Shown: positions 1-64,000 of the stretch, one piece after another
How the letters are laid out: each line of letters opens with the position of its first letter
Position numbering within the stretch: the first letter of the stretch is position 1
Assembly: GCF_003269295.1 (NCBI RefSeq)
Contig: NZ_QLTT01000001.1
Coordinates: forward strand, 1,011,635 to 1,075,634
DNA: 64,000 nucleotides
Source of the DNA: Lentzea atacamensis
GTDB lineage: Bacteria; Actinomycetota; Actinomycetes; Mycobacteriales; Pseudonocardiaceae
Direction of reading: 5' to 3'
Notes under the pieces: model-generated
The model's input: the letters and a program-made list of their open reading frames with translations, nothing else
What the model was told of the DNA's origin: nothing
Database searches by the model: none
Program-made: the position numbers and the translations under genes

Positions 1-36
1 CACACGGACATCAGAAGCCGCGCTGGGGCAATTTAG

Positions 37-135
37 GGAACAGACCCCGGCGAGGCGTACCAGCTCGCGCTGTCGGGTCAGGGCATCGTCGTCGTGCAGG
101 CGTCGGAAGGTCACCCCGCACCGGCCACGCCGTGA
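37..135 (+). pseudogene. 3' remnant resembling an AIM24-family protein
   Basis: The frame from 37 to the TGA at 133-135 encodes about 32 residues with the pattern GEAYQLALSGQGIVVVQASEG, which resembles the C-terminal end of bacterial AIM24-family proteins. An in-frame TAG at 34-36 lies directly upstream, so the fragment has no link to a larger reading frame inside the window. Either the gene was cut at this point or the sequence 1-36 is foreign to it. The match rests on remembered family sequence over a short stretch, so the call is tentative. Confidence 0.35.
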
Positions 136-310
136 CGATCGGACAGAAGCGGCGCGTTTCGCACGTTTCACGGCGCGCCGCTTTCGTTCGGGTGGCTGGG
201 CTCCTCCGGATTCTCCTCGCGGGAGAACCCGCGCGGAGTTCGCGGAGGAGCGAAGAGGGTCGACAGTCCGGTTCCCGCGGCTCTCGCGGACCAGCTTCGC
301 GGGCGACCCG

Positions 311-832
311 TCAAATGCCGATGGTGAGGCTTCCCGCAGCGGTCAGCTGGGAGACTCCCGTTGTGCTGCAGGCGGCCGGGTTGGGTTGCGCCCCGACGCC
401 GACTGATTTCGCGGGATCCGGGGTGAAGGTGCCGGAGCTGATCGATCCGACGGCGACGACCTGGATGTCGCCGCCGACCCGGTTGGTGGTCCTGTTGTAG
501 GAGAACGTGCTGGGTGCGATCGCGGTGTTGGTCCACTTGAAGACTCTCGTCCCGCTGCCTGCAGAGAGAACGCTGGTGCACGTCGCGTTCGGTGCGGTGC
601 CCGTCTCGGCGTAGCTTCCGGTGGGGGCAGAACTGCTCGTGTAGTTGAACAGCTGGCCGCTGACGCTAAATGTCACCGTCTGCGGGGTGTCGGTCAGTGG
701 CGGACTGTAGGTGACGACTTCGTTGAGAGCGCAGAACTGGTCGACTGCGGCATGAGCGGACGGGGTAATGAACAGCGACATGACGGCCGCGACAGTCAAA
801 TGAACCGCAGCGATTCTGGCGCTTCTCACCAT
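311..832 (-). CDS. secreted protein of unknown function
   Basis: A 173-residue protein starts at ATG 832, preceded on the minus strand by a GGAAGGG ribosome-binding site. Residues 1-28 form a Sec signal peptide (Arg near the start, a hydrophobic stretch, AHA-A cleavage site). The mature part is rich in Thr, Ser, Gly and Asn and poor in charge, with three widely spaced Cys, as seen in small beta-rich exported proteins of actinomycetes. No catalytic motif was recognised. It is transcribed away from the small secreted protein at 1108, and the two share the intergenic stretch 833-1107. Confidence 0.7.
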   Translation of the reverse strand: MVRSARIAAVHLTVAAVMSLFITPSAHAAVDQFCALNEVVTYSPPLTDTPQTVTFSVSGQLFNYTSSSAPTGSYAETGTAPNATCTSVLSAGSGTRVFKWTNTAIAPSTFSYNRTTNRVGGDIQVVAVGSISSGTFTPDPAKSVGVGAQPNPAACSTTGVSQLTAAGSLTIGI

Positions 833-1107
833 GAACCCTTCCGTCGGCGTCGGCCTCGAAGGCGCGGTTCACGGCAGACGACGTCACGTACCCGGACCGC
901 ACCACAAGGGGGTAAGCATCTCGAAGCCCTGTCCCCCTCGGAACCAGCGACCGAGGGACATGGCGTCTGCCAACCAGGTGACATGCCGTCGGCACGGCCG
1001 CGCAAGATGGGCGCAAACACCACGCGGGTCGACTACGGCCACGCGGACACGACGCATGCGAGCACGGGAGAATTCCCGCACGTACCCGCGAGGTTCTGAC
1101 GCGTGCG

Positions 1108-1371
1108 TTGACCGCGGTGTCTTTGGCGGGGGTCGCGGCGATCACCGCGGTGCCTGCTGCTTCCGCGGTGGTCATCTACAACAAGCGGTACACCTCCGAG
1201 CGGCTCTGCCATTCCAACGCCAGGCAGATCGCGTTGCAGGGCGCGACGATCCTGGTGAACTGCCGGTACGAGGGCGCGCCGGCGTGGTCAGGGTCCACCA
1301 GCCACGCCAGAGCCTGCTACGCCATCCGGGAAAGCCGGATCGACGAAGCCTGCACCTACCTGGGAGGTTGA
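1108..1371 (+). CDS. small secreted Cys-containing protein
   Basis: From TTG 1108 the frame encodes 87 residues. The first 20 or so are a hydrophobic signal sequence ending in AASA-V. The mature part of about 65 residues has four Cys (RLCHS, VNCRY, RACYA, EACTY), enough for two disulfide bonds. A weak CGAGGT site lies about 14 bases before the TTG; CTG 1096 or GTG 1117 are other possible starts. No family was recognised. It ends 30 bases before the convergent hexulose-6-phosphate synthase gene. Confidence 0.5.
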   Translation: MTAVSLAGVAAITAVPAASAVVIYNKRYTSERLCHSNARQIALQGATILVNCRYEGAPAWSGSTSHARACYAIRESRIDEACTYLGG

Positions 1372-1401
1372 TATCCATCGTCCCAGGCCCTGACCGTGAG
1401 T

Positions 1402-2112
1402 TCAGACGAGTTGGCCTGTGAGGTGCTCGATCTCGTCCAGGAAGGCCGACACGACGCCCGCGGGATCGGCGCTGCGGGTGATCGAGCTGCCGGCGACGAT
1501 GGCGAAGAGGCTGTCGTCGGTCGCGTACTGGCGCAGTTCGACTACGTTGCCGGGTTTGAGGCCGCCCATGGCGATGATCTTGGCCTGGGTGCCGTGCAGG
1601 GCATGGTGTACCTGTGGCAGGAGCGCGTCGGCGGTCTTGCCCTGTGCCTGCTCGCTCCAGCCGACGTGGCAGCTGACCAGCTCGGCGCCCATGCCGGCGA
1701 GTTTGCGGGCGCGACGGGCCTTGGCGCGGTCGTCCTGGTGGGACATCAGGTCGAAGGCGACCAGTTTCCCCTCGGCGCGTGCGCCGTCGACCGCTTCGAT
1801 GATCGCCTCGTCCGGCGCGGTAGCCATCACGGTCACCAGGTCGGCGCCCGCGGCGTAGTAGAACGTGCCTTCGGCCACGTAGGGCACGTCGTATCCCTTG
1901 AAGTCGGCGACCAGCAGCTGGCCGTTGTCCAGCCGGTCGCGGAACTCTCGGACGATGGGGACGCCGGCCAGGGCGGCGTTCAGGATCGTCGGCCGCCCGA
2001 TCTCGTGAATGATCTCCTGTTCCGGGTGCGCGGCCAGTACAGTGTCGAGCATGTCGAGGCATTCGCTCGGCGAGGTGAAGTCGTAGGCGATCCATAGACG
2101 TGGGCTTCGCAT
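1402..2112 (-). CDS. hxlA: 3-hexulose-6-phosphate synthase family protein
   Basis: The 236-residue protein belongs to the orotidine-decarboxylase suprafamily that includes hexulose-6-phosphate synthase (formaldehyde plus ribulose 5-phosphate) and 3-keto-L-gulonate-6-phosphate decarboxylase. The suprafamily DxKxxD motif is present as DFKGYD near residue 66, followed by the phosphate-binding end of the barrel (AMGGLKPGN, VAGSSIT). ATG 2112 is chosen because a clear AAAGGAG site precedes it. The gene starts 16 bases after the phosphohexuloisomerase gene stops, so the two form an operon. That pairing favours hexulose-6-phosphate synthase over gulonate decarboxylase. The residues around the metal site differ somewhat from methylotroph enzymes, so the true substrate is inferred. 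Confidence 0.75.
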   Translation of the reverse strand: MRSPRLWIAYDFTSPSECLDMLDTVLAAHPEQEIIHEIGRPTILNAALAGVPIVREFRDRLDNGQLLVADFKGYDVPYVAEGTFYYAAGADLVTVMATAPDEAIIEAVDGARAEGKLVAFDLMSHQDDRAKARRARKLAGMGAELVSCHVGWSEQAQGKTADALLPQVHHALHGTQAKIIAMGGLKPGNVVELRQYATDDSLFAIVAGSSITRSADPAGVVSAFLDEIEHLTGQLV

Positions 2113-2128
2113 GACGTGTGCTCCTTTG

Positions 2129-2806
2129 TCATTCCAGGTTGGCGTGCGCGGCCCACAGGACCTCTGACGTCTTGCCGAGATCACGCGACAACGCGTGGAA
2201 AAGGGCGTCGAACAACAACAAAGTGGATTGCTCGAACAGAGACCCGGCGAACTGGGCCGAGCTCTCCGAGTCGTGATCGTGTTTGCTCGCCGCGGGGATC
2301 GCGACGACCAGTTCGGCGATGGCGGCCAGCGGTGAGGACGGTGTCGTCGTCAGCGCCGCAATCTGCCCGCCGGCCGCCCTCACCTGCTCCGCCACCAGGA
2401 CGACGCCTGGTGTGCCGCCCGACCCGGACACCGCGATGAGCACGTCACCGCGGCTCAATGGCGGTGTGGTGGTCTCGCCGACGACGTGTACCTGGAGCCC
2501 GAGGTGCATGAGCCGCATCGCCGCCATGCGCACGGCCAGGCCGCTACGACCCTCACCGAGCACGAAGACGCGGTCGGCTCCCGAGATCAGAGTGACCAGC
2601 TTCGTGACCGCGCGCCAGCTGACGTCGTTCAGCGCGCGCCGGTTCTCCGACAGAACCAGGTTCGCCGCGTGTTCGAGATGTCCGGGCATCCCCGATCTTG
2701 AACTCGTGCCGGGCTTTCTGTCAGGGTGGGGCCCATTTTCCGGGGACTCGTCGTCTTGCGGCGGTCTCGGCGGACCCGGCACGGTCACGCTCGTTTCGAC
2801 TACCAT
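2129..2806 (-). CDS. hxlB: 6-phospho-3-hexuloisomerase (SIS domain)
   Basis: The protein carries a single SIS sugar-isomerase domain: LGEGRSGLAVRMAAMRLMHLG, then VLIAVSGSGGTPGV, then a C-terminal helix region with SSAQFAGSLFEQSTLLLFDAL. This arrangement is typical of phosphohexuloisomerase, which converts arabino-3-hexulose 6-phosphate to fructose 6-phosphate. From ATG 2806, with GGAG 10 bases upstream, it has 225 residues, including a Pro-rich 38-residue lead. ATG 2692 would give 187 residues, the usual family length, but has no visible ribosome-binding site. It is the first gene of the operon with the hexulose-phosphate synthase and is divergent from the synthase cluster that begins near 3902. 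Confidence 0.78.
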   Translation of the reverse strand: MVVETSVTVPGPPRPPQDDESPENGPHPDRKPGTSSRSGMPGHLEHAANLVLSENRRALNDVSWRAVTKLVTLISGADRVFVLGEGRSGLAVRMAAMRLMHLGLQVHVVGETTTPPLSRGDVLIAVSGSGGTPGVVLVAEQVRAAGGQIAALTTTPSSPLAAIAELVVAIPAASKHDHDSESSAQFAGSLFEQSTLLLFDALFHALSRDLGKTSEVLWAAHANLE

Positions 2807-3091
2807 CTGAAGCCAACTCCAATGCGGTTGAGCGTGTGCGAACTTGCTTTCGCCCACACTTCCTTTGCACGACAGCAGGGCCGCGGTGAGATGCGACAAA
2901 CACTCCGAGTGCGCAGACGTGAGAATCTGACGGACCGCACAGTGACGACGACAACGCTGTCGTGTCCCGAACTTCGCGGTGGTCGTCCGCAGAGAATTTA
3001 CTCTAGAGCTGTGCCACGGGTGAGCCGCAATCACCCAAGCCGGGCGCACGCAAAAACGGACAGTGATATCTCCTGCACCCCGTTACGCCGA

Positions 3092-3463
3092 TCACGGGGA
3101 CTTACGTCCCGATACCGGGGAATCTGTGCCACAGGCCTCAAGCTTTCGCGGTGCCGGGCGGGCCGCACGACGCGGCTCCAGAAGGCACAACCGCGGAGCC
3201 GCCGACTCGCGGGATCCACCGATCGCGCGGTTCACCGCCGGGTCGCGGAAGACGTCCGCAGGCAGTCGGGAATTGAGTCTCACACTCCGCAACCAATGGC
3301 AGCACCCGGCTGCCATCTTCGCCGGGCCGCCCAGCGCGGCCGCCTGCAGGTGCACCGGTAGTTCATCCACCCCGTCCGCCACGATCATAACTCGGCCCTG
3401 GGCCACCAGCCGGGCGGCAGCGTCCGGACCATACGCGATCGCGTCCGTTCGACGACCGCTCAA
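3092..3463 (-). CDS. hypothetical protein (uncertain)
   Basis: A frame of 123 residues starts at TTG 3463 with GGAG six bases upstream. The first 75 residues (DAIAYGPDAAARLVAQG, then VMIVADGVDELPVHLQ) look like a real folded segment, while the last 40 residues are Arg/Pro rich and may be read-through of non-coding sequence. No family was recognised. It lies between the isomerase operon and the synthase cluster, downstream of another coding-like remnant on the same strand. Confidence 0.3.
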   Translation of the reverse strand: MSGRRTDAIAYGPDAAARLVAQGRVMIVADGVDELPVHLQAAALGGPAKMAAGCCHWLRSVRLNSRLPADVFRDPAVNRAIGGSRESAAPRLCLLEPRRAARPAPRKLEACGTDSPVSGRKSP

Positions 3464-3524
3464 GATTCACTCCATCGCCGCCGCACGTCGCCACGTAACA
3501 CCCGCAGGACCGCTGGAATCCCTT

Positions 3525-3852
3525 TCAGGTGCATGCCGAGCGCGAGAACTGTTTGATCTGGGCGAGCAGATCGCGGGGCGCGGCATCGAGGTCTGGCGGG
3601 TACTCGGTGATTGTGATGCCGGTGTGCGGATCGTCCGCGGCGCCGAGCCGCCGGTCGAGGAACGACGCGGTGCCGGCGGGCGTGGCGATGCTGTCCCAGG
3701 TCGCTCGAACCGCGAATCCGGCGTTCGGCCGTTTCGCATGCCGGGCCTCAGAGGCGCTGATACCACCCGCGCAGGCCGGGTTCCGTGGGTATAACTCGAA
3801 CTGATGAATCGAGCGACAGCCTGTTGACGACGCTCGCAGGCAAGCGCACTCT
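3525..3852 (-). pseudogene. coding-like C-terminal remnant, unidentified
   Basis: On the minus strand a frame with good actinomycete codon bias runs from a TAA near 3853 to a TGA at 3525-3527 and encodes about 108 residues. It includes NPACAGGISASEARHAK and GFAVRATWDSIATPAG. No start codon with a ribosome-binding site was found, and the upstream end runs against the promoter region of the synthase cluster. It reads like the end of a once longer gene. Function unknown. Confidence 0.35.
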
Positions 3853-3901
3853 AATTATGGAATGCCGCTCTGGGCCGATACAGACTGAAGGGTCTCAGTC
3901 C

Positions 3902-5050
3902 ATGGTTGTTCAGCTCCAGGATCTTTCCATGGAGGCTGTCGGCGAATTTGTCCAGCAACGTTGGGGTGAGTTGTTGGACGAAGTCGGCGCCGGAGCGGCT
4001 GAGCGGTACGCGGCGGGAGAGGCCTTTCCCAGAAAGTATTTGATCCAGGCCGCTCAGAAGAGTCTGCACGGCCTGGCGCTGCCGAGGGAGATCGGTGGCG
4101 AGGGAATGGGTTCGAATGTGTGGGGCCGCGTTCTGGAGGAAATGACCTTCCGATGTGATGAGTCAGCATTTTCACTGGTGGTGAGCATGACTACCAGCAT
4201 CGCGTTCACCCTGTATCAATCCGGGGACGCCCGTTTGATCGATAACTATGTGCGGCCGTTCATGTCCGGAGAACTGGCCGCGACCCTTGCCTTTACCGAG
4301 GACGCCGACTTTTGGTCATGGGGGACAACGCTGACCCGTGACGGTGACGGCGGGGTGTTGTCCGGCAGGAAGAGCTACGTGACCGGAGGACTGATCTCCG
4401 ACGTCTTCCTGACCTACGCCGCCGCGGAACCGGGCCGTCTGGCCGCCTGTCTGGTCCATCGGGACGACCCAGGGGTGCGGCTGATCCCCGCGGAAGGGAT
4501 GGGTTTCCAGTCCGCGGGAATGGCCGTACTGGAGTTCATCGACGTTGAACTCGGCCCGGAACGGATACTGACCTGGACCGACGGGCTGGATCATTCCCAG
4601 CTGTATTTGAACGAGCGCCGGAGCATGCAGGCATCCTGGACCGTTGGCAGGATGCGCGGGCTCGTGGCTCGCTGCGCGGCCAGGCTTCGCACCACGACAC
4701 GGCAGGGCCAGCCCGTCCTTGACTACGCCAACGTGGCTGGTGCGCTCGGCCGGATGCACATGCTCACCGACGTGGCCCAGACCATGACGCACGACGTGCT
4801 GGACCGCCAGGCCCGCGGGGAGACGGATCTGGTCTACGACGCGAAGATCTCAGCGGCCAAGCATTTCTCGGCCGAACAGGCGATGAACCTCGCTCACCAG
4901 GCTCTCCGGGCGTTGGGCGGCCATGCCTACTACGGGGACGAATACTACGGAAGGTATGTGCGGGACTGCGCGGGCCTGATTCCCGCGGGAGGTACCCAGG
5001 ATTCCCTGGAGATCACCATCGGCGCCCTTGTGGCGAAGAACCTGCTCTGA
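3902..5050 (+). CDS. acyl-CoA dehydrogenase-like flavoprotein, catalytic Glu absent
   Basis: From ATG 3902, with GAAGG about 10 bases upstream, the protein has 382 residues, the normal length for acyl-CoA dehydrogenases. The middle domain has the LAFTEDADFWSWGTTLTRDG segment and the C-terminal helical domain is intact (SAEQAMNLAHQALRALGGHAYYGDEY). In typical members the catalytic base sits in an EGT motif near the C-terminus; here the matching stretch is IPAGGTQDSLEI, so the Glu is replaced by Gly. The family normally desaturates acyl thioesters with FAD. The change suggests a modified reaction or a base placed elsewhere. It is the first gene of the synthase cluster, 16 bases before the carrier gene, and probably acts on a chain tethered to the cluster ACP or its CoA form. 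Confidence 0.85.
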   Translation: MVVQLQDLSMEAVGEFVQQRWGELLDEVGAGAAERYAAGEAFPRKYLIQAAQKSLHGLALPREIGGEGMGSNVWGRVLEEMTFRCDESAFSLVVSMTTSIAFTLYQSGDARLIDNYVRPFMSGELAATLAFTEDADFWSWGTTLTRDGDGGVLSGRKSYVTGGLISDVFLTYAAAEPGRLAACLVHRDDPGVRLIPAEGMGFQSAGMAVLEFIDVELGPERILTWTDGLDHSQLYLNERRSMQASWTVGRMRGLVARCAARLRTTTRQGQPVLDYANVAGALGRMHMLTDVAQTMTHDVLDRQARGETDLVYDAKISAAKHFSAEQAMNLAHQALRALGGHAYYGDEYYGRYVRDCAGLIPAGGTQDSLEITIGALVAKNLL

Positions 5051-5066
5051 CAAAGGAGAGTTTCTC

Positions 5067-5330
5067 ATGGAGGTTCGTTTCTCCGGGCTGCTGCTCCGGT
5101 TCACCGGCTACGAGCGCACCGTCACGGTGAAGGCCAACACAGTCGGCAAGGCGCTCGAGTCCTTGCGCCAACAGTTTCCGCAACTGGGTCCTGTCCTGTG
5201 GGACGGCACGGGCAAGCTCCAGCGCGTTCACCGCCTCATCCTCAACGGAGAAGTCATCTCATCCAACGATCGCAGAGCGCTGCGCGACACAGATCGGCTG
5301 GAGTTCCTGACCGCGGTGGCCGGGGGGTGA
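5067..5330 (+). CDS. ThiS/MoaD-like ubiquitin-fold protein ending in Gly-Gly
   Basis: The 87-residue protein starts at ATG 5067 after a strong AAAGGAG site. It has the beta-grasp pattern of MoaD and ThiS: an N-terminal strand (MEVRFSGLLLRFTG), a helix (TVGKALESLRQQFP), a strand (HRLILNGEVIS), the DTDRLEFL segment and the C-terminal end TAVAGG. A terminal Gly-Gly is the residue pair adenylated and converted to a thiocarboxylate in sulfur carriers. No E1-like activator (MoeB/ThiF) or sulfurtransferase lies in this window, so it would have to borrow one. Its place between an acyl-CoA dehydrogenase and hotdog/AT/KS genes suggests sulfur delivery to the lipid product, or use as an unusual protein tag. 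The stop codon overlaps the next start (GTGA). Confidence 0.85.
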   Translation: MEVRFSGLLLRFTGYERTVTVKANTVGKALESLRQQFPQLGPVLWDGTGKLQRVHRLILNGEVISSNDRRALRDTDRLEFLTAVAGG

Positions 5331-6160
5331 CATGCCCCCGCGAGATCGACTACACCGAGCCTGTCGTCACCACCATGTTCAGCCCTCTTCAGCTGCGGCC
5401 GCGAACACTGCTCGGTCTGGTGTCACCATGTCTCGCGCGCTGGTTGGCCGAGTACGTCACGACTTTCCCCGCGATGGTGGAGACCTACCGCAGCGCGGTG
5501 GTGGTCTCCTCACTACGGATCGACTACGCCACTCCCTACCTGCGCTTCACCGACGCACCGTGGCTGACCGTCCGCTCAGGACTGCGCATCGACCAGCGCG
5601 GGGAATGGCTTCAGGTGGACATCGACTGCGTCGCCGACGATCGCTCCGTCGCACGGGTCACCGCCACGATGCGCGTTCTCACGGTGACCGACGCCAGCAG
5701 CCTGGCCGCGAGTCCCGGTGTTCTGCACCCCGATCTCCTGAAGCGGTTCACCCCAGCCGAGACCATGACCGCCGTCCCGCCGCCCCACTCGCGGCCCACA
5801 CTCCCGGCGCCCGTGCTTGCTCCCCAGCACTGGCAGACGTTCATCAGCCGCAGCCACGCCGAGGTCGCCGACCAGTGGTCGTTCGTCGAGATGGTGGAAC
5901 TGGCCACACAGGCCCGCGAGCGCCTGTACGTCGAGAACCTTCACGATCCGCTGCCGTCCTGCCACGTCGTCGGCACACCGACACAGATCCTGCGCGCGGT
6001 CTTCCTGCGCCCGATGTTCGTCTACGACCCGTGCCAGGTCATCAGCTCCGCCCATCTCGATCCGGACACGTCGACGCTGTGCTTCCGTCACCAGATCGGA
6101 CATCCCAGTGCCCCGCGGCCTCACCTGACTGTCTGGGAAACCCTAGATGTCGCCGGATAG
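5327..6160 (+). CDS. probable double-hotdog protein (thioesterase or dehydratase-like)
   Basis: GTG 5327 overlaps the stop of the carrier gene, giving a 277-residue protein. Two similar halves are visible, about residues 20-130 and 170-275, each with a long central helix followed by strands (FPAMVETYRSAVVVSSLRI; FLRPMFVYDPCQVISSAHL), as in double-hotdog thioesterases and dehydratases. No clear catalytic Asp/His/Glu set could be assigned. The position inside an AT-ACP/KS operon fits chain release, dehydration or intermediate hydrolysis. The fold call is inference from pattern only; a purely structural role is possible. Confidence 0.7.
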   Translation: MTCPREIDYTEPVVTTMFSPLQLRPRTLLGLVSPCLARWLAEYVTTFPAMVETYRSAVVVSSLRIDYATPYLRFTDAPWLTVRSGLRIDQRGEWLQVDIDCVADDRSVARVTATMRVLTVTDASSLAASPGVLHPDLLKRFTPAETMTAVPPPHSRPTLPAPVLAPQHWQTFISRSHAEVADQWSFVEMVELATQARERLYVENLHDPLPSCHVVGTPTQILRAVFLRPMFVYDPCQVISSAHLDPDTSTLCFRHQIGHPSAPRPHLTVWETLDVAG

Positions 6161-6180
6161 TCCTTAGCGGAGGTGTTTCA

Positions 6181-7476
6181 GTGCGATCACCAATCGTATT
6201 CCTCTTTCCGGGCCAAGGGGCTTACCTCCCCGGCGCGTTTCGACACCTGGCCGAAGAGCCGATCATCACTGAATTGTTGTCCGAGGTCGACGAGGTGGCG
6301 ACCAGCCTGGGGGCGGCACCTGTCACCACACTGCTCATGAGGGAGGACGCCCCGTCACTGGATGATCTCCTCAGCCGTTCACCGGCTCAACTGCACGTGG
6401 CGATCTTCGCCGCCGAGCTGGCGCTGTACCGGTTGCTCACCCGGCGCCACGGCATACAGCCGGACGTACTGTTGGGGCACAGTTTCGGCGAACTCACCGC
6501 GCTCACCGCGGCAGGCGTGTTCGACCTGCGACAGGGCCTGCGGCTGGTCATCGCCCGTGACGCCGCGTTCGCTGACTGTCCTCCTGAGCCGGGTGCGATG
6601 GTGGCCCTGGGTACGTCGGCGGATCGAGCGCGACACGTGATCGGAGCCGTTGGCCGGTGGGACCTGTGTCTCGCGGCCGACAACGGTCCTCAGCAAACCG
6701 TCGTCTCAGGCCCGGAGGAGGACCTCGGCCAACTCATGCGGGTAGCAGAAACGCTGGGCATCACAGCCAGAAGGCTGTCCGTGCCGTACTCGTTCCACAA
6801 CCCTCGGCTGGCCGGCGTCGCGGAGCGGTTCATCGAGCGCATCCGCGAGCTGACTCCCCGTGTGCCGGTGCGGAGAGTCCATTCCGCCGTCCTCAGCCGA
6901 GACGTGTGCGACTCGACCGACGTGGCCGCCCTGGTCGCCGCACACCTCGTTCGGCCGACCTACTTTCTCGGCGCTGTTCGCGCGTTGCGTGCCGAAGGGG
7001 TCGAGATCTTCCTGGAGTGCGGTCCGCGCGGGACGCTCAGTGACCTCATCGCCGGCTTCCTACCCGACACCACGGTCATCGCGCCGCTGAGACGCCGTGT
7101 CACCGGGCCGGATCTCGACCGCCTGCTGGAACCCGTGCCACACCACCAGGCCAGCATCCCCGACCAGCGCGGCACGACCACTGTCGCCGAACCAGCACCG
7201 GTCCGTGGCAGGGAAGAGCTCATCAGCGACCTGCGCACCATCTACGCCGAGACGCTCGGCTACCCCGTCGAGATGCTCACCGCCGACGCCGATCTCGAAG
7301 CGGACCTGGGCATCGACTCGATCACCCAGACCGAACTGTTCGCCAAGGCCGTCACGGCCAGCAGCCGATCCCTGCCGGCGGACGACAGTGACGTCCGTCC
7401 GACCAGCTTCACCACGCTGAGGGCGTTGAGCGACTTCCTCCTGACGCTTCCCGTCGGCAACAGCGTGACTCGATGA
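6181..7476 (+). CDS. malonyl-CoA acyltransferase fused to acyl carrier protein (AT-ACP)
   Basis: GTG 6181 follows a GCGGAGGTG site and gives a 431-residue protein. Residues 1-320 are an FabD-type acyltransferase: the FLFPGQGAYLPG start, the nucleophile motif GHSFGE with Ser near 101, and the active-site His near 206 in SFHNP. After a Pro-rich linker, residues 340-425 form an acyl carrier protein with DLGIDSI; Ser380 is the phosphopantetheine site. There is only one carrier domain, unlike the tandem carriers of PUFA synthases. The stop overlaps the ATG of the following synthase (ATGA), so the two are translated together. It loads extender units and carries the chain for the KS of the next protein. 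Confidence 0.92.
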   Translation: MRSPIVFLFPGQGAYLPGAFRHLAEEPIITELLSEVDEVATSLGAAPVTTLLMREDAPSLDDLLSRSPAQLHVAIFAAELALYRLLTRRHGIQPDVLLGHSFGELTALTAAGVFDLRQGLRLVIARDAAFADCPPEPGAMVALGTSADRARHVIGAVGRWDLCLAADNGPQQTVVSGPEEDLGQLMRVAETLGITARRLSVPYSFHNPRLAGVAERFIERIRELTPRVPVRRVHSAVLSRDVCDSTDVAALVAAHLVRPTYFLGAVRALRAEGVEIFLECGPRGTLSDLIAGFLPDTTVIAPLRRRVTGPDLDRLLEPVPHHQASIPDQRGTTTVAEPAPVRGREELISDLRTIYAETLGYPVEMLTADADLEADLGIDSITQTELFAKAVTASSRSLPADDSDVRPTSFTTLRALSDFLLTLPVGNSVTR

Positions 7477-10400
7477 GTCCGGCTGACTTCGCCGGAAGAA
7501 CGGTTCTGGTCACCGGCGGCGGCAAAGGCGTCGGCCGGGCGATCAGCCGTGCCTTCGCCCGGCGCGGGGCGCACGTGATCATCAACTACTTCCACTCCGG
7601 GGAGTCCGCCGCACACACCCTCGAGGCGATCGTCGCCGAAGGCGGCTCAGCCGAGCTCATCCGTGCCAGCGTCAGCAAACCTGACGCCATCACCGAGATG
7701 TTCGGTGCCGTCGACCGTGCGCACGGCGGGCTTGACGTCCTCGTGAACAACGCCGCCCGCGGGGTGCTCGGTCCTTGCGAGACGCTCACCGAACAGGACT
7801 GGCAACGTGGCTTCGACACCAACGTGCACGGTGCACGGCGGTGCGCCCTCGCCGCGGCACCGCTCATGCGGCGCCGCGGGGGTGGCGCCATAGTCAACGT
7901 CTCCTCCATCGGCGCCGGTATGGCCCTGGCCAACTACATGCTCGTCGGTGTCAGCAAGGCGGCGTTGGAGGGCCTGACCCGATATCTGGCCGCGGATCTG
8001 GGACCAGGGGGAATCCGGGTCAACACCGCCTCCGCCGGTGTCCTGGACAATCCCACCGCCCACCTGTTTCCGGGGGCGCGGGCACTGCATGAGACCTGCT
8101 CGGCCGCGGCCCCGCTGGCTGACCGTCTTGGTTCGGAGGAGGAACTGGCCGATCTGGTCGTCTTCCTCGCTTCCGATCAGGCCAGTTGGGTCACCGGGCA
8201 GGTGCTCCTGGCCGACGGTGGCCTGTCCCTCGGCCGGGCGATGCTGGCCCCTGGCACACCCCGTCCGGAGCCGCGTGCCCCGCGAGCACCCCAGGCCCCC
8301 GGTCACCAGGAGGACGCCACCATCGCGATCGTGGGCATGGGCCTGCGCGTGCCGGGAGCGGCCGACCCCGAGGAGTTCTGGAACCTTCTCCTCCAGGACA
8401 CTCCGGTGTTCAGCGAACCAGGTGACCGGTTCGACCTGGACACCTTCTGGTCCACCGACCCCCGTGCCGACGGGAAGACCTACAGCAGGGTCGCCGGATA
8501 CATCACGGCGCACGACGACCACCTCAACGACGGCGACTACCTGTCCTGCTGGCTGCGCCACAGTCTGCTGCAGGCACGCGCACACCACGTCATCCGGCCC
8601 ACGGAAAGAGTCGGCTGTTTCATCGGCGCCTACTGCGAAGGCAGCCAGCATGTCGAGCAGTCCCTGCTGGTCGCCGCCGCGACCCACGGGATCGCCGAAC
8701 ACTGGCCAACTCCGGTCACCCCGGAACTGCGGGCGTCGCTGAACCAGGCACTGCGCGCCCGATACCGGCATGCCACCGGCTCCCTGCAACAGCACCTGCC
8801 CTATGCGGCGGCACGAGCCGCACTGCCGCAGGACTGCCTGCTCCAGATCGTGGACACCGCGTGCTCATCCTCGTTGTACGCAGTGGACCTCGGCGTGAAG
8901 AGTCTGGTGGCCGGCGAGTGTGACGTCGCATTCTGCGGCGGCGCGTTCTCGCTCGGTCCCCATTACCAGGTGCTGTTCGCCAGGCTCGGGGGTCTGAGTC
9001 ACCGTGGTGCTGTCCGGTCCTTCGACCGCGACGCGGACGGCGTTCTGTTCTCCGACGGCGCGGGACTGGTCATGCTCAAAAGACTTGACCGGGCTCGTGC
9101 CGACGGAGACCGGGTCCTGGCGGTGCTCGCCGGGTTCGGCGGCGCCTCCGACGGCCGGGGTAAAGCGATCTACGCACCCAACCCTGCCGGCCACCTGCGG
9201 GCTGTCCACCGCGCCCGTGCCGTCAGTTCTGTGCCACCTGAGCACATCGACTGGATCGTCGCCCATGGCACCGGCACCAGAGCCGGTGACGAGGCCGAGC
9301 TGCGGACCCTCGGGGAGTCGACGTCCGATGGCGAATACCCGTGCACATCGAACAAGTCGTTGATCGGGCACACCGGGTGGGCAGCCGGGGTGGTGTCGCT
9401 CATCCACGCCGTTCAGGGCCTTCAACACAGCAAGATCTCCGCACAACGCTGTTTCCAGGAAGCGAGCCGTTCGGGATCGCACATCCCCACTTGTGATCTC
9501 CCACTGCCGGAGCGGCCGGACCGCCCGCGCACAGTGGGCATCTCGGCGCTGGGTTTCGGCGGCACCAACGCCCATCTGCTCGTGCAGGACGCTCCCAAGC
9601 CGGGTATGTCCCCGCCCCGGTCCACACCACGGCCGGCCACCGACCCGGTGGTCGTGGTCGGATGGAGCGCGCACCTACCCGGCGGATGCGACCGGGCCGA
9701 GGTAGCTCGTCGATTGGCCAACGGACTCGCACCCGCGGTGGAGCGTTCCTTCAGTGAGCCTTATCCGCCACCGTCGCACGACGAGGTGCCGCTACCGCCG
9801 GCCACGATCTCCATGATCGACCGCAGCCAACTGATGGCCATGCAGGTCGCCCGCCGGTTCATCGACGAGAACGGAGAGCTGTGGGTCAACGTCAGAGAGA
9901 CAACCGGCGTCATCGCGGCGCACACCGCGGTGCCGGCGGGCTCCGCGGACCGCACGGTCCGCACCTACGCCGCCGACCTCACGGCCTTCGCCAGCACCTG
10001 CGACACGCTTCCGACTGCGCGGTTGTCCACAGCCGTCAAAGGTTTCCTCGACGAGGTACAAGCGCGTTGTGCGCCGGCCAGCGAGAACACACTCGCCGGC
10101 CAGATGCCCAACGTGATTCCAGCCAGAATCGCCAACATCCACGACCTGCACGGTCCCACCATGGTGATCGACACAGGCATCACGTCGGGCCGTGACGCCA
10201 TCACGGTCGCGTCGCGCTACCTGGGCACGGCCGAGCTGGATCTCGCACTCGTGCTGGGCGTAAACAGCGGAAGCGACCCACTGTTCGCAGACGCCTTCAG
10301 CCCGCCCGGCCGCGCTCCGGCTCAGGGCGCGTTTCTCATCGGGCTCGCCCGAGAGTCCGTGGCTCGCCGCGAATCATGGCCGATCCTCGCCCCACTGCCC

Positions 10401-12878
10401 GACCTTCCCGCCACACCGTCGAGCGAGCCGGGCGGCACCACCTATCTCGCCGCGGATGATGTGGTGGAACTGTTGCGGCAGATAACGCGGACCAACACCC
10501 TCGTGATCCCGACGGCCACCACGACCAGTCGCCACGTGCCCAGGTGGCGAGTCAGCGCCCCGGTGCGGTCCACCACACCGCTCGACGCCGACCCTCGACA
10601 CACGGTGGTGATCACGACAGGCGCCGACGCGCCGCTGTTGGAACCCGCGGTACAGGCAGCCGGTTCCCGCTTGCTGGTCGTCCGCCCTGACCAAGCCCCC
10701 GAGGAGACCGTCCGGCCTCTGCACGACGAACCTGTTCACCACCTCCGGGTTGTCGGTTCACTGCACCACGCACCGGCATGGCCGGCACTCGCGGAACCGG
10801 AACTGTTGGCACTTCAGGAAACCACCTTTCTCGCCGTTCGAGATCACCGGGACACGCTGGACACGGGCGGCAGCCTCGGCGTCGTCGTTCGCGCGCCCTT
10901 CCACCGAGAGGCACCGCACCCGCACACCGCCCTGTTCGGTGGTCTGGTCAAGAGCATGGTGTGGGAGCTTCCCGGCTGTCGGTCCACAATGGTCATCACC
11001 GATGACGACGATGCCATGTCCGCATGGCGGATCCTGGCCGACGAAATGAACATCGAACAGGGCATGCCCGTGGTCGCGCACCGCGGTGGTCGCCGCTACG
11101 TCCAACACCTCCACCCCGCGACGGCCACTGCCGGCGAACTTCCGCTGAAACCAGGAGCTGTGGTCGTCGCCACCGGCGGAGCCCGCGGCATCACCTCGGC
11201 CGTGGTCACCAGCCTGGCCCGGCGGGCGCCGCTTCGTCTGTGGCTGCTGGGCTCCAGTCACCTCGACTCCGTGCCTGAGGAACTACTGCGGGCTCGTGAG
11301 GACGAACTGCCATCTCACCGAGCCGCCTACCTCGCCGGACAACGGGAACAGGGCAGGACCGCATCGGTCCGCGAACTCAACAGGCGGTTCGACACGCTGC
11401 TACACGCCAGGGAGTCGTTGCTCACCCTGAATACCCTCAGAGACCTGTGCGGCCCGGACAACGTCCACTTCATCACGTGTGACGTGACCGACCGCACGGC
11501 CGTCCACCACGCCGCCGCCGAGGTCTACTCGGCCGCCGGAGAAGTACACCTGCTGATCAACGGCGCGGGTGTGCACCACGCCGGCCGCATCGAACGCAAG
11601 AGCCTGACCGGCGCGCGCCGAATCCGTGACGTGAAACTCCTGGGATATCACCACCTGCGCGAGGCATTCACCAACCCGGCTCCCCGCTTGTGGTGCAACT
11701 TCGGCTCGATCGCCGGCCTCGTGGGACTGCCGGGAGAAAGCGACTACGGCCCGGCCAACGACTTCCTCAGCGCGGCAGCCTCTGCTTCGGAGCCGGGCAC
11801 CGGAGAGTTCACCATCTGCTGGCCCATCTGGGACACGACCGGTCTCGGGGCGGCGTCCGGGATCGGAGGCCACACCGCAGGCGGCCGACTGAGCCGTATC
11901 AGCACACGAGAAGGCGTCGACCATTTCCTCACCGAACTCTCGGCGCGACAAAGGGCACCGGTATCAAGCCTTCTCGGGCACGCCGAACATCGTTCGATTC
12001 GAGAACAGTTCCCTGGCCACCTCGTCGCCGAAGCGTCTGTCGGTCACTTCCTCGGTACTCCGGACACACGGCGACCCGACCGCATGACATGGCCGTTGGT
12101 CCTCGACCTGGGACACAAACCATACCTACGGAACCACACCGTCCACGGCAGACCGACCGTGCCCGGCATGATGCTCACCGAAATCGCGGTCGAAGCAGCG
12201 ACCATGCTCCTGCCCGGCCATCCCCTCCGTGCGCTACGGGACATTCGCTTCTCCGCGTTCGTCACAGCCCGAACCGGCCCGGTCGTCTATGAGGTAACAG
12301 CGACCCATGTCACCTCGAACGTCGTCACGGTCACGGTGTGCTCACACATCGCAGCACCAGATGGTCAGCGCCACCTCCGCGACAGAGAACACTTCCGGGC
12401 GACCGTGCAGTTGGGCGATTCCCCTGCTCCGCCAGCCACTCCGCCAGCACCCACCGGACAACTGATGCCCGATCCGTTCTCCAGCAACGACTCCACCGTG
12501 CGCGTTACAGGAATCTTCGATACCACACGCGACTGGCGACAGGACGACACGGGACTCCACGCCAGATGGCACCCGTCACTTGACGGCCATGAGGAACTCG
12601 ACTCCCTGGCAATCCCCTCGCTTCTACTCGACGGGCTCATCAGAACAGCGGCGGTGCGACCGACACGAAGCGGCCTGAGGAACACCGCCGTGCCAGTCAG
12701 CGTCGAACAACTCACCGTGTACACAACACACAACGACCGGAACCTCGCGCAGGCCAATCCGACCGGCATCAACCTCAGCTATCAGAACGCTGATGACAGC
12801 TGCACCGCATACACTCCTGCAGGCCTCGTCCTCGCGCGTTTGGACGGCGTCCGGGTAGCCGAAACAACCCCAGCCTGA
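7473..12878 (+). CDS. multidomain lipid/polyketide synthase: ER(FabL)-KS-CLF-KR-DH
   Basis: The 1801-residue protein has five domains. Residues 1-265 form an SDR domain like the enoyl-ACP reductase FabL, with TGGGKGVG and Tyr-x6-Lys in YMLVGVSK. Residues 282-709 are an active ketosynthase, with Cys464 in DTACSSS, HGTGT near 597 and NKSLIGH near 627. Residues 723-966 are a second KS fold with DTGITSG at the nucleophile site, so it is a chain-length-factor-like partner. Residues 1228-1470 are a PKS-type KR (ATGGARGITS, then the SDYGPAND Tyr-x3-Asn motif). Residues 1540-1795 are a hotdog DH, with H-x3-G-x4-P in HTVHGRPTVP. No AT or ACP is present; the upstream AT-ACP protein supplies both. The set supports fully reducing iterative chain synthesis in the PUFA/secondary-lipid synthase style. 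Product unknown. Confidence 0.93.
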   Translation: MSPADFAGRTVLVTGGGKGVGRAISRAFARRGAHVIINYFHSGESAAHTLEAIVAEGGSAELIRASVSKPDAITEMFGAVDRAHGGLDVLVNNAARGVLGPCETLTEQDWQRGFDTNVHGARRCALAAAPLMRRRGGGAIVNVSSIGAGMALANYMLVGVSKAALEGLTRYLAADLGPGGIRVNTASAGVLDNPTAHLFPGARALHETCSAAAPLADRLGSEEELADLVVFLASDQASWVTGQVLLADGGLSLGRAMLAPGTPRPEPRAPRAPQAPGHQEDATIAIVGMGLRVPGAADPEEFWNLLLQDTPVFSEPGDRFDLDTFWSTDPRADGKTYSRVAGYITAHDDHLNDGDYLSCWLRHSLLQARAHHVIRPTERVGCFIGAYCEGSQHVEQSLLVAAATHGIAEHWPTPVTPELRASLNQALRARYRHATGSLQQHLPYAAARAALPQDCLLQIVDTACSSSLYAVDLGVKSLVAGECDVAFCGGAFSLGPHYQVLFARLGGLSHRGAVRSFDRDADGVLFSDGAGLVMLKRLDRARADGDRVLAVLAGFGGASDGRGKAIYAPNPAGHLRAVHRARAVSSVPPEHIDWIVAHGTGTRAGDEAELRTLGESTSDGEYPCTSNKSLIGHTGWAAGVVSLIHAVQGLQHSKISAQRCFQEASRSGSHIPTCDLPLPERPDRPRTVGISALGFGGTNAHLLVQDAPKPGMSPPRSTPRPATDPVVVVGWSAHLPGGCDRAEVARRLANGLAPAVERSFSEPYPPPSHDEVPLPPATISMIDRSQLMAMQVARRFIDENGELWVNVRETTGVIAAHTAVPAGSADRTVRTYAADLTAFASTCDTLPTARLSTAVKGFLDEVQARCAPASENTLAGQMPNVIPARIANIHDLHGPTMVIDTGITSGRDAITVASRYLGTAELDLALVLGVNSGSDPLFADAFSPPGRAPAQGAFLIGLARESVARRESWPILAPLPDLPATPSSEPGGTTYLAADDVVELLRQITRTNTLVIPTATTTSRHVPRWRVSAPVRSTTPLDADPRHTVVITTGADAPLLEPAVQAAGSRLLVVRPDQAPEETVRPLHDEPVHHLRVVGSLHHAPAWPALAEPELLALQETTFLAVRDHRDTLDTGGSLGVVVRAPFHREAPHPHTALFGGLVKSMVWELPGCRSTMVITDDDDAMSAWRILADEMNIEQGMPVVAHRGGRRYVQHLHPATATAGELPLKPGAVVVATGGARGITSAVVTSLARRAPLRLWLLGSSHLDSVPEELLRAREDELPSHRAAYLAGQREQGRTASVRELNRRFDTLLHARESLLTLNTLRDLCGPDNVHFITCDVTDRTAVHHAAAEVYSAAGEVHLLINGAGVHHAGRIERKSLTGARRIRDVKLLGYHHLREAFTNPAPRLWCNFGSIAGLVGLPGESDYGPANDFLSAAASASEPGTGEFTICWPIWDTTGLGAASGIGGHTAGGRLSRISTREGVDHFLTELSARQRAPVSSLLGHAEHRSIREQFPGHLVAEASVGHFLGTPDTRRPDRMTWPLVLDLGHKPYLRNHTVHGRPTVPGMMLTEIAVEAATMLLPGHPLRALRDIRFSAFVTARTGPVVYEVTATHVTSNVVTVTVCSHIAAPDGQRHLRDREHFRATVQLGDSPAPPATPPAPTGQLMPDPFSSNDSTVRVTGIFDTTRDWRQDDTGLHARWHPSLDGHEELDSLAIPSLLLDGLIRTAAVRPTRSGLRNTAVPVSVEQLTVYTTHNDRNLAQANPTGINLSYQNADDSCTAYTPAGLVLARLDGVRVAETTPA

Positions 12879-12936
12879 AGGACCGCGCTGGTCGACCGGA
12901 TCGTCATTGCTCCGCAGCCTTACCGCCCTACTGGAC

Positions 12937-12961
12937 CTTAGATTCAACCGGTCGGAGCAAC
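12937..12961 (+). repeat. left inverted repeat of IS30-family element
   Basis: The 25 bases beginning CTTAGATTCAACCGG match the reverse complement of 14117-14141 at 21 of 25 positions. The pair brackets the transposase gene, as expected for IS30-family terminal repeats. No convincing short target duplication is visible next to it. Confidence 0.85.
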
Positions 12962-12985
12962 AGTGCTGGTTGAGAGTGGGCGTGC

Positions 12986-14134
12986 GTGGTGAGGTTGGGT
13001 CGGCCAGGGATGTCGGATGAGATGAAGGCCGATCTGTGGCGGCGGTGGCGGGCCGGGGAGTCGATCAGCGTCATCTCCGGACAGATCGGCAAGCCGCCCG
13101 GTTCGGTGTTCACTGTCCTCAAACACCACGGCGGGATCGCTCCCGAGCCCCGCAAAGAACGCGCCGGAAGTCTGACCATGGCCGAGCGGGAGGAGATCTC
13201 ACGCCGGCTCTGCGCCGGTGATTCCTACAACGCGATCGCGGCGCTGCTGGGGCGTGCGGTGTCGACGATCAGCCGTGAGGTCAACAAGAACGGTGGCCGC
13301 GACGCCTACCGTGCGACCGTGGCGCAGGAACGGGCGTTTGACCGTGCTCGACGGCCGAAGCAGTGCCTGCTCGCCCGCAGGCCCTCGTTGAGGGAGACCG
13401 TTCTGGCCCTGCTGAAGGAGGAGTGGTCGCCGGAACAGATCGTCGGTCACCTGCGCCTGAACCACGGTGACGACCCGGCGATGAGGGTAAGTCACGAGAC
13501 GATCTATCGGTCGGTCTACGTCACGCGCTGGAAGGTGGTGCCTCGTGAGCTGTCCAAGCGGCTGCGGACGAGCCGCCCGATCCGGAAGAACAGGCGGCAC
13601 ACGGTAAAAGGCCAGTGGCGTTCCCAGATCACTGACGCCCGTCCGATCGAGGAACGGCCCCTGGCGGCGGAGGACCGCAGCGAGTTCGGTCACCTGGAGG
13701 GCGATCTGGTGATCGGGTCGAACAACAGTCAGGTCGCCACCCTGGTCGACCGGAAGTCGCGGTTCCTCACGGTCGTAAAGCTCGCCAGCCGCCACACCAC
13801 CGTGGTCGTCCCCGCCCTGGCCGAGGCATACACCCGCATGGATCCCCGACTGCACGGCACGTTGACCTGGGATCGAGGTATGGAATTGGCTTCCCACAAG
13901 CGTTTCACCGCCGATTCCGGTGTTGACGTGTTCTTCGCCGCGCCGCGTAGTCCGTGACAACGCGGCACGAATGAGAACACGAACAAGCTGCTGCGGCAGT
14001 ATCTGCCCAAGGGGACGAACCTGTCGACGTTCAGCCAGGACGACCTCGACACCATCGCCGCGAAACTCAACAATCGGCCCCGCAAGTGCCTGGGATTTCA
14101 CACACCGGCCGAGAGTGTTGCCTTGACCGGATGA
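12986..14134 (+). pseudogene. IS30-family transposase with internal TGA
   Basis: The frame of 382 codons encodes an N-terminal helix-turn-helix region (SVISGQIGKPPGSV; NAIAALLGRAVSTISREV) followed by an RNase H-like DDE core ([28 protein letters not shown]). Codon 324 (13955-13957) is TGA where family members have Trp in a SPWQRGTNEN-type motif, a TGG to TGA change. After it the frame continues normally to TGA 14132-14134. The stop removes the catalytic Glu at about codon 330, so the short product should be inactive. This is a single nonsense change, not a frameshift. Confidence 0.88.
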
Positions 14135-14141
14135 ATCTAAG
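14117..14141 (-). repeat. right inverted repeat of IS30-family element
   Basis: The reverse complement begins CTTAGATTCATCCGG and pairs with 12937-12961. It overlaps the last codons of the transposase. Confidence 0.85.
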
Positions 14142-14239
14142 TAGCGCGGGATCGCAGGCGCGGGCTCGACGCCCCACAGGCGGCGAGCGACACCAGCGAC
14201 GGTGGTGTCGGCTGCGGCGCGATCATCGGGGTCAGTCAT
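14142..14239 (-). pseudogene. N-terminal fragment of a gene cut by the IS30 element
   Basis: ATG 14239 on the minus strand opens a frame encoding MTDPDDRAAADTT and VAGVARRLWGVEPAP before running into the IS30 right end after about 32 residues. The codon bias is good. The RLWGV-type segment resembles the N-terminal region of some aminoglycoside-phosphotransferase-like proteins, but the piece is too short for a safe call. No matching continuation was found left of the element at 12936. Confidence 0.35.
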
Positions 14240-14570
14240 GCACCAATACCTGTACCGAGTCGAAAAGCATGATACCGCCACGGCCCGACCGACGGCGGGG
14301 AACCCGAGCCGTCAAGGTGCCCAGACCGGCCTGTGGCCCTTGCCAGGCCATGGCAGGGGACCTCACAGCTGGTGCCGGAGAAGCGGACCGGCGCAGGGGT
14401 CACACGTACGGCACTGTCGTCAACACCGAACGCGCCGGCGTCGCGGTGTTGTGCGCTGACGCAACGGCGATGGCCCGCGGGCTCGTCACTCCGCCCGAGG
14501 GCATCAAAAACGAGGCGGTTGGCGGGTAACTCCCGCACACTCGCGCACGAGGGCGGCGGCGGGCTGTACT
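14240..14570. other. non-coding stretch, no feature recognised
   Basis: Only overlapping low-quality frames are present here, none with a ribosome-binding site, family motif or consistent codon bias. It may be scar sequence left beside the insertion element. Confidence 0.4.
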
Positions 14571-14831
14571 TCACCCGCGACGAGCTGGAACTTCTGCAGC
14601 TATCCACGCCGGTGTCACGCGGGGCGTTCCCGCTCTGGACGTCGTTGCCGCCGTTGCCCGGATCACTACGCTGGCCGCGGCACCCCACCAGCTCACGCCT
14701 GCGAACAACGGCCACCACACCGACTCGGTGACAGCGAGCAGCACGTTGCCCACCGCGCAGGACAGCAGCACGAGCACCGACAAGCCGAGCACCGCCTGTG
14801 CTCCGCCGCTCGTCAGGTCCCGCTCCGTCAT
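14571..14831 (-). CDS. small membrane protein
   Basis: From ATG 14831, with GAGGAA upstream, the frame encodes 86 residues. Two hydrophobic segments are visible, about residues 13-34 and 39-60 (VLGLSVLVLLSCAVGNVLLAV; PLFAGVSWWGAAASVVI), followed by a polar Thr/Ala/Arg-rich tail. No family was recognised. The ATG is in a divergent position to the small frames starting near 14898. Confidence 0.45.
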   Translation of the reverse strand: MTERDLTSGGAQAVLGLSVLVLLSCAVGNVLLAVTESVWWPLFAGVSWWGAAASVVIRATAATTSRAGTPRVTPAWIAAEVPARRG

Positions 14832-14903
14832 GACGGTTCCTCGCATTCCTCCTGGTGTGGGTGTATCGCCCGCCGATCCGCTCTGTTACCGAAGGAGGTG
14901 AGG

Positions 14904-15098
14904 GTGCAACTTCCGCACATCGTGACCATGCTGATCCCCTGGAGGTCGAAGACCAGTACCGCAACCCCGCCCCCGAACTCGGTTGCGGCCCCGGTGCACC
15001 CCGCCGCGACGTGTGCGGCTACATGCAGCCGCACACCTCGACCGCGCCCGTGGCGCGGCGGAGTGTTCCGCGTCGACGGCGTGCCGGAGATGTGGTGA
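14904..15098 (+). CDS. possible small peptide gene upstream of the Trp repeat
   Basis: An unusually strong site, GAAGGAGGTG at 14891-14900, precedes GTG 14904 (GTG 14898 lies inside the site). The frame encodes about 64 residues that begin VQLPHIVTMLIP, then become Thr/Pro/Ala rich with two Cys, and end FRVDGVPEMW. Third-position GC is about 80 percent, acceptable but lower than in the surrounding genes. The stop overlaps a GTG that opens the repeat-coding frame (GTGA at 15095-15098). No homolog is known to me. Confidence 0.3.
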   Translation: MQLPHIVTMLIPWRSKTSTATPPPNSVAAPVHPAATCAATCSRTPRPRPWRGGVFRVDGVPEMW

Positions 15099-15259
15099 GG
15101 CGGCGTTCGGCCGGACGGTACCCGTACTGCGACCCGATCTCGACGCTTGGCGAGGCCGGCCAGAAGTGGTGGGCCGGCCAGAAGTGGTGGGCCGGCCAGA
15201 AGTGGTGGGCCGGCCAGAAGTGGTGGGCCGGCCAGAAGTGGTGGGCCGGCCAGACCTGA
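15095..15259 (+). CDS. possible peptide with five AGQKWW repeats
   Basis: GTG 15095 overlaps the stop of the preceding small frame. The frame encodes 54 residues: an Arg-rich start, YPYCDPISTLGE, five exact AGQKWW units and a final AGQT before TGA. Of the frames through the repeat, this one has G or C at every third position, which favours it as the coding frame. Ten Trp in a short peptide is remarkable. It could be a repeat-type peptide precursor or a secreted peptide; no modifying enzyme is encoded next to it. It could also be a slippage product that is not translated. Confidence 0.35.
   Translation: MRRRSAGRYPYCDPISTLGEAGQKWWAGQKWWAGQKWWAGQKWWAGQKWWAGQT
15155..15254 (+). repeat. 18-bp tandem repeat, five full copies plus a partial
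   Basis: The unit GCCGGCCAGAAGTGGTGG repeats exactly at 15155, 15173, 15191, 15209 and 15227, followed by ten bases of a sixth copy. Exact identity points to recent slippage or conversion. The unit length is a multiple of three, so any frame through it stays open. Confidence 0.97.
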
Positions 15260-15725
15260 TGGGCCGCGATGGCATGTTTTGCCGGTTCTCCTGTGACAGG
15301 CGATCGCGCCAAGGGCGAAGCAGACGCCGGAGATCTCCTTGACGATCACCGGGTGCCGGGTTCGGTGAGTCGAGGCCCGCAGCTGCGCCGTGCGGCCGCG
15401 GCACCTGCCGCCCGCCGTCTCCAGCCGGTCGTCGCACCGCACCGCTGACCCGCCCTGCCTGCGTGAACAGCTCCGTGATGAACACGGCCCGAAACGTGTG
15501 ATATTGGGGGTGACCGCGGGTGATGCGAGCGTGCGAACTGGACAAATGGCTGCGGGGAGTGGCGGGAAATTCACTCTTTCAGTACTGCGAAGGGCTGGTA
15601 TCGGCGCCTTGCCGAAGAAACGCTGACAGAGGGTGAAAATGCGGCCGATGGTGCGCGTGGCGCGAATTCTATTCAGTAGTCACGATGGCACATGTGAGGG
15701 GGGCACATCCGATAGGAGTGCAAAC
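15260..15725. other. intergenic stretch without recognised gene
   Basis: No frame here has a credible start, motif or codon bias. It contains the upstream region of the secreted protein gene at 15726, including its AGGAG site near 15715. Confidence 0.4.
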
Positions 15726-16172
15726 ATGTTCACAGGATTCACGAGGGCCGTCACGGCGATTGTCGCCGGTAGCATGCTCATGCTGTCGGGGGCGACCATG
15801 GCGACCGCGGATGCCGCTTCGCAAGCGCGACATGCCGCAGCGAAAGTGCAGATGAAGCATGATCAGCTGCAGAGGGCCCTCGAGTCTGAGGACTTCCGCA
15901 CCATCTCTGTTCGCCTCGACCAGTTGCGCCCGATCCTGGACAGCATTGCAGGTCAGAGCGGGTTCGACAGCTCCATGGACGAGCTGCGGGAAGCGAGGCT
16001 GGCCTCCGCCGAGCTGGACGCGAAGATCGAGCAGGCGGAGCTGGCGATGCTGTCCAATCCGATCGAGATGATCATGGGCCTGGTGCAGAGCCTGCTGAAA
16101 ACCCTGCTCGGGCTGGTCACCAGCCTGCTCGGTGGCGGGCTGCCGCTGCCGGTGGGCGTTTCGCGCACCTGA
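15726..16172 (+). CDS. secreted helical protein of unknown function
   Basis: ATG 15726 follows AGGAG by about seven bases. The 148-residue product has a signal peptide (residues 1-34, ending near TADAAS). A predicted amphipathic helical region follows (HDQLQRALESEDFRTISVRLD; ELREARLASAELDAKIEQAEL), then a C-terminal hydrophobic Leu/Gly-rich stretch (LLKTLLGLVTSLLGGG). The layout suggests an exported coiled-coil protein that associates with a membrane or polymerises. No family was recognised. Confidence 0.7.
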   Translation: MFTGFTRAVTAIVAGSMLMLSGATMATADAASQARHAAAKVQMKHDQLQRALESEDFRTISVRLDQLRPILDSIAGQSGFDSSMDELREARLASAELDAKIEQAELAMLSNPIEMIMGLVQSLLKTLLGLVTSLLGGGLPLPVGVSRT

Positions 16173-16398
16173 AAGTTATTTGGTCCGGAATCTCTCGTTG
16201 TTCCGCATTTCGCGGTGCTTTTCACCGGATCGGACCGCCGACAAGAAGGTGTTGGCGCAGGCGGTGAGGCCGGAGTCCGGGTTCTCGCCGTCTGCGCCGA
16301 CCTTGCTCAAAGTTTCGGCAGCCTGACCAACCCGGGGTCTGCCGGGAATACGAGTTTGTCGACTATTAGTCGGTCCAGTTCGAGCAAGACGCCCTCCT

Positions 16399-18573
16399 CT
16401 ACAGCAGCTTGTCCTGCGTGATCGGCAGGTCTCGGACGCGCCGGCCGGTGGCGTGGTAGATCGCGTTGCCGATGGCGGCGGGTACGCCCGTGATCGGCGT
16501 CTCGCCGAAGCCACGTGCGCCCAGCGCGGTGCTTCCGGGATCGGGCTCGTCGACGAACAGCGCTTCCAGTGCGGGAGGAGCGTCCGCGCACACCGGCACC
16601 AGGTAGGTCGACAGGTTGGGGTTGACCACCCTGCCGCTGTTCCGGTCGTAGACCGTGTGTTCCATCAACGCGTGGCCGATTCCCCATGTGACGCCACCGA
16701 TCACCTGCCCGCGCGCGGTGCGGCGGTTCATCACCCTGCCGATGTCGTGGGCTGTGACGACCCGCGTCACGCGGACCGAGCCCAGTCGCGCGTGGACGCG
16801 GACTTCCACGAACACCACGCCGTAGGACAGGCCTGGGAGGTTGGGCCCACTGCCGGTCGCCTCAACCGGCTCACCGGCCCTGCTCACCACAGCGCGGTAG
16901 CTGTCCCGGCGTTGGTGGTTCCGGGAGTGGATCAGGTGACCGTGCCTGGTTTCGACCTCGTCCGCCGGGACCCCGAACAACGGGGATCGCTCGTCGGCCA
17001 CAGCGAGTCCCACCACCGCGTCCCGCGCGGCTCTGGCCGCTCGGTCCACCGGGCCGCTGACGCTGGCGATCGTGGCCGAAGCGGCCGACAGACCGGCGAC
17101 GGGCAGGGCTGTGTCGCCGATGTGCGCCTGGATGACGTCGAGTGGCACGCCCATGGCGTCAGCGACGATCTGGCTGATGATCGTGTACGTGCCGGTGCCG
17201 ATGTCCTGGGTGGCTGTGCGGAGCACGACTTTGCCGTCGACACCGACCGTGACCGAGGCATTGGACGGCATGGCGCCGAAGGTGTGCATCTCGGTGGCCA
17301 TACCCCACCCGACGTACTCGTCGCCGTCCTTCGTCGCGCCCGGCTTGCGCTTGCGCTGCGACCAGCCGAACGCCTGGGAGGCCATGTCGTAGCACTTGAG
17401 CAGGTGCTTGCTGCCGAATCGCTGGCCGGTCTCCTGGTTGAACTCGGTGTGGTTGCGCCTGCGCAGTTCCACCGGGTCCATGTCCAGCGCCCAGCTGAGT
17501 TCGTCGAGAGCGGTTTCCAGTCCGAAGTGGGCTGTCGTCTCCGGCGAACGCATGTAGCTGGAAGTGGCGACGTCGAGCCGCACGCCCTCCTGCCTGACGT
17601 GCACGTTCGGGCAGTCGTAGAGCAAACGTGCCGATTCGCTGGCGTTGAAGATCGCCTCGTCGGTGTTGCTCAGCTGAGCGGTTGTCGTGTCGAGGATGGC
17701 GGTCAGCTTCCCCGCTCGGGTGGCACCGAGCCGAATGTGCTGACGGAACTCCGAACGGTGACCAGCCATCGTGTACATCTGGGCGCGACTGAGCACCAGC
17801 CGGATCGGGCGGCGCAAGACCCGCGCTGCCGCGGCGTTGATGATGGTGTGTGACCAGAGGGGCCCCTTCGCACCGAAGCCGCCGCCCAGATACGGGGCCA
17901 CCACCCTGACGTTCTCGACCGGCAGCGCGAAGACGGCGGCGATCGTTCCCTTGGTGAGGTTCACGCCCTGCGCAGTCTCGTGCAGCGTCAACCGGTCGCC
18001 GTCCCACTGCGCAGTGGTGGCGTGCGGCTCGATCGGGTTGTGATGCCGGGTGGCGCTCGAACAGCGGGCTTCCACGCGGACCTCAGCCCGCGCCAGCGCG
18101 GCTGCCGCGTCACCGCGCTTGATCTCGTTGGGCCGGTTGCGGAACGGTGGTGGCAGGTGCGGTGGTCCAGCCGCGTCGTCGATCACCACTCGTGGCCGCT
18201 CCGCGCGGTAGCGGACGGCTACCAGGGCGGCGGCCTCGTGCGCCTGCTCGACCGTGTTCGCGACCACGATCGCCACGGGCTGACCGACGTGGTGAATCGC
18301 CGTGTCCTGCATCGGGATGAACCCTTTGAGGTAGGGGAACGGCGGCACGGTCAGCCGCGGCATGTCGCGATGCGTCAGCACGGCGACCACACCCGGATGA
18401 GCCAGCGCGGCCGACGTGTCGATGTCCGTCACCTCGCCCTTCGCGACCTCACTCGTGACCAGGAACCCGTGCAGGGCACCGGGAACCGGGTCGTCCGCCG
18501 GGTACCGGGCGGCACCGGTCACCTTGACCCTGCCGTCGACCCGCGCGACCGGGCGTCCCACCAGACCCGTCAT
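16399..18573 (-). CDS. paoC: aldehyde/xanthine oxidoreductase molybdenum-binding subunit
   Basis: The 724-residue protein is the large molybdopterin-binding subunit of a xanthine-oxidase-family enzyme, close in length and layout to E. coli PaoC. Visible motifs include LGGGFGAKG in the cofactor domain and GARGFGETPITG near the C-terminus, whose Glu (about residue 691) is the catalytic base. It would oxidise an aldehyde or N-heterocycle with water as oxygen source. It is the last gene of a three-gene operon with FAD and 2Fe-2S subunits, its start overlapping the stop of the FAD subunit gene. No XdhC/PaoD-type maturation factor lies in the window. Confidence 0.92.
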   Translation of the reverse strand: MTGLVGRPVARVDGRVKVTGAARYPADDPVPGALHGFLVTSEVAKGEVTDIDTSAALAHPGVVAVLTHRDMPRLTVPPFPYLKGFIPMQDTAIHHVGQPVAIVVANTVEQAHEAAALVAVRYRAERPRVVIDDAAGPPHLPPPFRNRPNEIKRGDAAAALARAEVRVEARCSSATRHHNPIEPHATTAQWDGDRLTLHETAQGVNLTKGTIAAVFALPVENVRVVAPYLGGGFGAKGPLWSHTIINAAAARVLRRPIRLVLSRAQMYTMAGHRSEFRQHIRLGATRAGKLTAILDTTTAQLSNTDEAIFNASESARLLYDCPNVHVRQEGVRLDVATSSYMRSPETTAHFGLETALDELSWALDMDPVELRRRNHTEFNQETGQRFGSKHLLKCYDMASQAFGWSQRKRKPGATKDGDEYVGWGMATEMHTFGAMPSNASVTVGVDGKVVLRTATQDIGTGTYTIISQIVADAMGVPLDVIQAHIGDTALPVAGLSAASATIASVSGPVDRAARAARDAVVGLAVADERSPLFGVPADEVETRHGHLIHSRNHQRRDSYRAVVSRAGEPVEATGSGPNLPGLSYGVVFVEVRVHARLGSVRVTRVVTAHDIGRVMNRRTARGQVIGGVTWGIGHALMEHTVYDRNSGRVVNPNLSTYLVPVCADAPPALEALFVDEPDPGSTALGARGFGETPITGVPAAIGNAIYHATGRRVRDLPITQDKLL

Positions 18574-19553
18574 CGCAGACCTCCCAGATCGAGCAACAGC
18601 TCGGCCAGCGCACGCTGCACCAGTTCGACTTTGAACTCGTTGCCCTGCCTGGGCACGGCCTCACGTACGAGCACGCGTCCGGCCTGTTCGACCGTCGCCA
18701 CCGTCAGGTTCTTCCCCCGCAGTTCCGCTTCGGCCTCGGCGGAACGCCAGGGTTTGGTCGCGATCCCGCCGAAGGCCAGCCTGATGTCGCGCACGAAGTG
18801 CCCGCGGAGGTCCAGCGCGGCCGCGACCGAGACCACGGCGAACTCGAACGTGGCGCGGTCGCGCAACTTGAGATACCGCGACCTCCTCGCAGTCGGGTGC
18901 CGCGGCACCTCGACCGCGGTGATGAGCTCAGCGGGCCGCAGAGATGTTTCGACCTGAGGCGTGTCGCCGGGAAGGCGGTAGAACTCACCGACGGGAATCC
19001 GGCGCGCACCACCTGGTCCGAGCACGTGGACCGCCGCGTCCAGAGCCGTCAGAGCCACCGCGAGGTCGGACGGGTGGGTGGCGATGCAACTTTCGCTGCC
19101 GCCCAGCACCGCGTGCCCTCGATTCCACCCCTGCAAGGCGGGGCACCCGCTGCCGGGCACGCGCTTGTTGCACGCCGACCCGGTGTCGCGGAAGTAACCG
19201 CACCTCGTGCGTTGCAACAGGTTTCCGCCCATCGTGGCCATGTTGCGCACCTGCGGCGACGCGGATGCCAGCAGTGCCTCAGCGAGCACGGGGAAACGAG
19301 CGCGGACCGCGTGGTGTTCGGCCACCTGCCTCATCCTGGCCAGCCCGCCGATGCGCAGGCCGCTCGCGGACTCGGTGACGCGAGCCAGGTCGAGCTTGTT
19401 GACGTCGATCAGATGCTGGTGGTGCTGCACCCCGTCCTTCATCAGGTTCAGCAGATCGGTACCGCCCGCGATGAACGCCGCTCCAGGTGTCCGGCCCGCC
19501 AGACGGACGGCTTCGGCGGAGTCACGTGCCGAGGCGTAGCTGAAGGACCTCAT
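18570..19553 (-). CDS. paoB: aldehyde oxidoreductase FAD-binding subunit
   Basis: The 327-residue protein begins MRSFSYASARDSAEAVRL and has the FAD loop AAFIAGGTDLLNLMKDGV and the second flavin segment ASPQVRNMATMGGNLLQRTRC, as in the CoxM/PaoB family. A stretch CGYFRDTGSACNKRVPGSGCPA resembles the extra [4Fe-4S]-binding region described for PaoB. Start ATG 19553 overlaps the stop of the Fe-S subunit gene. It passes electrons between the 2Fe-2S subunit and an external acceptor. Confidence 0.92.
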   Translation of the reverse strand: MRSFSYASARDSAEAVRLAGRTPGAAFIAGGTDLLNLMKDGVQHHQHLIDVNKLDLARVTESASGLRIGGLARMRQVAEHHAVRARFPVLAEALLASASPQVRNMATMGGNLLQRTRCGYFRDTGSACNKRVPGSGCPALQGWNRGHAVLGGSESCIATHPSDLAVALTALDAAVHVLGPGGARRIPVGEFYRLPGDTPQVETSLRPAELITAVEVPRHPTARRSRYLKLRDRATFEFAVVSVAAALDLRGHFVRDIRLAFGGIATKPWRSAEAEAELRGKNLTVATVEQAGRVLVREAVPRQGNEFKVELVQRALAELLLDLGGLR

Positions 19554-20176
19554 CCGCGTACCTCCCGTGCCGCGTCGGCCACCGCGGCGACGATGTTCTG
19601 GTAGCAGGCGCAGCGACAGATGTTGCCGCTCATCCACTGCCGGATCTCTTCCTCCGACCCGGTGTGGCCTTCCCGGATGCACGCGACCGCGGACATGATC
19701 TGTCCGGGTGTGCAACCACCGCACTGGAACGCGTCGCGGCGGATGAACGCCTCTTGCACGGGATGCAGGCGGTCGCCGTCAGCGAGTCCCTCAACAGTCG
19801 TGATGGCGCTGCCTTGGCGCATCACCGCCAGCGTCAGGCACGACTTGATGCGCTCGCCGTCGACGAGAACTGTGCACGCGCCACACTCCCCGCGGTCGCA
19901 GCCCTTCTTCGTACCGGTCAGCGCGAGACGCTCACGAAGCGCGTCCAGCAGCGTGACCCTCGGCTCGACCGTGACGGCGTGCTTGCGCCCGTTGACCGAC
20001 AGGGTGATCTCCATGGCCTCCGCCACGCCCCCGGCCGTCGTCGGTGCGGCTGCCGGCACGGATGAGGCCGCGACCGCGGGCGCAGGCACGAGCGTGGCGC
20101 CGGCAGCGGCCACAGCCGTGGACTTCAGCACGGTCCGGCGCGTGTGGGTCGTCGCAGGGTGAGGTGACTCGGGCAC
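19550..20176 (-). CDS. paoA: Tat-exported 2Fe-2S subunit of aldehyde oxidoreductase
   Basis: The 208-residue protein starts at GTG 20176 after GAGGAG. Residues 11-40 form a Tat signal (RRTVLK then an Ala-rich segment), as in E. coli PaoA. A plant-type 2Fe-2S domain follows with Cys93, 98, 101 and 113, and a second cluster domain with Cys152, 155, 187 and 189. The signal implies that the whole three-subunit enzyme is exported folded. It is the first gene of the operon, facing a divergent TetR gene across paired operator-like repeats. Confidence 0.92.
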   Translation of the reverse strand: MPESPHPATTHTRRTVLKSTAVAAAGATLVPAPAVAASSVPAAAPTTAGGVAEAMEITLSVNGRKHAVTVEPRVTLLDALRERLALTGTKKGCDRGECGACTVLVDGERIKSCLTLAVMRQGSAITTVEGLADGDRLHPVQEAFIRRDAFQCGGCTPGQIMSAVACIREGHTGSEEEIRQWMSGNICRCACYQNIVAAVADAAREVRG

Positions 20177-20198
20177 CGCTCCTCCTCGACTGGATTGA

Positions 20199-20213
20199 TG
20201 TAACAGCGGTACA
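20199..20213. promoter_or_regulatory. operator-like repeat, copy 1
   Basis: TGTAACAGCGGTACA has TGTA and TACA arms around seven bases. A close copy lies at 20271-20285. It sits 23 bases upstream of the Fe-S subunit start, between divergent genes, so it is a likely TetR-family binding site. Confidence 0.55.
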
Positions 20214-20220
20214 AGAAGTT

Positions 20221-20243
20221 GGGTAACGCCGCTAGCGTAACCC
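20221..20243. promoter_or_regulatory. imperfect palindrome between pao operon and TetR gene
   Basis: GGGTAACG and CGTAACCC arms flank a seven-base centre. It lies midway between the two TGTA/TACA sites and may be part of the same control region. Confidence 0.4.
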
Positions 20244-20270
20244 GCCGATCTAACGTCGACAAGCCCGCGC

Positions 20271-20285
20271 TGTAACATCGCTACA
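20271..20285. promoter_or_regulatory. operator-like repeat, copy 2
   Basis: TGTAACATCGCTACA differs from copy 1 at only two positions and ends on the first base of the TetR gene start codon, which fits autorepression. Confidence 0.55.
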
Positions 20286-20974
20286 TGGCGAGTTCGACTC
20301 GAGAGCACATCCTCGAGGTGACGACAGCGCTGCTCAGCGACGTCGGCGCTGCAGCGGTGTCCGTTCGTGACGTGTGCCAGGCCGCAGGCGTCACGGCACC
20401 CACGCTGTACCACCACTTCGGAGACAAACAGGGCCTGCTGGAAGCGGTTGCCGCACAAGGCTTCGAGCGCTACCTCGCCACCAAACAGGGCCATGGGCCG
20501 TCGGCTGATCCGCTGGCCGACCTGCGAGCGGGCTGGGATCGGCACGTCGAGTTCGGCCTGACGCACCCGGCGTTCTACCAGCTCATGTACGGCCCCACCG
20601 GCAGCCGCACACACGCCGCCGAGCAGCAGGGACTGCAGATCCTGCACGCCATGCTGGTTCGCCTCGCGGAACAGGGACGCCTGTCCATGACACCCGACGA
20701 AGCGGTTCCGGTCATTCACGCCGCGTGCGTCGGAACGACGTTGACGATGCTGTCCAACCCCGACAGCCCCTCACACCGAGGACTGTCGGAGCGAGTGCGT
20801 GACGCCATCTTCGCCGCGGTCGTCACGCACCAGTACTCCGACGACGATCCGGCCACGACGCTGTCAGCGCAGGCAGGCACTTTGCTCGCGACGCTCGCCG
20901 GTCAGCACGACCTGGACCTGTCACCGGGCGAGCGGCTTCTCCTCACGGAGTTGCTGACCCGCTGGGTCCGTTGA
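20285..20974 (+). CDS. TetR/AcrR-family transcriptional regulator
   Basis: The 229-residue protein has an N-terminal TetR helix-turn-helix (VSVRDVCQAAGVTAPTLYHHFGDKQGLLEAV, residues 27-57) and a long helical ligand domain. It is divergent from the PaoABC-type operon, and near-identical repeats lie at both gene starts, so it very likely represses the oxidoreductase operon and itself. The inducer could be an aldehyde or aromatic substrate. ATG 20285 immediately follows one repeat, so the transcript leader must be very short or absent. Confidence 0.88.
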   Translation: MASSTREHILEVTTALLSDVGAAAVSVRDVCQAAGVTAPTLYHHFGDKQGLLEAVAAQGFERYLATKQGHGPSADPLADLRAGWDRHVEFGLTHPAFYQLMYGPTGSRTHAAEQQGLQILHAMLVRLAEQGRLSMTPDEAVPVIHAACVGTTLTMLSNPDSPSHRGLSERVRDAIFAAVVTHQYSDDDPATTLSAQAGTLLATLAGQHDLDLSPGERLLLTELLTRWVR

Positions 20975-20992
20975 CCCGCACGCGGCAGTTGC

Positions 20993-21889
20993 CTAGTGGC
21001 GGTTGCCGACAGCGTCGAACCAGTTCAGCGTCCTGCGCCAGGCCTCCGTCGCGCCGTGTGGGTTGAACCGGGCTCCGGTGTCGTTGAAGAAGGCGTGATC
21101 GGCCTGGGTGAAGGTGAGGAGTTCGTATTTCAGCCTCGCTGCTTCCAGAGCTGCTTTGGCCGCCGGCCGGGTCGCGTTGACCCTGGCGTCGAGTCCGCCG
21201 TACACCCCGAGCACCGCGGCGCGGGAGCCTCGGAAGTTCCCGCCTTCCGGGAACGGCCCGTAGTAGGCGGCACCCGCTGCCAGGCGTGGCTCGTCCGAGG
21301 TGAGCAGGCGCCACACCATGTTGCCGCCGAAGCAATAGCCGACCGCACACAGTTTCTTGTCGCGCACGCGCCGCTTGAGCTCGGTCAGGGCGGCTTTCAT
21401 GTCCGCCACGAAACGTTCCGGCGGGATCCGCGACAGCGCGGCCGCCACCTCGGCTTCACCGGGGAACGCCCCGGTGCCGCCCTCCTCGGACAGCAGGTCG
21501 AGCGCCAGTGCGGAGTACCCGCTGGCGGCGAATCGCCCGGCGACCGTGCGGATGTGCTCGTTCAGCCCGCGGTTCTCGTGGATGACCAGCACGCCACCAC
21601 GGGGCTTTTCGGCAGCCGCCCAAGCAGCCATCAGCGGCACGCGGGGTCCCTCGAACGTGATCGGCTGATGAGGGACGGGAGCCCAACTCGTCTCGGACGA
21701 GGAACGTTTGCCACGCTCCGGCTCGGCTGCCGCCGCGGTACCGGAAGCGAACGCGGACAGCAGCCCACTCGCTGCCGCACCGGTGATCCCGAGCAGCCCG
21801 AGGCGGCGTACCGCTTCCCTCCGGTTGATGATGCCGTCGACGAGGTCTTCCGCGACCTCTTCTGCGAGATACCGCTGAATCTCCGTCAT
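20993..21889 (-). CDS. dienelactone hydrolase family protein, exported
   Basis: ATG 21889 gives 298 residues. A twin-Arg-like segment (NRREAVRRLGLLG, residues 22-34) followed by an Ala/Gly-rich hydrophobic stretch suggests Tat export. The hydrolase domain has the dienelactone hydrolase features: HENRG with Glu105, the GYCFGG nucleophile elbow with Cys186, and the QADHAFFND His motif near the C-terminus. The family opens lactone rings by a Cys-His-Asp triad. It converges with the TetR gene and may belong with the oxidoreductase in aromatic catabolism, but this is inference. Confidence 0.85.
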   Translation of the reverse strand: MTEIQRYLAEEVAEDLVDGIINRREAVRRLGLLGITGAAASGLLSAFASGTAAAAEPERGKRSSSETSWAPVPHQPITFEGPRVPLMAAWAAAEKPRGGVLVIHENRGLNEHIRTVAGRFAASGYSALALDLLSEEGGTGAFPGEAEVAAALSRIPPERFVADMKAALTELKRRVRDKKLCAVGYCFGGNMVWRLLTSDEPRLAAGAAYYGPFPEGGNFRGSRAAVLGVYGGLDARVNATRPAAKAALEAARLKYELLTFTQADHAFFNDTGARFNPHGATEAWRRTLNWFDAVGNRH

Positions 21890-22077
21890 GGCTACTCCCA
21901 ACAGACTCTGCGAGAGTGGCACCGGCGTGGGCCGGCAGCCCACGGTGTCCGGACGAGAATAGACCTCACAGACAGGTGCTGGCAGTCCGCAGCGCTACCG
22001 TTCCTGCTCGTTTGGCTTCTCCGTCCGCGCATCGGCTCGTGTCACAGCAACGCCCGACTGGACGTCAACACCGGAGG

Positions 22078-22306
22078 TCGCCGTCCACCGCGAGCCACCC
22101 CGGCACAGACTGCGCTGGCATGGCTGCTGACCCGCGGCGACGACATCGCCCCCATCTCCGGAACCCGCCGGGTCGCGCGCGTCGAAGACAACACCGCCGC
22201 CGACAGCGTTGAGCTCAGCGCCGCTCAGCTCGACCGCCTGAACAACCTCACCCCGGCCGCAGGCGAGCGCCACGACGAGGCGAACATGGCCAGCATCGAC
22301 CGCTGA
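22078..22306 (+). pseudogene. C-terminal fragment of an aldo/keto reductase
   Basis: The frame ending at 22306 encodes ATPAQTALAWLLTRGDDIAP then SGTRRVARVEDNTAADSVELS then LTPAAGERHDEANMASIDR, the C-terminal end of actinomycete aldo/keto reductases. The catalytic N-terminal two thirds are absent; upstream sequence belongs to other context. A dead gene remnant. Confidence 0.7.
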
Positions 22307-22307
22307 A

Positions 22308-22464
22308 GAACTTCGTCCACTGGTACAGCCGTTACCTGGCGGCCGAGTTCGGGGAGCGCGGGTCGTTTCCGTCTCTCCGCAGAGCTTCGACGCCGCGATG
22401 GGGAGCCTGGAGGAGAACCACGGCGCCGGCGAGCCGGTGAACGAGTGCTCTGAAAGGGCTCATT
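22308..22464 (+). pseudogene. fragment of a short-chain dehydrogenase
   Basis: FVHWYSRYLAAEFGERG in one frame and VVSVSPQSFDAAMGSLEENHGAGEPVNE in another resemble consecutive parts of an SDR protein after its active site, joined by a frameshift near 22360. No N-terminal Rossmann part is present. It directly follows the aldo/keto reductase fragment. Confidence 0.5.
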
Positions 22465-22615
22465 GACCGAGACCGCGCAGATCACTCGACGTTGTGCGAC
22501 CTGATCCCAACGCGAAGCACTGGCGGGTGTCGGCGTGTGAGGCGCAGGAGCTGCAGCACGCGATCATGGGCTGTCCAGGACTGACGCTGCGGGGTGTTTG
22601 CGCTTTCCTTCGAGT

Positions 22616-23164
22616 GTGCTCGGTTCCCCGGCGCTCGAGCAGGTTGTCCAGGCGGCTCGTTCACAGCTCGCGACCGGTGCCGGACACGACGAGGTGATCG
22701 GCCTGCTCAGGCAACGCGGGCTGCGCAAGATCGACTGCATCAGGGTCGTCCAGGTGGCAATCGGTCTTTCGCACGGAGAGGCGAAACGGCTCGTTCACCA
22801 CAGCCCGGTGTGGGCCGACCGTCGTGAGGCCGACGAAGCGGTTGAGGAGATGTTCTGGCGCGCGCTGTTCATCAGCGCACTGGTCGGGGAGGCAGAGGTC
22901 ACCGCGCCCGCCGAGGATGTGGCCGAGTGTCATGAGCGTCAGCAGCGGGCCAGAACCCAACTGCACCAGGCGGCCGCCGGCCTGCCCGATGAACTGTTGA
23001 CCCGCTACCGCGAGTCGATGGCCGAGAACTTGCACGGCCGGGCGTTCGCGGCGCCAGTGGCGGTGTGGTCCCCCTGGTCAGCTGCGGCCGTCCCACTCGG
23101 GTCACGGGAGGACGATCGCGAGGACGTAGCGGGCCGGGTCGTCGCCGCGACAGCGCCACCGTGA
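22616..23164 (+). CDS. hypothetical protein
   Basis: The frame encodes about 182 residues from GTG 22616 (TTG 22598 is also possible). The sequence is helical and charged (LLRQRGLRKIDCIRVVQVAIG; SHGEAKRLVHHSPVWADRREA), with an Ala/Pro-rich tail that overlaps the convergent XRE gene by about 60 bases and may be read-through. The GLSHGEAKRLV segment recalls L7/L12-like helical motifs found in small actinomycete proteins. Function unknown. Confidence 0.5.
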   Translation: MLGSPALEQVVQAARSQLATGAGHDEVIGLLRQRGLRKIDCIRVVQVAIGLSHGEAKRLVHHSPVWADRREADEAVEEMFWRALFISALVGEAEVTAPAEDVAECHERQQRARTQLHQAAAGLPDELLTRYRESMAENLHGRAFAAPVAVWSPWSAAAVPLGSREDDREDVAGRVVAATAPP

Positions 23165-23689
23165 GCTGCCCCAGAGCCGGAAGCGCAGGCAGTCCCCGGC
23201 CCGGGCCTCGTGCAGCGCGCCGTCGGCGGTGACCTCCAGTGCGCCGTCCAGGACCCAGACGTGGTGTTCCAGGCCTGGTACGGGTGAGCCGTCGTAGGCG
23301 ATGTCGGCGCCGGGTCGCAGAGTGACTTCGAGGACCTCGCCGCGCAGTCCGGCCGACGGCGGCGACACGGACCTGCGGGTGATCCCGGCGTCGTCGTCCC
23401 GCCACACGGTCTGCCGGTCGGCGCGCACCAAGGGCGACGGTGCCGGTTCCACCTCGGCCAGCAGTCGTGACATCGTCAGCTCGTAGGTCGCGCACAGCTT
23501 GCTCAGCAGCGCCGTTGTGGGACTGACCTCCGCGCGTTCCAGCCGCGACAGCGTCGATCGGCTGACTCCCGAGCGTTGGGCGAGGTCTTCCAGCGACCAC
23601 GCCCGTTCGGTGCGAAGCTCGGCGAGCCGGGCGGCCAGGCGCAGCTCCAGCTGGTCTTCGTGGTCAGCACCACCTTCTGGGTGTCCCAT
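23102..23689 (-). CDS. XRE-family regulator with cupin domain
   Basis: The 195-residue protein has an N-terminal helix-turn-helix (SLEDLAQRSGVSRSTLSRLERAEV, residues 31-54) and a C-terminal cupin domain (LEVTLRPGADIAYDG; LEHHVWVLDGALEVTADG). The family senses small molecules through the cupin. Start ATG 23689 lies inside one arm of a 37-bp palindrome shared with the divergent acetyltransferase gene. No ribosome-binding site is visible, which suggests leaderless translation. ATG 23710 would add seven residues. It probably represses both genes. Confidence 0.87.
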   Translation of the reverse strand: MGHPEGGADHEDQLELRLAARLAELRTERAWSLEDLAQRSGVSRSTLSRLERAEVSPTTALLSKLCATYELTMSRLLAEVEPAPSPLVRADRQTVWRDDDAGITRRSVSPPSAGLRGEVLEVTLRPGADIAYDGSPVPGLEHHVWVLDGALEVTADGALHEARAGDCLRFRLWGSSRWRCRGDDPARYVLAIVLP

Positions 23690-23718
23690 ATCGGGGATAC
23701 TATCCCGCATATGGGACA
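23682..23718. promoter_or_regulatory. 37-bp palindrome containing both divergent start codons
   Basis: The left arm TGTCCCATATCGGGGATA pairs with the right arm at 16 of 18 positions around a single central base at 23700. The ATG of the XRE gene and the ATG of the GNAT gene are in opposite arms, so both proteins begin Met-Gly-His. This is a strong candidate for the XRE operator, controlling two leaderless transcripts. Confidence 0.75.
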
Positions 23719-24211
23719 CCAGGATGCAGACACGTTGACGATCGAACCCGACGACCTCACCCGCCAGCCGGTTCGGGACCTGATCAGCGAGCACCTCGCC
23801 GACATGTACGCGACCTCGCCCGCCGAGAGCGTGCACGCCCTGAGCCACGCGGACCTGCGTGAGGCCGGGGTGTCGTTCTGGACCTCGTGGAGCGAGGGAG
23901 TGCTGCTCGGGTGCGCCGCGCTGAAGGAACTCTCCCCGATCGAGGGGGAGATCAAGACGATGCGCACCCGGCCGGAGGCCCGCGGTCGAGGCGTGGCCGC
24001 GCACATGCTCGCCTTCCTGATCGAGGAGTCCCGCAGGCGCGGCTATCGCAGGATCAGCCTGGAGACGGGCAGTCAGGACTTCTTCGCGCCGGCCCGACGC
24101 CTCTACGCCCGGCACGGATTCGTGTCGTGCCCGCCGTTCGCCGACTACCGTCCGGATCCGACCAGTGTGTTCATGACGCTCCGCCTCACGACTGCCCCTG
24201 CAGGTCGCTGA
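23711..24211 (+). CDS. GNAT-family N-acetyltransferase
   Basis: The 166-residue protein has the GNAT acetyl-CoA motif [21 protein letters not shown] (R/Q-x-x-G-x-A type) and the later [21 protein letters not shown] segment, as in ElaA/PhnO-like acetyltransferases. Start ATG 23711 is part of the shared palindrome. It transfers an acetyl group to an unknown amine, and its expression is probably tied to the divergent XRE-cupin regulator. Confidence 0.85.
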
Positions 24212-24285
24212 CGTCCCAGTCGATCGGGCGCGGTGCCGGTGTTCCACCGGGAATGCGAGCGGCGTGGAAAATGTTGATCGTGGAC

Positions 24286-24717
24286 ATGGCAGACGAGACC
24301 GTCGAGCTCAGCCCCTCCGACTGGGTGCAGAACCAGACCAAGAAGATCCTGGAAACCGGGACCACCGAAGGCGTCCTCGTCCTCGGGAGGCCGATCGTGC
24401 TGCTGACCGTGCGCGGCGCGAAGAGCGGCAAGCTGCGCTACACGCCCGTCATGCGCGTCGAGCACGACGGGCGTTACGCGGTAGTGGCGTCCAAGGGTGG
24501 CGCGCCCGAGCACCCCACCTGGTACCACAACATCAAGGCGCATCCGGAGATCGCGTTGCAGGACGGCACGGTCACGAAGAACTACGTCGCCCACGAGGCC
24601 GACGGCGCCGAACGGGCCGAGTGGTGGGAGCGGGCTGTCGCGGCCTACCCGGCCTACGCCGAGTACCAGGAGAAGACCGACAGGCAGATCCCGGTCTTCG
24701 TCCTCGAACCGAAGTGA
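24286..24717 (+). CDS. deazaflavin-dependent nitroreductase-family oxidoreductase
   Basis: The 143-residue protein matches the DUF385/Ddn family: [20 protein letters not shown], then [19 protein letters not shown], then [21 protein letters not shown]. The family binds coenzyme F420 and reduces quinones, nitro compounds or other electron-poor substrates. The length and all core blocks are intact. ATG 24286 is chosen; ATG 24271 is possible. No ribosome-binding site is obvious. Confidence 0.9.
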
Positions 24718-24735
24718 CGGGCGGGCCGCGGGAGC

Positions 24736-26752
24736 TCAGCCGATCCTGACCGGCGCCGCCACGCTCGGGGTGCCCGCCTGGTCGAGCGCGAACAGCAGGT
24801 AGTTGCCGGGTGGTGCGGTGCCGGCGTCGGACGGGATCGCGGCGCGGTACGAGGTGGCCGACACGGCGGTCGAGGACAGCGGGATCCGGCGCTGGTCGTT
24901 GTCCACCGAGTGGGTCGCCGCGCTGATCCGCATCAGCGCGAACCCCTCGACAGCCCGGTCGGTGCCGATGGTGACCGCGGACCCGTATGCCGCGGTCGGG
25001 GGCGCTGAGGTGATGGCCGGGCGCGGCTTGCGTGACCCGTCCGGGTTCAGCAGGTAGGGCGGTACGAAGATCTGCCCGTCCGGGTGGTTGGTGGCGCACT
25101 TGCCGCACATCCCGCCACCACCGGAGAACACCGTGCCGTCGGGCAGCAGGTTCGCCACGCTGTGGTAGTTCCGCGGGGTGGCCATCGGGGCGAGCTTGGT
25201 GAACCGGCCGGTCGCCGGGTTCCAGAGTTCCGGCTCCAGCACGGAGGTCTGGTCGCTGAACGGCACGGGGCGGCCCTGCCCGCCGACCACCACCACCGTG
25301 CCGTCCGGCAGTACGACGCTGTTCACGTACGCGCGTGCCTCCGCCATGTCGGCGACCCGGCGCACTGCCGGCGTGCTGCCGTTGATGTCCACTGTGTACG
25401 CGGCCTTCGTCGCATCGGCGTTCTCGTACGCGGGCGCCCCGCCGAGGGTGAGGATCTTGCCGACGTCGTACATGACCGCGTTGCCGTTCATCGCGTCCTC
25501 GCCCCTGGTGCCCGCGGCGGTGACCTTCCCCCGGCCCGCGGTGTCGATCCAGTGCATCCTCGCGCTCGGCCCCGCGTGGAACACCCGGCCGCCGCTCGCG
25601 GCGAAGAGCCACGCGTGGTTGTCCGCGCGGAAGGCACCCGCCGGGTCGGCCGTCAGGAACGGCTCCGGCCGCACGTCCGGCAACGACCGCCAGCGGTTGT
25701 CCTTCGGTGAACACCTCACCGGCCTTGCCACCGCGTCCCCCCGACCACGAACCGCCGACGGTGAAGGCCTCGCCCGTCGACAACGTCGTCTGGCCCTGAT
25801 AGCCGCGGCTGATGTTCATGTCCGGCGCACTGGTCCACGCGTCCGTGCGTGGGTCGTAGACGCTCACCTTCTTCGCGTTGCTGCCGCCGGTGACGAGGAT
25901 GCGGCCGTCGGCGAGCATCGACGTGCCGGGGCAGAACATGTCGTGGCCGGTGTTCGCGACCCGGCGGCCGCTGACCTGCCCGGTGGTGAGGTCCATGATC
26001 GCCGTCTGCGTGTAACCGTTGGCACCGCCGAAGTTGTCGGCCGCATAGGCCGACCACGTGAGCAGCTTGTTGTTGGGCAGCACCGCCGAAGCAGCCGGCA
26101 CGATGGGGAATCCCAGGGTCGGTCCCCACGTGCCCGCGGCACTCGGATCACCCTGTGCCGGTGGCCGCGGTCCGGGATCGCCCAGCAGGTCGATCTCCGC
26201 GGCACTCGCCCAGGCGCCGCGCTCCCCCGCCTCCGACAACGCGGTGAGCCGCACGTAGCGTGCCGTGCTCACGGCGAAACCGATCGTCTTGACCGCGGCG
26301 TCGTCGGCCAGTGTGCCGTTCACGACGGGCTCGCCCCAGGTGGCGCCGTCCGCGCTCAGGTGGATCTGGTAGCGGCCGATCCTGCCGTTCGCCCGGCCGG
26401 TACGCGGTGTGTAGACGAGCCCGGACACGCGCTGGGCGGTCCGCAGGTCGACCGTCAGCCAGTGCGGGAACGGCGTGGCCGTCCGCCACCGGCTGTGCCA
26501 GATCGTCGCCGGGTCACCGTCCAGCACGTTCGCGGCCGGGTCACCGGCGGTCTCCTCACTGCTGGCCGTCGCGACCCATCCGGTCCTCGGCAGCTTCTCC
26601 GCGGCCGGGATCATGGCAGCGGCAGCGATCTTCACGTGCTGATGGTGGTCGTGCGCTCCGGTTTCGCCTTGCTGCGCAACATGGACGTACGGCAGGACCG
26701 CAGTCGCGATCAACACGAGGTGGACCGGTCTCACCGCTGTTCTTCGCTTCAC
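24736..26752 (-). pseudogene. galactose-oxidase-like kelch protein with F5/8C domain, frameshifted
   Basis: GTG 26752 overlaps the stop of the upstream lipoprotein gene. The product would be an exported protein of about 670 residues: signal anchor, then an F5/8 type C (CBM32) domain (ATASSEETAGDPAANVLDGD), kelch repeats (ILVTGGSNAKKVSVYDPRT) and a C-terminal DUF1929-type domain. The two frames join near 25709-25713, where GEVF in one frame should continue as SPKDNRWRSLPD in another; one base is lost or two are missing. Intact members are copper radical oxidases that make peroxide from alcohols or aldehydes, such as GlxA-type enzymes in Streptomyces. Either a dead gene or a sequencing error. 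Confidence 0.8.
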
Positions 26753-27285
26753 TCCTCGAGCGCCGCGTCCACAATGGACCTGAACCCGTTCGGTCCTGCC
26801 GTGGGCACCGTCGGCGCGTTGCCTCGGCCGTTGCACGGCGGCCCCCACAGGCCGAGTTTCTCCCGCGCTGCCGCCGTTTCGGCCTCGGCGAGCGGACCGG
26901 CCGCGCCCTGAGCACGCAGGATGCCCTGCCGCACGGCGAGCATCGCGTAGTCCGTGCCGTCCGGGAGCTCCAGGTTGGCCTCACCGGGCGTGATGCTGGA
27001 GAACCGCACCGGCTGGTTCAGCAACGTCTTCTTCGCGAAGTCGAGCGCGGCCGCCGCCCAGCAGGCCGCGGGTGGGGCGAGCATCGAGATCCGGACCCGC
27101 ACGCCGTTCGCGAACTCGACCGTGCGGCCGTCGACAACGCCTCGCACCGGCACGCCCTTAGGCCGTTGCTCGGTCCGGGGTGCCGGCCGCAGCGGGGATC
27201 GGTCGACAGGCTCCGGCTCCGGCGCCGGGGCGGCGCAGGCGGTGGCGAGCAGAATCATGAGCACCATCAAGTGCTTTCGCGCCAC
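26749..27285 (-). CDS. probable lipoprotein with SNase-like domain
   Basis: The 178-residue protein has a short signal with a Cys near residue 17 (LLATACAAP), suggesting a lipoprotein, then a Pro-rich spacer. The folded part resembles the staphylococcal-nuclease beta-barrel (PVRGVVDGRTVEFANGVRVRI; AALDFAKKTLLNQPV; LGLWG), but residues normally used for catalysis are not conserved, so it may be a non-catalytic binding version. Its last codons overlap the start of the galactose-oxidase-like gene (GTGA), so the two are translationally coupled and probably work together at the cell surface. Confidence 0.65.
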   Translation of the reverse strand: MARKHLMVLMILLATACAAPAPEPEPVDRSPLRPAPRTEQRPKGVPVRGVVDGRTVEFANGVRVRISMLAPPAACWAAAALDFAKKTLLNQPVRFSSITPGEANLELPDGTDYAMLAVRQGILRAQGAAGPLAEAETAAAREKLGLWGPPCNGRGNAPTVPTAGPNGFRSIVDAALEE

Positions 27286-27438
27286 CAGCCACTCACTTCC
27301 ACGGTAATTGAAACTTTGACTACCGTATCCGGAACCAGCGCGTGTTCAATCAGCCGTTCGGAGTTGATCTAGTGGGCGAAGCGGTCCAGTGGAGTCGGCC
27401 GGAATCCACAAAGGAGCGCAATCACGGGCACGGGTTGG

Positions 27439-28662
27439 TCAGAGTGCGCGCAACCTGGCCGCACGCAGCATGAGATAGCGCTGTTCTGGCAGGCTGGCGG
27501 TCATCCTTGCCGCGCGCGAGTACGACTCGCCGGCCGCGGTGAGGTCTCCCGCTTGTTCGAGCAGGTGCGCCCGGACCGCTTCGAGGCGGTGGCTCTGCGC
27601 CATCCGGTCGTCCGTCTCGAGCGTGCCGAGCATGGCGAGGCCGGCCCGCGGCCCGTGCACCTCGGCGACCGCGACCGCTCGGCTGAGCGTCACGATCGGG
27701 CCCGGCGCGACCTGAGCCAGCACGTCGTACAGGGCGAGGATCTGCGGCCAGTCCGTGTCGTGCGCGGTGGTCGCTTCGTCGTGCACCGCGGCGATGGCCG
27801 CCTGCAGCTGGTACTGGCCGATCGGACCGGTGCCCAGCGTCCGTTCCACCAGTGCCACACCCTCGGCGATCATCGCGGCGTCCCAGCGATCTCGGCGTTG
27901 CCCGGCGAGCGGCACGATCGCTCCGGTCTCGTCCGTTCGTGCCGCCCGGCGTGCGTCGGTGAGCAGCATCAACGCCAGCAAACCGGCGACCTCGCACTCG
28001 CCGGGCAGCAGCCGGTGCAGGACTCGAGTCAGGCGAATCGCCTCGGTGGTCAGATCCGCGCGGCCCAGTTCTGGCCCGCTGCTGGCGGTGTAGCCCTCGT
28101 TGAACATCAGGTAGAGCACGTGCAGCACGACGCTCAGGCGCTCTGGCCGGTCCGCCTCCGACGGCAGTTCGAAGGGTGCGCCGGCCGCGCGGATCCGTTG
28201 TTTGGCGCGGCTGATGCGCTGCGCCATCGTGGCCTCGGGCACGAGGAAGGCCGCCGCGATCTCGGCGGTCGTCAGCCCGCCCACGGCACGCAACGTCAGC
28301 GCGAGCTGGGAAGGCGCCGACAGCGCGGGGTGGCAGCACAGGAAGAGCAACGCGAGGGTGTCGTCCTGGTCGGGCACCACGATCTCGCCCGCGGGTTCGA
28401 GCGCCGTGACCGTCACCTCGCGGCGGCGGCGGGCGCTCTCACTGCGCCATCCGTCCACAAGGGATCGGCTCGCCGCGGTGAGCAGCCAGGAGCGCGGCCT
28501 GTCCGGCACGCCGTCGACCGGCCACTGTCGCGCGGCATCGGCCAGCGCGTCCTGCACGGCGTCCTCGCACGCGTCGAACTGCCCGTGCCGGTGCACGAGC
28601 GTGGCCAGGACCTGCGGCGCGAGTTCGCGCAGCAGGTCCTCCAGGCGACCGTACGAGCTCAC
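27439..28662 (-). CDS. ECF-type RNA polymerase sigma factor (ECF42-like)
   Basis: The 407-residue protein has the sigma-70 region 2 (FDACEDAVQDALADAARQWP) and region 4 (GLTTAEIAAAFLVPEATMAQRISRAK) near the N-terminus. A long C-terminal helical/TPR-like extension follows (DUF6596 type; RLSVVLHVLYLMFNEGYTAS, then GPIVTLSRAVAVAEVHG). This layout is that of ECF42 sigma factors, which pair with DGPF proteins instead of anti-sigma factors. GTG 28662 overlaps the stop of the DGPF gene, so the pair is an operon. Confidence 0.93.
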   Translation of the reverse strand: MSSYGRLEDLLRELAPQVLATLVHRHGQFDACEDAVQDALADAARQWPVDGVPDRPRSWLLTAASRSLVDGWRSESARRRREVTVTALEPAGEIVVPDQDDTLALLFLCCHPALSAPSQLALTLRAVGGLTTAEIAAAFLVPEATMAQRISRAKQRIRAAGAPFELPSEADRPERLSVVLHVLYLMFNEGYTASSGPELGRADLTTEAIRLTRVLHRLLPGECEVAGLLALMLLTDARRAARTDETGAIVPLAGQRRDRWDAAMIAEGVALVERTLGTGPIGQYQLQAAIAAVHDEATTAHDTDWPQILALYDVLAQVAPGPIVTLSRAVAVAEVHGPRAGLAMLGTLETDDRMAQSHRLEAVRAHLLEQAGDLTAAGESYSRAARMTASLPEQRYLMLRAARLRAL

Positions 28663-29006
28663 AGGTGCATGACCTGCCGGACCTCCATCGGAAACTCGGT
28701 GTACTCGACCACGCGCGCCGCGATCTGCAGCGCCCGTTCCTCGGTGGCGTCGATGATCCAGTAGCCGGCCAGCGACTCCTTGATCTCCGCGAACGGCCCG
28801 TCGGTCGGCACCGGCACGCCGCCCTGGAAGCGCACGGTCTTCGCCTGGCTCGGGTCGGTGAGCTTGCTGCTGGCCACGAGCTCGCCGGAGTCCCGCAGCT
28901 CCTGGTCGAGCTTCATCATGTGCTCCTGCATGCCCGTGATCCACTCGGGCGTCCGGTTCTCCAGCGTGGCGCCGAGGCCTCCGAACATCATGATCATGTA
29001 CTTCAC
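28659..29006 (-). CDS. YCII-related DGPF-domain protein
   Basis: The 115-residue protein has the signature VPTDGPFAEIKESLAGYWIIDA and a ferredoxin-like alpha/beta pattern. DGPF proteins are the usual partners of ECF42 sigma factors and are thought to be stress-linked accessory proteins; their chemistry is not settled. The gene is upstream of, and overlaps by four bases, the sigma factor. Confidence 0.92.
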   Translation of the reverse strand: MKYMIMMFGGLGATLENRTPEWITGMQEHMMKLDQELRDSGELVASSKLTDPSQAKTVRFQGGVPVPTDGPFAEIKESLAGYWIIDATEERALQIAARVVEYTEFPMEVRQVMHL

Positions 29007-29102
29007 GTCGCTCCCTTCGCCGGCACCCGGATCGGGTGCTCGCCTGTGGTCGGAGCGGTCACCCGGTTCTCGACATCCGTGAGGCCGCGTCTGCGTGCGA
29101 GT

Positions 29103-29729
29103 TCACCGCAGATCGGAATAGATCACCAGCGTGTGATCGGGCTGCTCGGCGAGGTGGAACGCGGTGCAGGCGTAGTCGATCTCGCCGAGGTCCGGGTGCC
29201 GCAGCTGTTTCCGTCGCTGTGCCGGACCTGCACGTCGTACTGGGGCCACCAGGTCCGCACCTCGGGGCTGGCGTCGTGCAGGTCCTCGATGAGCCGGGTG
29301 AGCCGCGGATCGGTGGCGTGCCGGCCGGCGAACGTGCGCAGGCGAGCGAGCAGGGCTCGTGCCTCGGGCTCCCAGTCGACCAGGACGTGCCGCGCCACCG
29401 GTTCGGTGAACACCCAGCGCGCGAAGTTCGGGCGGTCCCGCGTCACCGTCAGGTTCGGGAGCAGCTCGGCCGCGTCCTGGTTGTGGCTGAGCACGTCGTA
29501 GCTGCCGTCGATGATGTACGCCGGATGCGGCTGCAACAGCGTTGACACACCGGCGGTCGCGCTCGCTCCGGTCGAGTCTCAGTGCGGAGGTGAGCGCCCC
29601 GAGCACCTGGTCGGACGCCTGAAGGTCCCGGCCCTGTTCGAGGTACGTGTACCAGGTGGCGCTCATCCCGGCCAGCAGCGCCGGCTCCTCCCGGCGCAGG
29701 CCAGGTGTCCGGCGCCGGCGGGTGTCCGG
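29103..29729 (-). pseudogene. MmyB-like XRE transcriptional regulator, multiply frameshifted
   Basis: Pieces of one regulator are spread over two frames. TPGLRREEPALLAG and WYTYLEQGRDLQASDQVL (helix-turn-helix) are followed, after a shift near 29550, by NFARWVFTEPVARHVLVDWE and ASPEVRTWWPQYDV (ligand domain). After a second shift near 29205 come KQLRHPDLGEIDYACTAFHL and the stop. No start codon with a ribosome-binding site is present. With at least two shifts and a missing start it is a dead gene. The family binds fatty acids or similar ligands and usually controls a neighbouring oxidoreductase. Confidence 0.85.
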
Positions 29730-29851
29730 CAGGCCGATCGTCGACGATGAACGTGTGGAACCTGTGATGAACCGGTGATGCCGAGAGATCGCCTCCGCGC
29801 CCGCCCGGTGTTCCCGCTCGAGGAACACCGGGCGGGACTGCGCCGCAGGAC

Positions 29852-30883
29852 TCAGTAGACGCGCACGCCGTAGGCGTTCAACGCCTCGACCACGGGCTGG
29901 AAGAACGTGGTTCCACCGCTGGAGCAGTTTCCGCTGCCACCCGAGGTGAGGCCGAGCGCGGTGTTGCCGGCGAACAGGGAGCCACCGCTGTCACCGCCTT
30001 CCGCGCACACGGTGGTCCTGATCAGCCCGTGCACAGTCGTTCCGTCGCTGTAGTTCACTGTCACGTTGAGGCCGGTCACCTGGCCCGTGCGGAACCCGGT
30101 CGTGCTGCCGCTGCGCCCGACCGACTGGCCGACGTACGGGTTGGCCGCGCTGGAGATGTCACGGGTGGTGCCGTTGTAGAGGTTCACCGCTCCGGGCCGC
30201 GCGATGCCGCTCGTGTAGCGGATGAGGGCGTAGTCGTTGCCGGGGAAGCTGCTGCCCTCGCGGGTGCCGATCACCTGTCCTCCGGCGGCCGACCAGGTGG
30301 CCGCGGCGTTGGCGCAGTGGCCGGCGGTCAGGAACCACGCGGTGCTGCTGCCCGGGCGGTTCACGTTGAAACCGAGCGAACACCGGTACGGACCACCGTA
30401 GATGGCGTCGCCACCGGTGATCGTCGTCGTGAACGCGCCGGGCACGTGCTCCAGCCGTGCCGTGTCACCGAGCTCGGCGAGCACGCCACGCAACTTCGCG
30501 AGCTTGTCGCCGGTCACCGTGCTGTCGGCCGACACCAGGACCTGGTTCGTCTTCGGGTCGACGCCCCACGACGTACCGGGGATGAGGACCGACCGGTTCA
30601 GCTTGTCGGTCGCGGCTTTCAGCACCGCACCGCTGCGGGCGACGAACCGGGGCACGGCACCCGCGGCGCGCACGGAGCGAGCGGTCCCGGCGTCGGTCAC
30701 CGCGACCACGAGCCTGCCCGTGGCGGAGTCCTGGTAGGCCCCGGCGGTGCGCTCACCCAGTTGCTCCGCCACCGCGGTGGCGAGATCGGTGGTTGCGGCC
30801 ACCGCCACGTCGGCGGACGCGGACGGGGTGAGAGCAACGCCCAGTACCAGGGTGGCGGCCAGGGCGGTCAGACGGGATTTCAT
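29852..30883 (-). CDS. secreted S1 family serine protease (alpha-lytic/streptogrisin type)
   Basis: ATG 30883 follows AAGGAGG and gives a 343-residue prepro-protease. A signal peptide (residues 1-24) and a propeptide of about 130 residues ([21 protein letters not shown]) precede the mature chymotrypsin-like domain. The triad is clear: TAGHC (His), NDYALIRY (Asp) and GGDSGGSLF (Ser). Two Cys pairs are typical of streptogrisins. The propeptide should act as folding helper and inhibitor. It has its own promoter region and no co-transcribed neighbour. Confidence 0.95.
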
Positions 30884-31390
30884 CGCGATCCTCCTTGGTG
30901 CAGGGGAACACGCCGTTTTTGGGGCGTGCCAAGGAAAAGACCTGAACGAGGCCACCTGTGAGAGCGCGACCACACTTCGGAGTGTACGACTGGTCGCCCT
31001 GCGCGGACTACGGCGAACGATCCAACCGTGGCCGGACGGCTCGATTTGTCCACCTGTGTCAGAAAGACCGGACATTCCCGAGACAACCGAGGCGAGGAAC
31101 AGAACTGTCACCTGTCCGAACGGGACTGGTTCAGCTCTCGGGTGATGCCCAGTGCCGTTGTGCACACTGCCGCTGGAGACCAGGGAACCGGTCGCCGCGC
31201 TGAGTCCTCGGACATGGTTGCTCAGCATGTCGAAGCCGTTGAGCATCACCGCGGTCCAGCACAGAACCCATCTCGTGTTCCTGGTCGTCGACGGCAGCAA
31301 CCATCGTGGTGGAGAGGCCGGCTGTCGTTTCCGCCCGGCGGAAACAGCGGGCTACCTGCCGGCCGGCCGATCGTGAACACTCGGGGTGTG
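30884..31390. other. intergenic region between protease and ankyrin genes
   Basis: About 500 bases between divergent genes. No coding frame with support was seen. It should hold the promoters of both genes. Confidence 0.5.
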
Positions 31391-32107
31391 ATGTCCATTC
31401 GGAGTGACGAGCCGCTCGCGGTGGCGGTGACGGCGGCGATCCGCACCGGCGACGTCGTCGCACTGCGGCGGCACCTGGCGGGGACCGATGGTCTGGCGAC
31501 CGCGCGGATCGTCGACGACCGCGGTTGCTCCCGGACCCTGCTGCACGTGCTGACGGACTGGCCGGCCCGGTGCCCGGACGGCGCGCGAACCGTGGCGGTG
31601 CTGGTCGCCGCCGGTGCCGACGTCAACGCCCGGTTCCAGGGACCACACCGCGAGACACCGTTGCATTGGGCGGCCAGCGCCGATGACGTCGAGGTGGTCG
31701 ACGCCCTGCTCGACGCGGGCGCGGACATCGACAGCGACGGTGCGGTGATCGGCGGCGGCACCCCGCTGGCGGACGCACGTGCCTTCGCACAGTGGAGCGC
31801 CGCGCATCGCCTTGTCGAGCGCGGCGCCAGGGTCACGCTGGTCGATGCCGCGACGCTGGGCCTGCGGGATCACGTCGAACGCCTGCTCCCCGCCGCGACC
31901 GGCGAAGACCGCGACGCGGCGTTCTGGGGCGCGTGCCACGGCGGTCAGCGAGAGTGCGCCGAGTACCTGCTGGGCTTCGGCGCCGAGGTGAACTGGCTTC
32001 CGTCATGGGAGCCGCGCACGCCACTCGATGCGGCCGTGCGCAACGGTTTCGATGATCTTGCGGCGTGGTTGCGGGGCCGGGGAGGCAAGCGCGCGACGGA
32101 GTTGTGA
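31391..32107 (+). CDS. ankyrin repeat protein
   Basis: The 238-residue protein contains ankyrin repeats, best seen in TPLHWAASADDVEVVDALLD and GADIDSDGAVIGGGTPLADA, with further degenerate units to the C-terminus (ECAEYLLGFGAEVNW; TPLDAAVRNGFDDLAAWL). There is no signal peptide. Such proteins mediate protein contacts; the partner is unknown. GTG 31388 immediately upstream is an alternative start. Confidence 0.85.
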   Translation: MSIRSDEPLAVAVTAAIRTGDVVALRRHLAGTDGLATARIVDDRGCSRTLLHVLTDWPARCPDGARTVAVLVAAGADVNARFQGPHRETPLHWAASADDVEVVDALLDAGADIDSDGAVIGGGTPLADARAFAQWSAAHRLVERGARVTLVDAATLGLRDHVERLLPAATGEDRDAAFWGACHGGQRECAEYLLGFGAEVNWLPSWEPRTPLDAAVRNGFDDLAAWLRGRGGKRATEL

Positions 32108-32144
32108 GCCGCTCCCGCCCGTCAGTCTCGGGGCGCGTGCATGG

Positions 32145-32393
32145 TCACCGCGACACCGCGCAACGGCACCGACCGCCAGCACACCGATGACGGCGGCGGC
32201 GTACCACCATCCACGTCAGCGCCACTGCGACAGCGGCGACCCCGAGACCGGCGAGCACGTGCTCCACCCCGATCGCGGCGAGTGCACCTGTCACGCCGGC
32301 GACGCCGAGCACCGGCACGAGGCAGCACGCCAGGCACGCGACGCCGGCGAGCCACGCAACGCGGCGGGTCTGGTCAGCAGCAGGTGCCGGCAT
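32145..32393 (-). CDS. small membrane protein, possible MerF/MerT-like metal transporter
   Basis: The 82-residue protein has two membrane helices (residues about 12-35 and 40-63). The first carries CLACC, similar to the paired Cys in helix 1 of mercury importers MerT and MerF. The tail is Arg-rich with three more Cys. The gene starts inside the end of the MerR-type regulator gene (20-base overlap), which supports a linked role in metal handling. The transported metal is unknown and the assignment is from motif and context only. Confidence 0.6.
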   Translation of the reverse strand: MPAPAADQTRRVAWLAGVACLACCLVPVLGVAGVTGALAAIGVEHVLAGLGVAAVAVALTWMVVRRRRHRCAGGRCRCAVSR

Positions 32394-32820
32394 CGGCGTT
32401 GTTCCCCTCGGCCAGGCCCGCGAACGGCAGCGGGCACGACGGGGTGTGCGAGCAGGTGACGAGGTCGTCGCAGCCCGCGGCGAGCGCGGCGCGCAGCGTG
32501 TCGCGGATGATGCCGAGGTCGGCGATCTTCGCCTCGACCTCGGCGAGCTTGGTGGTCGCGCGGGCCTGCAGCCCCGGCGAGGTGCCGCCGTGCCGGTGCG
32601 TGCCGACGTCGAGCAGGTCGGCCACCTCGTCGAGGGTGAAGCCGAGGCGCTGAGCCGCCTTGATCACCCGGATGGTCGTGACCGTCTCCGGCGGGTACAG
32701 CCGGTGCCCGCCCAGCGTCCGCTCCGGCCGGGCGAGCAGGCCGACGCGCTCGTAGTATCGCAGTGTCTCCCGGTTGACCCCGGCGGTCTCGGCGACCTCG
32801 CCGGTGCGCAGGCCGGTCAC
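32374..32820 (-). CDS. MerR-family heavy-metal-responsive regulator
   Basis: The 148-residue protein has a MerR winged helix at the N-terminus (TGEVAETAGVNRETLRYYERVGL), a dimer helix, and a Cys-rich C-terminus (AGCDDLVTCSHTPSCPLPF, then a final CC), as in metal-sensing MerR proteins. GTG 32820 overlaps the stop of the upstream gene (GTGA). A perfect palindrome with MerR-promoter spacing precedes the operon, so it probably distorts and activates its own promoter when metal binds. Confidence 0.88.
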   Translation of the reverse strand: MTGLRTGEVAETAGVNRETLRYYERVGLLARPERTLGGHRLYPPETVTTIRVIKAAQRLGFTLDEVADLLDVGTHRHGGTSPGLQARATTKLAEVEAKIADLGIIRDTLRAALAAGCDDLVTCSHTPSCPLPFAGLAEGNNADAGTCC

Positions 32821-33152
32821 GACGCCAGCCTGGTGGCACGAGCCGCGAGCGCCTCGAGGACTTCGCTGTGCGCTTCCTCGACGGTGATGTCCAGCCGGAG
32901 CACGCCGCCGGTGGCGACCAGGGCGAAGGTGAAGAACGAGCAGCAGCCCGTCTCGCGTACCGCGAGGTCGGCCGTTCGCGCCGCCACCTCCGCGGTGGGC
33001 TCGAGATCGAGCCGCAGAACGGTCGCGTCCTGGTGGTGCACGGCGCGGACGCACGTCGTGAAGAGGTCGTCGAACTCGGCCTCGCGCAGCGGCTGCTCCG
33101 CGGTGGGCAACGTGCAGGCCTCGGGTGCCCACGGCTCCGGTTCTGCTGTCAT
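32817..33152 (-). CDS. hypothetical protein of MerR operon
   Basis: The 111-residue cytoplasmic protein contains ETGCCSFFTFAL, a paired Cys in a hydrophobic context, plus single Cys near residues 13 and 34. It is the first gene of a three-gene operon with a metal-type MerR and a small Cys-bearing membrane protein, so metal binding or delivery is a reasonable guess. No family name was recognised. Confidence 0.7.
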   Translation of the reverse strand: MTAEPEPWAPEACTLPTAEQPLREAEFDDLFTTCVRAVHHQDATVLRLDLEPTAEVAARTADLAVRETGCCSFFTFALVATGGVLRLDITVEEAHSEVLEALAARATRLAS

Positions 33153-33166
33153 GACTCGACGGTAAA

Positions 33167-33192
33167 CCTGTACCCGGGTACAGGATGCAAGT
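33167..33192 (-). promoter_or_regulatory. MerR-type promoter with perfect 18-bp palindrome
   Basis: CCTGTACCCGGGTACAGG at 33167-33184 is a perfect palindrome. On the minus strand a TTGCAT -35-like hexamer abuts it on one side (33187-33192 region) and TTTACC follows on the other, giving the long 18-19 bp spacer that MerR-family activators need. It lies 15 bases upstream of the first gene of the MerR operon. Confidence 0.75.
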
Positions 33193-33227
33193 CCGAATCC
33201 GGGTTGCGAGGCGAAACCGCCGCCGAC

Positions 33228-33647
33228 TCAGTTGTTCCCGGGAGCGGCGCTGATCTGGCCGAGCACGGAGTCCAGGTCCCGTTCGACGGCCGCGTCGCCG
33301 AGCGACAGCACACCGACGGGCCGGCCCCCGTCGACCACGGGGATGCGGCGCACCGCGTTCTCGCGCATGCGGGCGATCGCGGTGTCGACCGTCTCGGTGA
33401 GATCCGCGGTGACCACCTGGTCGCTGCACACGTCACGCACGTAGCAATCGGCCAGGTCGTCGCGGTCCGCCAGCGCGCGGACGACCAGGTCGCGATCGGT
33501 CACGATGCCGCACAACCGGTCACCGTCGACGACGAGCACATCGCCGATCTCCCGGTCACGCATGGCCTTGGCGGCCTCGCGCACCGGAGTGTCCGGCGGC
33601 AGCATCACCGGATCCGCGGTCATCAGGTCTCGGACGAGCTGAGCCAT
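33228..33647 (-). CDS. CBS-domain protein
   Basis: ATG 33647 follows GAAGGAG. The 139-residue protein is two tandem CBS motifs: VRDLMTADPVMLPPDTPVRE with GIVTDRDLVVRAL, and VVTADLTETVDTAIARMREN with VLSLGDAAV. Stand-alone CBS pairs bind adenosine nucleotides and act as energy or stress sensors. It lies downstream of the TerC gene on the same strand. Confidence 0.92.
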   Translation of the reverse strand: MAQLVRDLMTADPVMLPPDTPVREAAKAMRDREIGDVLVVDGDRLCGIVTDRDLVVRALADRDDLADCYVRDVCSDQVVTADLTETVDTAIARMRENAVRRIPVVDGGRPVGVLSLGDAAVERDLDSVLGQISAAPGNN

Positions 33648-33737
33648 GGCAGTCTCCTTCGTCTCGGTGCCACGTCGTCGGCTACCCGTTCGTCGCACCG
33701 CCGAAAACGGTGCTCACCCGGACGTTGGGTCTCGAAG

Positions 33738-34781
33738 TCACCGTTCGCGGTCCGCCACACGACGTTTCCGGTCGGCCTGTCCTGCAGAGGCGCGCCGGGC
33801 CCGCAGCGAGCCGGCGTGGGCCTTGACCGACGGATCGCGCCTGGTCCTGACGAGACTGGCCACCGTGACGGCCACGAGCACCACGGCGATCACCGCGAGG
33901 CTGAGCAGCGTGGGGATCTCGGGAACGCGGTCGTCGATGTCCTCGTGCGCCCACTGCAGGATCAGCTTGAGCCCGATGAAGGCGAGAATCAGCGACAGCC
34001 CGGTGGACAGGTACACGAGCCGGTCCAGCAGGCCCTGCACGAGGAAGAACAACGCGCGCAAACCCAGCAACGCGAAGGCGTTGGCGGCGAACACGACGTA
34101 GGGCTGCGCGGTGATGCCGAAGACCGCGGGGATGGAGTCGAGCGCGAACAGCAGGTCGATCGTGCCGATCGCCACCAGCACCAGGAACAGCGGCGTCACC
34201 ATGCGTTTGCCGCGTGTGCGGGTGGTCAGGTCACCCTCCACGTAGTCCTCGGTCACCGGCAGGACCCGGCGTGAGGTCTTCACCACGACGTTGTCCTCGA
34301 TGTCGGGATCTTCGTCGCGGTGCCGGAACAACTGCACGGCCGTGTAGATGAGCAGCAGGCCGAACAGCAGGAACACGAACGAGAACAGGGACAGCAGTGT
34401 CGCGCCGAGTGCGATGAAGATCGCGCGCATGATCAGCGCCAGCACGATGCCGAACGTGAGCACCTTGTGCTGGTGCTCGTCCGGCACCGCGAAGGTCGCC
34501 ATGATGATCACGAACACGAACAGGTTGTCGACCGAGAGGCTCTTCTCGACCAGGTAGCCCACGAAGTACTCGGTGCCGGGCCCGCTGCCGTAGTGCAGCG
34601 TGAACCACACCCCGAACCCGATGGCGACCAGCACGTAGAACACCGACCACGCGGCTGCCTCGCCGAATCCGACGTGATGGGGCCGCATGGCCGCGACCAC
34701 GAGGTCCACGGCGAGCAGCACCACCACGAAGGCCACGGTCAAGGCCCACACGAGCAGGCTGATGTCGAGTTCGGCGCTCAT
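33738..34781 (-). CDS. TerC family integral membrane protein
   Basis: The 347-residue protein has about eight membrane helices and the TerC signature regions EKSLSVDNLFVFVIIMATF and TIDLLFALDSIPAVFGIT. The family is linked to tellurite resistance and to manganese export at the time of protein secretion. A charged Arg-rich tail follows the last helix. ATG 34781 is used. It is followed by the CBS protein gene. Confidence 0.93.
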   Translation of the reverse strand: MSAELDISLLVWALTVAFVVVLLAVDLVVAAMRPHHVGFGEAAAWSVFYVLVAIGFGVWFTLHYGSGPGTEYFVGYLVEKSLSVDNLFVFVIIMATFAVPDEHQHKVLTFGIVLALIMRAIFIALGATLLSLFSFVFLLFGLLLIYTAVQLFRHRDEDPDIEDNVVVKTSRRVLPVTEDYVEGDLTTRTRGKRMVTPLFLVLVAIGTIDLLFALDSIPAVFGITAQPYVVFAANAFALLGLRALFFLVQGLLDRLVYLSTGLSLILAFIGLKLILQWAHEDIDDRVPEIPTLLSLAVIAVVLVAVTVASLVRTRRDPSVKAHAGSLRARRASAGQADRKRRVADRER

Positions 34782-34817
34782 GAGCGGAGGGGTACCCACT
34801 CACGTGGCATGAGGTGC

Positions 34818-36047
34818 TCAGGGCCTCGCGGCCATGGCGGCGGGCGGGGTGTTGGAGGCCGTGGAGCCGGTGTGGAACTGGGGCGTGACGAGGTAGACGA
34901 ACTCGAACGCCTCGTCGGCGGCCAGGGCCTCGGTGCGCACGCCCTCGCCGATGCGGACGCCGTGCTGGGTGAGCAGCACCTGGTGCACCGGGAAGACGTT
35001 CTGCCCGGTGACGGCGGGGTCCAGCACCTCGAGTCCCCAGGTGTCGCTGCCGACCACGGCCACCCGGCGGGAGGCGAGATAGCGGGCCTCACGCAGGTAG
35101 ATGCCCGGCTCGGTGGTGATGTACCGCCGGTTGTGCGGGTCCTGCGGGTCGTCGAACCCGGCACGGTTGAGCAGGTGGGTCCAGCCGGTGCGGAACAGCG
35201 CCACGTCACCCGGACCCGGCTCCCGCCGCACGCCCTGCCTGCGCAGGGCGTCGCGCATGTCGTCGAGGGTGATCCGGTAGTTGTCGCGCAGAACCCACTC
35301 GCCGTTCACCGGCGAGCGGAACAGGTCGGAGCGAGATCCCTGCGCCAGCTTGAGCCCCACGATGTCGTACAGGACACCGCGGGTGACGATGGGACCGAGG
35401 TGCTCGTTGCCGAGTTTCCTGAGTCCGCGCGGGGCGGCGATGTCCGGCCCGCGGTGGCCGTTGTAGTAGGTCTCGCCGACACCGACGTGGCCGAGGTTGT
35501 CCAGCTGCGTGGCGATCTGGTACGTCCCGCCGTGCGGGAACCGCTCTTCGTGGAACGAGATGGTGTTGGGCCCGAGCGGCGTGGGCGACTGCAGGATGCC
35601 GGACTCCGGATGCGTTCGCGGGTCGTAGTTCGCGGCCGGGACGAAGTCGCCCTTCGGCTGGTAGCCAAAGACCGTGAGGCGCTGCCGGAGCACCCGCGGC
35701 GGCTCGCCCGCGAACGCCGGGAAGTTGTCCTGCATGAGCTCGCCCAGGTTGTACGTCCGCACCGGGCCGCGCCCTTCGAGCAACCGCAACGCCTGGCGGG
35801 TCCGCTCCCCGGTCACCTCGTTCCAGGTGCCGCGCTGGTCGTCCCTGCCGTAACGGCGAGCCGTCCGTTCCGCCCACCCGGCGACCTCGTCCGGGGTGAA
35901 CATGCGGTCGGTGAACTCCTCGGCGGCGGCTGCGGACGAGGTGCCGATGCCCGCCGACACCGCGGCGGTCACCGCCGCCGCTTTCGCCGTCAGACCCAGA
36001 ACTTCCCGTCGGCTGTGGAGGTGGGCGCGCATGAAGTCGGGACGCAT
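34818..36047 (-). CDS. Tat-exported cyclase-family protein
   Basis: From ATG 36047 the protein has 409 residues. SRREVLGLTAKAAAV near the start is a Tat signal. The body matches the cyclase (kynurenine-formamidase-like) superfamily, with the metal-site style segments QLDNLGHVGVGETYYNGH and PGDVALFRTGWTHLL. Such enzymes are metal-dependent hydrolases of amides or lactones; the substrate here is unknown. ATG 36032 is another possible start. It ends next to the terC gene, same strand. Confidence 0.85.
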   Translation of the reverse strand: MRPDFMRAHLHSRREVLGLTAKAAAVTAAVSAGIGTSSAAAAEEFTDRMFTPDEVAGWAERTARRYGRDDQRGTWNEVTGERTRQALRLLEGRGPVRTYNLGELMQDNFPAFAGEPPRVLRQRLTVFGYQPKGDFVPAANYDPRTHPESGILQSPTPLGPNTISFHEERFPHGGTYQIATQLDNLGHVGVGETYYNGHRGPDIAAPRGLRKLGNEHLGPIVTRGVLYDIVGLKLAQGSRSDLFRSPVNGEWVLRDNYRITLDDMRDALRRQGVRREPGPGDVALFRTGWTHLLNRAGFDDPQDPHNRRYITTEPGIYLREARYLASRRVAVVGSDTWGLEVLDPAVTGQNVFPVHQVLLTQHGVRIGEGVRTEALAADEAFEFVYLVTPQFHTGSTASNTPPAAMAARP

Positions 36048-36085
36048 GACCCACCACCCTGGTGGCACGCCGGGTCGTCCGGCAA

Positions 36086-36710
36086 TCACCCAGCCGATCG
36101 ACTTGAGTCCAGGAGAGCGGCCATCCGCTGCTCCAGGTGGGGCCGGATCTCCTCGCCGGTGAAGATCCACGGCGAACGGGACTCGATCCCGGCCACGACC
36201 ATTTCTCCCACGGCGTCGACACCGGGACCGCTGCGGAGGAACGCCTCGACGGCCGGCACGAGGTCATCGCGCAACGCCACCCCGGCTCCCCCGTCCGACA
36301 ACCGGGTGTTCGTCACGATGTCCGTGTCGCGACGGGGCCGGGGCACAGCACGCTGACGTCGACGCCGTGCCGGGCCACGGCCAGGCGCAGTGACTCCGAC
36401 AGGCCGACCACCGCGAACTTGGCGGTCACGTACAGCACGTTCGGGTCGGGCACGAGCCCGGCACCGGACGCGGTGTTGACGACGTGGCCCGCGCCGCGCT
36501 CGATCATGCGCGGCAGGAACGTCTGGATCCCGTTGACGACACCGGTCAGGTTGACGGCGAGGGCCAGGTCCCACTTGTCGTAGCTCAGTTCCGCCGCGGT
36601 CGAGAACGGCACGATGCCCGCGTTGTTGAACAGCAGGTCGACGTGACCCAGCGCCGACTCGGCCTCGTCCGCGACCGCGGCGAACGCGGCACGGTCCCGC
36701 ACATCCAGCC
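36086..36710 (-). pseudogene. short-chain dehydrogenase, truncated and frameshifted
   Basis: The frame starting near 36702 encodes VDLLFNNAGIVPFSTAAELS, GHVVNTASGAG and the YVTAKFAV active site of an SDR, but the N-terminal Rossmann TGxxxGIG part is gone. Near 36320 the frame breaks after LCPGPVAT, and DIVTNTRLSDGGAG continues in another frame to a stop at 36086. The upstream edge joins directly to a histidine-kinase fragment on the other strand. A dead gene. Confidence 0.82.
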
Positions 36711-37300
36711 GTGCGGGCCGAGCTGGAGATCGCGCTGTCGCATCCGCACCTGGCGGACTGGCCCACCGTCGTGAAGGCGGCGCTGGAGGACACCGAACGG
36801 TTGCAGGAGCTGACCACGGACCTGTTGCTGCTGGCCAGGCTGGACGCCGACGCGCTGGACAAGCAGGACACCGTCGACCTCACCGCCGTCGTGCAACGGG
36901 AGGTCTCCCGGCGAGCGATGGTCACCCTGGAAGCCGACGACAACGTGCTCGTTCCCGGGCGGCGCGCCCAGCTGTCCCGGCTGCTCGGCAACCTGCTGGA
37001 CAACGCCGAACGCCACGCGGGCACCGAGGTGATGGTGCGGCTGCGCGGCGGGTCCTCCGCGACGCTCGAGGTCATCGACGACGGTCCCGGAATCCCCGAA
37101 GCGGACCGGGAACGCGTCTTCGACCGCTTCACCCGGCTCGACGAGGCCCGCACCCGTGCGGCGGGCGGCGCCGGCCTCGGGCTCGCGATCGCCCGGCGCA
37201 TCGCCACCAGGCACCACGGCACGCTCGAGGCCACCGACGCCGAGGGGTTTCGCGGAATCCGTTTCCTGGCAACGATTCCGACCGGCATCCCGCAACCGAG
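36711..37300 (+). pseudogene. C-terminal half of a sensor histidine kinase
   Basis: The frame opens at GTG 36711 with RAELEIALSHPHLADWPTVV, the segment that normally follows the phosphorylated-His box, and continues through a complete HATPase domain (LGNLLDNAERHAG; IDDGPGIPEADRERVFDRF; GGAGLGLAIARRIA). The membrane helices, HAMP domain and His box are missing. The true end is uncertain, since the frame runs on to 37505 in lower-quality sequence. It probably lost its 5' half in the same deletion that removed the start of the divergent SDR gene. Confidence 0.82.
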
Positions 37301-37449
37301 GAAAGCCACCGTCGTGGCGCAGCAACGCGTGCGACGACGTGTGGCAGTTCCTCAACGGCTCGATCATCCCGACACGCGGCCACATCCCCGAACCACGCCC
37401 GGCTCCCGAGCCGGAACTGGACTGGGATCTCATCTTCGGTCGCCGGCGT

Positions 37450-38781
37450 TCAGGATCCCCGTCGCCAGCGCTGGTTGGCGCTACCCGTGCACTGCCACTG
37501 GATGAGCATCGCCCCGCTGGCGGTGCTGCCACTCGCGACGTCCAGGCACTTGCCGCTCGCCCGGTTCACCAGGGACACCGTCGTGCTGTCCGCCTGTCGC
37601 ACCGTCCACTGCTGGTTCGTGCCGCCGTGACACTGCCACTGGACCACGTCCGCGCCGTCGGCGACCGAGCCGCCGGACACGTCCAGGCAGGACCCGCTCG
37701 CCCGGTTGATCACCTCGACGTACCCGCCCGCCCTGGTGCGGGTCTGCCACTGCTGGGACTGCGCGTCCGACGGCGTCGCCTGCCGGACCGCGGTGCCGGA
37801 CGTGTCCAGCCGCAGATCACTGTGCTGGGCGGTGAACGTGCCGAACGGGCCCACACCACCCGCGGTCTGCGTCACCGTCCGGATCGTGCCGTCGGCGTTG
37901 TGGTGCAACCGGTCCATGACGACCGAACGCTTGTACTCGCCGCCTCCAGGACGGGCGTTCTTGTGGTAGACCACGTACCACTCGCCCTGGTACTGGACGA
38001 TCGAGTGGTGGTTGGTGCTGACGTTGACGTAGTCGAGGACCACACCGCGATAGGTGAACGGCCCCATCGGCGACGACGCGGTGGCGTAGTGGATCTGGCC
38101 GGGCCAGCCGGTCGAGTACGAGAAGTAGTACGTGTCACCGACCTTGTGCAGGTACGGCGCCTCACCGTACTGCGTCGCACCGTTCACGGTGAGGTCGGTG
38201 ATGGGACCGGACACGGACGTCATGTCCGCGCCGAGCCGGACGACCTTCGGCTTGCGGGTCCCGAAGTACAGGTACGACTGTCCGTCGCTGTCGGTGAAGA
38301 CCATCGGGTCGATGGGCTCGTCACCGACGTTGGTGTCCCGAGCCTTGTCCACCAACGGGTTTCCCCGTGCGTCGGTGAACGGCCCGGTCGGCGAGGCCGA
38401 GGTCGCGACGCCGATCTTGGTCCGGTCGACGGGCAGGTACAGGTGGTACCGGCCGTCGCGCTCCACCGCCCCTGGCGCCCAGGCGTACTGGCTCGCCCAG
38501 CTGAAGCCCTTGATGCTGAACACGTCGCCGTGATCGGACCAGTCCACGAGATTCGACGAGGAGTACGACCGCCAGCTCTTCGAGTCCCAGTACGTGCCGC
38601 TGTTGGTCTCGTCATCGGTGAGGTAGAGGTACATCCGGCCGTTGAACACGTGCGCGGACGGATCGGCGACGAACCGATCGGCGATCACCGGATTCGCGGC
38701 GCCGGCCTGCTGAACCCCGGTCACCACCGACGCGACGACCAGCGCTGTGACGGCGAGAGCTCGCGCCTTTCCACGCCTCAT
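37450..38781 (-). CDS. secreted GH43 glycosidase with ricin-type lectin domain
   Basis: The 443-residue protein has a signal peptide (1-28, ending AGAA), a GH43 five-blade propeller domain (residues 30-310; FVADPSAHVFNGRMYLYLTDD, DEPIDPMVFTDSDGQSYL, YGEAPYLHKVGDTYYFSYS) with the expected Asp, Asp and Glu positions, and a C-terminal ricin B/CBM13 domain with repeated sugar-binding pattern (GSCLDVSGGSVADGADVVQW; GKCLDVASGSTASGAMLIQW). GH43 members cleave arabinofuranosides or xylosides. A perfect operator palindrome lies upstream at 38863-38878. Confidence 0.92.
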   Translation of the reverse strand: MRRGKARALAVTALVVASVVTGVQQAGAANPVIADRFVADPSAHVFNGRMYLYLTDDETNSGTYWDSKSWRSYSSSNLVDWSDHGDVFSIKGFSWASQYAWAPGAVERDGRYHLYLPVDRTKIGVATSASPTGPFTDARGNPLVDKARDTNVGDEPIDPMVFTDSDGQSYLYFGTRKPKVVRLGADMTSVSGPITDLTVNGATQYGEAPYLHKVGDTYYFSYSTGWPGQIHYATASSPMGPFTYRGVVLDYVNVSTNHHSIVQYQGEWYVVYHKNARPGGGEYKRSVVMDRLHHNADGTIRTVTQTAGGVGPFGTFTAQHSDLRLDTSGTAVRQATPSDAQSQQWQTRTRAGGYVEVINRASGSCLDVSGGSVADGADVVQWQCHGGTNQQWTVRQADSTTVSLVNRASGKCLDVASGSTASGAMLIQWQCTGSANQRWRRGS

Positions 38782-38862
38782 GCGCTCTCCCCCGCCCGAA
38801 CTCCGAGCGCCTGCGAAACCGTTCCCATGAGGGTGATCACCAATCCCCTGGCCGAACGCGGA

Positions 38863-38878
38863 CTGTTAGCGCTAACAG
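38863..38878. promoter_or_regulatory. LacI-type operator palindrome
   Basis: CTGTTAGCGCTAACAG is a perfect 16-bp palindrome of the GTTAGCGCTAAC type bound by actinomycete LacI-family regulators of glycan-degradation genes. It is 82 bases before the GH43-ricin gene start, so it should control that gene. Confidence 0.75.
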
Positions 38879-38929
38879 CTATACCCTCCCGCGAGCCGGA
38901 TGCACACCCTCCTGATGTCTGTCTTTTGT

Positions 38930-39117
38930 TCACCGGTCGGTGGTCCAGCAGGAGGTCCACCGCACCCCGGCCGCGATCTCGGCGTCGAAGAATTCCTCGC
39001 CCTCGCACGCGATGACGCAATCCGCGAGGATGCGCAACCCCTGCGCCTGACGATGGCCGACTTGTTTCTCGTGATAGGCGAGAGCATCGAGAACCTCGAC
39101 CGCTTCCAAATCTCTCT
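38930..39117 (-). pseudogene. fragment similar to DUF222 (13E12 repeat) proteins
   Basis: On the minus strand a frame after a TAG near 39115 encodes LEAVEVLDALAYHEKQVGHR, LRILADCVIACEGEEFF and DAEIAAGVRWTS before a TGA at 38930. The EIAAGVRWTS-type segment resembles DUF222 proteins that often carry a C-terminal HNH nuclease. No start and no remainder are present. A small dead remnant upstream of the GH43 gene. Confidence 0.45.
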
Positions 39118-39144
39118 AGATGTCACCTACGAAACGACCAGACC

Positions 39145-39795
39145 TCACCCACCGGGCGTGACAATCCCCTGCTCGTAGGCGAACACCACCGCATGAGTCC
39201 GATCCCGCAGCCCAAGCTTCGCCAACACCCGCGAAACATGCGTCTTAACGGTGGTCTCCCCCAAAAACAGCGCAGAAGCGATCTCCGCGTTAGAAGCCCC
39301 CTTGGCCAACTCCACCAACACCTCGAACTCGCGATCGGTCAACGAGGGCGGCCGAGTCCGCTCCTGCTTCGACACAGCGCTGAACCGCGCGATCACCCGC
39401 CGAGTCACCTCAGGCGACAGGAGCGCGTCACCACGAGCCACCACCCGCACGGACTCGACCAGATCCTCCGGCGAGGCGTTCTTCAGCAGGAACCCGCTGG
39501 CCCCGGCCTGCAACGCCTCGAACAGGTAGTCCTCGCGATCGAACGTCGTCAGGATGACCACACGGGTGCCACGACCGGCGGACAGGATCTGGCGCGTGGC
39601 CTCGAGCCCGTCCATGCGCGGCATCTGGACGTCCATCAGCACGACGTCCGGCCGCAGGCGCGAGACCAGGTCCACGGCTTCGGCGCCGTCACCCGCCTCG
39701 CCCACGACCTCGATGCCCGGCTCGGTGCCGAGGATGACGCGGAAGCCGGCGCGGACCAGGTCCTGGTCATCGGCCAGCACGACTCGCAGACTCAC
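39145..39795 (-). CDS. LuxR/NarL-type response regulator
   Basis: The 216-residue protein has a receiver domain (LADDQDLVRAGFRVIL; phosphoacceptor Asp in DVVLMDVQMPRMDG; VILTTFDREDYLFEALQAGA) and a C-terminal LuxR helix-turn-helix (LTDREFEVLVELAKGASNAE; GETTVKTHVSRVLAKLGL). GTG 39795 overlaps the stop of the cognate kinase gene. Its targets are not evident from the window. Confidence 0.95.
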   Translation of the reverse strand: MSLRVVLADDQDLVRAGFRVILGTEPGIEVVGEAGDGAEAVDLVSRLRPDVVLMDVQMPRMDGLEATRQILSAGRGTRVVILTTFDREDYLFEALQAGASGFLLKNASPEDLVESVRVVARGDALLSPEVTRRVIARFSAVSKQERTRPPSLTDREFEVLVELAKGASNAEIASALFLGETTVKTHVSRVLAKLGLRDRTHAVVFAYEQGIVTPGG

Positions 39796-41054
39796 ACCTT
39801 CTCCTCAACGGCAGTGGGCAGTGATGCGCGCACGAGATAGCCAGCGTCACGCCGGGGTCCCGCCTCCAGCGAGCCGCCGTGCACCGCCAGGCGTTCGCGC
39901 ATCCCGACCAGCCCGAAACCTGAGCCCACGGCGGCTGATCGGCCTCGGCCGTCGTCGGCGATCTCCAACTCCAGAGCGCTGTCGAGAAACCGCATCCGCA
40001 CGTCGACGTGTTGTGCGTCCGCGTGCTTCACGACGTTCGTCAGCGCCTCCTGCACCACCCGGTACGCGGACAGCGCCACCGCGGACGACACCTCGCGGGG
40101 CGAGCCGTAGACGCTGTGCGAGACCTCCAGGCCGGCGGCGCGGGCGTTGTCGAACAGTTCGGGCAGGTCGTCGAGACCCGGTGCGGCGCGCAGGTCCGGC
40201 TCGGCGTCCGCGCGCAGCACGCCCAGCAGGCCACGCAACTCGTTGATCGCGGTCCGGGCGGTTTGCTCGACGGTCTGCAGGGCGTCGCGGGCCATCGCGG
40301 GGTCGGAGTCGAGGACTCGGCGGGCCGCACCGGCCTGGATGCCCATGACGGACACGTGGTGCGCCACCACGTCGTGCAGGTCGCGCGCGATTCGCATGCG
40401 TTCTGCGGCAATGGCTCCGCGGGTGTTCTGCTCCTGCGAACGGCGGAGCTCCTCGGCCTGGAACGACAGCTGCGCCTGGCGCCGGGCCGCTGTCCACGCC
40501 ATCTCGCCCAGGATGTAGGCGAGGACGAAGAAGAATATGTTGAATTCCAGTCCGTAAAGGACGGAGGCGAGCACCGGGTCCATCGGGCCCGCGGCGTCCT
40601 TGAAGTCCGCCGGCGGACCGAGCAGGGCACGCACCAGGCTGAAGCCCAGCCACAGGAACATCGCGACGATGACGCCGAGGCGTGACCAGCGCGCGAGGAG
40701 GCGGTTCCGCTCCCACGCGCCAACGGTGTAGATCGTCAGGAACAGGATCGCGGACGGCACCAGGTTGTCGGCGACCTTCTGCGACTGCGCGACGATGAAC
40801 AACGCGGACACCACGAGCATGACGGCCACCGGGTAGCGGCGGCGCACCACGAGCGGCAGCGACAGAGCCGCCATCCACGGAACCTGCACGTGCAGCCCGG
40901 GAGCCCCCTTGAACACGAAGGCGCCCATGCTGTTGACGAGCACGACGAACTCGACGGCGCACAGCATCACCAGCACGGCGGTGCCGATGTCACGACGACG
41001 CTGGGCAGGAGTGGGACCGGGCCGCCGCCACTCGTTCCACAAGGGCTCTTCCAC
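39792..41054 (-). CDS. NarL-family sensor histidine kinase
   Basis: The 420-residue protein has about five membrane helices in the first 185 residues. A HisKA_3 dimerisation domain follows (MRIARDLHDVVAHHVSVMGI; the His in DLHD is phosphorylated), then a HATPase domain (VVQEALTNVVKHADAQHVDV; GSGFGLVGMRERLA). GTG 41054 is chosen as start. It forms an operon with the response regulator through a GTGA overlap. The ligand is unknown, probably a membrane or envelope signal. Confidence 0.93.
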   Translation of the reverse strand: MEEPLWNEWRRPGPTPAQRRRDIGTAVLVMLCAVEFVVLVNSMGAFVFKGAPGLHVQVPWMAALSLPLVVRRRYPVAVMLVVSALFIVAQSQKVADNLVPSAILFLTIYTVGAWERNRLLARWSRLGVIVAMFLWLGFSLVRALLGPPADFKDAAGPMDPVLASVLYGLEFNIFFFVLAYILGEMAWTAARRQAQLSFQAEELRRSQEQNTRGAIAAERMRIARDLHDVVAHHVSVMGIQAGAARRVLDSDPAMARDALQTVEQTARTAINELRGLLGVLRADAEPDLRAAPGLDDLPELFDNARAAGLEVSHSVYGSPREVSSAVALSAYRVVQEALTNVVKHADAQHVDVRMRFLDSALELEIADDGRGRSAAVGSGFGLVGMRERLAVHGGSLEAGPRRDAGYLVRASLPTAVEEKV

Positions 41055-41196
41055 CCGATCACGGTACCCGGCAGGCCTTTTCCATAGGTAACCGAAGCGC
41101 CGCGGGGTGTTTCCGGACACAAAGTTGGACGACTCGGGACCAGCTACTCAATACTTCGAGTTACCCGTGAGTAACCCCCCTGCGACAAGGCCCCGA

Positions 41197-42432
41197 ATGT
41201 CTATTCGTCACTTATCGTTATCCGCCGCCCTGCTGCTCGGCACGCTCACCGCGTGCGGATCCGATTACCGGACGACCGAGCCTGTCCGCACTGGTCCCGG
41301 CGTCTCCGCGGACTCCATCTCGCTCGGCGTGCTCACGGACATGACGGGCCCGTTCAAAGGGTCGTCGGTTTTCCGAATTCGCGGGTATGAACTCTATCTG
41401 GAGCAGCTCAACAAACGCGGCGGTGTGTGCGGGCGACGCGTCGAGCTGAAGCAGAAGGACCACGCCTACGACGTGGAGAAGGCATTGGACGGCTATTTCG
41501 AGCTCGAACCGCAGGTGCTCGGATTCATCGACGTGCTGGGCCAGCCGATGACCGCGGCCATCGAGCCCGACCTGATGCAGACGCGGGCGCTCACCGTGCC
41601 CGGTTCGTGGGCCGCCGACCTGCTCGGCAATCCCCACATGATGATCGTCGGCACCACGTACGACCTCGACATCATCAACGGCCTCGACCACTACAAGCGC
41701 AAGAGCGTGCTCAACGCCGGCGACACCATCGGCCACATCCACCTGCGCGGCAGCTTCGGCGACAACGCGCTGGAGGGCAGCCGGTTCGCCGCGGGGAACT
41801 GGGGCATGAAGATCGTCGAACAGGCGGTCACCGAGACCACGGCGAACTTCACCGAGCAGATCAGCGCGCTCAAAGCCGCCAACGCCAAGGTGCTCGTCCT
41901 CAGCCTGACCCCACCGCAGACCGCCGCGGCCGTCGGCATCGCCGCCCAGCTCGGCTGGACCGCGCCGATCCTCGTCAACGCCGTCGGCTACGACCCGGCG
42001 ATCATGCAGTCACCGGTCGCGCCGGTGTTCGCCAAGCAGGTGCTGATCCCGTCGCCGGTCGCTCCCTGGAACGGCAACGCCGAGGGCATGAACGAGCTCC
42101 GCGACGGCTACCAGGCGCGCTGGCCCGGCGAGCCGGGCACGCTCAACACCGTGCACGGCTACACGGTCGCGATGGCGTTCGTCTCCGTGCTGGAGAAGGC
42201 GTGCGGCAAGAAGGACCTGACGCGTGACGGCGTGCTGCGGGCGTTCCACGACACCAACGGCTTGAGCACCAAGGGCCTCACGGGCCAGCTGAAGTTCTCG
42301 TTGGTGGGACGGCCTTCCAGCACCCAGTCGTACATGACGCGACCGGACGCGGCGGTGCCCGGCACGCTCAAGGTGGTCGAGGACCTCTACGAGTCCGAGC
42401 TGGTGAAGCTCAAGGGAACCCGCGCTCGTTGA
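41197..42432 (+). CDS. branched-chain-amino-acid-type ABC solute-binding lipoprotein
   Basis: The 411-residue protein has a lipobox (LGTLTACGS) and the type I periplasmic-binding fold of the LivK family (ISLGVLTDMTGPFKGSS; YELYLEQLNKRGGVCGRRVE; FTEQISALKAANAKVLVLSL). No permease or ATPase genes are adjacent, so it is an orphan binding protein or sensor input. It is divergent from the two-component system, and ligand sensing for the neighbouring kinase is possible but unproven. Confidence 0.9.
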   Translation: MSIRHLSLSAALLLGTLTACGSDYRTTEPVRTGPGVSADSISLGVLTDMTGPFKGSSVFRIRGYELYLEQLNKRGGVCGRRVELKQKDHAYDVEKALDGYFELEPQVLGFIDVLGQPMTAAIEPDLMQTRALTVPGSWAADLLGNPHMMIVGTTYDLDIINGLDHYKRKSVLNAGDTIGHIHLRGSFGDNALEGSRFAAGNWGMKIVEQAVTETTANFTEQISALKAANAKVLVLSLTPPQTAAAVGIAAQLGWTAPILVNAVGYDPAIMQSPVAPVFAKQVLIPSPVAPWNGNAEGMNELRDGYQARWPGEPGTLNTVHGYTVAMAFVSVLEKACGKKDLTRDGVLRAFHDTNGLSTKGLTGQLKFSLVGRPSSTQSYMTRPDAAVPGTLKVVEDLYESELVKLKGTRAR

Positions 42433-42566
42433 TCCGGTGCCGCGACCGGCAGCCTTTGCCCCGTGTTCGGCGGTCAGACGGGTGTACCGCGGTGCCGCGA
42501 GGCGCCCTGCTGAGCGTCGAAGGCGCGGTGAAGGTCGCCGGTCGCGGCACTAGCTAGAGTCGATGA

Positions 42567-43319
42567 ATGGGACTCAGCTTGACCGTGCTCGGATGCGCCA
42601 CTCCGTACCCGGCCGTGGACAACCCCTGTTCCGGCTACCTGGTGTCGCACCAAGGCACTCGCGTGTGGATGGACGCCGGAACCGGCACGCTAGGCCCGCT
42701 CCAGCTCCACACGCGACTCGAGGACCTCGACGCGATCTGGATCTCGCACCTGCACGCCGACCACAGCGCGGACCTGCTCACCGCCTACTACGCGCTGCTG
42801 TTCGCGGACGTCGAACGCGATCCGGTCCCGCTGTTCGGCCCGCCCGGCATCGCCGACCGGCTCGCCGCGTTCCTCACCAACGGCCCGCAGCGCAGCCCGG
42901 TCGAGTCCGCGTTCGAGATCACCGAGCTGCACGACGACCACCAGGCCACGGTCGGGACGCTGCGGCTCACCACCAAAGCGGTCCACCACGGCATCCCGGC
43001 GTTCGGCGTGCGCATCGAAGCGGACGACGCCTCCCTCACGTACTCCGGCGACACCGCGCCGTGCCAGAGCCTCGTCGAACTGGCACGGGACACCGACGTG
43101 CTGCTGTGCGAGGCCGAAAGCGCGGAGAGGACGCCGGACATGGCCCATCACACGCCGGAAGACGCGGGCGACACCGCGACCGGCGCGAACGCGGGCAGGT
43201 TGATCGTGACGCACGTGGGCCGCTTCCTGACGGCGCAGGAAGCGGTCGCACGCGCCTCGTCCCGTTACCGCGGCCCCGTCGAGTACGCGGCACCGGGAAC
43301 CACGTTCAGTACACCTTGA
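42567..43319 (+). CDS. MBL-fold metallo-hydrolase
   Basis: The 250-residue protein has the metallo-beta-lactamase zinc motif SHLHADHSADL and later metal positions in TTKAVHHGIPAFG, YSGDTAPC and IVTHVGRFL. The overall layout resembles RNase Z/arylsulfatase-like hydrolases of actinomycetes. It could be a phosphodiesterase or lactonase; no substrate evidence is present. Its end overlaps the convergent glycosidase gene by 14 bases. Confidence 0.92.
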   Translation: MGLSLTVLGCATPYPAVDNPCSGYLVSHQGTRVWMDAGTGTLGPLQLHTRLEDLDAIWISHLHADHSADLLTAYYALLFADVERDPVPLFGPPGIADRLAAFLTNGPQRSPVESAFEITELHDDHQATVGTLRLTTKAVHHGIPAFGVRIEADDASLTYSGDTAPCQSLVELARDTDVLLCEAESAERTPDMAHHTPEDAGDTATGANAGRLIVTHVGRFLTAQEAVARASSRYRGPVEYAAPGTTFSTP

Positions 43320-46104
43320 TCTCGGTCAGACCCGTGCGGAAGCCGGCGGCGTGGGTCATCACCACCCGCACCCGCTGGGTGTTCACCGGCGTGAACCGCA
43401 CCTGGTTGTAGTTGGCCCGAGGTTCCGCCGGCGCGCGAACCTGACCCGGCACATCGGCCCACCCGCTGCCGTTCCAGTACTGGACCTGGTACGAAGCCGG
43501 TGCCCGATAACGGTTCCCCGCCCGGTCGTCGCGGAAGTACAGCCGCACCTCGCCGACGGAGCGCTGCTGGCCGAAGTTCAGCTCGTACCAGTCGGTGCCG
43601 TTGGGCGAGCCGGAGCTGCCCCAGATCGGTTCGTTGATCGGGAAGCCGTCCACCGCGGCACCGACCGACGTGCCGGACGCGGTGTACGAGGCCGACGCAC
43701 CGGCAGCCAGGTTCGGCCGCGAGGACGTCAGGTCGACACCGGCCTTGGCGAACACGTCGACCACCCGCGCACCGTTCTGGACGACGTCACGCGGCGCCCG
43801 CACCCCCGGCACGGCGGTCTGGTGCGCCACCGAGCCGCCGGAGGGCAGCGTGACCTGGCCGGTCGCCGGGTCGTAGAGCACGCGGGTCAGCCGGTCGACG
43901 GTGAAGGCGCGGGTGCCGTTCAGGTAGACCGAATAGCCCTGCGGCACACCGTTGTAGCGGGTGACGCCGTCGGCCGGGTCGTCCCACACCACGCTCAGGT
44001 CGGCGTTGCGGTGGCGCAGGTTGTTGGCCGCGAAGTGCGACCAGCCGATGTTGATCGGCGACAGCTCGATCAGCCCGTCCGTGCGCGGCCGGAGCCCAGC
44101 GACGTCCTCGATCACCGTCCAGTTGGAGCTGCCGAGGATGTTGTGGTGGATCCACGACCGGTACTGGATGGTGCCGCCGTTCCAGTCCGCCCAGAACTCG
44201 TTGGCGTCCGGCCACTGCGTGTTGCCACCGACGTACTGCGCCCAGGCGTTCCAGTACAGCAGCTTCTTGTAGTCCTCCGCGGTCATCCACTGGTTCGGGT
44301 AGTTGCGCAGGACCGACGAGTACAGCCGGAACTGCACGGTCGAGTTGATCGTGGAGAAGTTGTTCGAACCGGGGTGACCCGCCGCGGCGGCCTCGGCCTT
44401 GTCCTTCTGGTTGGCCGTGTAGAACGGGAACACCGGGTACTCCGTCGGCTGGGTGAAGAGCCGCAGCGCTTGCTTGTACTGGTCGGTGTTCGGCATCAGG
44501 CCGACCGAGAACGGGTAGTAGTTGTTGATCTCCTTCCACGGCACGTGCGCGTTGGTCGCCACGTGCTTGTGCTCCAGCAGCTGCCGCGACGGGTTCCACA
44601 ACGTGTTGATCACGCCGGTGCGGATCCGGTCGGCCAGCGACTGCATCTCAGCGGCCTTCGCGGTGTTGCCGGCCAGCGCGTAGGCCTGTTGTGCGGCGAC
44701 AGCTCCGCTCCACACGTACGCGGTCTCCGCGCGGTCGAGCCTGCCCGGCCGCCAGTCGAACGACACCGCGTCGGCGTCGTTGCCGGTGAGCGCGCCCCAG
44801 TCGTACTCGATCACACCGTTGTTGTTGGTGTCGTAGAAGGACAACTGACCCTTGGCGTCACCTTCAGCGTAGCGAGCCAACAACGCCGCGATGGACGGCT
44901 GCCCGCCGTGCACCTGGTAACTGCGCCACGCGGCCTCGGAGACGTACTGCGTGTAGGAGTTCGACCAGTTCTCCGGATCACCGGGGTTGTCCATGAACCG
45001 GCCACCGCGCGAAGTCTGGCCAACCGAGAGCCACGGTCCGTACGAGTAGACGGGATCACGCAGGTACTTGAGGTCGTCGATGTGCATCGGCTGGGTCAGC
45101 ACGATCGCGTTGTTGTACCCCGTGACGCCCTCGATCGACACCGGGAACTGGTAGTCCTGGCCGGGGATGTCGACGTCGAGGTGGTTGAAGCGCATCAGCC
45201 ACCAGCGGTAGTAGATGCTCTTCTTGATCGCGGGATCCGGCACGTCGATGTACGGGATGTTGTCTGCCCACCAACGGTTGTATGCCCGCACGTGGGTGGC
45301 GAACGCCGTCGCGGGCGAGTAGCCGCGGTAGGACTGGTACTCGGTCGACGACTCCGGGATCTCGGTGGTGAGGAAACCCATGACCACCTTGGTGGTGACG
45401 GTCTGCCCCGCGCCGACCGTGACCGAGCGGTCCAGCCCGCCGTTGCTCACGCCGAAGCCGTCGCCGGACAGCCGCGGCCGGATCGTGGTGAGGTTGTTCT
45501 TCACCGGACGGCTGCCGGTCAGCTCGTTCCCGCTCGCGGTCGTCGCGTACGGCGAGGTGGCCCGCAGCTGCAGCGTCGCGGCCGACCCGCCGGTGTTGAC
45601 GATCGCCAGGTTCGTCACGGCCACGTTGTTGTGGGTGATGAACTTGGTCATCTCCACCCGGATCGCGCCGCTGGTGAAGACTCCCCTGTAGTGACTGGGT
45701 TTCTGCACCCGGCCGGAGACCTGTTCGGTGAACGAGCCCGGCGAGACGCCGATCGAGTAGGCGTTCTGCCCGCTGATGTCGTCCCAGTACGCGGACCTGC
45801 CACCGAACCCGATCACGCCGGGGTTGTGGGTGTACATGAACAACCCGCGGCCGCGGGTCATCAGGAAGTTGCCCGCCGGGTCGTTGCCGGGACGCGCCAG
45901 CAAGCGGTCCATCCAGAAGTCGGTGCCGGCGCTCTCCGCGTCGTAGATCGCGCCCATCGTGCTGCCGGTGCTGTAACCGACCGGTGGTGCGGGGATCGAG
46001 GGGCCGGTGAACGCCGGATACCCGATCGTCTGTGCGGCCGATGCGGGGACAGTCCCACTCGCGAGCAGCACCAGGACCGTCAGGAGACCAGTGAGGCGCT
46101 TCAT
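43306..46104 (-). CDS. secreted six-hairpin glycosidase with F5/8C domain
   Basis: The 932-residue protein has a signal peptide (1-23), an N-terminal beta-rich region, a central (alpha/alpha)6-barrel type catalytic region of the MGH1/glucoamylase-like class (residues about 270-690; GYNNAIVLTQPMHIDDLKYL; FWADWNGGTIQYRSWIHHN), and a C-terminal F5/8 type C/CBM32 domain (residues about 795-932; AAVDGFPINEPIWGSSG). The exact CAZy family could not be fixed. It ends the arabinofuranoside operon, its ATG overlapping the stop of the GH43 gene (ATGA), which suggests action on the same glycan. Confidence 0.85.
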   Translation of the reverse strand: MKRLTGLLTVLVLLASGTVPASAAQTIGYPAFTGPSIPAPPVGYSTGSTMGAIYDAESAGTDFWMDRLLARPGNDPAGNFLMTRGRGLFMYTHNPGVIGFGGRSAYWDDISGQNAYSIGVSPGSFTEQVSGRVQKPSHYRGVFTSGAIRVEMTKFITHNNVAVTNLAIVNTGGSAATLQLRATSPYATTASGNELTGSRPVKNNLTTIRPRLSGDGFGVSNGGLDRSVTVGAGQTVTTKVVMGFLTTEIPESSTEYQSYRGYSPATAFATHVRAYNRWWADNIPYIDVPDPAIKKSIYYRWWLMRFNHLDVDIPGQDYQFPVSIEGVTGYNNAIVLTQPMHIDDLKYLRDPVYSYGPWLSVGQTSRGGRFMDNPGDPENWSNSYTQYVSEAAWRSYQVHGGQPSIAALLARYAEGDAKGQLSFYDTNNNGVIEYDWGALTGNDADAVSFDWRPGRLDRAETAYVWSGAVAAQQAYALAGNTAKAAEMQSLADRIRTGVINTLWNPSRQLLEHKHVATNAHVPWKEINNYYPFSVGLMPNTDQYKQALRLFTQPTEYPVFPFYTANQKDKAEAAAAGHPGSNNFSTINSTVQFRLYSSVLRNYPNQWMTAEDYKKLLYWNAWAQYVGGNTQWPDANEFWADWNGGTIQYRSWIHHNILGSSNWTVIEDVAGLRPRTDGLIELSPINIGWSHFAANNLRHRNADLSVVWDDPADGVTRYNGVPQGYSVYLNGTRAFTVDRLTRVLYDPATGQVTLPSGGSVAHQTAVPGVRAPRDVVQNGARVVDVFAKAGVDLTSSRPNLAAGASASYTASGTSVGAAVDGFPINEPIWGSSGSPNGTDWYELNFGQQRSVGEVRLYFRDDRAGNRYRAPASYQVQYWNGSGWADVPGQVRAPAEPRANYNQVRFTPVNTQRVRVVMTHAAGFRTGLTEIKVY

Positions 46105-47084
46105 GCCGTCACTCCAGGGTTGGGCGGCGGACCGGCCACCGTCTGGACGACTCGCTGCATGGTGCCGTCAGCGTTGAAACGCAACAGGTCCACGGCGACC
46201 GAGCGGCGGAAGTTGCCGCCGCCGGGCGCGTTTGCGTTGTGGTAGACCATGTACCACTGACCGTTGAACTGCACGACACCCGCGTGGTTGGTGGTCGACG
46301 AGACCTGCCCCAGCACGACACCCCTGTGCGTCCACGGCCCCATCGGGTTCGTGGCGGTGGCGTAGCGCTGGCAGGCGTGGCTCGACGACGTGACGCAGCC
46401 GTTCGTGTCGTTGGCCGCGTAGATCATGTAGTAGAGGCCGTTGCGCTTGAACATGAACGGCGCTTCCCAGAAGTTCGTGAGGCCCTGCGGCGTCACGACC
46501 GGGCCGTCCAGCTCGATCATGTTCGGCTTCAGCTTCGCCGCCCGCACACCCCAGTAGCTGCCCCAGTAGAGGTAGGCCTGGCCGTTGTCGTCGGTGAACA
46601 CCGTGGGGTCGATGTTGAGGCCGGACGAGTTGGGGATGCTGTCGCTGATCAGCGGGCCGCCCTTGGCGTCGGTGAACGGCCCGAGCGGGCTGTCGCCGAC
46701 CGCCACGCCGATGTTCATCCAGCCGGGACCGTTGCCGTTGACCGAGGTGTACCAGTAGTACTTGCCGCCGCGCGGCTCGACCTCGCTGGCCCAGGCGTCG
46801 GCACCGGCCCAGCGGAAGGTGCCGATGTTCGCCCTGGCACCGCGGTCGGTCCAGGTGGCGGCGTCGGTGGACGAGAGCACCCGCCACTCGCGCATGACGA
46901 AGTTCTGCTGGCCCGGCGCGGCCTCGTCGCGTCCGGCGTAGATGTACATCGTGTTGCCGACGACCAGCGGTGCCGGGTCGGCCGTGTAGACCGAGGTGAT
47001 GATCGGGTTGGCCGCGTGTGCGGGCGTTGCCACGACAACGCCCGCTACGAGTGCGATCGCGGCGCCGAGCAGGGTGGCGCGCAT
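46101..47084 (-). CDS. secreted GH43 family glycosidase
   Basis: ATG 47084 follows GAAGGAG. The 327-residue protein has a signal peptide (1-26) and a single GH43 propeller: VYTADPAPLVVGNTMYIYAG, LNIDPTVFTDDNGQAYLYWG and FWEAPFMFKRNGLYYMIYA carry the three acidic positions. The family acts on alpha-L-arabinofuranosides or beta-xylosides. It lies between the DUF1680 enzyme and the six-hairpin glycosidase in one operon, consistent with removal of arabinofuranosyl side groups outside the cell. Confidence 0.92.
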   Translation of the reverse strand: MRATLLGAAIALVAGVVVATPAHAANPIITSVYTADPAPLVVGNTMYIYAGRDEAAPGQQNFVMREWRVLSSTDAATWTDRGARANIGTFRWAGADAWASEVEPRGGKYYWYTSVNGNGPGWMNIGVAVGDSPLGPFTDAKGGPLISDSIPNSSGLNIDPTVFTDDNGQAYLYWGSYWGVRAAKLKPNMIELDGPVVTPQGLTNFWEAPFMFKRNGLYYMIYAANDTNGCVTSSSHACQRYATATNPMGPWTHRGVVLGQVSSTTNHAGVVQFNGQWYMVYHNANAPGGGNFRRSVAVDLLRFNADGTMQRVVQTVAGPPPNPGVTA

Positions 47085-47095
47085 CGAAGCTCCTT

Positions 47096-49526
47096 CTACG
47101 AACCGGTGGAGTGGAGGTTCGCGACCTCTGCGGCGGTGAGGGCGCGACCGTGGACGCGGAACGAGTCCACGGCGCCGTCGAGGTACGGGTCGCCCGTGTA
47201 CTGGGAACGCCCGATCCAGTTCTGCGTGGTGCTGCCGGGGCGCAGGGTGAGCGCTGAGTTGCGCGCCACCTCGGCACCGTTGACGTACAGGACACCGAGA
47301 TCGCCGTTCTGCGTCACGGCGACGTGCGTCCAGACACCCTGCGGAAGGGCCGCTGGTGCGTCGATCCGTTGCTCCCCGGCCACACCACCGGTGGTGACTG
47401 CGAACCGCGCACCGCCGGCCGAGCTGCGCGGGGTGAGGAAGGCGTACGCGCCGGTGCCGCCGCCGAAGTCGAACACCCGCGACCACGTCGCGACGGTGTC
47501 CAGCCGCACCCAGGTGGCGATGGTGAACGAGGTCGCGTCCGCGAGCAGGCCCGAAGGCAGCACTACGTGCGCCCCGGAGCCGGACAGGTCGACCGCTCCC
47601 CCGGTCCGGCCGGTCGTCCACGCCGCCCCGCCCGCGAGCGTGGCGGTCAGACCGTTGCCCGTGGCGTCGTTCGTGTTGCCGTCGAACAGGTAGTGCGCGA
47701 TGAACCGCGGCGGCGGCTCGGCGATCGTCCAGTAGACGGTGTAGCGCTGCCCGTGGACCTTGTAGAACGGCACCAGCGTCACCTGGCCGGTGCTGGCGGA
47801 GGCCGTGTACTGCAACGGTGTCGGGGTCGGCCGGATCGTCGACGGTTGCAGCGTGGGCATCTGCTGGAGGTTGTTCGTGCCGTGGGTGCCCGCGAGCACG
47901 ATCGGGCCGTGCCGGACGGCCTGCACCGCGCGGTTGTCCGGAGTGGACTCCAGCTGCAACGCCATCGACAGGCTGATGTCGACGACGTCACCGCTCGACC
48001 ACGTGCGGTTGATCCGTGCGTAGGTGCCCGGTGTGACGGGGTCCTGGAGTGTTCCGTTGACCCGGATCTGGGCTTGTGCCGCCCAGGACGGGACGCGCAC
48101 GCGCAGGTCGATCGTCCCGGACCCGGTGATCGTGATCCTCGTGCTGTCGGACTCCGGGAACATGGTCTCCTGCCGTACGGTGAACCCGCGCCAGCTCAGC
48201 ACCGAGGCGATGAACAGGTTGACGTGGAGCGTCGTGCCGGAGTGGGCGTAGATCCGCCCGGTGTGGCACGTGTTGGTCTCCATCCCGGTGCCGTGGCAGC
48301 ACGTGAAGTCGTTGTAGTCGTTGCTGTACGTGCGGATGCCACCAGACCGCAACGGCGTGTAGTAGCTGTGGTGGCCGTGGCCGGAGTTCGGGTTCTGCGC
48401 GCCCAGCAGGTGGTTGTAGAGCGTCCTCTCGTAGAAGTCGAAGTACCGTGTGCTGCCGGGGCTCGTGCGGAACAGCTGAGCGGTCAGCTTGAGCATGTTG
48501 TAGGAATTGCAGGACTCGCAGGTGGTGTCCGAGAGCTCGGACGCGATCCGGCCCGGTGCCTTGAAGTACTCGCCGTTGGAGTTGCCGCCGGTCGCGTAGC
48601 TGTGCGTGCCGGCCACGAACTCCCAGAAGTTGCTCGCGATGTCGCGGTACCTCGTCGTGCCCGTGGCGTGGTATTCGCGGATCGCGCCGATGGCCTTCGG
48701 GATCTGCGTGTTGGCGTGGTAGCCGTTGAGCGCGTCGCGGTTCTGCGCCAACGGGTCGAAGATCTCCGCGTGGTCGAAGTACTGGGCGCTGGTGAGGTGG
48801 GCCGTGTCGCCGCTGAGCTGGTAGAGGTTGGTCAGCACCTCGTTCATGCCGCCGAACTCGGTGCGCAGCATGCTCTGCCGCTGGGCGTAGGTCAGCCTGC
48901 CGTTGCGGAAGCCGACCCAGGCCGCCATCCGGTTGAGGACGGTGAGCGCCTGGGCGTTGCCTGCCAGCAAATGCATGTCCAGCAGACCCGCGAGGATCTT
49001 TGTGCAGCGTGTAGTAGGGCGCCCACACTTGCTGGCCGGTCTCCACCCGGTCGATGAAGCTCTCCGGGAACGCCGAGAGGTAGCCGGCGTTGAAACCCGC
49101 CGCCTGCGCGCGGCCCTGGCAGATCGCCAGCTGTGCGACCAGGTGATCGCCCTTGGCCTTGAACGCCGTGTCGCCCGTGCTCGCGTGGGCCTGCGCCAGT
49201 GCGGTCAGGACGTGACCGGTGGAGTGACCGCGCAGCTCCGTGGTGGGCGACTCCCACCCGCCACAAGGGGTGGCGGTCGAGTTCAGGCCGACGTTCAGCC
49301 GGAACGTGTGCAGCAGGCGTTCGGGGTCGATGAACTTCAGATAGGCGTGGGTGCGGGTGGTGTTGTTCAGGAACGGTCCCGGCAGGAGAGACACCGCGCC
49401 GAGACCGAACAGCTCGGCGGACACCCCGATGTCGGGTCGTGCCGCGGCGAGCGCGGGCGCGGGCAGCGCCGCCGCCGCAACGGCGAACGCGCCCGCACGC
49501 AGAACCGTGCGCCGGTTGGGGAACAT
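47096..49526 (-). pseudogene. DUF1680/GH146-type beta-L-arabinofuranosidase with LamG domain, one-base frameshift
   Basis: ATG 49526 opens a Tat-like signal (NRRTVLRAGAFAVAAAAL) and the start of a DUF1680 catalytic domain (NSTATPCGGWESPTTELRGH). At 48999-49001 an A run in CACAAAGATC has one base more than expected, shifting YYTLHK out of frame. The rest continues in another frame as MHLLAGNAQALTVLNR to the end: the zinc-site blocks TTCESCNSYNML and FTCCHGTG, then a C-terminal LamG/concanavalin-like domain. Repairing one base gives an intact protein of about 810 residues. Either a recent mutation or a base-calling error. Confidence 0.88.
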
Positions 49527-50350
49527 CAGTACCCGTACCGGTTCTTCAGGTGCCGCCACCAGTCGCGGAGCATCCACCGGTCGAACTCGGTGATCACCGC
49601 GGAGCTGCCCGCCTTCATGATGAACCCGCCGACCCCGCTGGGTGTCCAGTCGTAGAAGTCGTCCAGGCCGAACGTGTGGCCTATCTCGTGCAGCAGGATC
49701 GTCACGTCGTTGGCGTTGAGGCTGTTCATGAAGTACTCGCTGCCCATCCGCTGGCCCCAGTCGCCACCCGCTCCGCCGCCCATTCCGGCGGTGAGCCACA
49801 ACGACTGGTCGTAGTGCCGTGCGACGCCACCGGGACAACGCGGATAGATGCCGTTGCGGTTGAAGAACCTGCCGCAGCCCTCCGCGCACTGAGGCGCGTT
49901 CTCGCGGATGTCGTTGACGTAGATGTCGACGGAGTTGTCGGTCCACTTCAGCTGGTTGCGGTCACGCACCGCCCAGCCGACGACCTTGATGGGCACCGAG
50001 GCGTACGGGAAGTGGTTGTGGCCCGCCATCGCGTCCATCCACTTCTTGTACTGGCGGGCGAGCTGGGCGTGGATCGCGTCGCGCTGGGCGGCGGTCACCG
50101 GCTGGGGAGAGTCCCAGCGCACGCAGAAGTTCAGGTAGCCGCCGTTGACGAAGAGCTGGTCCCAGCCGTAGTTGCGGAAGCCGTAGAGGTTGCCGTACGT
50201 GCTCTCCACGTGCTGCCACACCTGGTTCAACGGTGTCACCAGGTTCGACGGCGGTGTCCATCCGTGGTCCGCTCTCGCCGGAGCCGCCACGCTCGCCGCC
50301 ATCACCGCCGCGAAGATCGCGGTCACGAGTCCTTTCCACAACCGGGTCAT
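49526..50350 (-). CDS. secreted zinc metalloprotease-like protein
   Basis: ATG 50350 follows AAGGAGG. The 274-residue protein has a signal peptide (1-27) and the zinc motif HEIGHTFGLDDFYDW (HExxHxxGxxD), as in metzincin-like peptidases, with a downstream Met-containing turn (GGFIMKAGS). Four Cys in the middle may form disulfides. It sits inside the arabinan-type operon, between permease and glycosidase genes. The overlap TGATG with the next gene supports one transcript. It may process glycoprotein substrates such as plant cell-wall proteins. Confidence 0.82.
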   Translation of the reverse strand: MTRLWKGLVTAIFAAVMAASVAAPARADHGWTPPSNLVTPLNQVWQHVESTYGNLYGFRNYGWDQLFVNGGYLNFCVRWDSPQPVTAAQRDAIHAQLARQYKKWMDAMAGHNHFPYASVPIKVVGWAVRDRNQLKWTDNSVDIYVNDIRENAPQCAEGCGRFFNRNGIYPRCPGGVARHYDQSLWLTAGMGGGAGGDWGQRMGSEYFMNSLNANDVTILLHEIGHTFGLDDFYDWTPSGVGGFIMKAGSSAVITEFDRWMLRDWWRHLKNRYGY

Positions 50351-50366
50351 TCCGACCTCCTTGTTG

Positions 50367-51158
50367 TCACCCTTTGAGTGCGCCGGAGGTGAATCCGCGC
50401 ACGTAGCTGCGTTGCATGAACGCGAAGAGCACCAGGCAGGGCACCGCCATGAAGACGACACCCGCCTCCAACGCGGCGTAGTCGATCGAGCCGTGGCTCG
50501 CGGTGCGCATGTTGACCACGGCGAGCACCGTGGTGAACTTGTCGGTGGAGTTGAGCAGGATCAGCGGGGCGAAGAACTCGCTCCACGACGTGAGGAACGC
50601 GAACAACCCCACCGTTACCAGGCCGGGGCGGACGGCCGGGAGCATGATCCGCACGAGCGTGCCGAGGCTCGTGCAGCCGTCGACCCGCGCGGACTCCTCC
50701 AGCTCGACCGGGACGGCCTCGAAGCTGTTGCGCATCATGAAGACCGAGAACGGCAGCTGGAACACGATCAGCACGATGCTCAGGCCCACCAGCGAGTCCT
50801 CGAGCCCGAGCCAGCCGAGCAGCACGTACAGCGCGATGAGGATCGTCGCGTACGGCACCATCAGGATCGCGAGCGTCAGCAGGAAGAGCAGGTCGCGGCC
50901 GGGGAACTTGAACCGCCCGAACGCGTAACCGGCGAACGTGGCGACGATCAGGGTGCCGCCCACCGTCGTCGCGCTCACGATCACGCTGTTCAGCACGTGC
51001 ACCGGCCGGATGCCGTTGGCGGACGTGAAGAGCCGCGCATAGTTTTCGGCACCGAAACCGCTATCGGTGCGCACCGACGCCCAGCCGCTCCACACGAGCG
51101 GGAACAGGAACAGGATCGCGAGTGCGGTCCCGGTGACGTAATAACCCCAGCGGTTCAT
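50367..51158 (-). CDS. carbohydrate ABC transporter permease (MalG type)
   Basis: The 263-residue protein has six membrane helices and the inner-membrane permease EAA-like loop (VELEESARVDGCTSLGTLVRIMLPAVRPG), which contacts the ATPase. It overlaps the partner permease gene by four bases. No ATPase gene is in the operon, so a shared MsiK-type ATPase elsewhere is likely, as common in actinomycetes. Confidence 0.94.
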   Translation of the reverse strand: MNRWGYYVTGTALAILFLFPLVWSGWASVRTDSGFGAENYARLFTSANGIRPVHVLNSVIVSATTVGGTLIVATFAGYAFGRFKFPGRDLLFLLTLAILMVPYATILIALYVLLGWLGLEDSLVGLSIVLIVFQLPFSVFMMRNSFEAVPVELEESARVDGCTSLGTLVRIMLPAVRPGLVTVGLFAFLTSWSEFFAPLILLNSTDKFTTVLAVVNMRTASHGSIDYAALEAGVVFMAVPCLVLFAFMQRSYVRGFTSGALKG

Positions 51159-51976
51159 GCCGACCGCCTGCGCAGCACGGTGAGCTGGACCGAGCTGACC
51201 ACCGCGAGCAGCACCAGCAGCACCACCGAGATCCCGGCCGCCGATCCGAGGTCGAGCCGGACGAACGCCTCCCGGTAGATCAGCATCACCAGCGAGGTGG
51301 TGCTGTTGTCCGGCCCTCCCCTGGTGAGGATCCAGAACTGGTCGAACGCGAGCAGCGACCCGGTGACCATCATGGTGAGCACCAGCGCGATCGTCGGCCG
51401 CATCAGCGGCACGGTGATCCGCCGGAACGTCTGCCAGCGCGTGGCCCCGTCGATCCGTGCCGCCTCGTAGACGTCCACCGGGATCGCCTGCAGCCCGGTC
51501 AGCAGGATCAGCATGTTGAACCCGGCGAACCGCCACAGCACCAGCAGCACCGCCGAGCCCAGCGCGGGGCTGCCGTCCGCCAGTGGCAGCGGGCCGATCT
51601 CCTCGCTGAGCAGGCCGAGGAAGAGCAGGGACGCGCTGGCGAACCCGACCGCCATCGGCAGGAAGAACGCGGTCCGGAAGAACCCGACGCCTTTCCGGCG
51701 GTTCTGCACCAGCAGCGCGAGGCCGAACGCGATGACGAACAGCAGGACCGTGATGATCACCGTGTACCGCAGGGTGAACCAGGCTGCCGTCGTCAGCAGC
51801 GCGTTGTCGCCGATGGCGGTGTAGTTGTCAGGTGCGTTGACGCGCGGCTTGCCCAGCAACGGCCAGCGGTGCAGCGACATCCAGCCGACGAGCAGCAGCG
51901 GAGCCACGAAGAACAGCACCACCAGCACCGCGGCGGGCGTGGCGTAGAGGGCTCCGATGACCGCTCGCCTGCGCAC
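51155..51976 (-). CDS. carbohydrate ABC transporter permease (MalF type)
   Basis: The 273-residue protein has six membrane helices and the loop DVYEAARIDGATRWQTFRRIT with its conserved EAA and Gly. With the following permease it forms the membrane channel for the sugar bound by the upstream lipoprotein. Confidence 0.94.
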   Translation of the reverse strand: MRRRAVIGALYATPAAVLVVLFFVAPLLLVGWMSLHRWPLLGKPRVNAPDNYTAIGDNALLTTAAWFTLRYTVIITVLLFVIAFGLALLVQNRRKGVGFFRTAFFLPMAVGFASASLLFLGLLSEEIGPLPLADGSPALGSAVLLVLWRFAGFNMLILLTGLQAIPVDVYEAARIDGATRWQTFRRITVPLMRPTIALVLTMMVTGSLLAFDQFWILTRGGPDNSTTSLVMLIYREAFVRLDLGSAAGISVVLLVLLAVVSSVQLTVLRRRSA

Positions 51977-51979
51977 GGG

Positions 51980-53221
51980 TCACTCCTGCCGCAGCGACTT
52001 GGTGATGGCCTCGTTGCCCGCCATCAGCGCCGCCGAGGCGTCGCCGAACAACGCGCCGCGCACGGTCGTCAGCCACGGGCCCTGCGGGTCGTTGAACGTC
52101 GCGTTGAAGTTGCGGGCGTACGGCGTCTTCCCCTTGGCCACCAACCCGTTGACGGTGACGAGCCGTGGGTCGGCCGACGAGTGCTTGTTCGCCGCGAGAT
52201 CCGTGCGAACCGGCACGCCCTTGCGTTTCGCGACGACCTCGACCTGTGCCTCGTCCGACATCGTCCAGGCCAGGAAGTCCCACGCCTGCTCGGCTTTCGA
52301 GCTCGTGGCGCCGATGCCGATCGCGTCGCCGCCGACGAACGTGGACTCCCCGCCGGTGATGCCGGGGATCGGCGCGACGCCGACCTCGACGCCCTTGGCC
52401 TCGATGGCGTCGAGCCACACCGAGGGGCCGGGTGCGATGCCGACCTTCCCGCCCTGCAGCGCGCCGAGCCACGTCGGGCCCGCCTCGCCCTTCGACGCCG
52501 GTGAGGCCACACCCTGGTCATAGAGGTCGCGGTACACGGCGAACACGGCGGCCATCTCGGGTGAGTCGACCTTCGCACTGAGACCGTCGGCGTCCAGCAC
52601 GTCGCCACCGGCTGCCCACACCGACGGCCACAGCGTGAACTCCACGCAACCACCGCAGTTGCCGCCGAAGTAGGTGCCGTGGACGTCACCGCCCAGCTGA
52701 TCGATCTTGCGGGCGTGCTCGGTGAACTCGGTGAGCGTGCGCGGCGGCTTCTCCGGGTCGAGGCCCGCCTTCGCGTAGAGGTCCTTGTTGTAGAGCATCA
52801 CCGACAGGTCGATCGTGTGCGGCACCGCGAAGTTGTGGCCCTCCCACGTACCCGCACGGACGTGGGAGGGGGCTACGGAGTCCTTGAACGGCAAGGACTT
52901 GAACTGTTCGGAGACGTCTGCCCACAGGCCCTGGGCGGCGTACTGCGGCGCGAACACGACGTCCGCGGCGAACAGGTCCGGCAACGCCTTCGCGCCGGCG
53001 GCCGAGGCGAGCTTCGCCGGGTACTCCTCGTTGGGGTACGCGGTGACCTCGATCTTGTTGCGGTGCGAGGCGTTGTAGGCGTCGGCGTAGGCCTTCGACA
53101 CCGCCTCGGTCGCCGCGCGGGTCCACAGCGTGAGGGTCGTCCCGTCGTCGGCGGCCCCGGACCGGTCCGCACCGCACGCCGTGGCCAGCACCAGAACGAC
53201 AGCCGCGAGCATCGCTTTCAC
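51980..53221 (-). CDS. ABC transporter sugar-binding lipoprotein
   Basis: The 413-residue protein has a lipobox (LVLATACGAD) and the extracellular solute-binding family 1 pattern (LTLWTRAATEAVSKAYADAY; ATSSKAEQAWDFLAWTMSDE). Its place between a GH127 arabinofuranosidase and two permeases points to uptake of arabinose-containing oligosaccharides. It follows the GH127 gene by 21 bases. Confidence 0.94.
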   Translation of the reverse strand: MKAMLAAVVLVLATACGADRSGAADDGTTLTLWTRAATEAVSKAYADAYNASHRNKIEVTAYPNEEYPAKLASAAGAKALPDLFAADVVFAPQYAAQGLWADVSEQFKSLPFKDSVAPSHVRAGTWEGHNFAVPHTIDLSVMLYNKDLYAKAGLDPEKPPRTLTEFTEHARKIDQLGGDVHGTYFGGNCGGCVEFTLWPSVWAAGGDVLDADGLSAKVDSPEMAAVFAVYRDLYDQGVASPASKGEAGPTWLGALQGGKVGIAPGPSVWLDAIEAKGVEVGVAPIPGITGGESTFVGGDAIGIGATSSKAEQAWDFLAWTMSDEAQVEVVAKRKGVPVRTDLAANKHSSADPRLVTVNGLVAKGKTPYARNFNATFNDPQGPWLTTVRGALFGDASAALMAGNEAITKSLRQE

Positions 53222-53242
53222 GGTCTCTCCTTTGAGACGTGG

Positions 53243-55123
53243 TCAGGTGGTGGGCAGCCAGATCCGCATGGTCGACGGGCCCCGGCGGGCCCAGCGGTGG
53301 TAGGGCCTCAGCTGCAGCGGGACGGGACTGCCGGGTCGGGCGGAGGGTTCGCCGTACGGCCACGCGGAGTCCTGCGGGGCCTCGAACACCGCCCGCACCA
53401 CCGCGCCGTCGCCCGCCTGCGCCGGGTCGTGCCCGGTGCAGACCCGAAGCGCGTCGAGGTCGTGATCCCCCAGCGACTCGGCGCACAGGACGAGCGGACC
53501 TCGTTCCACCGCAACGCAGCCACGCACGGCGTCGATGCGGGGATCGGGCCAGGTGAACCGCGGCCGCATCGGCAGCTCCAGCCGGATTTCGTCGCCGACG
53601 GCCCAGTTCCTGGTCAGCACGACGTCGCCTGGCGCGACCGGGCGGCGCTCGTGATCCACGACGAGCACCGCCCCGGTCGCCCAGCCCGGCACGCGCAGGC
53701 TGATCGACCAGGGTTCGCCGCCGCTCCTGGTCACCCGCACGGCCACGTCTCCCGTCTCCGGGTACGACGTGCGCACCCGCAGCCCGGCGGGACGGCCGTC
53801 GGCGAGGTGGGTGTCGACGTCGCACTCGGCGTACTGGTGCAGGCGCAGGCCGGTGTCGTCGGCGGTGACGAGGTAGGCCGACAGGCTCGCCAGCAGCCGG
53901 GCGATGTTCGGCAGGCAGCACGACACCTCGAACCACGGTGCCCGCAGGCCACCGCCGGCGTCGAGCCGCTCGCCACCGTTCGGTGGCTGCGCGGGCGTGC
54001 GCTGGTGCAGCGTGTTGGCGTAGAAGAAACTCCGGCCGTCGTCACCGATCGCCGTCGCGATCACGTTGTGCAGCACGCGTTCCGCGGCGTCTGCGTAGCG
54101 GTTGTCGCCGGTGGCCAGCAACAACCGTTGCGCGAGCATGACAGTGGCGACACTCGCGCACGTCTCCGAGTACGCCCGGTCCGCGGGGAGGACGAAGTCC
54201 TCTCCGAACGCCTCGTCCTGGTGACGTGACCCCATGCCGCCGGTGATGTGCGTGCGGCGCGCCCACGTGTTGCCGAACTGAGTGACCACCGCCGCGAGCA
54301 GGTCGTCGTCACCGGTCTCCACCGCGACGTCGACGGCCCCGCAGGCCAGGTACAGCGAGCGCACCGCGTGTCCGCGCAGCACGGTCGCCTTGCGCACGGG
54401 GACGTCGTCGTTGAAGTACGACCAGCCGAACTCGTGCTCGGGCAGGGTGCGGTGGCCACGCCGTTCGACCAGCAGCGCCGCCTGGTCGAGGTAGCGCTGC
54501 TCGCCTGTCACGCGTGCCAGTTCCACCAGAGCGGTCTCGATCTCCGGGTGCCCGCAGACACCCGCGCTGCCCGGCCCGAAGACCTCGCACACGTGATCGG
54601 CGGCGCGCCGGGCGATGTCCAGCAACGGCCCGGCGCCCGCGTTCCTGGTGCGAGCCACCGCGGCCTGCAGCAGGTGGCCCACGCAGTACAGCTCGTGGCC
54701 CCAGGCCAGGTCGCTGTAGCGCGGCCGCTGCCACGACCGGCCGAACGCGGTGCCGAGGTAGCCGTCCGCCGCCTGGGCCCCGCCGATCTGGGACGTGAGT
54801 GCTTCGATGCGGGCGTCGAGATCGCCGTCCGGGGACCGGCCGTGTTCCCACGACATCGCCTCGGTGATTTTGTAGACCTCGGAGTCGGAGAACTCCCGGC
54901 CTTTCCGCTCACGCGACCCGGCGCCGTTTCCGACGGCGGCGAAATTACCGGTCCAGCCGAGCTCGTCCATCCAGCCAAGCGCGTGCCAGAGCGTCGCCGA
55001 GCCGTTGACCCGTTGCCGCTCCGCCCAGAAGCCACCGGTGATGCGCACCTCGTCTGTCCCAAGTGGACGGAGCGGTCCGCGGGACGGAACCACCGGCCCG
55101 CGACTCGACTGGGTGTTGCGCAT
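53243..55123 (-). CDS. GH127-type beta-L-arabinofuranosidase (DUF1680)
   Basis: The 626-residue protein has no signal peptide, so it works in the cytoplasm. It matches the HypBA1-type GH127 family: an (alpha/alpha)6 barrel with GYLGTAFGRSWQRPRYSDLA, FVLPADRAYSETCASVATVM and APWFEVSCCLPNIARLLASL. The Glu-Thr-Cys and Cys-Cys positions match the Glu/three-Cys zinc site whose Cys is the nucleophile in HypBA1. It would release L-arabinose from beta-linked oligosaccharides after import. ATG 55123 is used. It opens the operon and faces the LacI gene, with operator-like sequence just upstream. Confidence 0.93.
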   Translation of the reverse strand: MRNTQSSRGPVVPSRGPLRPLGTDEVRITGGFWAERQRVNGSATLWHALGWMDELGWTGNFAAVGNGAGSRERKGREFSDSEVYKITEAMSWEHGRSPDGDLDARIEALTSQIGGAQAADGYLGTAFGRSWQRPRYSDLAWGHELYCVGHLLQAAVARTRNAGAGPLLDIARRAADHVCEVFGPGSAGVCGHPEIETALVELARVTGEQRYLDQAALLVERRGHRTLPEHEFGWSYFNDDVPVRKATVLRGHAVRSLYLACGAVDVAVETGDDDLLAAVVTQFGNTWARRTHITGGMGSRHQDEAFGEDFVLPADRAYSETCASVATVMLAQRLLLATGDNRYADAAERVLHNVIATAIGDDGRSFFYANTLHQRTPAQPPNGGERLDAGGGLRAPWFEVSCCLPNIARLLASLSAYLVTADDTGLRLHQYAECDVDTHLADGRPAGLRVRTSYPETGDVAVRVTRSGGEPWSISLRVPGWATGAVLVVDHERRPVAPGDVVLTRNWAVGDEIRLELPMRPRFTWPDPRIDAVRGCVAVERGPLVLCAESLGDHDLDALRVCTGHDPAQAGDGAVVRAVFEAPQDSAWPYGEPSARPGSPVPLQLRPYHRWARRGPSTMRIWLPTT

Positions 55124-55150
55124 CGTTGCCACGTAACGCACTCTGGAGAC

Positions 55151-55164
55151 CGAAAACGATTTCG
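55151..55164. promoter_or_regulatory. LacI-type operator upstream of GH127 operon
   Basis: CGAAAACGATTTCG is a near-perfect palindrome of the CGAAA-N-CG-N-TTTCG type typical for LacI regulators. It is 28 bases from the GH127 start. A related CGAAAGGATTTCG lies at 55216-55228 just before the LacI start codon. Confidence 0.65.
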
Positions 55165-55228
55165 ACAATGCGCCATAAGTCGCAGAAATCGTCGAATGAA
55201 CAGTCGAATCGCGTTCGAAAGGATTTCG

Positions 55229-56239
55229 ATGGGCAGACGACGATCCGAGACGGTGACGCTGAGGGACGTGGCCCTGCTGGCGGGCGTGTCGATCGCCACG
55301 GCGTCCAAAGCGATCAACAACCGCGACGAGGTGGCCGCGAACACGAGGGCTCGCGTGCTGCGGGCGGCGGCCGAACTGTCCTTTCGCCCCAACGTTCTAG
55401 CCCAGGGCCTCGTGGCCGGCCGCACCCGTGCGATCGGCCTGCTCACCGACGAGCTCGACGGCCGGTTCGCCATCCCGATCCTGCTCGGCGCCGAGAACGC
55501 CCTGTCCGACCAGCAGATGTCGGTGCTGCTGTGCGACACCCGCGGCGACGCGATCCGCCGCAACCACTACATCCGGACCCTGCTGGCTCGCCAGGTGGAC
55601 GGTTTCATCATCGTCGGCGACAGCAACGACCTGCACCTCTCGCTGACCGCCGACCTCCCGGTGCCCGCGGTGTACGTGTACTGCCGCTCCACGAACCCGG
55701 GGGACCTCTGCCTGGTGTCCGACGACGAGGGCGGTGCCCTGCTCGCCGTCGAGCACCTGATCGCGTTGCGCCGCAAGCACATCGCCCACATCACCGGCCC
55801 TCAGTCCTATCGCGCGGCTCGCGACCGCGCCGCCGCGGCCCGCACCGTCCTGGGCGATCACGGCCTGGCGCTGGCCGGCGGCCAGCCGCTGCACGGCGAG
55901 TGGTCGCAACACTGGGGCAGGCACGCCACGAGGTTGCTGATGGCCACCACTCCCGAGGTGGACGCCATCTTCTGCGGCAACGACCAGATCGCCAGCGGTG
56001 CCGCGCAGGCGCTCGCGAGTCTCGGCCGGCAAGTCCCCGACGACGTCGCGATCGTCGGCTACGACAACTGGGAGATCTTCGCCGCGGACTGCAGGCCACC
56101 GCTCACCACGATCGACCTCAACCTGCAGCAGCTCGGCGAGACCGCGGTGCGGCACCTGCTCGCGGCCCTCGGCGGCACACCGGCGTCCGGCGTGGTCCGC
56201 CAGCCGTGCCGCCTCGTGGTGCGCGAGTCGACGGCTTGA
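55229..56239 (+). CDS. LacI-family transcriptional regulator
   Basis: ATG 55229 follows AAAGGA. The 336-residue protein has the LacI helix-turn-helix and hinge (TLRDVALLAGVSIATASKAI; RVLRAAAELSFRPNVLAQGL) and a sugar-binding domain (FCGNDQIASGAAQALASLG; VAIVGYDNWEIFAADCRPPL). It is divergent from the arabinofuranoside operon and should repress it through the palindrome between the genes, with an arabinose-type sugar as inducer. Confidence 0.94.
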   Translation: MGRRRSETVTLRDVALLAGVSIATASKAINNRDEVAANTRARVLRAAAELSFRPNVLAQGLVAGRTRAIGLLTDELDGRFAIPILLGAENALSDQQMSVLLCDTRGDAIRRNHYIRTLLARQVDGFIIVGDSNDLHLSLTADLPVPAVYVYCRSTNPGDLCLVSDDEGGALLAVEHLIALRRKHIAHITGPQSYRAARDRAAAARTVLGDHGLALAGGQPLHGEWSQHWGRHATRLLMATTPEVDAIFCGNDQIASGAAQALASLGRQVPDDVAIVGYDNWEIFAADCRPPLTTIDLNLQQLGETAVRHLLAALGGTPASGVVRQPCRLVVRESTA

Positions 56240-56280
56240 GGCCCGTCAGAGAAAGATCCCGGTCGCCCGCACGCTTGCTG

Positions 56281-56307
56281 CATATGATGTGCAAGTGCGC
56301 TCATATG
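56281..56307. promoter_or_regulatory. inverted repeat at GNAT gene start
   Basis: CATATGA and TCATATG arms are separated by 13 bases, spanning GTG 56295. It is a possible operator or a hairpin over the start codon. Confidence 0.4.
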
Positions 56308-56828
56308 GCATCAGGGTGGCGACTGCGGACGACCTCGGCGAGGCGCGAGCGGTGATGCTCGACGCCGTCTACCGCGACTTCGGCACGGGCTACGTGCCGA
56401 AGTGGCACCAGGACATCATTGATCTCGCGGGTTTCTACGCCGCCCCCGACCGCCACGTCCTGCTCGTCGCCTACGACGAGGCCGACGGCGCGATCGTCGC
56501 CACCGGCGCGCTGGACTCGCGAGGACCGAGGCAGCCGCAGTGGCTGGCCGACCGCTACCCCGACGGGGAGACCGCCCAGGTGCGGCGGGTGTACGTGCGG
56601 CCGGAACACCGCAGACGTGGACTGGCCGGCCGGTTGGTCGGCGAACTGCTGGACTTCGCCGCGCGGGACGACCGGTACCGCGCGGTGTACCTGCACGCCT
56701 ACCGCCACTCCCCCGGCGCGCTGGACCTGTGGCGCACGCTCGGCAAGGAGATCTGGGCGGAAGACGACGTGGTGCACTTCGAGATCCCCCTGGACCACCC
56801 GGCCGAGCGCGGCCTCACAGCTGGTTGA
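56295..56828 (+). CDS. GNAT-family N-acetyltransferase
   Basis: GTG 56295 gives 177 residues (GTG 56289 is possible). The acetyl-CoA motif is RVYVRPEHRRRGLAGRLVGE, with the later AVYLHAYRHSPGALDLWRTL segment. Substrate unknown. Its start lies in an inverted repeat, and its end overlaps the convergent VOC gene by 14 bases. Confidence 0.88.
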   Translation: MRSYGIRVATADDLGEARAVMLDAVYRDFGTGYVPKWHQDIIDLAGFYAAPDRHVLLVAYDEADGAIVATGALDSRGPRQPQWLADRYPDGETAQVRRVYVRPEHRRRGLAGRLVGELLDFAARDDRYRAVYLHAYRHSPGALDLWRTLGKEIWAEDDVVHFEIPLDHPAERGLTAG

Positions 56829-57237
56829 TGCGCACCAGGTTGCCGGCCGGGTCGCGGAACGCGCAGTCCCGCACTCCCCACGGCTGGTCCTCCGGCTCCT
56901 GCAGCACCTCGGCCGAGCCTTCCTTCTCCACCCACGCCTTGGCGCGGTCGAAGGTGCCCTGGAGGTCCTTGGAAGCGAGCGAGACCGCCGTGTAGACGCC
57001 CTTGGCCATCAGCACGGCGATCGTGCGCCGTTCCTCGTCGCTCACGCCGGGGTCGGCGGCGGGCGGGTGCAGCACGATCCCGGTCTCCGGCTGGCCGGGC
57101 GGGCCGACGGTGATCCAGCGCATGGTGCCCTGACCGACGTCCTGGCGGACCTCGAAGCCAAGCCCGTCGCGGAAGAAGCCGAGGGACTTCTCGGGGTCGT
57201 CTGCCGGCAGGAACGCGGCGGCGATGATGACTGACAT
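56815..57237 (-). CDS. VOC-family (glyoxalase/bleomycin-resistance type) protein
   Basis: The 140-residue protein has two beta-alpha-beta-beta-beta units of the vicinal-oxygen-chelate fold (LPADDPEKSLGFFRDGLGFE; EPEDQPWGVRDCAFRDPAGN). It may be a small-molecule-binding resistance protein or a dioxygenase-type enzyme. It follows the AraC-type regulator gene by 10 bases, a frequent pairing in actinomycetes. Confidence 0.9.
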   Translation of the reverse strand: MSVIIAAAFLPADDPEKSLGFFRDGLGFEVRQDVGQGTMRWITVGPPGQPETGIVLHPPAADPGVSDEERRTIAVLMAKGVYTAVSLASKDLQGTFDRAKAWVEKEGSAEVLQEPEDQPWGVRDCAFRDPAGNLVRINQL

Positions 57238-57247
57238 GGTGGTCAAC

Positions 57248-57694
57248 TTAATCGGACGAACCGGCCGCCGCTTCTCGATTCCTGATCGGACGCATCACTG
57301 CCTTGGCGAGACAGTTCGGGATGCCGTGGCCGTCCTCCGCCGCGACCTTCTTGTACTGGCTGGGCGACATGCCGACGAGCTCGGAGAAGCGGGTGCTGAA
57401 CGTGCCGAGCGAGGTGCAGCCGACCTCGAAGCAGACCTCGGTGACGGTCATGTCGCCGCGCCGCAGCAGAGTCATGGCCCGCTCGATTCGGCGGGTCATG
57501 AGGTAGCTGTAGGGCGACTCGCCGAACGCCGCGCGGAACGCCCTCGACAGGTGACCCGCGGACAGGTGCACGCCGCGAGCCAGTGCCGCGACGTCGAGCG
57601 GCTGGCGGTACTCGCGGTCGATGCGGTCGCGGACCTTGCGGAGCAGGACGAGCTCCTGCAGGCGCGGGTCCTTGGCGGGCGCGGCGTCTTTCAC
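57248..57694 (-). CDS. AraC-family transcriptional regulator
   Basis: GTG 57694 gives 148 residues made almost only of the AraC DNA-binding domain: two helix-turn-helix motifs (DVAALARGVHLSAGHLSRAF; VTEVCFEVGCTSLGTFSTRF followed by VGMSPSQYKK). The small size without ligand domain fits one-domain AraC regulators. It is co-transcribed with the VOC gene and probably controls it. Confidence 0.9.
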   Translation of the reverse strand: MKDAAPAKDPRLQELVLLRKVRDRIDREYRQPLDVAALARGVHLSAGHLSRAFRAAFGESPYSYLMTRRIERAMTLLRRGDMTVTEVCFEVGCTSLGTFSTRFSELVGMSPSQYKKVAAEDGHGIPNCLAKAVMRPIRNREAAAGSSD

Positions 57695-57863
57695 GACGAA
57701 CAGCCTAAGCCCCGGGACTGCCGGACCGATGCACACTCGCCGCGCGGACCGTCCAGCGAAATCTCGAAGAAGGCCAGAGGAATTCAGGTCGAATCCGTCT
57801 CGATAGGGGATTCGACGTTTGTGAGGGGGTGTCCGAAACCTTTTCGCTCGCTAACCTCCGGGC

Positions 57864-58640
57864 ATGTTCCCTGCAGGCATCACTTCCCGTCTCACCAAAT
57901 CCCTTTTCGTCGGAGGTACCGCCGTCGTTCTGGCAATGGGGATGACGAACAACGCCTCAGCCGCCGTGCTGACCCCGCTTCCCGCGAACGCCACCTCGTT
58001 CCAGCAGACTTTCCAGCCGTTCTTCGACTACGACAGCGACAGCTGTCTGCCCGTCGCGGCCATCGACAGCAGCGGGAAGCTCAACGGCGGCCTCGACGAC
58101 AGCGGGCCCGTCACCGGCCAGTGCCGTAGCGGCCACCTCGGCAACGCCAACACCTATTCACGGGCCAAGTGCAACAACGGCTGGTGCGCCATCTCCTACG
58201 CCCTGTACTTCGAAAAGGACATGAGCTGCGCCGGCTGCACTCCCACGTCGCACCGCCACGACTGGGAAGGCGTCGTGGTGTGGGTGCCGCAAGGGCAGTC
58301 GACCCCCGGCTTCGTGTCCGTGTCCCGGCACGGCCAGTACGAGACCAGGTCGTGGGGCAACGTGCCGGCGAAGACCGGCGTCCGCCCGAGGGTCGTTTAT
58401 CACAAGGACGGTGGCAGCACGCACGTCATGCGTTTCGCGGGAGCCGACGAACGGCCGGAGGCCTGGGGTGACGGCGGCTGGGACATGCCCGCCCTGCTCA
58501 GCTGGGAGAACCTCGACCCGACCCTGCGGGACAAGCTGAACGGGTCCTCGTGGGGCGACGCCAACTTCCCGTTGCAGGACAGCAGGTGGACGACAGAGCT
58601 GTCCAGGGCCAAGCCTTCCGGCATCCCGTTCCAGCCCTGA
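57864..58640 (+). CDS. secreted NPP1/NLP family protein
   Basis: The 258-residue protein has a signal peptide (1-33, ending NASA-A) and the necrosis- and ethylene-inducing-like protein core with the heptapeptide SHRHDWE (consensus GHRHDWE), which holds metal-binding His, Asp and Glu in known cytolysins. Four Cys lie at SCLPV, GQCRS, AKCNN and GWCAI, plus a CAGC pair. NLPs of plant-associated microbes disrupt eudicot membranes; bacterial copies may serve in plant association. A strong terminator separates it from the convergent chitinase gene. Confidence 0.9.
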   Translation: MFPAGITSRLTKSLFVGGTAVVLAMGMTNNASAAVLTPLPANATSFQQTFQPFFDYDSDSCLPVAAIDSSGKLNGGLDDSGPVTGQCRSGHLGNANTYSRAKCNNGWCAISYALYFEKDMSCAGCTPTSHRHDWEGVVVWVPQGQSTPGFVSVSRHGQYETRSWGNVPAKTGVRPRVVYHKDGGSTHVMRFAGADERPEAWGDGGWDMPALLSWENLDPTLRDKLNGSSWGDANFPLQDSRWTTELSRAKPSGIPFQP

Positions 58641-58658
58641 TCTTCGCGTCGAAGAATC

Positions 58659-58704
58659 GTCGTGGGTGGTTTCCGTCGTCACCACAACGGAAACCACCCA
58701 CGAC
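58659..58704. terminator. bidirectional terminator between NLP and chitinase genes
   Basis: An 18-bp perfect inverted repeat (GTCGTGGGTGGTTTCCGT and its complement) surrounds a 10-base loop. It lies between two convergent stops and can end both transcripts. Confidence 0.88.
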
Positions 58705-58709
58705 CTCAC

Positions 58710-61031
58710 TCAGCAGGCGCCCTGGTCGCGCCAGACGCCCCACTCACCGGTGGTGCCGGGCTCCTCGCCCTTCGTCCACCACTGGGCCCGCCACTTGCGG
58801 CCCTTGTGCGACACCTCGTTGCCACCGGTGTAGACCTGCTCGCGGTCCCACGCGGGCAGCGCGCAGGCCGGAGGGTTCGAGGTGGTCGTCGTCGTGGTGG
58901 TCGTGGACGTGGTCGTCGGCGTCGTACCACCGCCGATGCGCGGGTGATCAGCCGAGATCGCGTACGACTGGCCGCCGAACGTGAACACGAAGTTCGACGG
59001 CGTCGAGATCGGCAGCTGGTAGCTGACCGTCATCTCGATCGAGGCGCCAGGAGCCAGCGACTGCCATGACGGCAGCGTCAGCTCCGCCCTCTGGAAGTCG
59101 CCCTTCAGGCCACCGACGTTCGACCCGCTGTGGCCCTTCGTCACGACCCTGAGCCCGAAGCCGGACTGGTCGGCCATGCTGCCCGGCGCGCTGGTGCCGT
59201 AGTCGAACGCGATCTTCGTGCCACCGGGGATCGTGACGTTCGACCGGTTGGTGAACTTGATCTTCGGCGTGATCGGGTAGTTGTTGTCGCCCAGCGCGAA
59301 GCCGTGGACGTCCACGTCGACCGCGAGCGACTGCGTCTGCTGCGTCGTGGCCTTCGCGGCACCGTAAGGCGCCGCGCCGTTCAGGCCGGTGTTGATGGTG
59401 GACAGCAGCGTGTCGCCGATGAAGTACTCCTTCTTCACGGAGTCGTACCTGTAGTCGCCGGCGAGCTCCCAGATCATGATGCCGCCGAGACCCTTGTCCC
59501 GCACGTACTTCGCCTTCTCCGCGATCGACTGCTCGGTCTCGGTGGAGAGGAACACCTTCTTGTCGTTGTTCCACAGCCACGGCGACTTCAGCGTCGTGTC
59601 GTAGTACGGCGTGTAGGTGCCGGTCAGGCGGTCCGTCGGGTCGTTGACCGGGTCGAGCCCGTACTGCGACGAGTACGAACCGGTGACCTTCGCCTCGAGG
59701 TTCTTGGTGTGCCACAACGGGTTCACGCCGGACGGAACCTCGGCACCACCGGCGGTGACGTCGTGCCAGATGTTGTCGATGCCGGTCGCGCCGTTGCCGC
59801 ACGGCGTGGTCGAGCCGACCGACGAACCGGTGCCGGGCGGGCACTTCGACTGGTCGGGCAGCGCCGCCCTGCCCCACAACCCGTTCGTGCCACCGGTGAC
59901 GCCCTGCCAGCCGCGCGAGTAGAACGGCACGCCGATGTTGATGCGCCCGGCCTGCATGGCCCCGCGGTAGTAGTGGTAGGCCCAGTCGGTGTTGAGGTAA
60001 CCCATGCCCTCGTACTGCGGTGCCGTGTACACGCCACCGGCCGCGAGCTCACCGTCCTTGCCGTCGTCGTACAGGGCGGCGTTCGGGCCGACGAAGTGGT
60101 TCCACGAGCCGTGCAGGTCGTAGCTCATGACGTTGAGGTAGTCGAGGTACTTGACGACCTGGTACGACTCCTGACCGCGCAGCAGCCAGCCGGACGCGGG
60201 CACGGCGGCGGTCAGCAGGTAGTGCCTGCCGTCGGCCGCACCGGCGCGGTCGAGCTTCTCCCGCAGCGTCTTCATGATCGCCTGGTAGCCGGCCCACAGC
60301 GTGCCGCGGTTGGCGTTGGAGATCCAGAAGTCGTCCGGGTTGCCCGCGTGGTTGTTCGACGTCGCGTACTCGTAGTCGATGTCCGCGCCGTTGAAGCCGT
60401 ACTGGCGCAGGAACGCGACCACGCTGTCTGCGAACGTGTCGATCGCCGCCTGCGACTGGCCGAGCTTGTAGAAGCCGCCCGACGCGTTGCGCGTGCCGTC
60501 GGGGTTGAAGAAGCCACCGGTCTCAGCCCAGCCGCCGACGGAGATCAGCGTCTTGACGTTCGGGTGCTGCTTCTTGAACTTCGTCAGCTGGTTGAAGTGC
60601 CCCTTGTAGGACAGCGACGGGTCCATCTCGGCACCCGGCACACCCGGCCATTCCATGCCGATGGACGAGTTGTTCGCGTCCTGGGCACCGACCGAGATCT
60701 TGTTCTGCGCGTCGATGTGCGCGAACGCGTAGTTGAGGTGCGTGACCTTGGTCCAGGGGATGTCCTTCGCCAGGTAGCCGGGCTGACCGTTCTTGCCGGT
60801 CCGCCAGCTGGTGAAGTACCCGATCACGCGACGGGACTTGTCAGAGCCCATGGTCTCGCGGCCGGCGGTGTCGTAGACGGTGCAGTAAGGCACCTCGACG
60901 CCCGGCGTCTTGTACAGCCCGTCCGGCCGGCAGTCCTCGTGGGCTGCGGCTGCGGAGGGAGCGTGGGTCACGGCTATCACGGTGCCGGCTAAGAGAGCCA
61001 GCACCGGGACCAATCTGGTGAGCAGGCGCAA
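58710..61031 (-). CDS. secreted GH18 chitinase with chitin-binding domain
   Basis: The 773-residue protein has a signal peptide (1-29), a GH18 barrel (residues about 65-545) with KTLISVGGWAETGGFF and the catalytic GADIDYEYA (DxDxE form, Glu proton donor), an accessory beta domain (about 565-690), a Thr-rich linker, and a C-terminal CBM5/12 (ALPAWDREQVYTGGNEVSHK; KWRAQWWTKGEEPG). A DasR-like site lies 50 bases upstream. It degrades chitin outside the cell. Confidence 0.95.
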   Translation of the reverse strand: MRLLTRLVPVLALLAGTVIAVTHAPSAAAAHEDCRPDGLYKTPGVEVPYCTVYDTAGRETMGSDKSRRVIGYFTSWRTGKNGQPGYLAKDIPWTKVTHLNYAFAHIDAQNKISVGAQDANNSSIGMEWPGVPGAEMDPSLSYKGHFNQLTKFKKQHPNVKTLISVGGWAETGGFFNPDGTRNASGGFYKLGQSQAAIDTFADSVVAFLRQYGFNGADIDYEYATSNNHAGNPDDFWISNANRGTLWAGYQAIMKTLREKLDRAGAADGRHYLLTAAVPASGWLLRGQESYQVVKYLDYLNVMSYDLHGSWNHFVGPNAALYDDGKDGELAAGGVYTAPQYEGMGYLNTDWAYHYYRGAMQAGRINIGVPFYSRGWQGVTGGTNGLWGRAALPDQSKCPPGTGSSVGSTTPCGNGATGIDNIWHDVTAGGAEVPSGVNPLWHTKNLEAKVTGSYSSQYGLDPVNDPTDRLTGTYTPYYDTTLKSPWLWNNDKKVFLSTETEQSIAEKAKYVRDKGLGGIMIWELAGDYRYDSVKKEYFIGDTLLSTINTGLNGAAPYGAAKATTQQTQSLAVDVDVHGFALGDNNYPITPKIKFTNRSNVTIPGGTKIAFDYGTSAPGSMADQSGFGLRVVTKGHSGSNVGGLKGDFQRAELTLPSWQSLAPGASIEMTVSYQLPISTPSNFVFTFGGQSYAISADHPRIGGGTTPTTTSTTTTTTTTSNPPACALPAWDREQVYTGGNEVSHKGRKWRAQWWTKGEEPGTTGEWGVWRDQGAC

Positions 61032-61080
61032 GGGAAGGACCTCCTGGCTAGGGCGGCGGCCACTGCCCGGAACGGTAAAA

Positions 61081-61092
61081 TGGTCCAGACCT
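61081..61092. promoter_or_regulatory. DasR-like (dre) site upstream of chitinase
   Basis: TGGTCCAGACCT matches the core of the dre consensus TGGTCTAGACCA at 10 of 12 positions. It lies 50 bases before the chitinase start. In Streptomyces such sites place chitinases under GlcNAc-responsive DasR control. Confidence 0.65.
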
Positions 61093-61162
61093 TTGCGTCA
61101 ATACTCGATCACCAACATCGCTGTCAGGTAACGTCGGCTCGGGCGCGTCGCGACAGCCAGGT

Positions 61163-61510
61163 ATGCGCATCGCTTCCGCCGCCGCCCTGCTGTTGCTGGC
61201 CTCCGCGTGCTCTCCCACACCGCCGCCGACAGCGACCACCCAGCCTTCCGAGCAGAAGACGCCCACCACGACGGCCACCGCCGCGAAGACCTGCACGGTG
61301 CCGGACGTCGTCGGCATGATCCACCAGACCGCGCAGGACACCATGCAGGCGGCCGGCCTGTTCTTCCTCAGCGAGGAGGACGCGTCCGGCCAGGGGCGCC
61401 TGCTCATCAACGACCGCAACTGGAAGACCACCGCGCAGAGCGTGGCGGCCGGCACGGTCGTCGACTGCAACACGCGGATCAAGCTGTCCGCCACGAAGAT
61501 CGACGAGTAG
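61163..61510 (+). CDS. PASTA-domain lipoprotein
   Basis: The 115-residue protein has a lipobox (LLLASACSP), a Thr/Pro-rich spacer and one PASTA-like domain (TVPDVVGMIHQTAQDTMQAAG, ending RIKLSA). PASTA domains bind peptidoglycan fragments. A lone anchored PASTA unit may be a cell-wall sensor or binding protein. Confidence 0.85.
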   Translation: MRIASAAALLLLASACSPTPPPTATTQPSEQKTPTTTATAAKTCTVPDVVGMIHQTAQDTMQAAGLFFLSEEDASGQGRLLINDRNWKTTAQSVAAGTVVDCNTRIKLSATKIDE

Positions 61511-61517
61511 TTCGCCG

Positions 61518-61542
61518 ATCACTGACATTGGATGTCAGTGAT
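61518..61542. promoter_or_regulatory. perfect inverted repeat between lipoprotein and DUF1579-like gene
   Basis: ATCACTGACAT and ATGTCAGTGAT arms, 11 bp each, flank a TGG loop, followed by GCAGTTTT. It could be a terminator for the upstream gene, or an operator, since it ends 19 bases before the next start codon. Confidence 0.6.
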
Positions 61543-61561
61543 GCAGTTTTAGCTTCCTCCC

Positions 61562-62008
61562 ATGAGCGAGCACGATTTCGACTTCTTCCACGGGCACTGG
61601 CACGTGGCCAACCGCAAGATCGCCGACATCCCCGGACGCGGCACCGAGTGGGTCGAGTTCGACGCGACGAGCGAGTGCAGGCCGGTGCTGGGCGGCGGGG
61701 CGAACGTCGACAACCTCCGCGCCGCGGACTGGGAGGGCATGACCCTGCGGCAGTACGACCCCGAACAGCAGGTGTGGCGCATCTGGTGGGCCTCGAGCCG
61801 CGCGCCCGGCCACCTCGACCCGCCGCTGGAGGGCCGGTTCACCGACGGGCACGGCGTGTTCTTCGGTGACGACGTGGTCGGCGGGCACGAGGTGAAGCTG
61901 CGGTTCGACTGGACGGCGGGCGACGAGCCCGTGTGGCAGCAGCAGTTCTCCTACGACGGCGGCGAGACCTGGGAGACGAACTGGGTCATGCGCTTCACCC
62001 GCGTCTGA
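61562..62008 (+). CDS. DUF1579-like protein
   Basis: The 148-residue protein opens DFDFFHGHWHVANRKI and contains WRIWWASSRAPGHLDPPLEG and WQQQFSYDGGETWETNWVMR, a beta-barrel pattern seen in DUF1579-type proteins of actinomycetes. Function unknown; lipocalin-like ligand binding is a guess. Confidence 0.82.
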   Translation: MSEHDFDFFHGHWHVANRKIADIPGRGTEWVEFDATSECRPVLGGGANVDNLRAADWEGMTLRQYDPEQQVWRIWWASSRAPGHLDPPLEGRFTDGHGVFFGDDVVGGHEVKLRFDWTAGDEPVWQQQFSYDGGETWETNWVMRFTRV

Positions 62009-62048
62009 CCGGCCGGTGGGCCGGGGCGACCCTGCCCACCGTGCCATG

Positions 62049-62735
62049 ATGACGATCATGACGCTCACGTTCGCGGTCATCCCCACCCACGACCGCCCGG
62101 CCGAGCTGCGGCAGACCGTCGCGACCCTCGCCCTGCCGCCGGAACGCGTGCTCGTGATCGACAACGCCGGCACGCCGCCGGTCTCCTCCGTACCGGCCGC
62201 TGTCATTCGCGACGAGGAGCAGCCGCCGAACCTCAGCAGGCTGTGGAACATCGGCCTGGACTGGGCGCACGAGCAGGCCGCCGGGGAGAAGTACGTGGTG
62301 GCGCTGCTGAACGACGACCTCGTGCTGCCGCCCGGCTTCATGGGCGCGATGGCCGAGGCGATGGACCGCACCGGCGCCGTGATCGCCTACCCGGACCAGA
62401 TCGGGCGCGGCGAGGACTGGCACAACACGGTGCAGGGCCCGATCATGCCCCGGCACAACAGGCTCACCGGCTACGCGTTCGTGCTGAGCGGCCAGGCCGG
62501 GCTGCGCGCGGACGAGCGGTTCCGCTGGTGGTACGGCGACGACGACCTGGAGTGGCGGGCGCAGGCGATGGGCGGCACGGTCCTCGTCGGTGGCGTCACC
62601 GTGGAACACCTGCACCCCAACGCTTCCACGGCCGGGAACCCGTTGCTGCGCGATCAGTCCAAGATGGACAAGCAGGCGTTCGTCGCGAAGTGGGGGCAGT
62701 CCGCGTGGGAGCGCAAGCCGGGCGAGACGACCTGA
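62049..62735 (+). CDS. glycosyltransferase family 2-like protein
   Basis: The protein of about 228 residues has the GT-A start FAVIPTHDRPAELRQTVATL, the nucleotide-site pattern VVALLNDDLVLPPGFMGAM (DxD-like NDD) and WWYGDDDLEWRAQAMGGTVL (ED-like acceptor motif). It probably transfers a sugar to an unknown acceptor. ATG 62046, 62049 and 62058 are all possible starts, and no clear ribosome-binding site separates them. Confidence 0.85.
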   Translation: MTIMTLTFAVIPTHDRPAELRQTVATLALPPERVLVIDNAGTPPVSSVPAAVIRDEEQPPNLSRLWNIGLDWAHEQAAGEKYVVALLNDDLVLPPGFMGAMAEAMDRTGAVIAYPDQIGRGEDWHNTVQGPIMPRHNRLTGYAFVLSGQAGLRADERFRWWYGDDDLEWRAQAMGGTVLVGGVTVEHLHPNASTAGNPLLRDQSKMDKQAFVAKWGQSAWERKPGETT

Positions 62736-62738
62736 GCC

Positions 62739-63167
62739 TCAGCCGATCTCGGCCAAGCCCCGCCGAACGCGCAGAGCCTCCTCGTCGAGCAGATGGCGGG
62801 CGCGGGTGGACCAGTCGGCGTCGATGCGGAAGCTGTCGCCCCGGAAGCGCGGGAAGACGTGCAGGTGGAAGTGGAAGATCTCCTGGAAGGCAGCCTCACC
62901 GTCGGCCAGGAACACGTTGACGCCCTCGCAGCGCAGGCCGGAACGCCGAAGAGCGCGACCGATGCGATGACCGACTCTCCAGACGTGTGCACTCGTGTCC
63001 TCGTCGAGGTCTTCCAGACCTACGGCGTGCACCCGTGGCACCACAAGGACGTGTCCGGGCGTAACAGCGCCCAGGTCCATGAACGCGACCACCCGGTCGT
63101 CCTCGCAGACCACGCTCGCCTCGGCCTCCCCGGCGACGATCGCGCAGAAGACGCATTCCTCGTGCAT
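62739..63167 (-). CDS. HIT-family nucleotide-binding protein
   Basis: The 142-residue protein has the histidine triad HFHLHVFPR, an N-terminal zinc-like CVFC pair and the GAVTPGHVLVVPRVH segment. HIT proteins hydrolyse AMP-linked compounds. The three-base gap to the convergent glycosyltransferase stop leaves no room for a terminator. Confidence 0.94.
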   Translation of the reverse strand: MHEECVFCAIVAGEAEASVVCEDDRVVAFMDLGAVTPGHVLVVPRVHAVGLEDLDEDTSAHVWRVGHRIGRALRRSGLRCEGVNVFLADGEAAFQEIFHFHLHVFPRFRGDSFRIDADWSTRARHLLDEEALRVRRGLAEIG

Positions 63168-63185
63168 GTCTCTCCCCGAGCCGGA

Positions 63186-64000
63186 TCAGCTGATCTGGGT
63201 CAGCGCGAGCCCGCCCGCCATCAGCACCGCGCACGCCAGCCCGTGCACGACCGGGTTGCGGACCAGCAGCGCCACGAACTCCCGCAGGAACGCGCTGGGC
63301 ACGAAGTACCAGGCCGTCGGCGCGCCGATGACCTGCAACCGCAGTCCCTGGTTGCGCGACAGCACGGCGGTGCGGAAGACGTGGTAGTTGTTGGTGACCG
63401 CGACGACCCGGCCGTTCAGGCCGCGCTCGGCCAGCAACTGCTTGCTGTAGCGGAGGTTCTCCTCCGTCGTGGTCGCCTGGTCCTCCAGCACCACGTCGTC
63501 GTCGGGCACGCCGCGCTCGAGCAGGTACCGGCGCATCGCGAACGCTTCGGAGACGTCCTCGTCGGCGCCCTGGCCGCCCGACACGACGATCACCGGTGAC
63601 CGGCCGGCCGCGTGGTCGCGCCGGTACAGCCGCAGCGCGCGGTCGAGCCGCGATGCCAGCAGCGGCGGCACCTTCGAGCCGATCAGGCCCGCGCCGAGCA
63701 CCACGATGCCGTCGAAACCGCTTCGGCGGCCGGTGCGGCCGTAGATCACGGAGTACAGCAGCAGGCTCACGAACAGGAACGCGATGTAGGCGGACACCAG
63801 GAACAGGCCGATCGCGCTGCCGCGGATCCAGTCGTTGGGCTGGCTGATGCCCCAGGCGAAGTAGATCATCTCACCGATCAGGGCGAGCCCGGCCAGCAGC
63901 GACAGCAGGTTGCCCAGCGATCGGCCCTCGCGGCGAACCATGACCAGGCCGTTCGCGAGCAACGCCAGCGGCAGCAGCAGAAGGCCCAGCACCGCCAGCA
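63186..64000 (-). CDS. YdcF/DUF218-family membrane protein, cut by window end
   Basis: The visible 270 residues hold several N-terminal membrane helices, a DUF218 domain (DGIVVLGAGLIGSKVPPLLA; SPVIVVSGGQGADEDVSEAF; TTEENLRYSKQLLAERG) and a C-terminal helix. The reading frame stays open to 64000. GTG 63992 could be a start, but the long membrane part of related proteins suggests that the true start lies beyond the window. The family includes SanA/ElyC-type envelope proteins. Confidence 0.88.
   Translation of the reverse strand, partial: LAVLGLLLLPLALLANGLVMVRREGRSLGNLLSLLAGLALIGEMIYFAWGISQPNDWIRGSAIGLFLVSAYIAFLFVSLLLYSVIYGRTGRRSGFDGIVVLGAGLIGSKVPPLLASRLDRALRLYRRDHAAGRSPVIVVSGGQGADEDVSEAFAMRRYLLERGVPDDDVVLEDQATTTEENLRYSKQLLAERGLNGRVVAVTNNYHVFRTAVLSRNQGLRLQVIGAPTAWYFVPSAFLREFVALLVRNPVVHGLACAVLMAGGLALTQIS

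What the first reader, a model, noticed from the sequence alone, without database searches (positions are those of the whole stretch)
3902..12878. Compact reducing synthase operon with an unusual gene set: candidate new lipid/polyketide pathway
Five tightly spaced genes hold acyl-CoA dehydrogenase-like, ThiS/MoaD-like, double-hotdog, AT-ACP and ER-KS-CLF-KR-DH proteins. Seen directly: domain motifs and overlapping starts. Known: PUFA-type synthases split AT, ACP, KS-CLF, KR, DH and ER over large proteins with tandem ACPs. Here everything is in two proteins with one ACP, plus a ubiquitin-like carrier that such systems do not normally have. The product is unknown.
Basis: partly seen in the sequence, partly recalled or inferred. 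Interest (0 to 1): 0.85.

Follow-up and report, generated by a model that had tools for sequence, protein, structure and literature searches.

The report
Sulfur-carrier trio joined to lipid synthase
A bacterium carries one five-gene operon that joins a compact fatty-chain synthase of a recurrent kind to an uncharacterised three-gene set with a ubiquitin-like sulfur carrier; the three-gene set recurs in other bacteria and may put sulfur onto fatty chains, which is not yet shown.

Summary
The five genes are there and form one tightly coupled operon, 3902-12878. It is not a conserved five-gene block. The last two genes (AT-ACP; ER-KS-CLF-KR-DH) belong to a recurrent Pfa-like synthase subfamily: nine relatives with the same domain order all have an AT-ACP next door. 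The first three (ACAD-like, ThiS/CysO-like carrier, double-hotdog "HD") are a separate module. The order ACAD-ThiS-HD is kept in 7 of 7 family-I loci; only the window's has this synthase beside it, though one locus is cut right after HD. A distant version (FAAL, ThiS, HD, ACADs) was found in 10 loci. HD has no Pfam match; its model has the acyl-ACP-thioesterase (FatA/LnmK) fold. All 17 carriers read end in Gly-Gly, and the genome holds one E1 over cut-off. The trio's ACAD lacks the canonical catalytic Glu. My reading: the synthase makes acyl-ACP and the trio adds carrier-borne sulfur, most likely at the carbonyl. No product, sulfur transfer or enzyme activity is shown. My paper searches found no description of the trio. 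Closest known systems are the thioplatensimycin thioacid cassette and FAAL-ACAD-ACAD lipopeptide tailoring.

The parts
3902..5050 (+). ACAD-like flavoprotein (382 aa), gene 1 of the trio; canonical catalytic Glu replaced by Gly363, a Glu (E238) at the alternative position used by isovaleryl-CoA dehydrogenase (that role is recalled)
   Evidence: PF00441, PF02770, PF02771 over cut-off; alignments
5067..5330 (+). ThiS/MoaD/CysO-like small carrier (87 aa) ending Gly-Gly, gene 2 of the trio
   Evidence: PF02597 40 bits, cut-off 22.5; best PDB match CysO chain 3dwg_C, E 8e-4; start by ribosome site
5327..6160 (+). HD: double-hotdog protein of FatA/LnmK fold (277 aa), gene 3 of the trio; motif R-x-H-x-E-V-A-D-Q-W at 5849-5878
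   Evidence: no Pfam match, no NCBIfam match; model pLDDT 88; Foldseek and VIA-align; invariant columns in 15 sequences
6181..7476 (+). AT-ACP (431 aa): AT with GHSFG, one ACP with GIDSI
   Evidence: PF00698, PF00550; motif scan
7473..12878 (+). synthase ER-KS-CLF-KR-DH (1801 aa): ER about 7473-8246, KS 8310-9602, CLF 9630-10607, KR with its N-terminal half 10608-11972, DH 12015-12875 (limits approximate)
12937..14141 (.). IS30-family element bounded by 26-nt inverted repeats, 58 nt after the synthase stop; transposase frame broken (not part of the pathway)

Best explanation
The operon joins two modules. (a) A compact iterative Pfa-like synthase: AT loads its own ACP, KS-CLF extends the chain, KR, DH and ER reduce it, giving a reduced or partly unsaturated acyl-ACP (inferred from domains). 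(b) A sulfur-tailoring trio: the carrier is adenylated and thiocarboxylated in trans by the genome's ThiF-family E1; HD, a FatA-fold protein acting on acyl-ACP, brings acyl chain and carrier thiocarboxylate together, most likely by attack of the thiocarboxylate on the acyl thioester (thioacid or S-acyl release in place of hydrolysis); the ACAD-like flavoprotein oxidises or otherwise conditions the chain next to the carbonyl. Shown: gene content, coupling, carrier C-terminus, predicted HD fold, loss of the canonical ACAD base, recurrence of the trio apart from the synthase. Inferred: every reaction step and the sulfur-bearing product.
Against: No dedicated E1, cysteine desulfurase, sulfurtransferase or PtmU4-like CoA-transferase among the five genes. 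The motif region of HD (residues 179-185) has pLDDT under 50, so its active site is not modelled; HD could be a plain thioesterase. The carrier was never shown to be charged. The five-gene joining was seen in one genome only, so the link of synthase and trio rests on this operon plus one genome (S. acidiscabies) that holds relatives of both 1.8 Mb apart; five other family-I sources (four genomes, one plasmid record) hold the trio without a synthase relative.
Confidence: 0.38

Rival explanations
1. Beta-thiolation: the ACAD makes an enoyl thioester and HD, as a hotdog protein, catalyses conjugate addition of sulfur delivered by the carrier, giving a beta-mercapto acyl chain.
For: Uses all three trio proteins in one scheme; hotdog hydratases add nucleophiles to enoyl thioesters (general knowledge of MaoC/FabZ; hotdog-catalysed Michael addition in isonitrile pathways is recalled). 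The family-II flavoprotein is fused to a methyltransferase-like fold, with DsyB and the holomycin methyltransferase DtpM among many matches, which would fit S-methylation.
Against: HD resembles acyl-ACP thioesterases more than hydratases. The trio ACADs lack the canonical Glu in 12 of 12 sequences and 11 of 11; the alternative Glu is present only in the window, L034, L035 and L075.
Confidence: 0.2
2. Ordinary lipid tailoring: HD is a thioesterase that off-loads the chain, the ACAD desaturates it, and the carrier serves a side role unrelated to the product.
For: HD has the fold of hydrolytic acyl-ACP thioesterases; Pfam finds no thioesterase domain in genes 4 and 5; the window's ACAD has Glu at the alternative base position.
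Against: The carrier lies next to HD in all 17 loci seen, in two distant gene-cluster types, which speaks for a joint function.
Confidence: 0.2
3. Chance joining of two unrelated units: the synthase came to lie behind a free-standing trio by rearrangement, and the two make different things.
For: The five-gene order was seen in one genome only; trio and synthase occur apart elsewhere; an IS30 element lies 58 nt downstream.
Against: 20-nt gap with a GGAGG site between HD and AT-ACP, all five genes collinear. S. acidiscabies holds close relatives of both units (trio 77/68/65%; synthase 69 to 42% by domain), though 1.8 Mb apart.
Confidence: 0.2

Closest known systems
Pfa / PUFA-type secondary lipid synthases (Shulse and Allen 2011, PMC3098273; abstract and passages seen)
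   Same: KS-CLF pair, KR, DH, AT, ACP and ER in an operon-coded iterative synthase; that survey does not exclude single-ACP clusters
   Different: ER is a fused FabL-like SDR, not a separate PfaD; one ACP on an AT-ACP protein; below the TIGR02813 PfaA cut-off
Thioacid cassette PtmA3/PtmU4 of thioplatensimycin (PMC6006322; abstract and passages seen)
   Same: Acyl activation plus a sulfur-carrier protein as donor (proposed here, shown there)
   Different: No type III CoA-transferase among the five genes; a FatA-fold protein would take that place; the substrate would be an alkyl acyl-ACP
FAAL-ACAD-ACAD-ACP lipid tailoring of rotihibin, likened there to ramoplanin (PMC8552735; passages seen)
   Same: Family II of the trio has FAAL and two ACADs, with NRPS domains near one locus
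   Different: No carrier or HD among the rotihibin genes in the table seen; ACAD2 lacks the Glu and bears a methyltransferase-like fold
CysO of Mycobacterium tuberculosis (PDB 3dwg)
   Same: Nearest solved relative of the carrier
   Different: Weak match (E 8e-4); no cysteine-synthase-like partner among the five genes
LnmK (leinamycin) and FatA/FatB acyl-ACP thioesterases
   Same: Double-hotdog fold of HD
   Different: About 7-13% identity; HD has an invariant R-x-H-x-E-V-A-D-Q-W where FatA-type enzymes have a D-x-N-x-H motif (recalled, not from a call)

Membership tests
Pfa/PUFA-type secondary lipid synthase | KS plus CLF, KR, ACP, AT and DH in one cluster | tested here: met
Pfa/PUFA-type secondary lipid synthase | tandem ACPs (usual, not required by PMC3098273) | tested here: not met
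   one GIDSI motif in the window; one motif in 7 of 8 related AT-ACP proteins scanned, none matched in the eighth, L027
Pfa/PUFA-type secondary lipid synthase | PfaA model TIGR02813 over its curated cut-off | tested here: not met
   237.5 bits against 1010.1
Pfa/PUFA-type secondary lipid synthase | KS groups with PfaA in a tree | not tested
   no reference PfaA sequences were fetched
ThiS/MoaD/CysO sulfur carriers | ThiS-family domain over Pfam cut-off | tested here: met
   PF02597 40 bits, cut-off 22.5
ThiS/MoaD/CysO sulfur carriers | free C-terminal Gly-Gly | tested here: met
   window; 16 relatives
ThiS/MoaD/CysO sulfur carriers | thiocarboxylation by an E1 | not testable with these tools
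   one ThiF-family E1 over cut-off exists in the genome
Acyl-CoA dehydrogenase family | ACAD domains over Pfam cut-offs | tested here: met
Acyl-CoA dehydrogenase family | catalytic Glu at the canonical (Y-E-G-T) position | tested here: not met
   Gly363 in the window; Gly, Ala or Gln in the trio ACADs aligned; Glu in 3 of 3 ACAD1 sequences. The nearest solved ACADs (3oib, 3r7k) also have Gly there, so this alone does not exclude a dehydrogenase
Thioacid cassette (PtmA3/PtmU4) | type III CoA-transferase next to an acyl-CoA synthetase | tested here: not met
   neither is among the five genes
FatA/FatB-type acyl-ACP thioesterase | double-hotdog fold | tested here: met
   predicted model
FatA/FatB-type acyl-ACP thioesterase | catalytic residues of the hydrolase | tested here: inconclusive
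   residues 179-185 have pLDDT under 50; a profile search gave only weak YbaW/YbgC matches to the N-terminal half (best E 0.0033)

The most novel reading that the evidence does not exclude
The trio is a new kind of acyl-tailoring unit in which a ubiquitin-like protein is itself the working partner of the fatty chain: a FatA-fold transferase moves the acyl group from ACP to the carrier's thiocarboxylate, the flavoprotein acts on the carrier-bound chain, and thio-lipids are released. In family II the carrier would stand where the rotihibin pathway has an ACP.
Probability: 0.12. Interest if true: 0.88.

Novelty: new variant of a known kind. Interest (0 to 1): 0.56.

Why it matters
If the trio adds sulfur to acyl chains it would be a compact, portable cassette for thio-lipids, found both alone and near lipopeptide-type genes, and easy to test because it is three modest-sized proteins. 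It would also give a first role to a family of FatA-fold proteins with no Pfam entry. If the trio turns out to be ordinary lipid tailoring, the operon is one further member of a recurrent synthase subfamily.

Tried and rejected
Conserved five-gene block: rejected on what was searched. HD was found in 1 of 397 order genomes (the window's own) and 1 of 396 phylum genomes (own), and the carrier in 1 of 24 genus genomes (own). None of the six other family-I loci shows this synthase in the DNA held, but L076 ends 129 nt after HD, and L036 has a 413-aa frame with KS and AT stretches (37%, generic PKS-like) about 3.2 kb from HD. Searches of the six other family-I sources (five genomes and, for S. clavuligerus, one plasmid record) found a true synthase relative only in S. 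acidiscabies; S. indicus, G1028 and the plasmid gave partial 27-35% KR-region matches, Streptosporangium and G823 none at E 1e-15.

The first genome-contig scan, with the whole synthase, confirmed nothing (21 stretches matched a pattern). The second, with HD, used only two short peptide patterns (33 stretches, 14 confirmed), so it will have missed relatives; one search found two more. Paulomycin was considered (PMC4425429, passages): it has ThiF-like and desulfurase genes and an ACAD but, by that paper, no ThiS gene in the cluster. Paper searches on the trio's terms gave no description of it (nine paper searches in all). In 'ThiS' also matched the common word; the library holds only open-licence papers, so absence there is weak evidence.

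Pfam on the ACAD2 extension gave nothing useful; the fold search gave methyltransferases from a model of mean pLDDT 75 with rmsd of 5.6 or more in the rows shown, so this is a lead only. My gene caller missed or mis-started GC-rich genes, for instance AT-ACP beside L019 and L020; genes were then placed by tblastn. Third-position GC of the five genes is 0.77-0.83, a little below most genes at 42-64 kb but within the range of 15-40 kb: no case for foreign origin on that ground.

Family II is not uniform: FAAL stands before the carrier in 8 of 10 loci, elsewhere in L044 and L047; L044 has only 78 aligned residues of ACAD1 running into ACAD2; ACAD2 of L042 is cut by the contig end; ACAD2 of L044 and L047 aligned in two pieces. 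The metagenome collection was not searched.

Full report
What is there. Starts by inspection are ATG 3902, ATG 5067, GTG 5327, GTG 6181 and ATG 7473; carrier/HD and AT-ACP/synthase overlap by four bases, and the other two gaps are 16 and 20 nt. An IS30 element bounded by 26-nt inverted repeats begins 58 nt after the synthase stop.

The synthase. Gene 5 reads ER-KS-CLF-KR-DH. Its first domain has FabL among its best matches (222 bits, below the cut-off of 328) and Tyr155-x6-Lys162, as in all 10 aligned proteins; that this spacing marks enoyl reductases is general knowledge. KS Cys464/His598/His633, KR Ser1412/Tyr1425/Asn1429 and DH His1555/Asp1720 are present; the CLF has no Cys. Gene 4 has one AT (GHSFG) and one ACP (GIDSI); its YSFH stretch leaves the extender unit open. 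In a sample of 60 genomes (own included) 24 matched the CLF-to-DH part at E 1e-20, 15 of them over the KR region only; four genus mates (G003, G005, G011, G012) align over nearly all of it at 40%, and three more have the parts on two genes. All nine aligned relatives with the ER-KS-CLF-KR-DH order (L017, L019-L022, L027, L028, L056, L057) have an AT-ACP match next door. A modular PKS of about 1740 aa lies beside L019-L021. The closest relative found is in S. acidiscabies: ER 69, KS 61, CLF 53, KR 60, DH 43%. So the architecture is a recurrent one, also in a Paraburkholderia plasmid.

The trio. HD was the key because it has no Pfam or NCBIfam match. A plasmid search found it in S. clavuligerus (36%), where ACAD (42%) and carrier (48%) precede it and none of the window's synthase domains was matched in the 41 kb held. 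A scan of genome contigs (84,980 species by the tool's text; two peptide patterns) gave 14 loci. Family I there: S. acidiscabies (ACAD/ThiS/HD 77/68/65%), S. indicus (74/64/56), Streptosporangium violaceochromogenes (44/45/47). A search of 392 Streptomyces genomes had 7 hits, of which L075 (77/68/67) and L076 (46/51/48) are new family-I loci, three are loci already held and two are partial. With the window and S. clavuligerus that makes 7 loci, all ACAD-ThiS-HD. Apart from the trio, neighbouring frames share only scattered matches. A true relative of the synthase was found only in S. acidiscabies, 1.8 Mb from its trio; a second, more distant one (38%) lies 0.8 Mb away.

Family II. Ten loci in Streptomyces and Saccharothrix sp. 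ST-888 hold ThiS-HD with a fatty acyl-AMP ligase and ACADs, about 64-91% alike among themselves and 22-45% like the window's trio. Nine have ACAD1 and ACAD2 as separate matches; L044 has a shortened version. L038 has a frame with condensation, adenylation, PP-binding and thioesterase domains nearby. ACAD2, the one that matches the window's, has a C-terminal extension whose model matches SAM methyltransferases. Rotihibin has FAAL, two ACADs and an ACP in a comparable setting (PMC8552735, passages).

How it may work. The synthase makes acyl-ACP; the trio works on it with sulfur from the carrier. I favour carbonyl chemistry by HD because of its fold, and keep beta-addition as a close rival. The link between synthase and trio rests on this operon and on co-presence in S. 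acidiscabies. No step is shown experimentally.

Known systems. Shulse and Allen (PMC3098273; abstract and passages, figures not held) list 20 Pfa types, some actinobacterial; I could not match this synthase to a type without their Figure 1. El Arnouki Belhaji et al. 2026 (PMC13291983; abstract, outline and passages) map PUFA-like hybrids; the phrase acyl-CoA dehydrogenase does not occur in that text. Thioacid cassette: PMC6006322 (abstract and passages). Paulomycin: PMC4425429 (abstract and passages). I lowered the beta-thiolation rival from 0.22 to 0.20 because the rivals overlap; no other odds changed.

Noticed in passing
window 1402-3049 (-): HxlA/HxlB-like pair of the ribulose monophosphate pathway, divergent from the operon; HxlB is over its NCBIfam cut-off, HxlA is not.
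   Followed up: no
window 12937-14141: IS30-family element with 26-nt inverted repeats and a broken transposase frame just after the synthase.
   Followed up: partly
window 16399-20719 (-): PaoABC-like molybdenum aldehyde oxidoreductase operon.
   Followed up: no
window 37450-38781 (-): GH43 glycosyl hydrolase with ricin-type lectin domain.
   Followed up: no
L041, L042, L043, L045, L046, left part: Beside family II in these loci: a second FAAL, a 4HBT thioesterase, a 98-aa protein that looks ACP-like and a 316-aa protein that looks like a ferritin-fold diiron enzyme (both by eye, on L045 only), an MFS exporter and a PPTase-like frame.
   Followed up: partly
L044 10861-13125: ACAD1 and ACAD2 appear as one shortened frame: 78 residues of ACAD1 run into ACAD2 from residue 108.
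   Followed up: no
L019, L020, L021: The related synthase is followed by a modular PKS of about 1740 aa in three genus relatives, so the acyl chain may be a starter unit there.
   Followed up: no
L037 103-942: HD relative in a Caldilineaceae MAG, outside actinobacteria (30%); the contig begins just before it.
   Followed up: partly
L036 12598-13839: PKS-like frame with KS and AT stretches about 3.2 kb from the trio of Streptosporangium violaceochromogenes.
   Followed up: no
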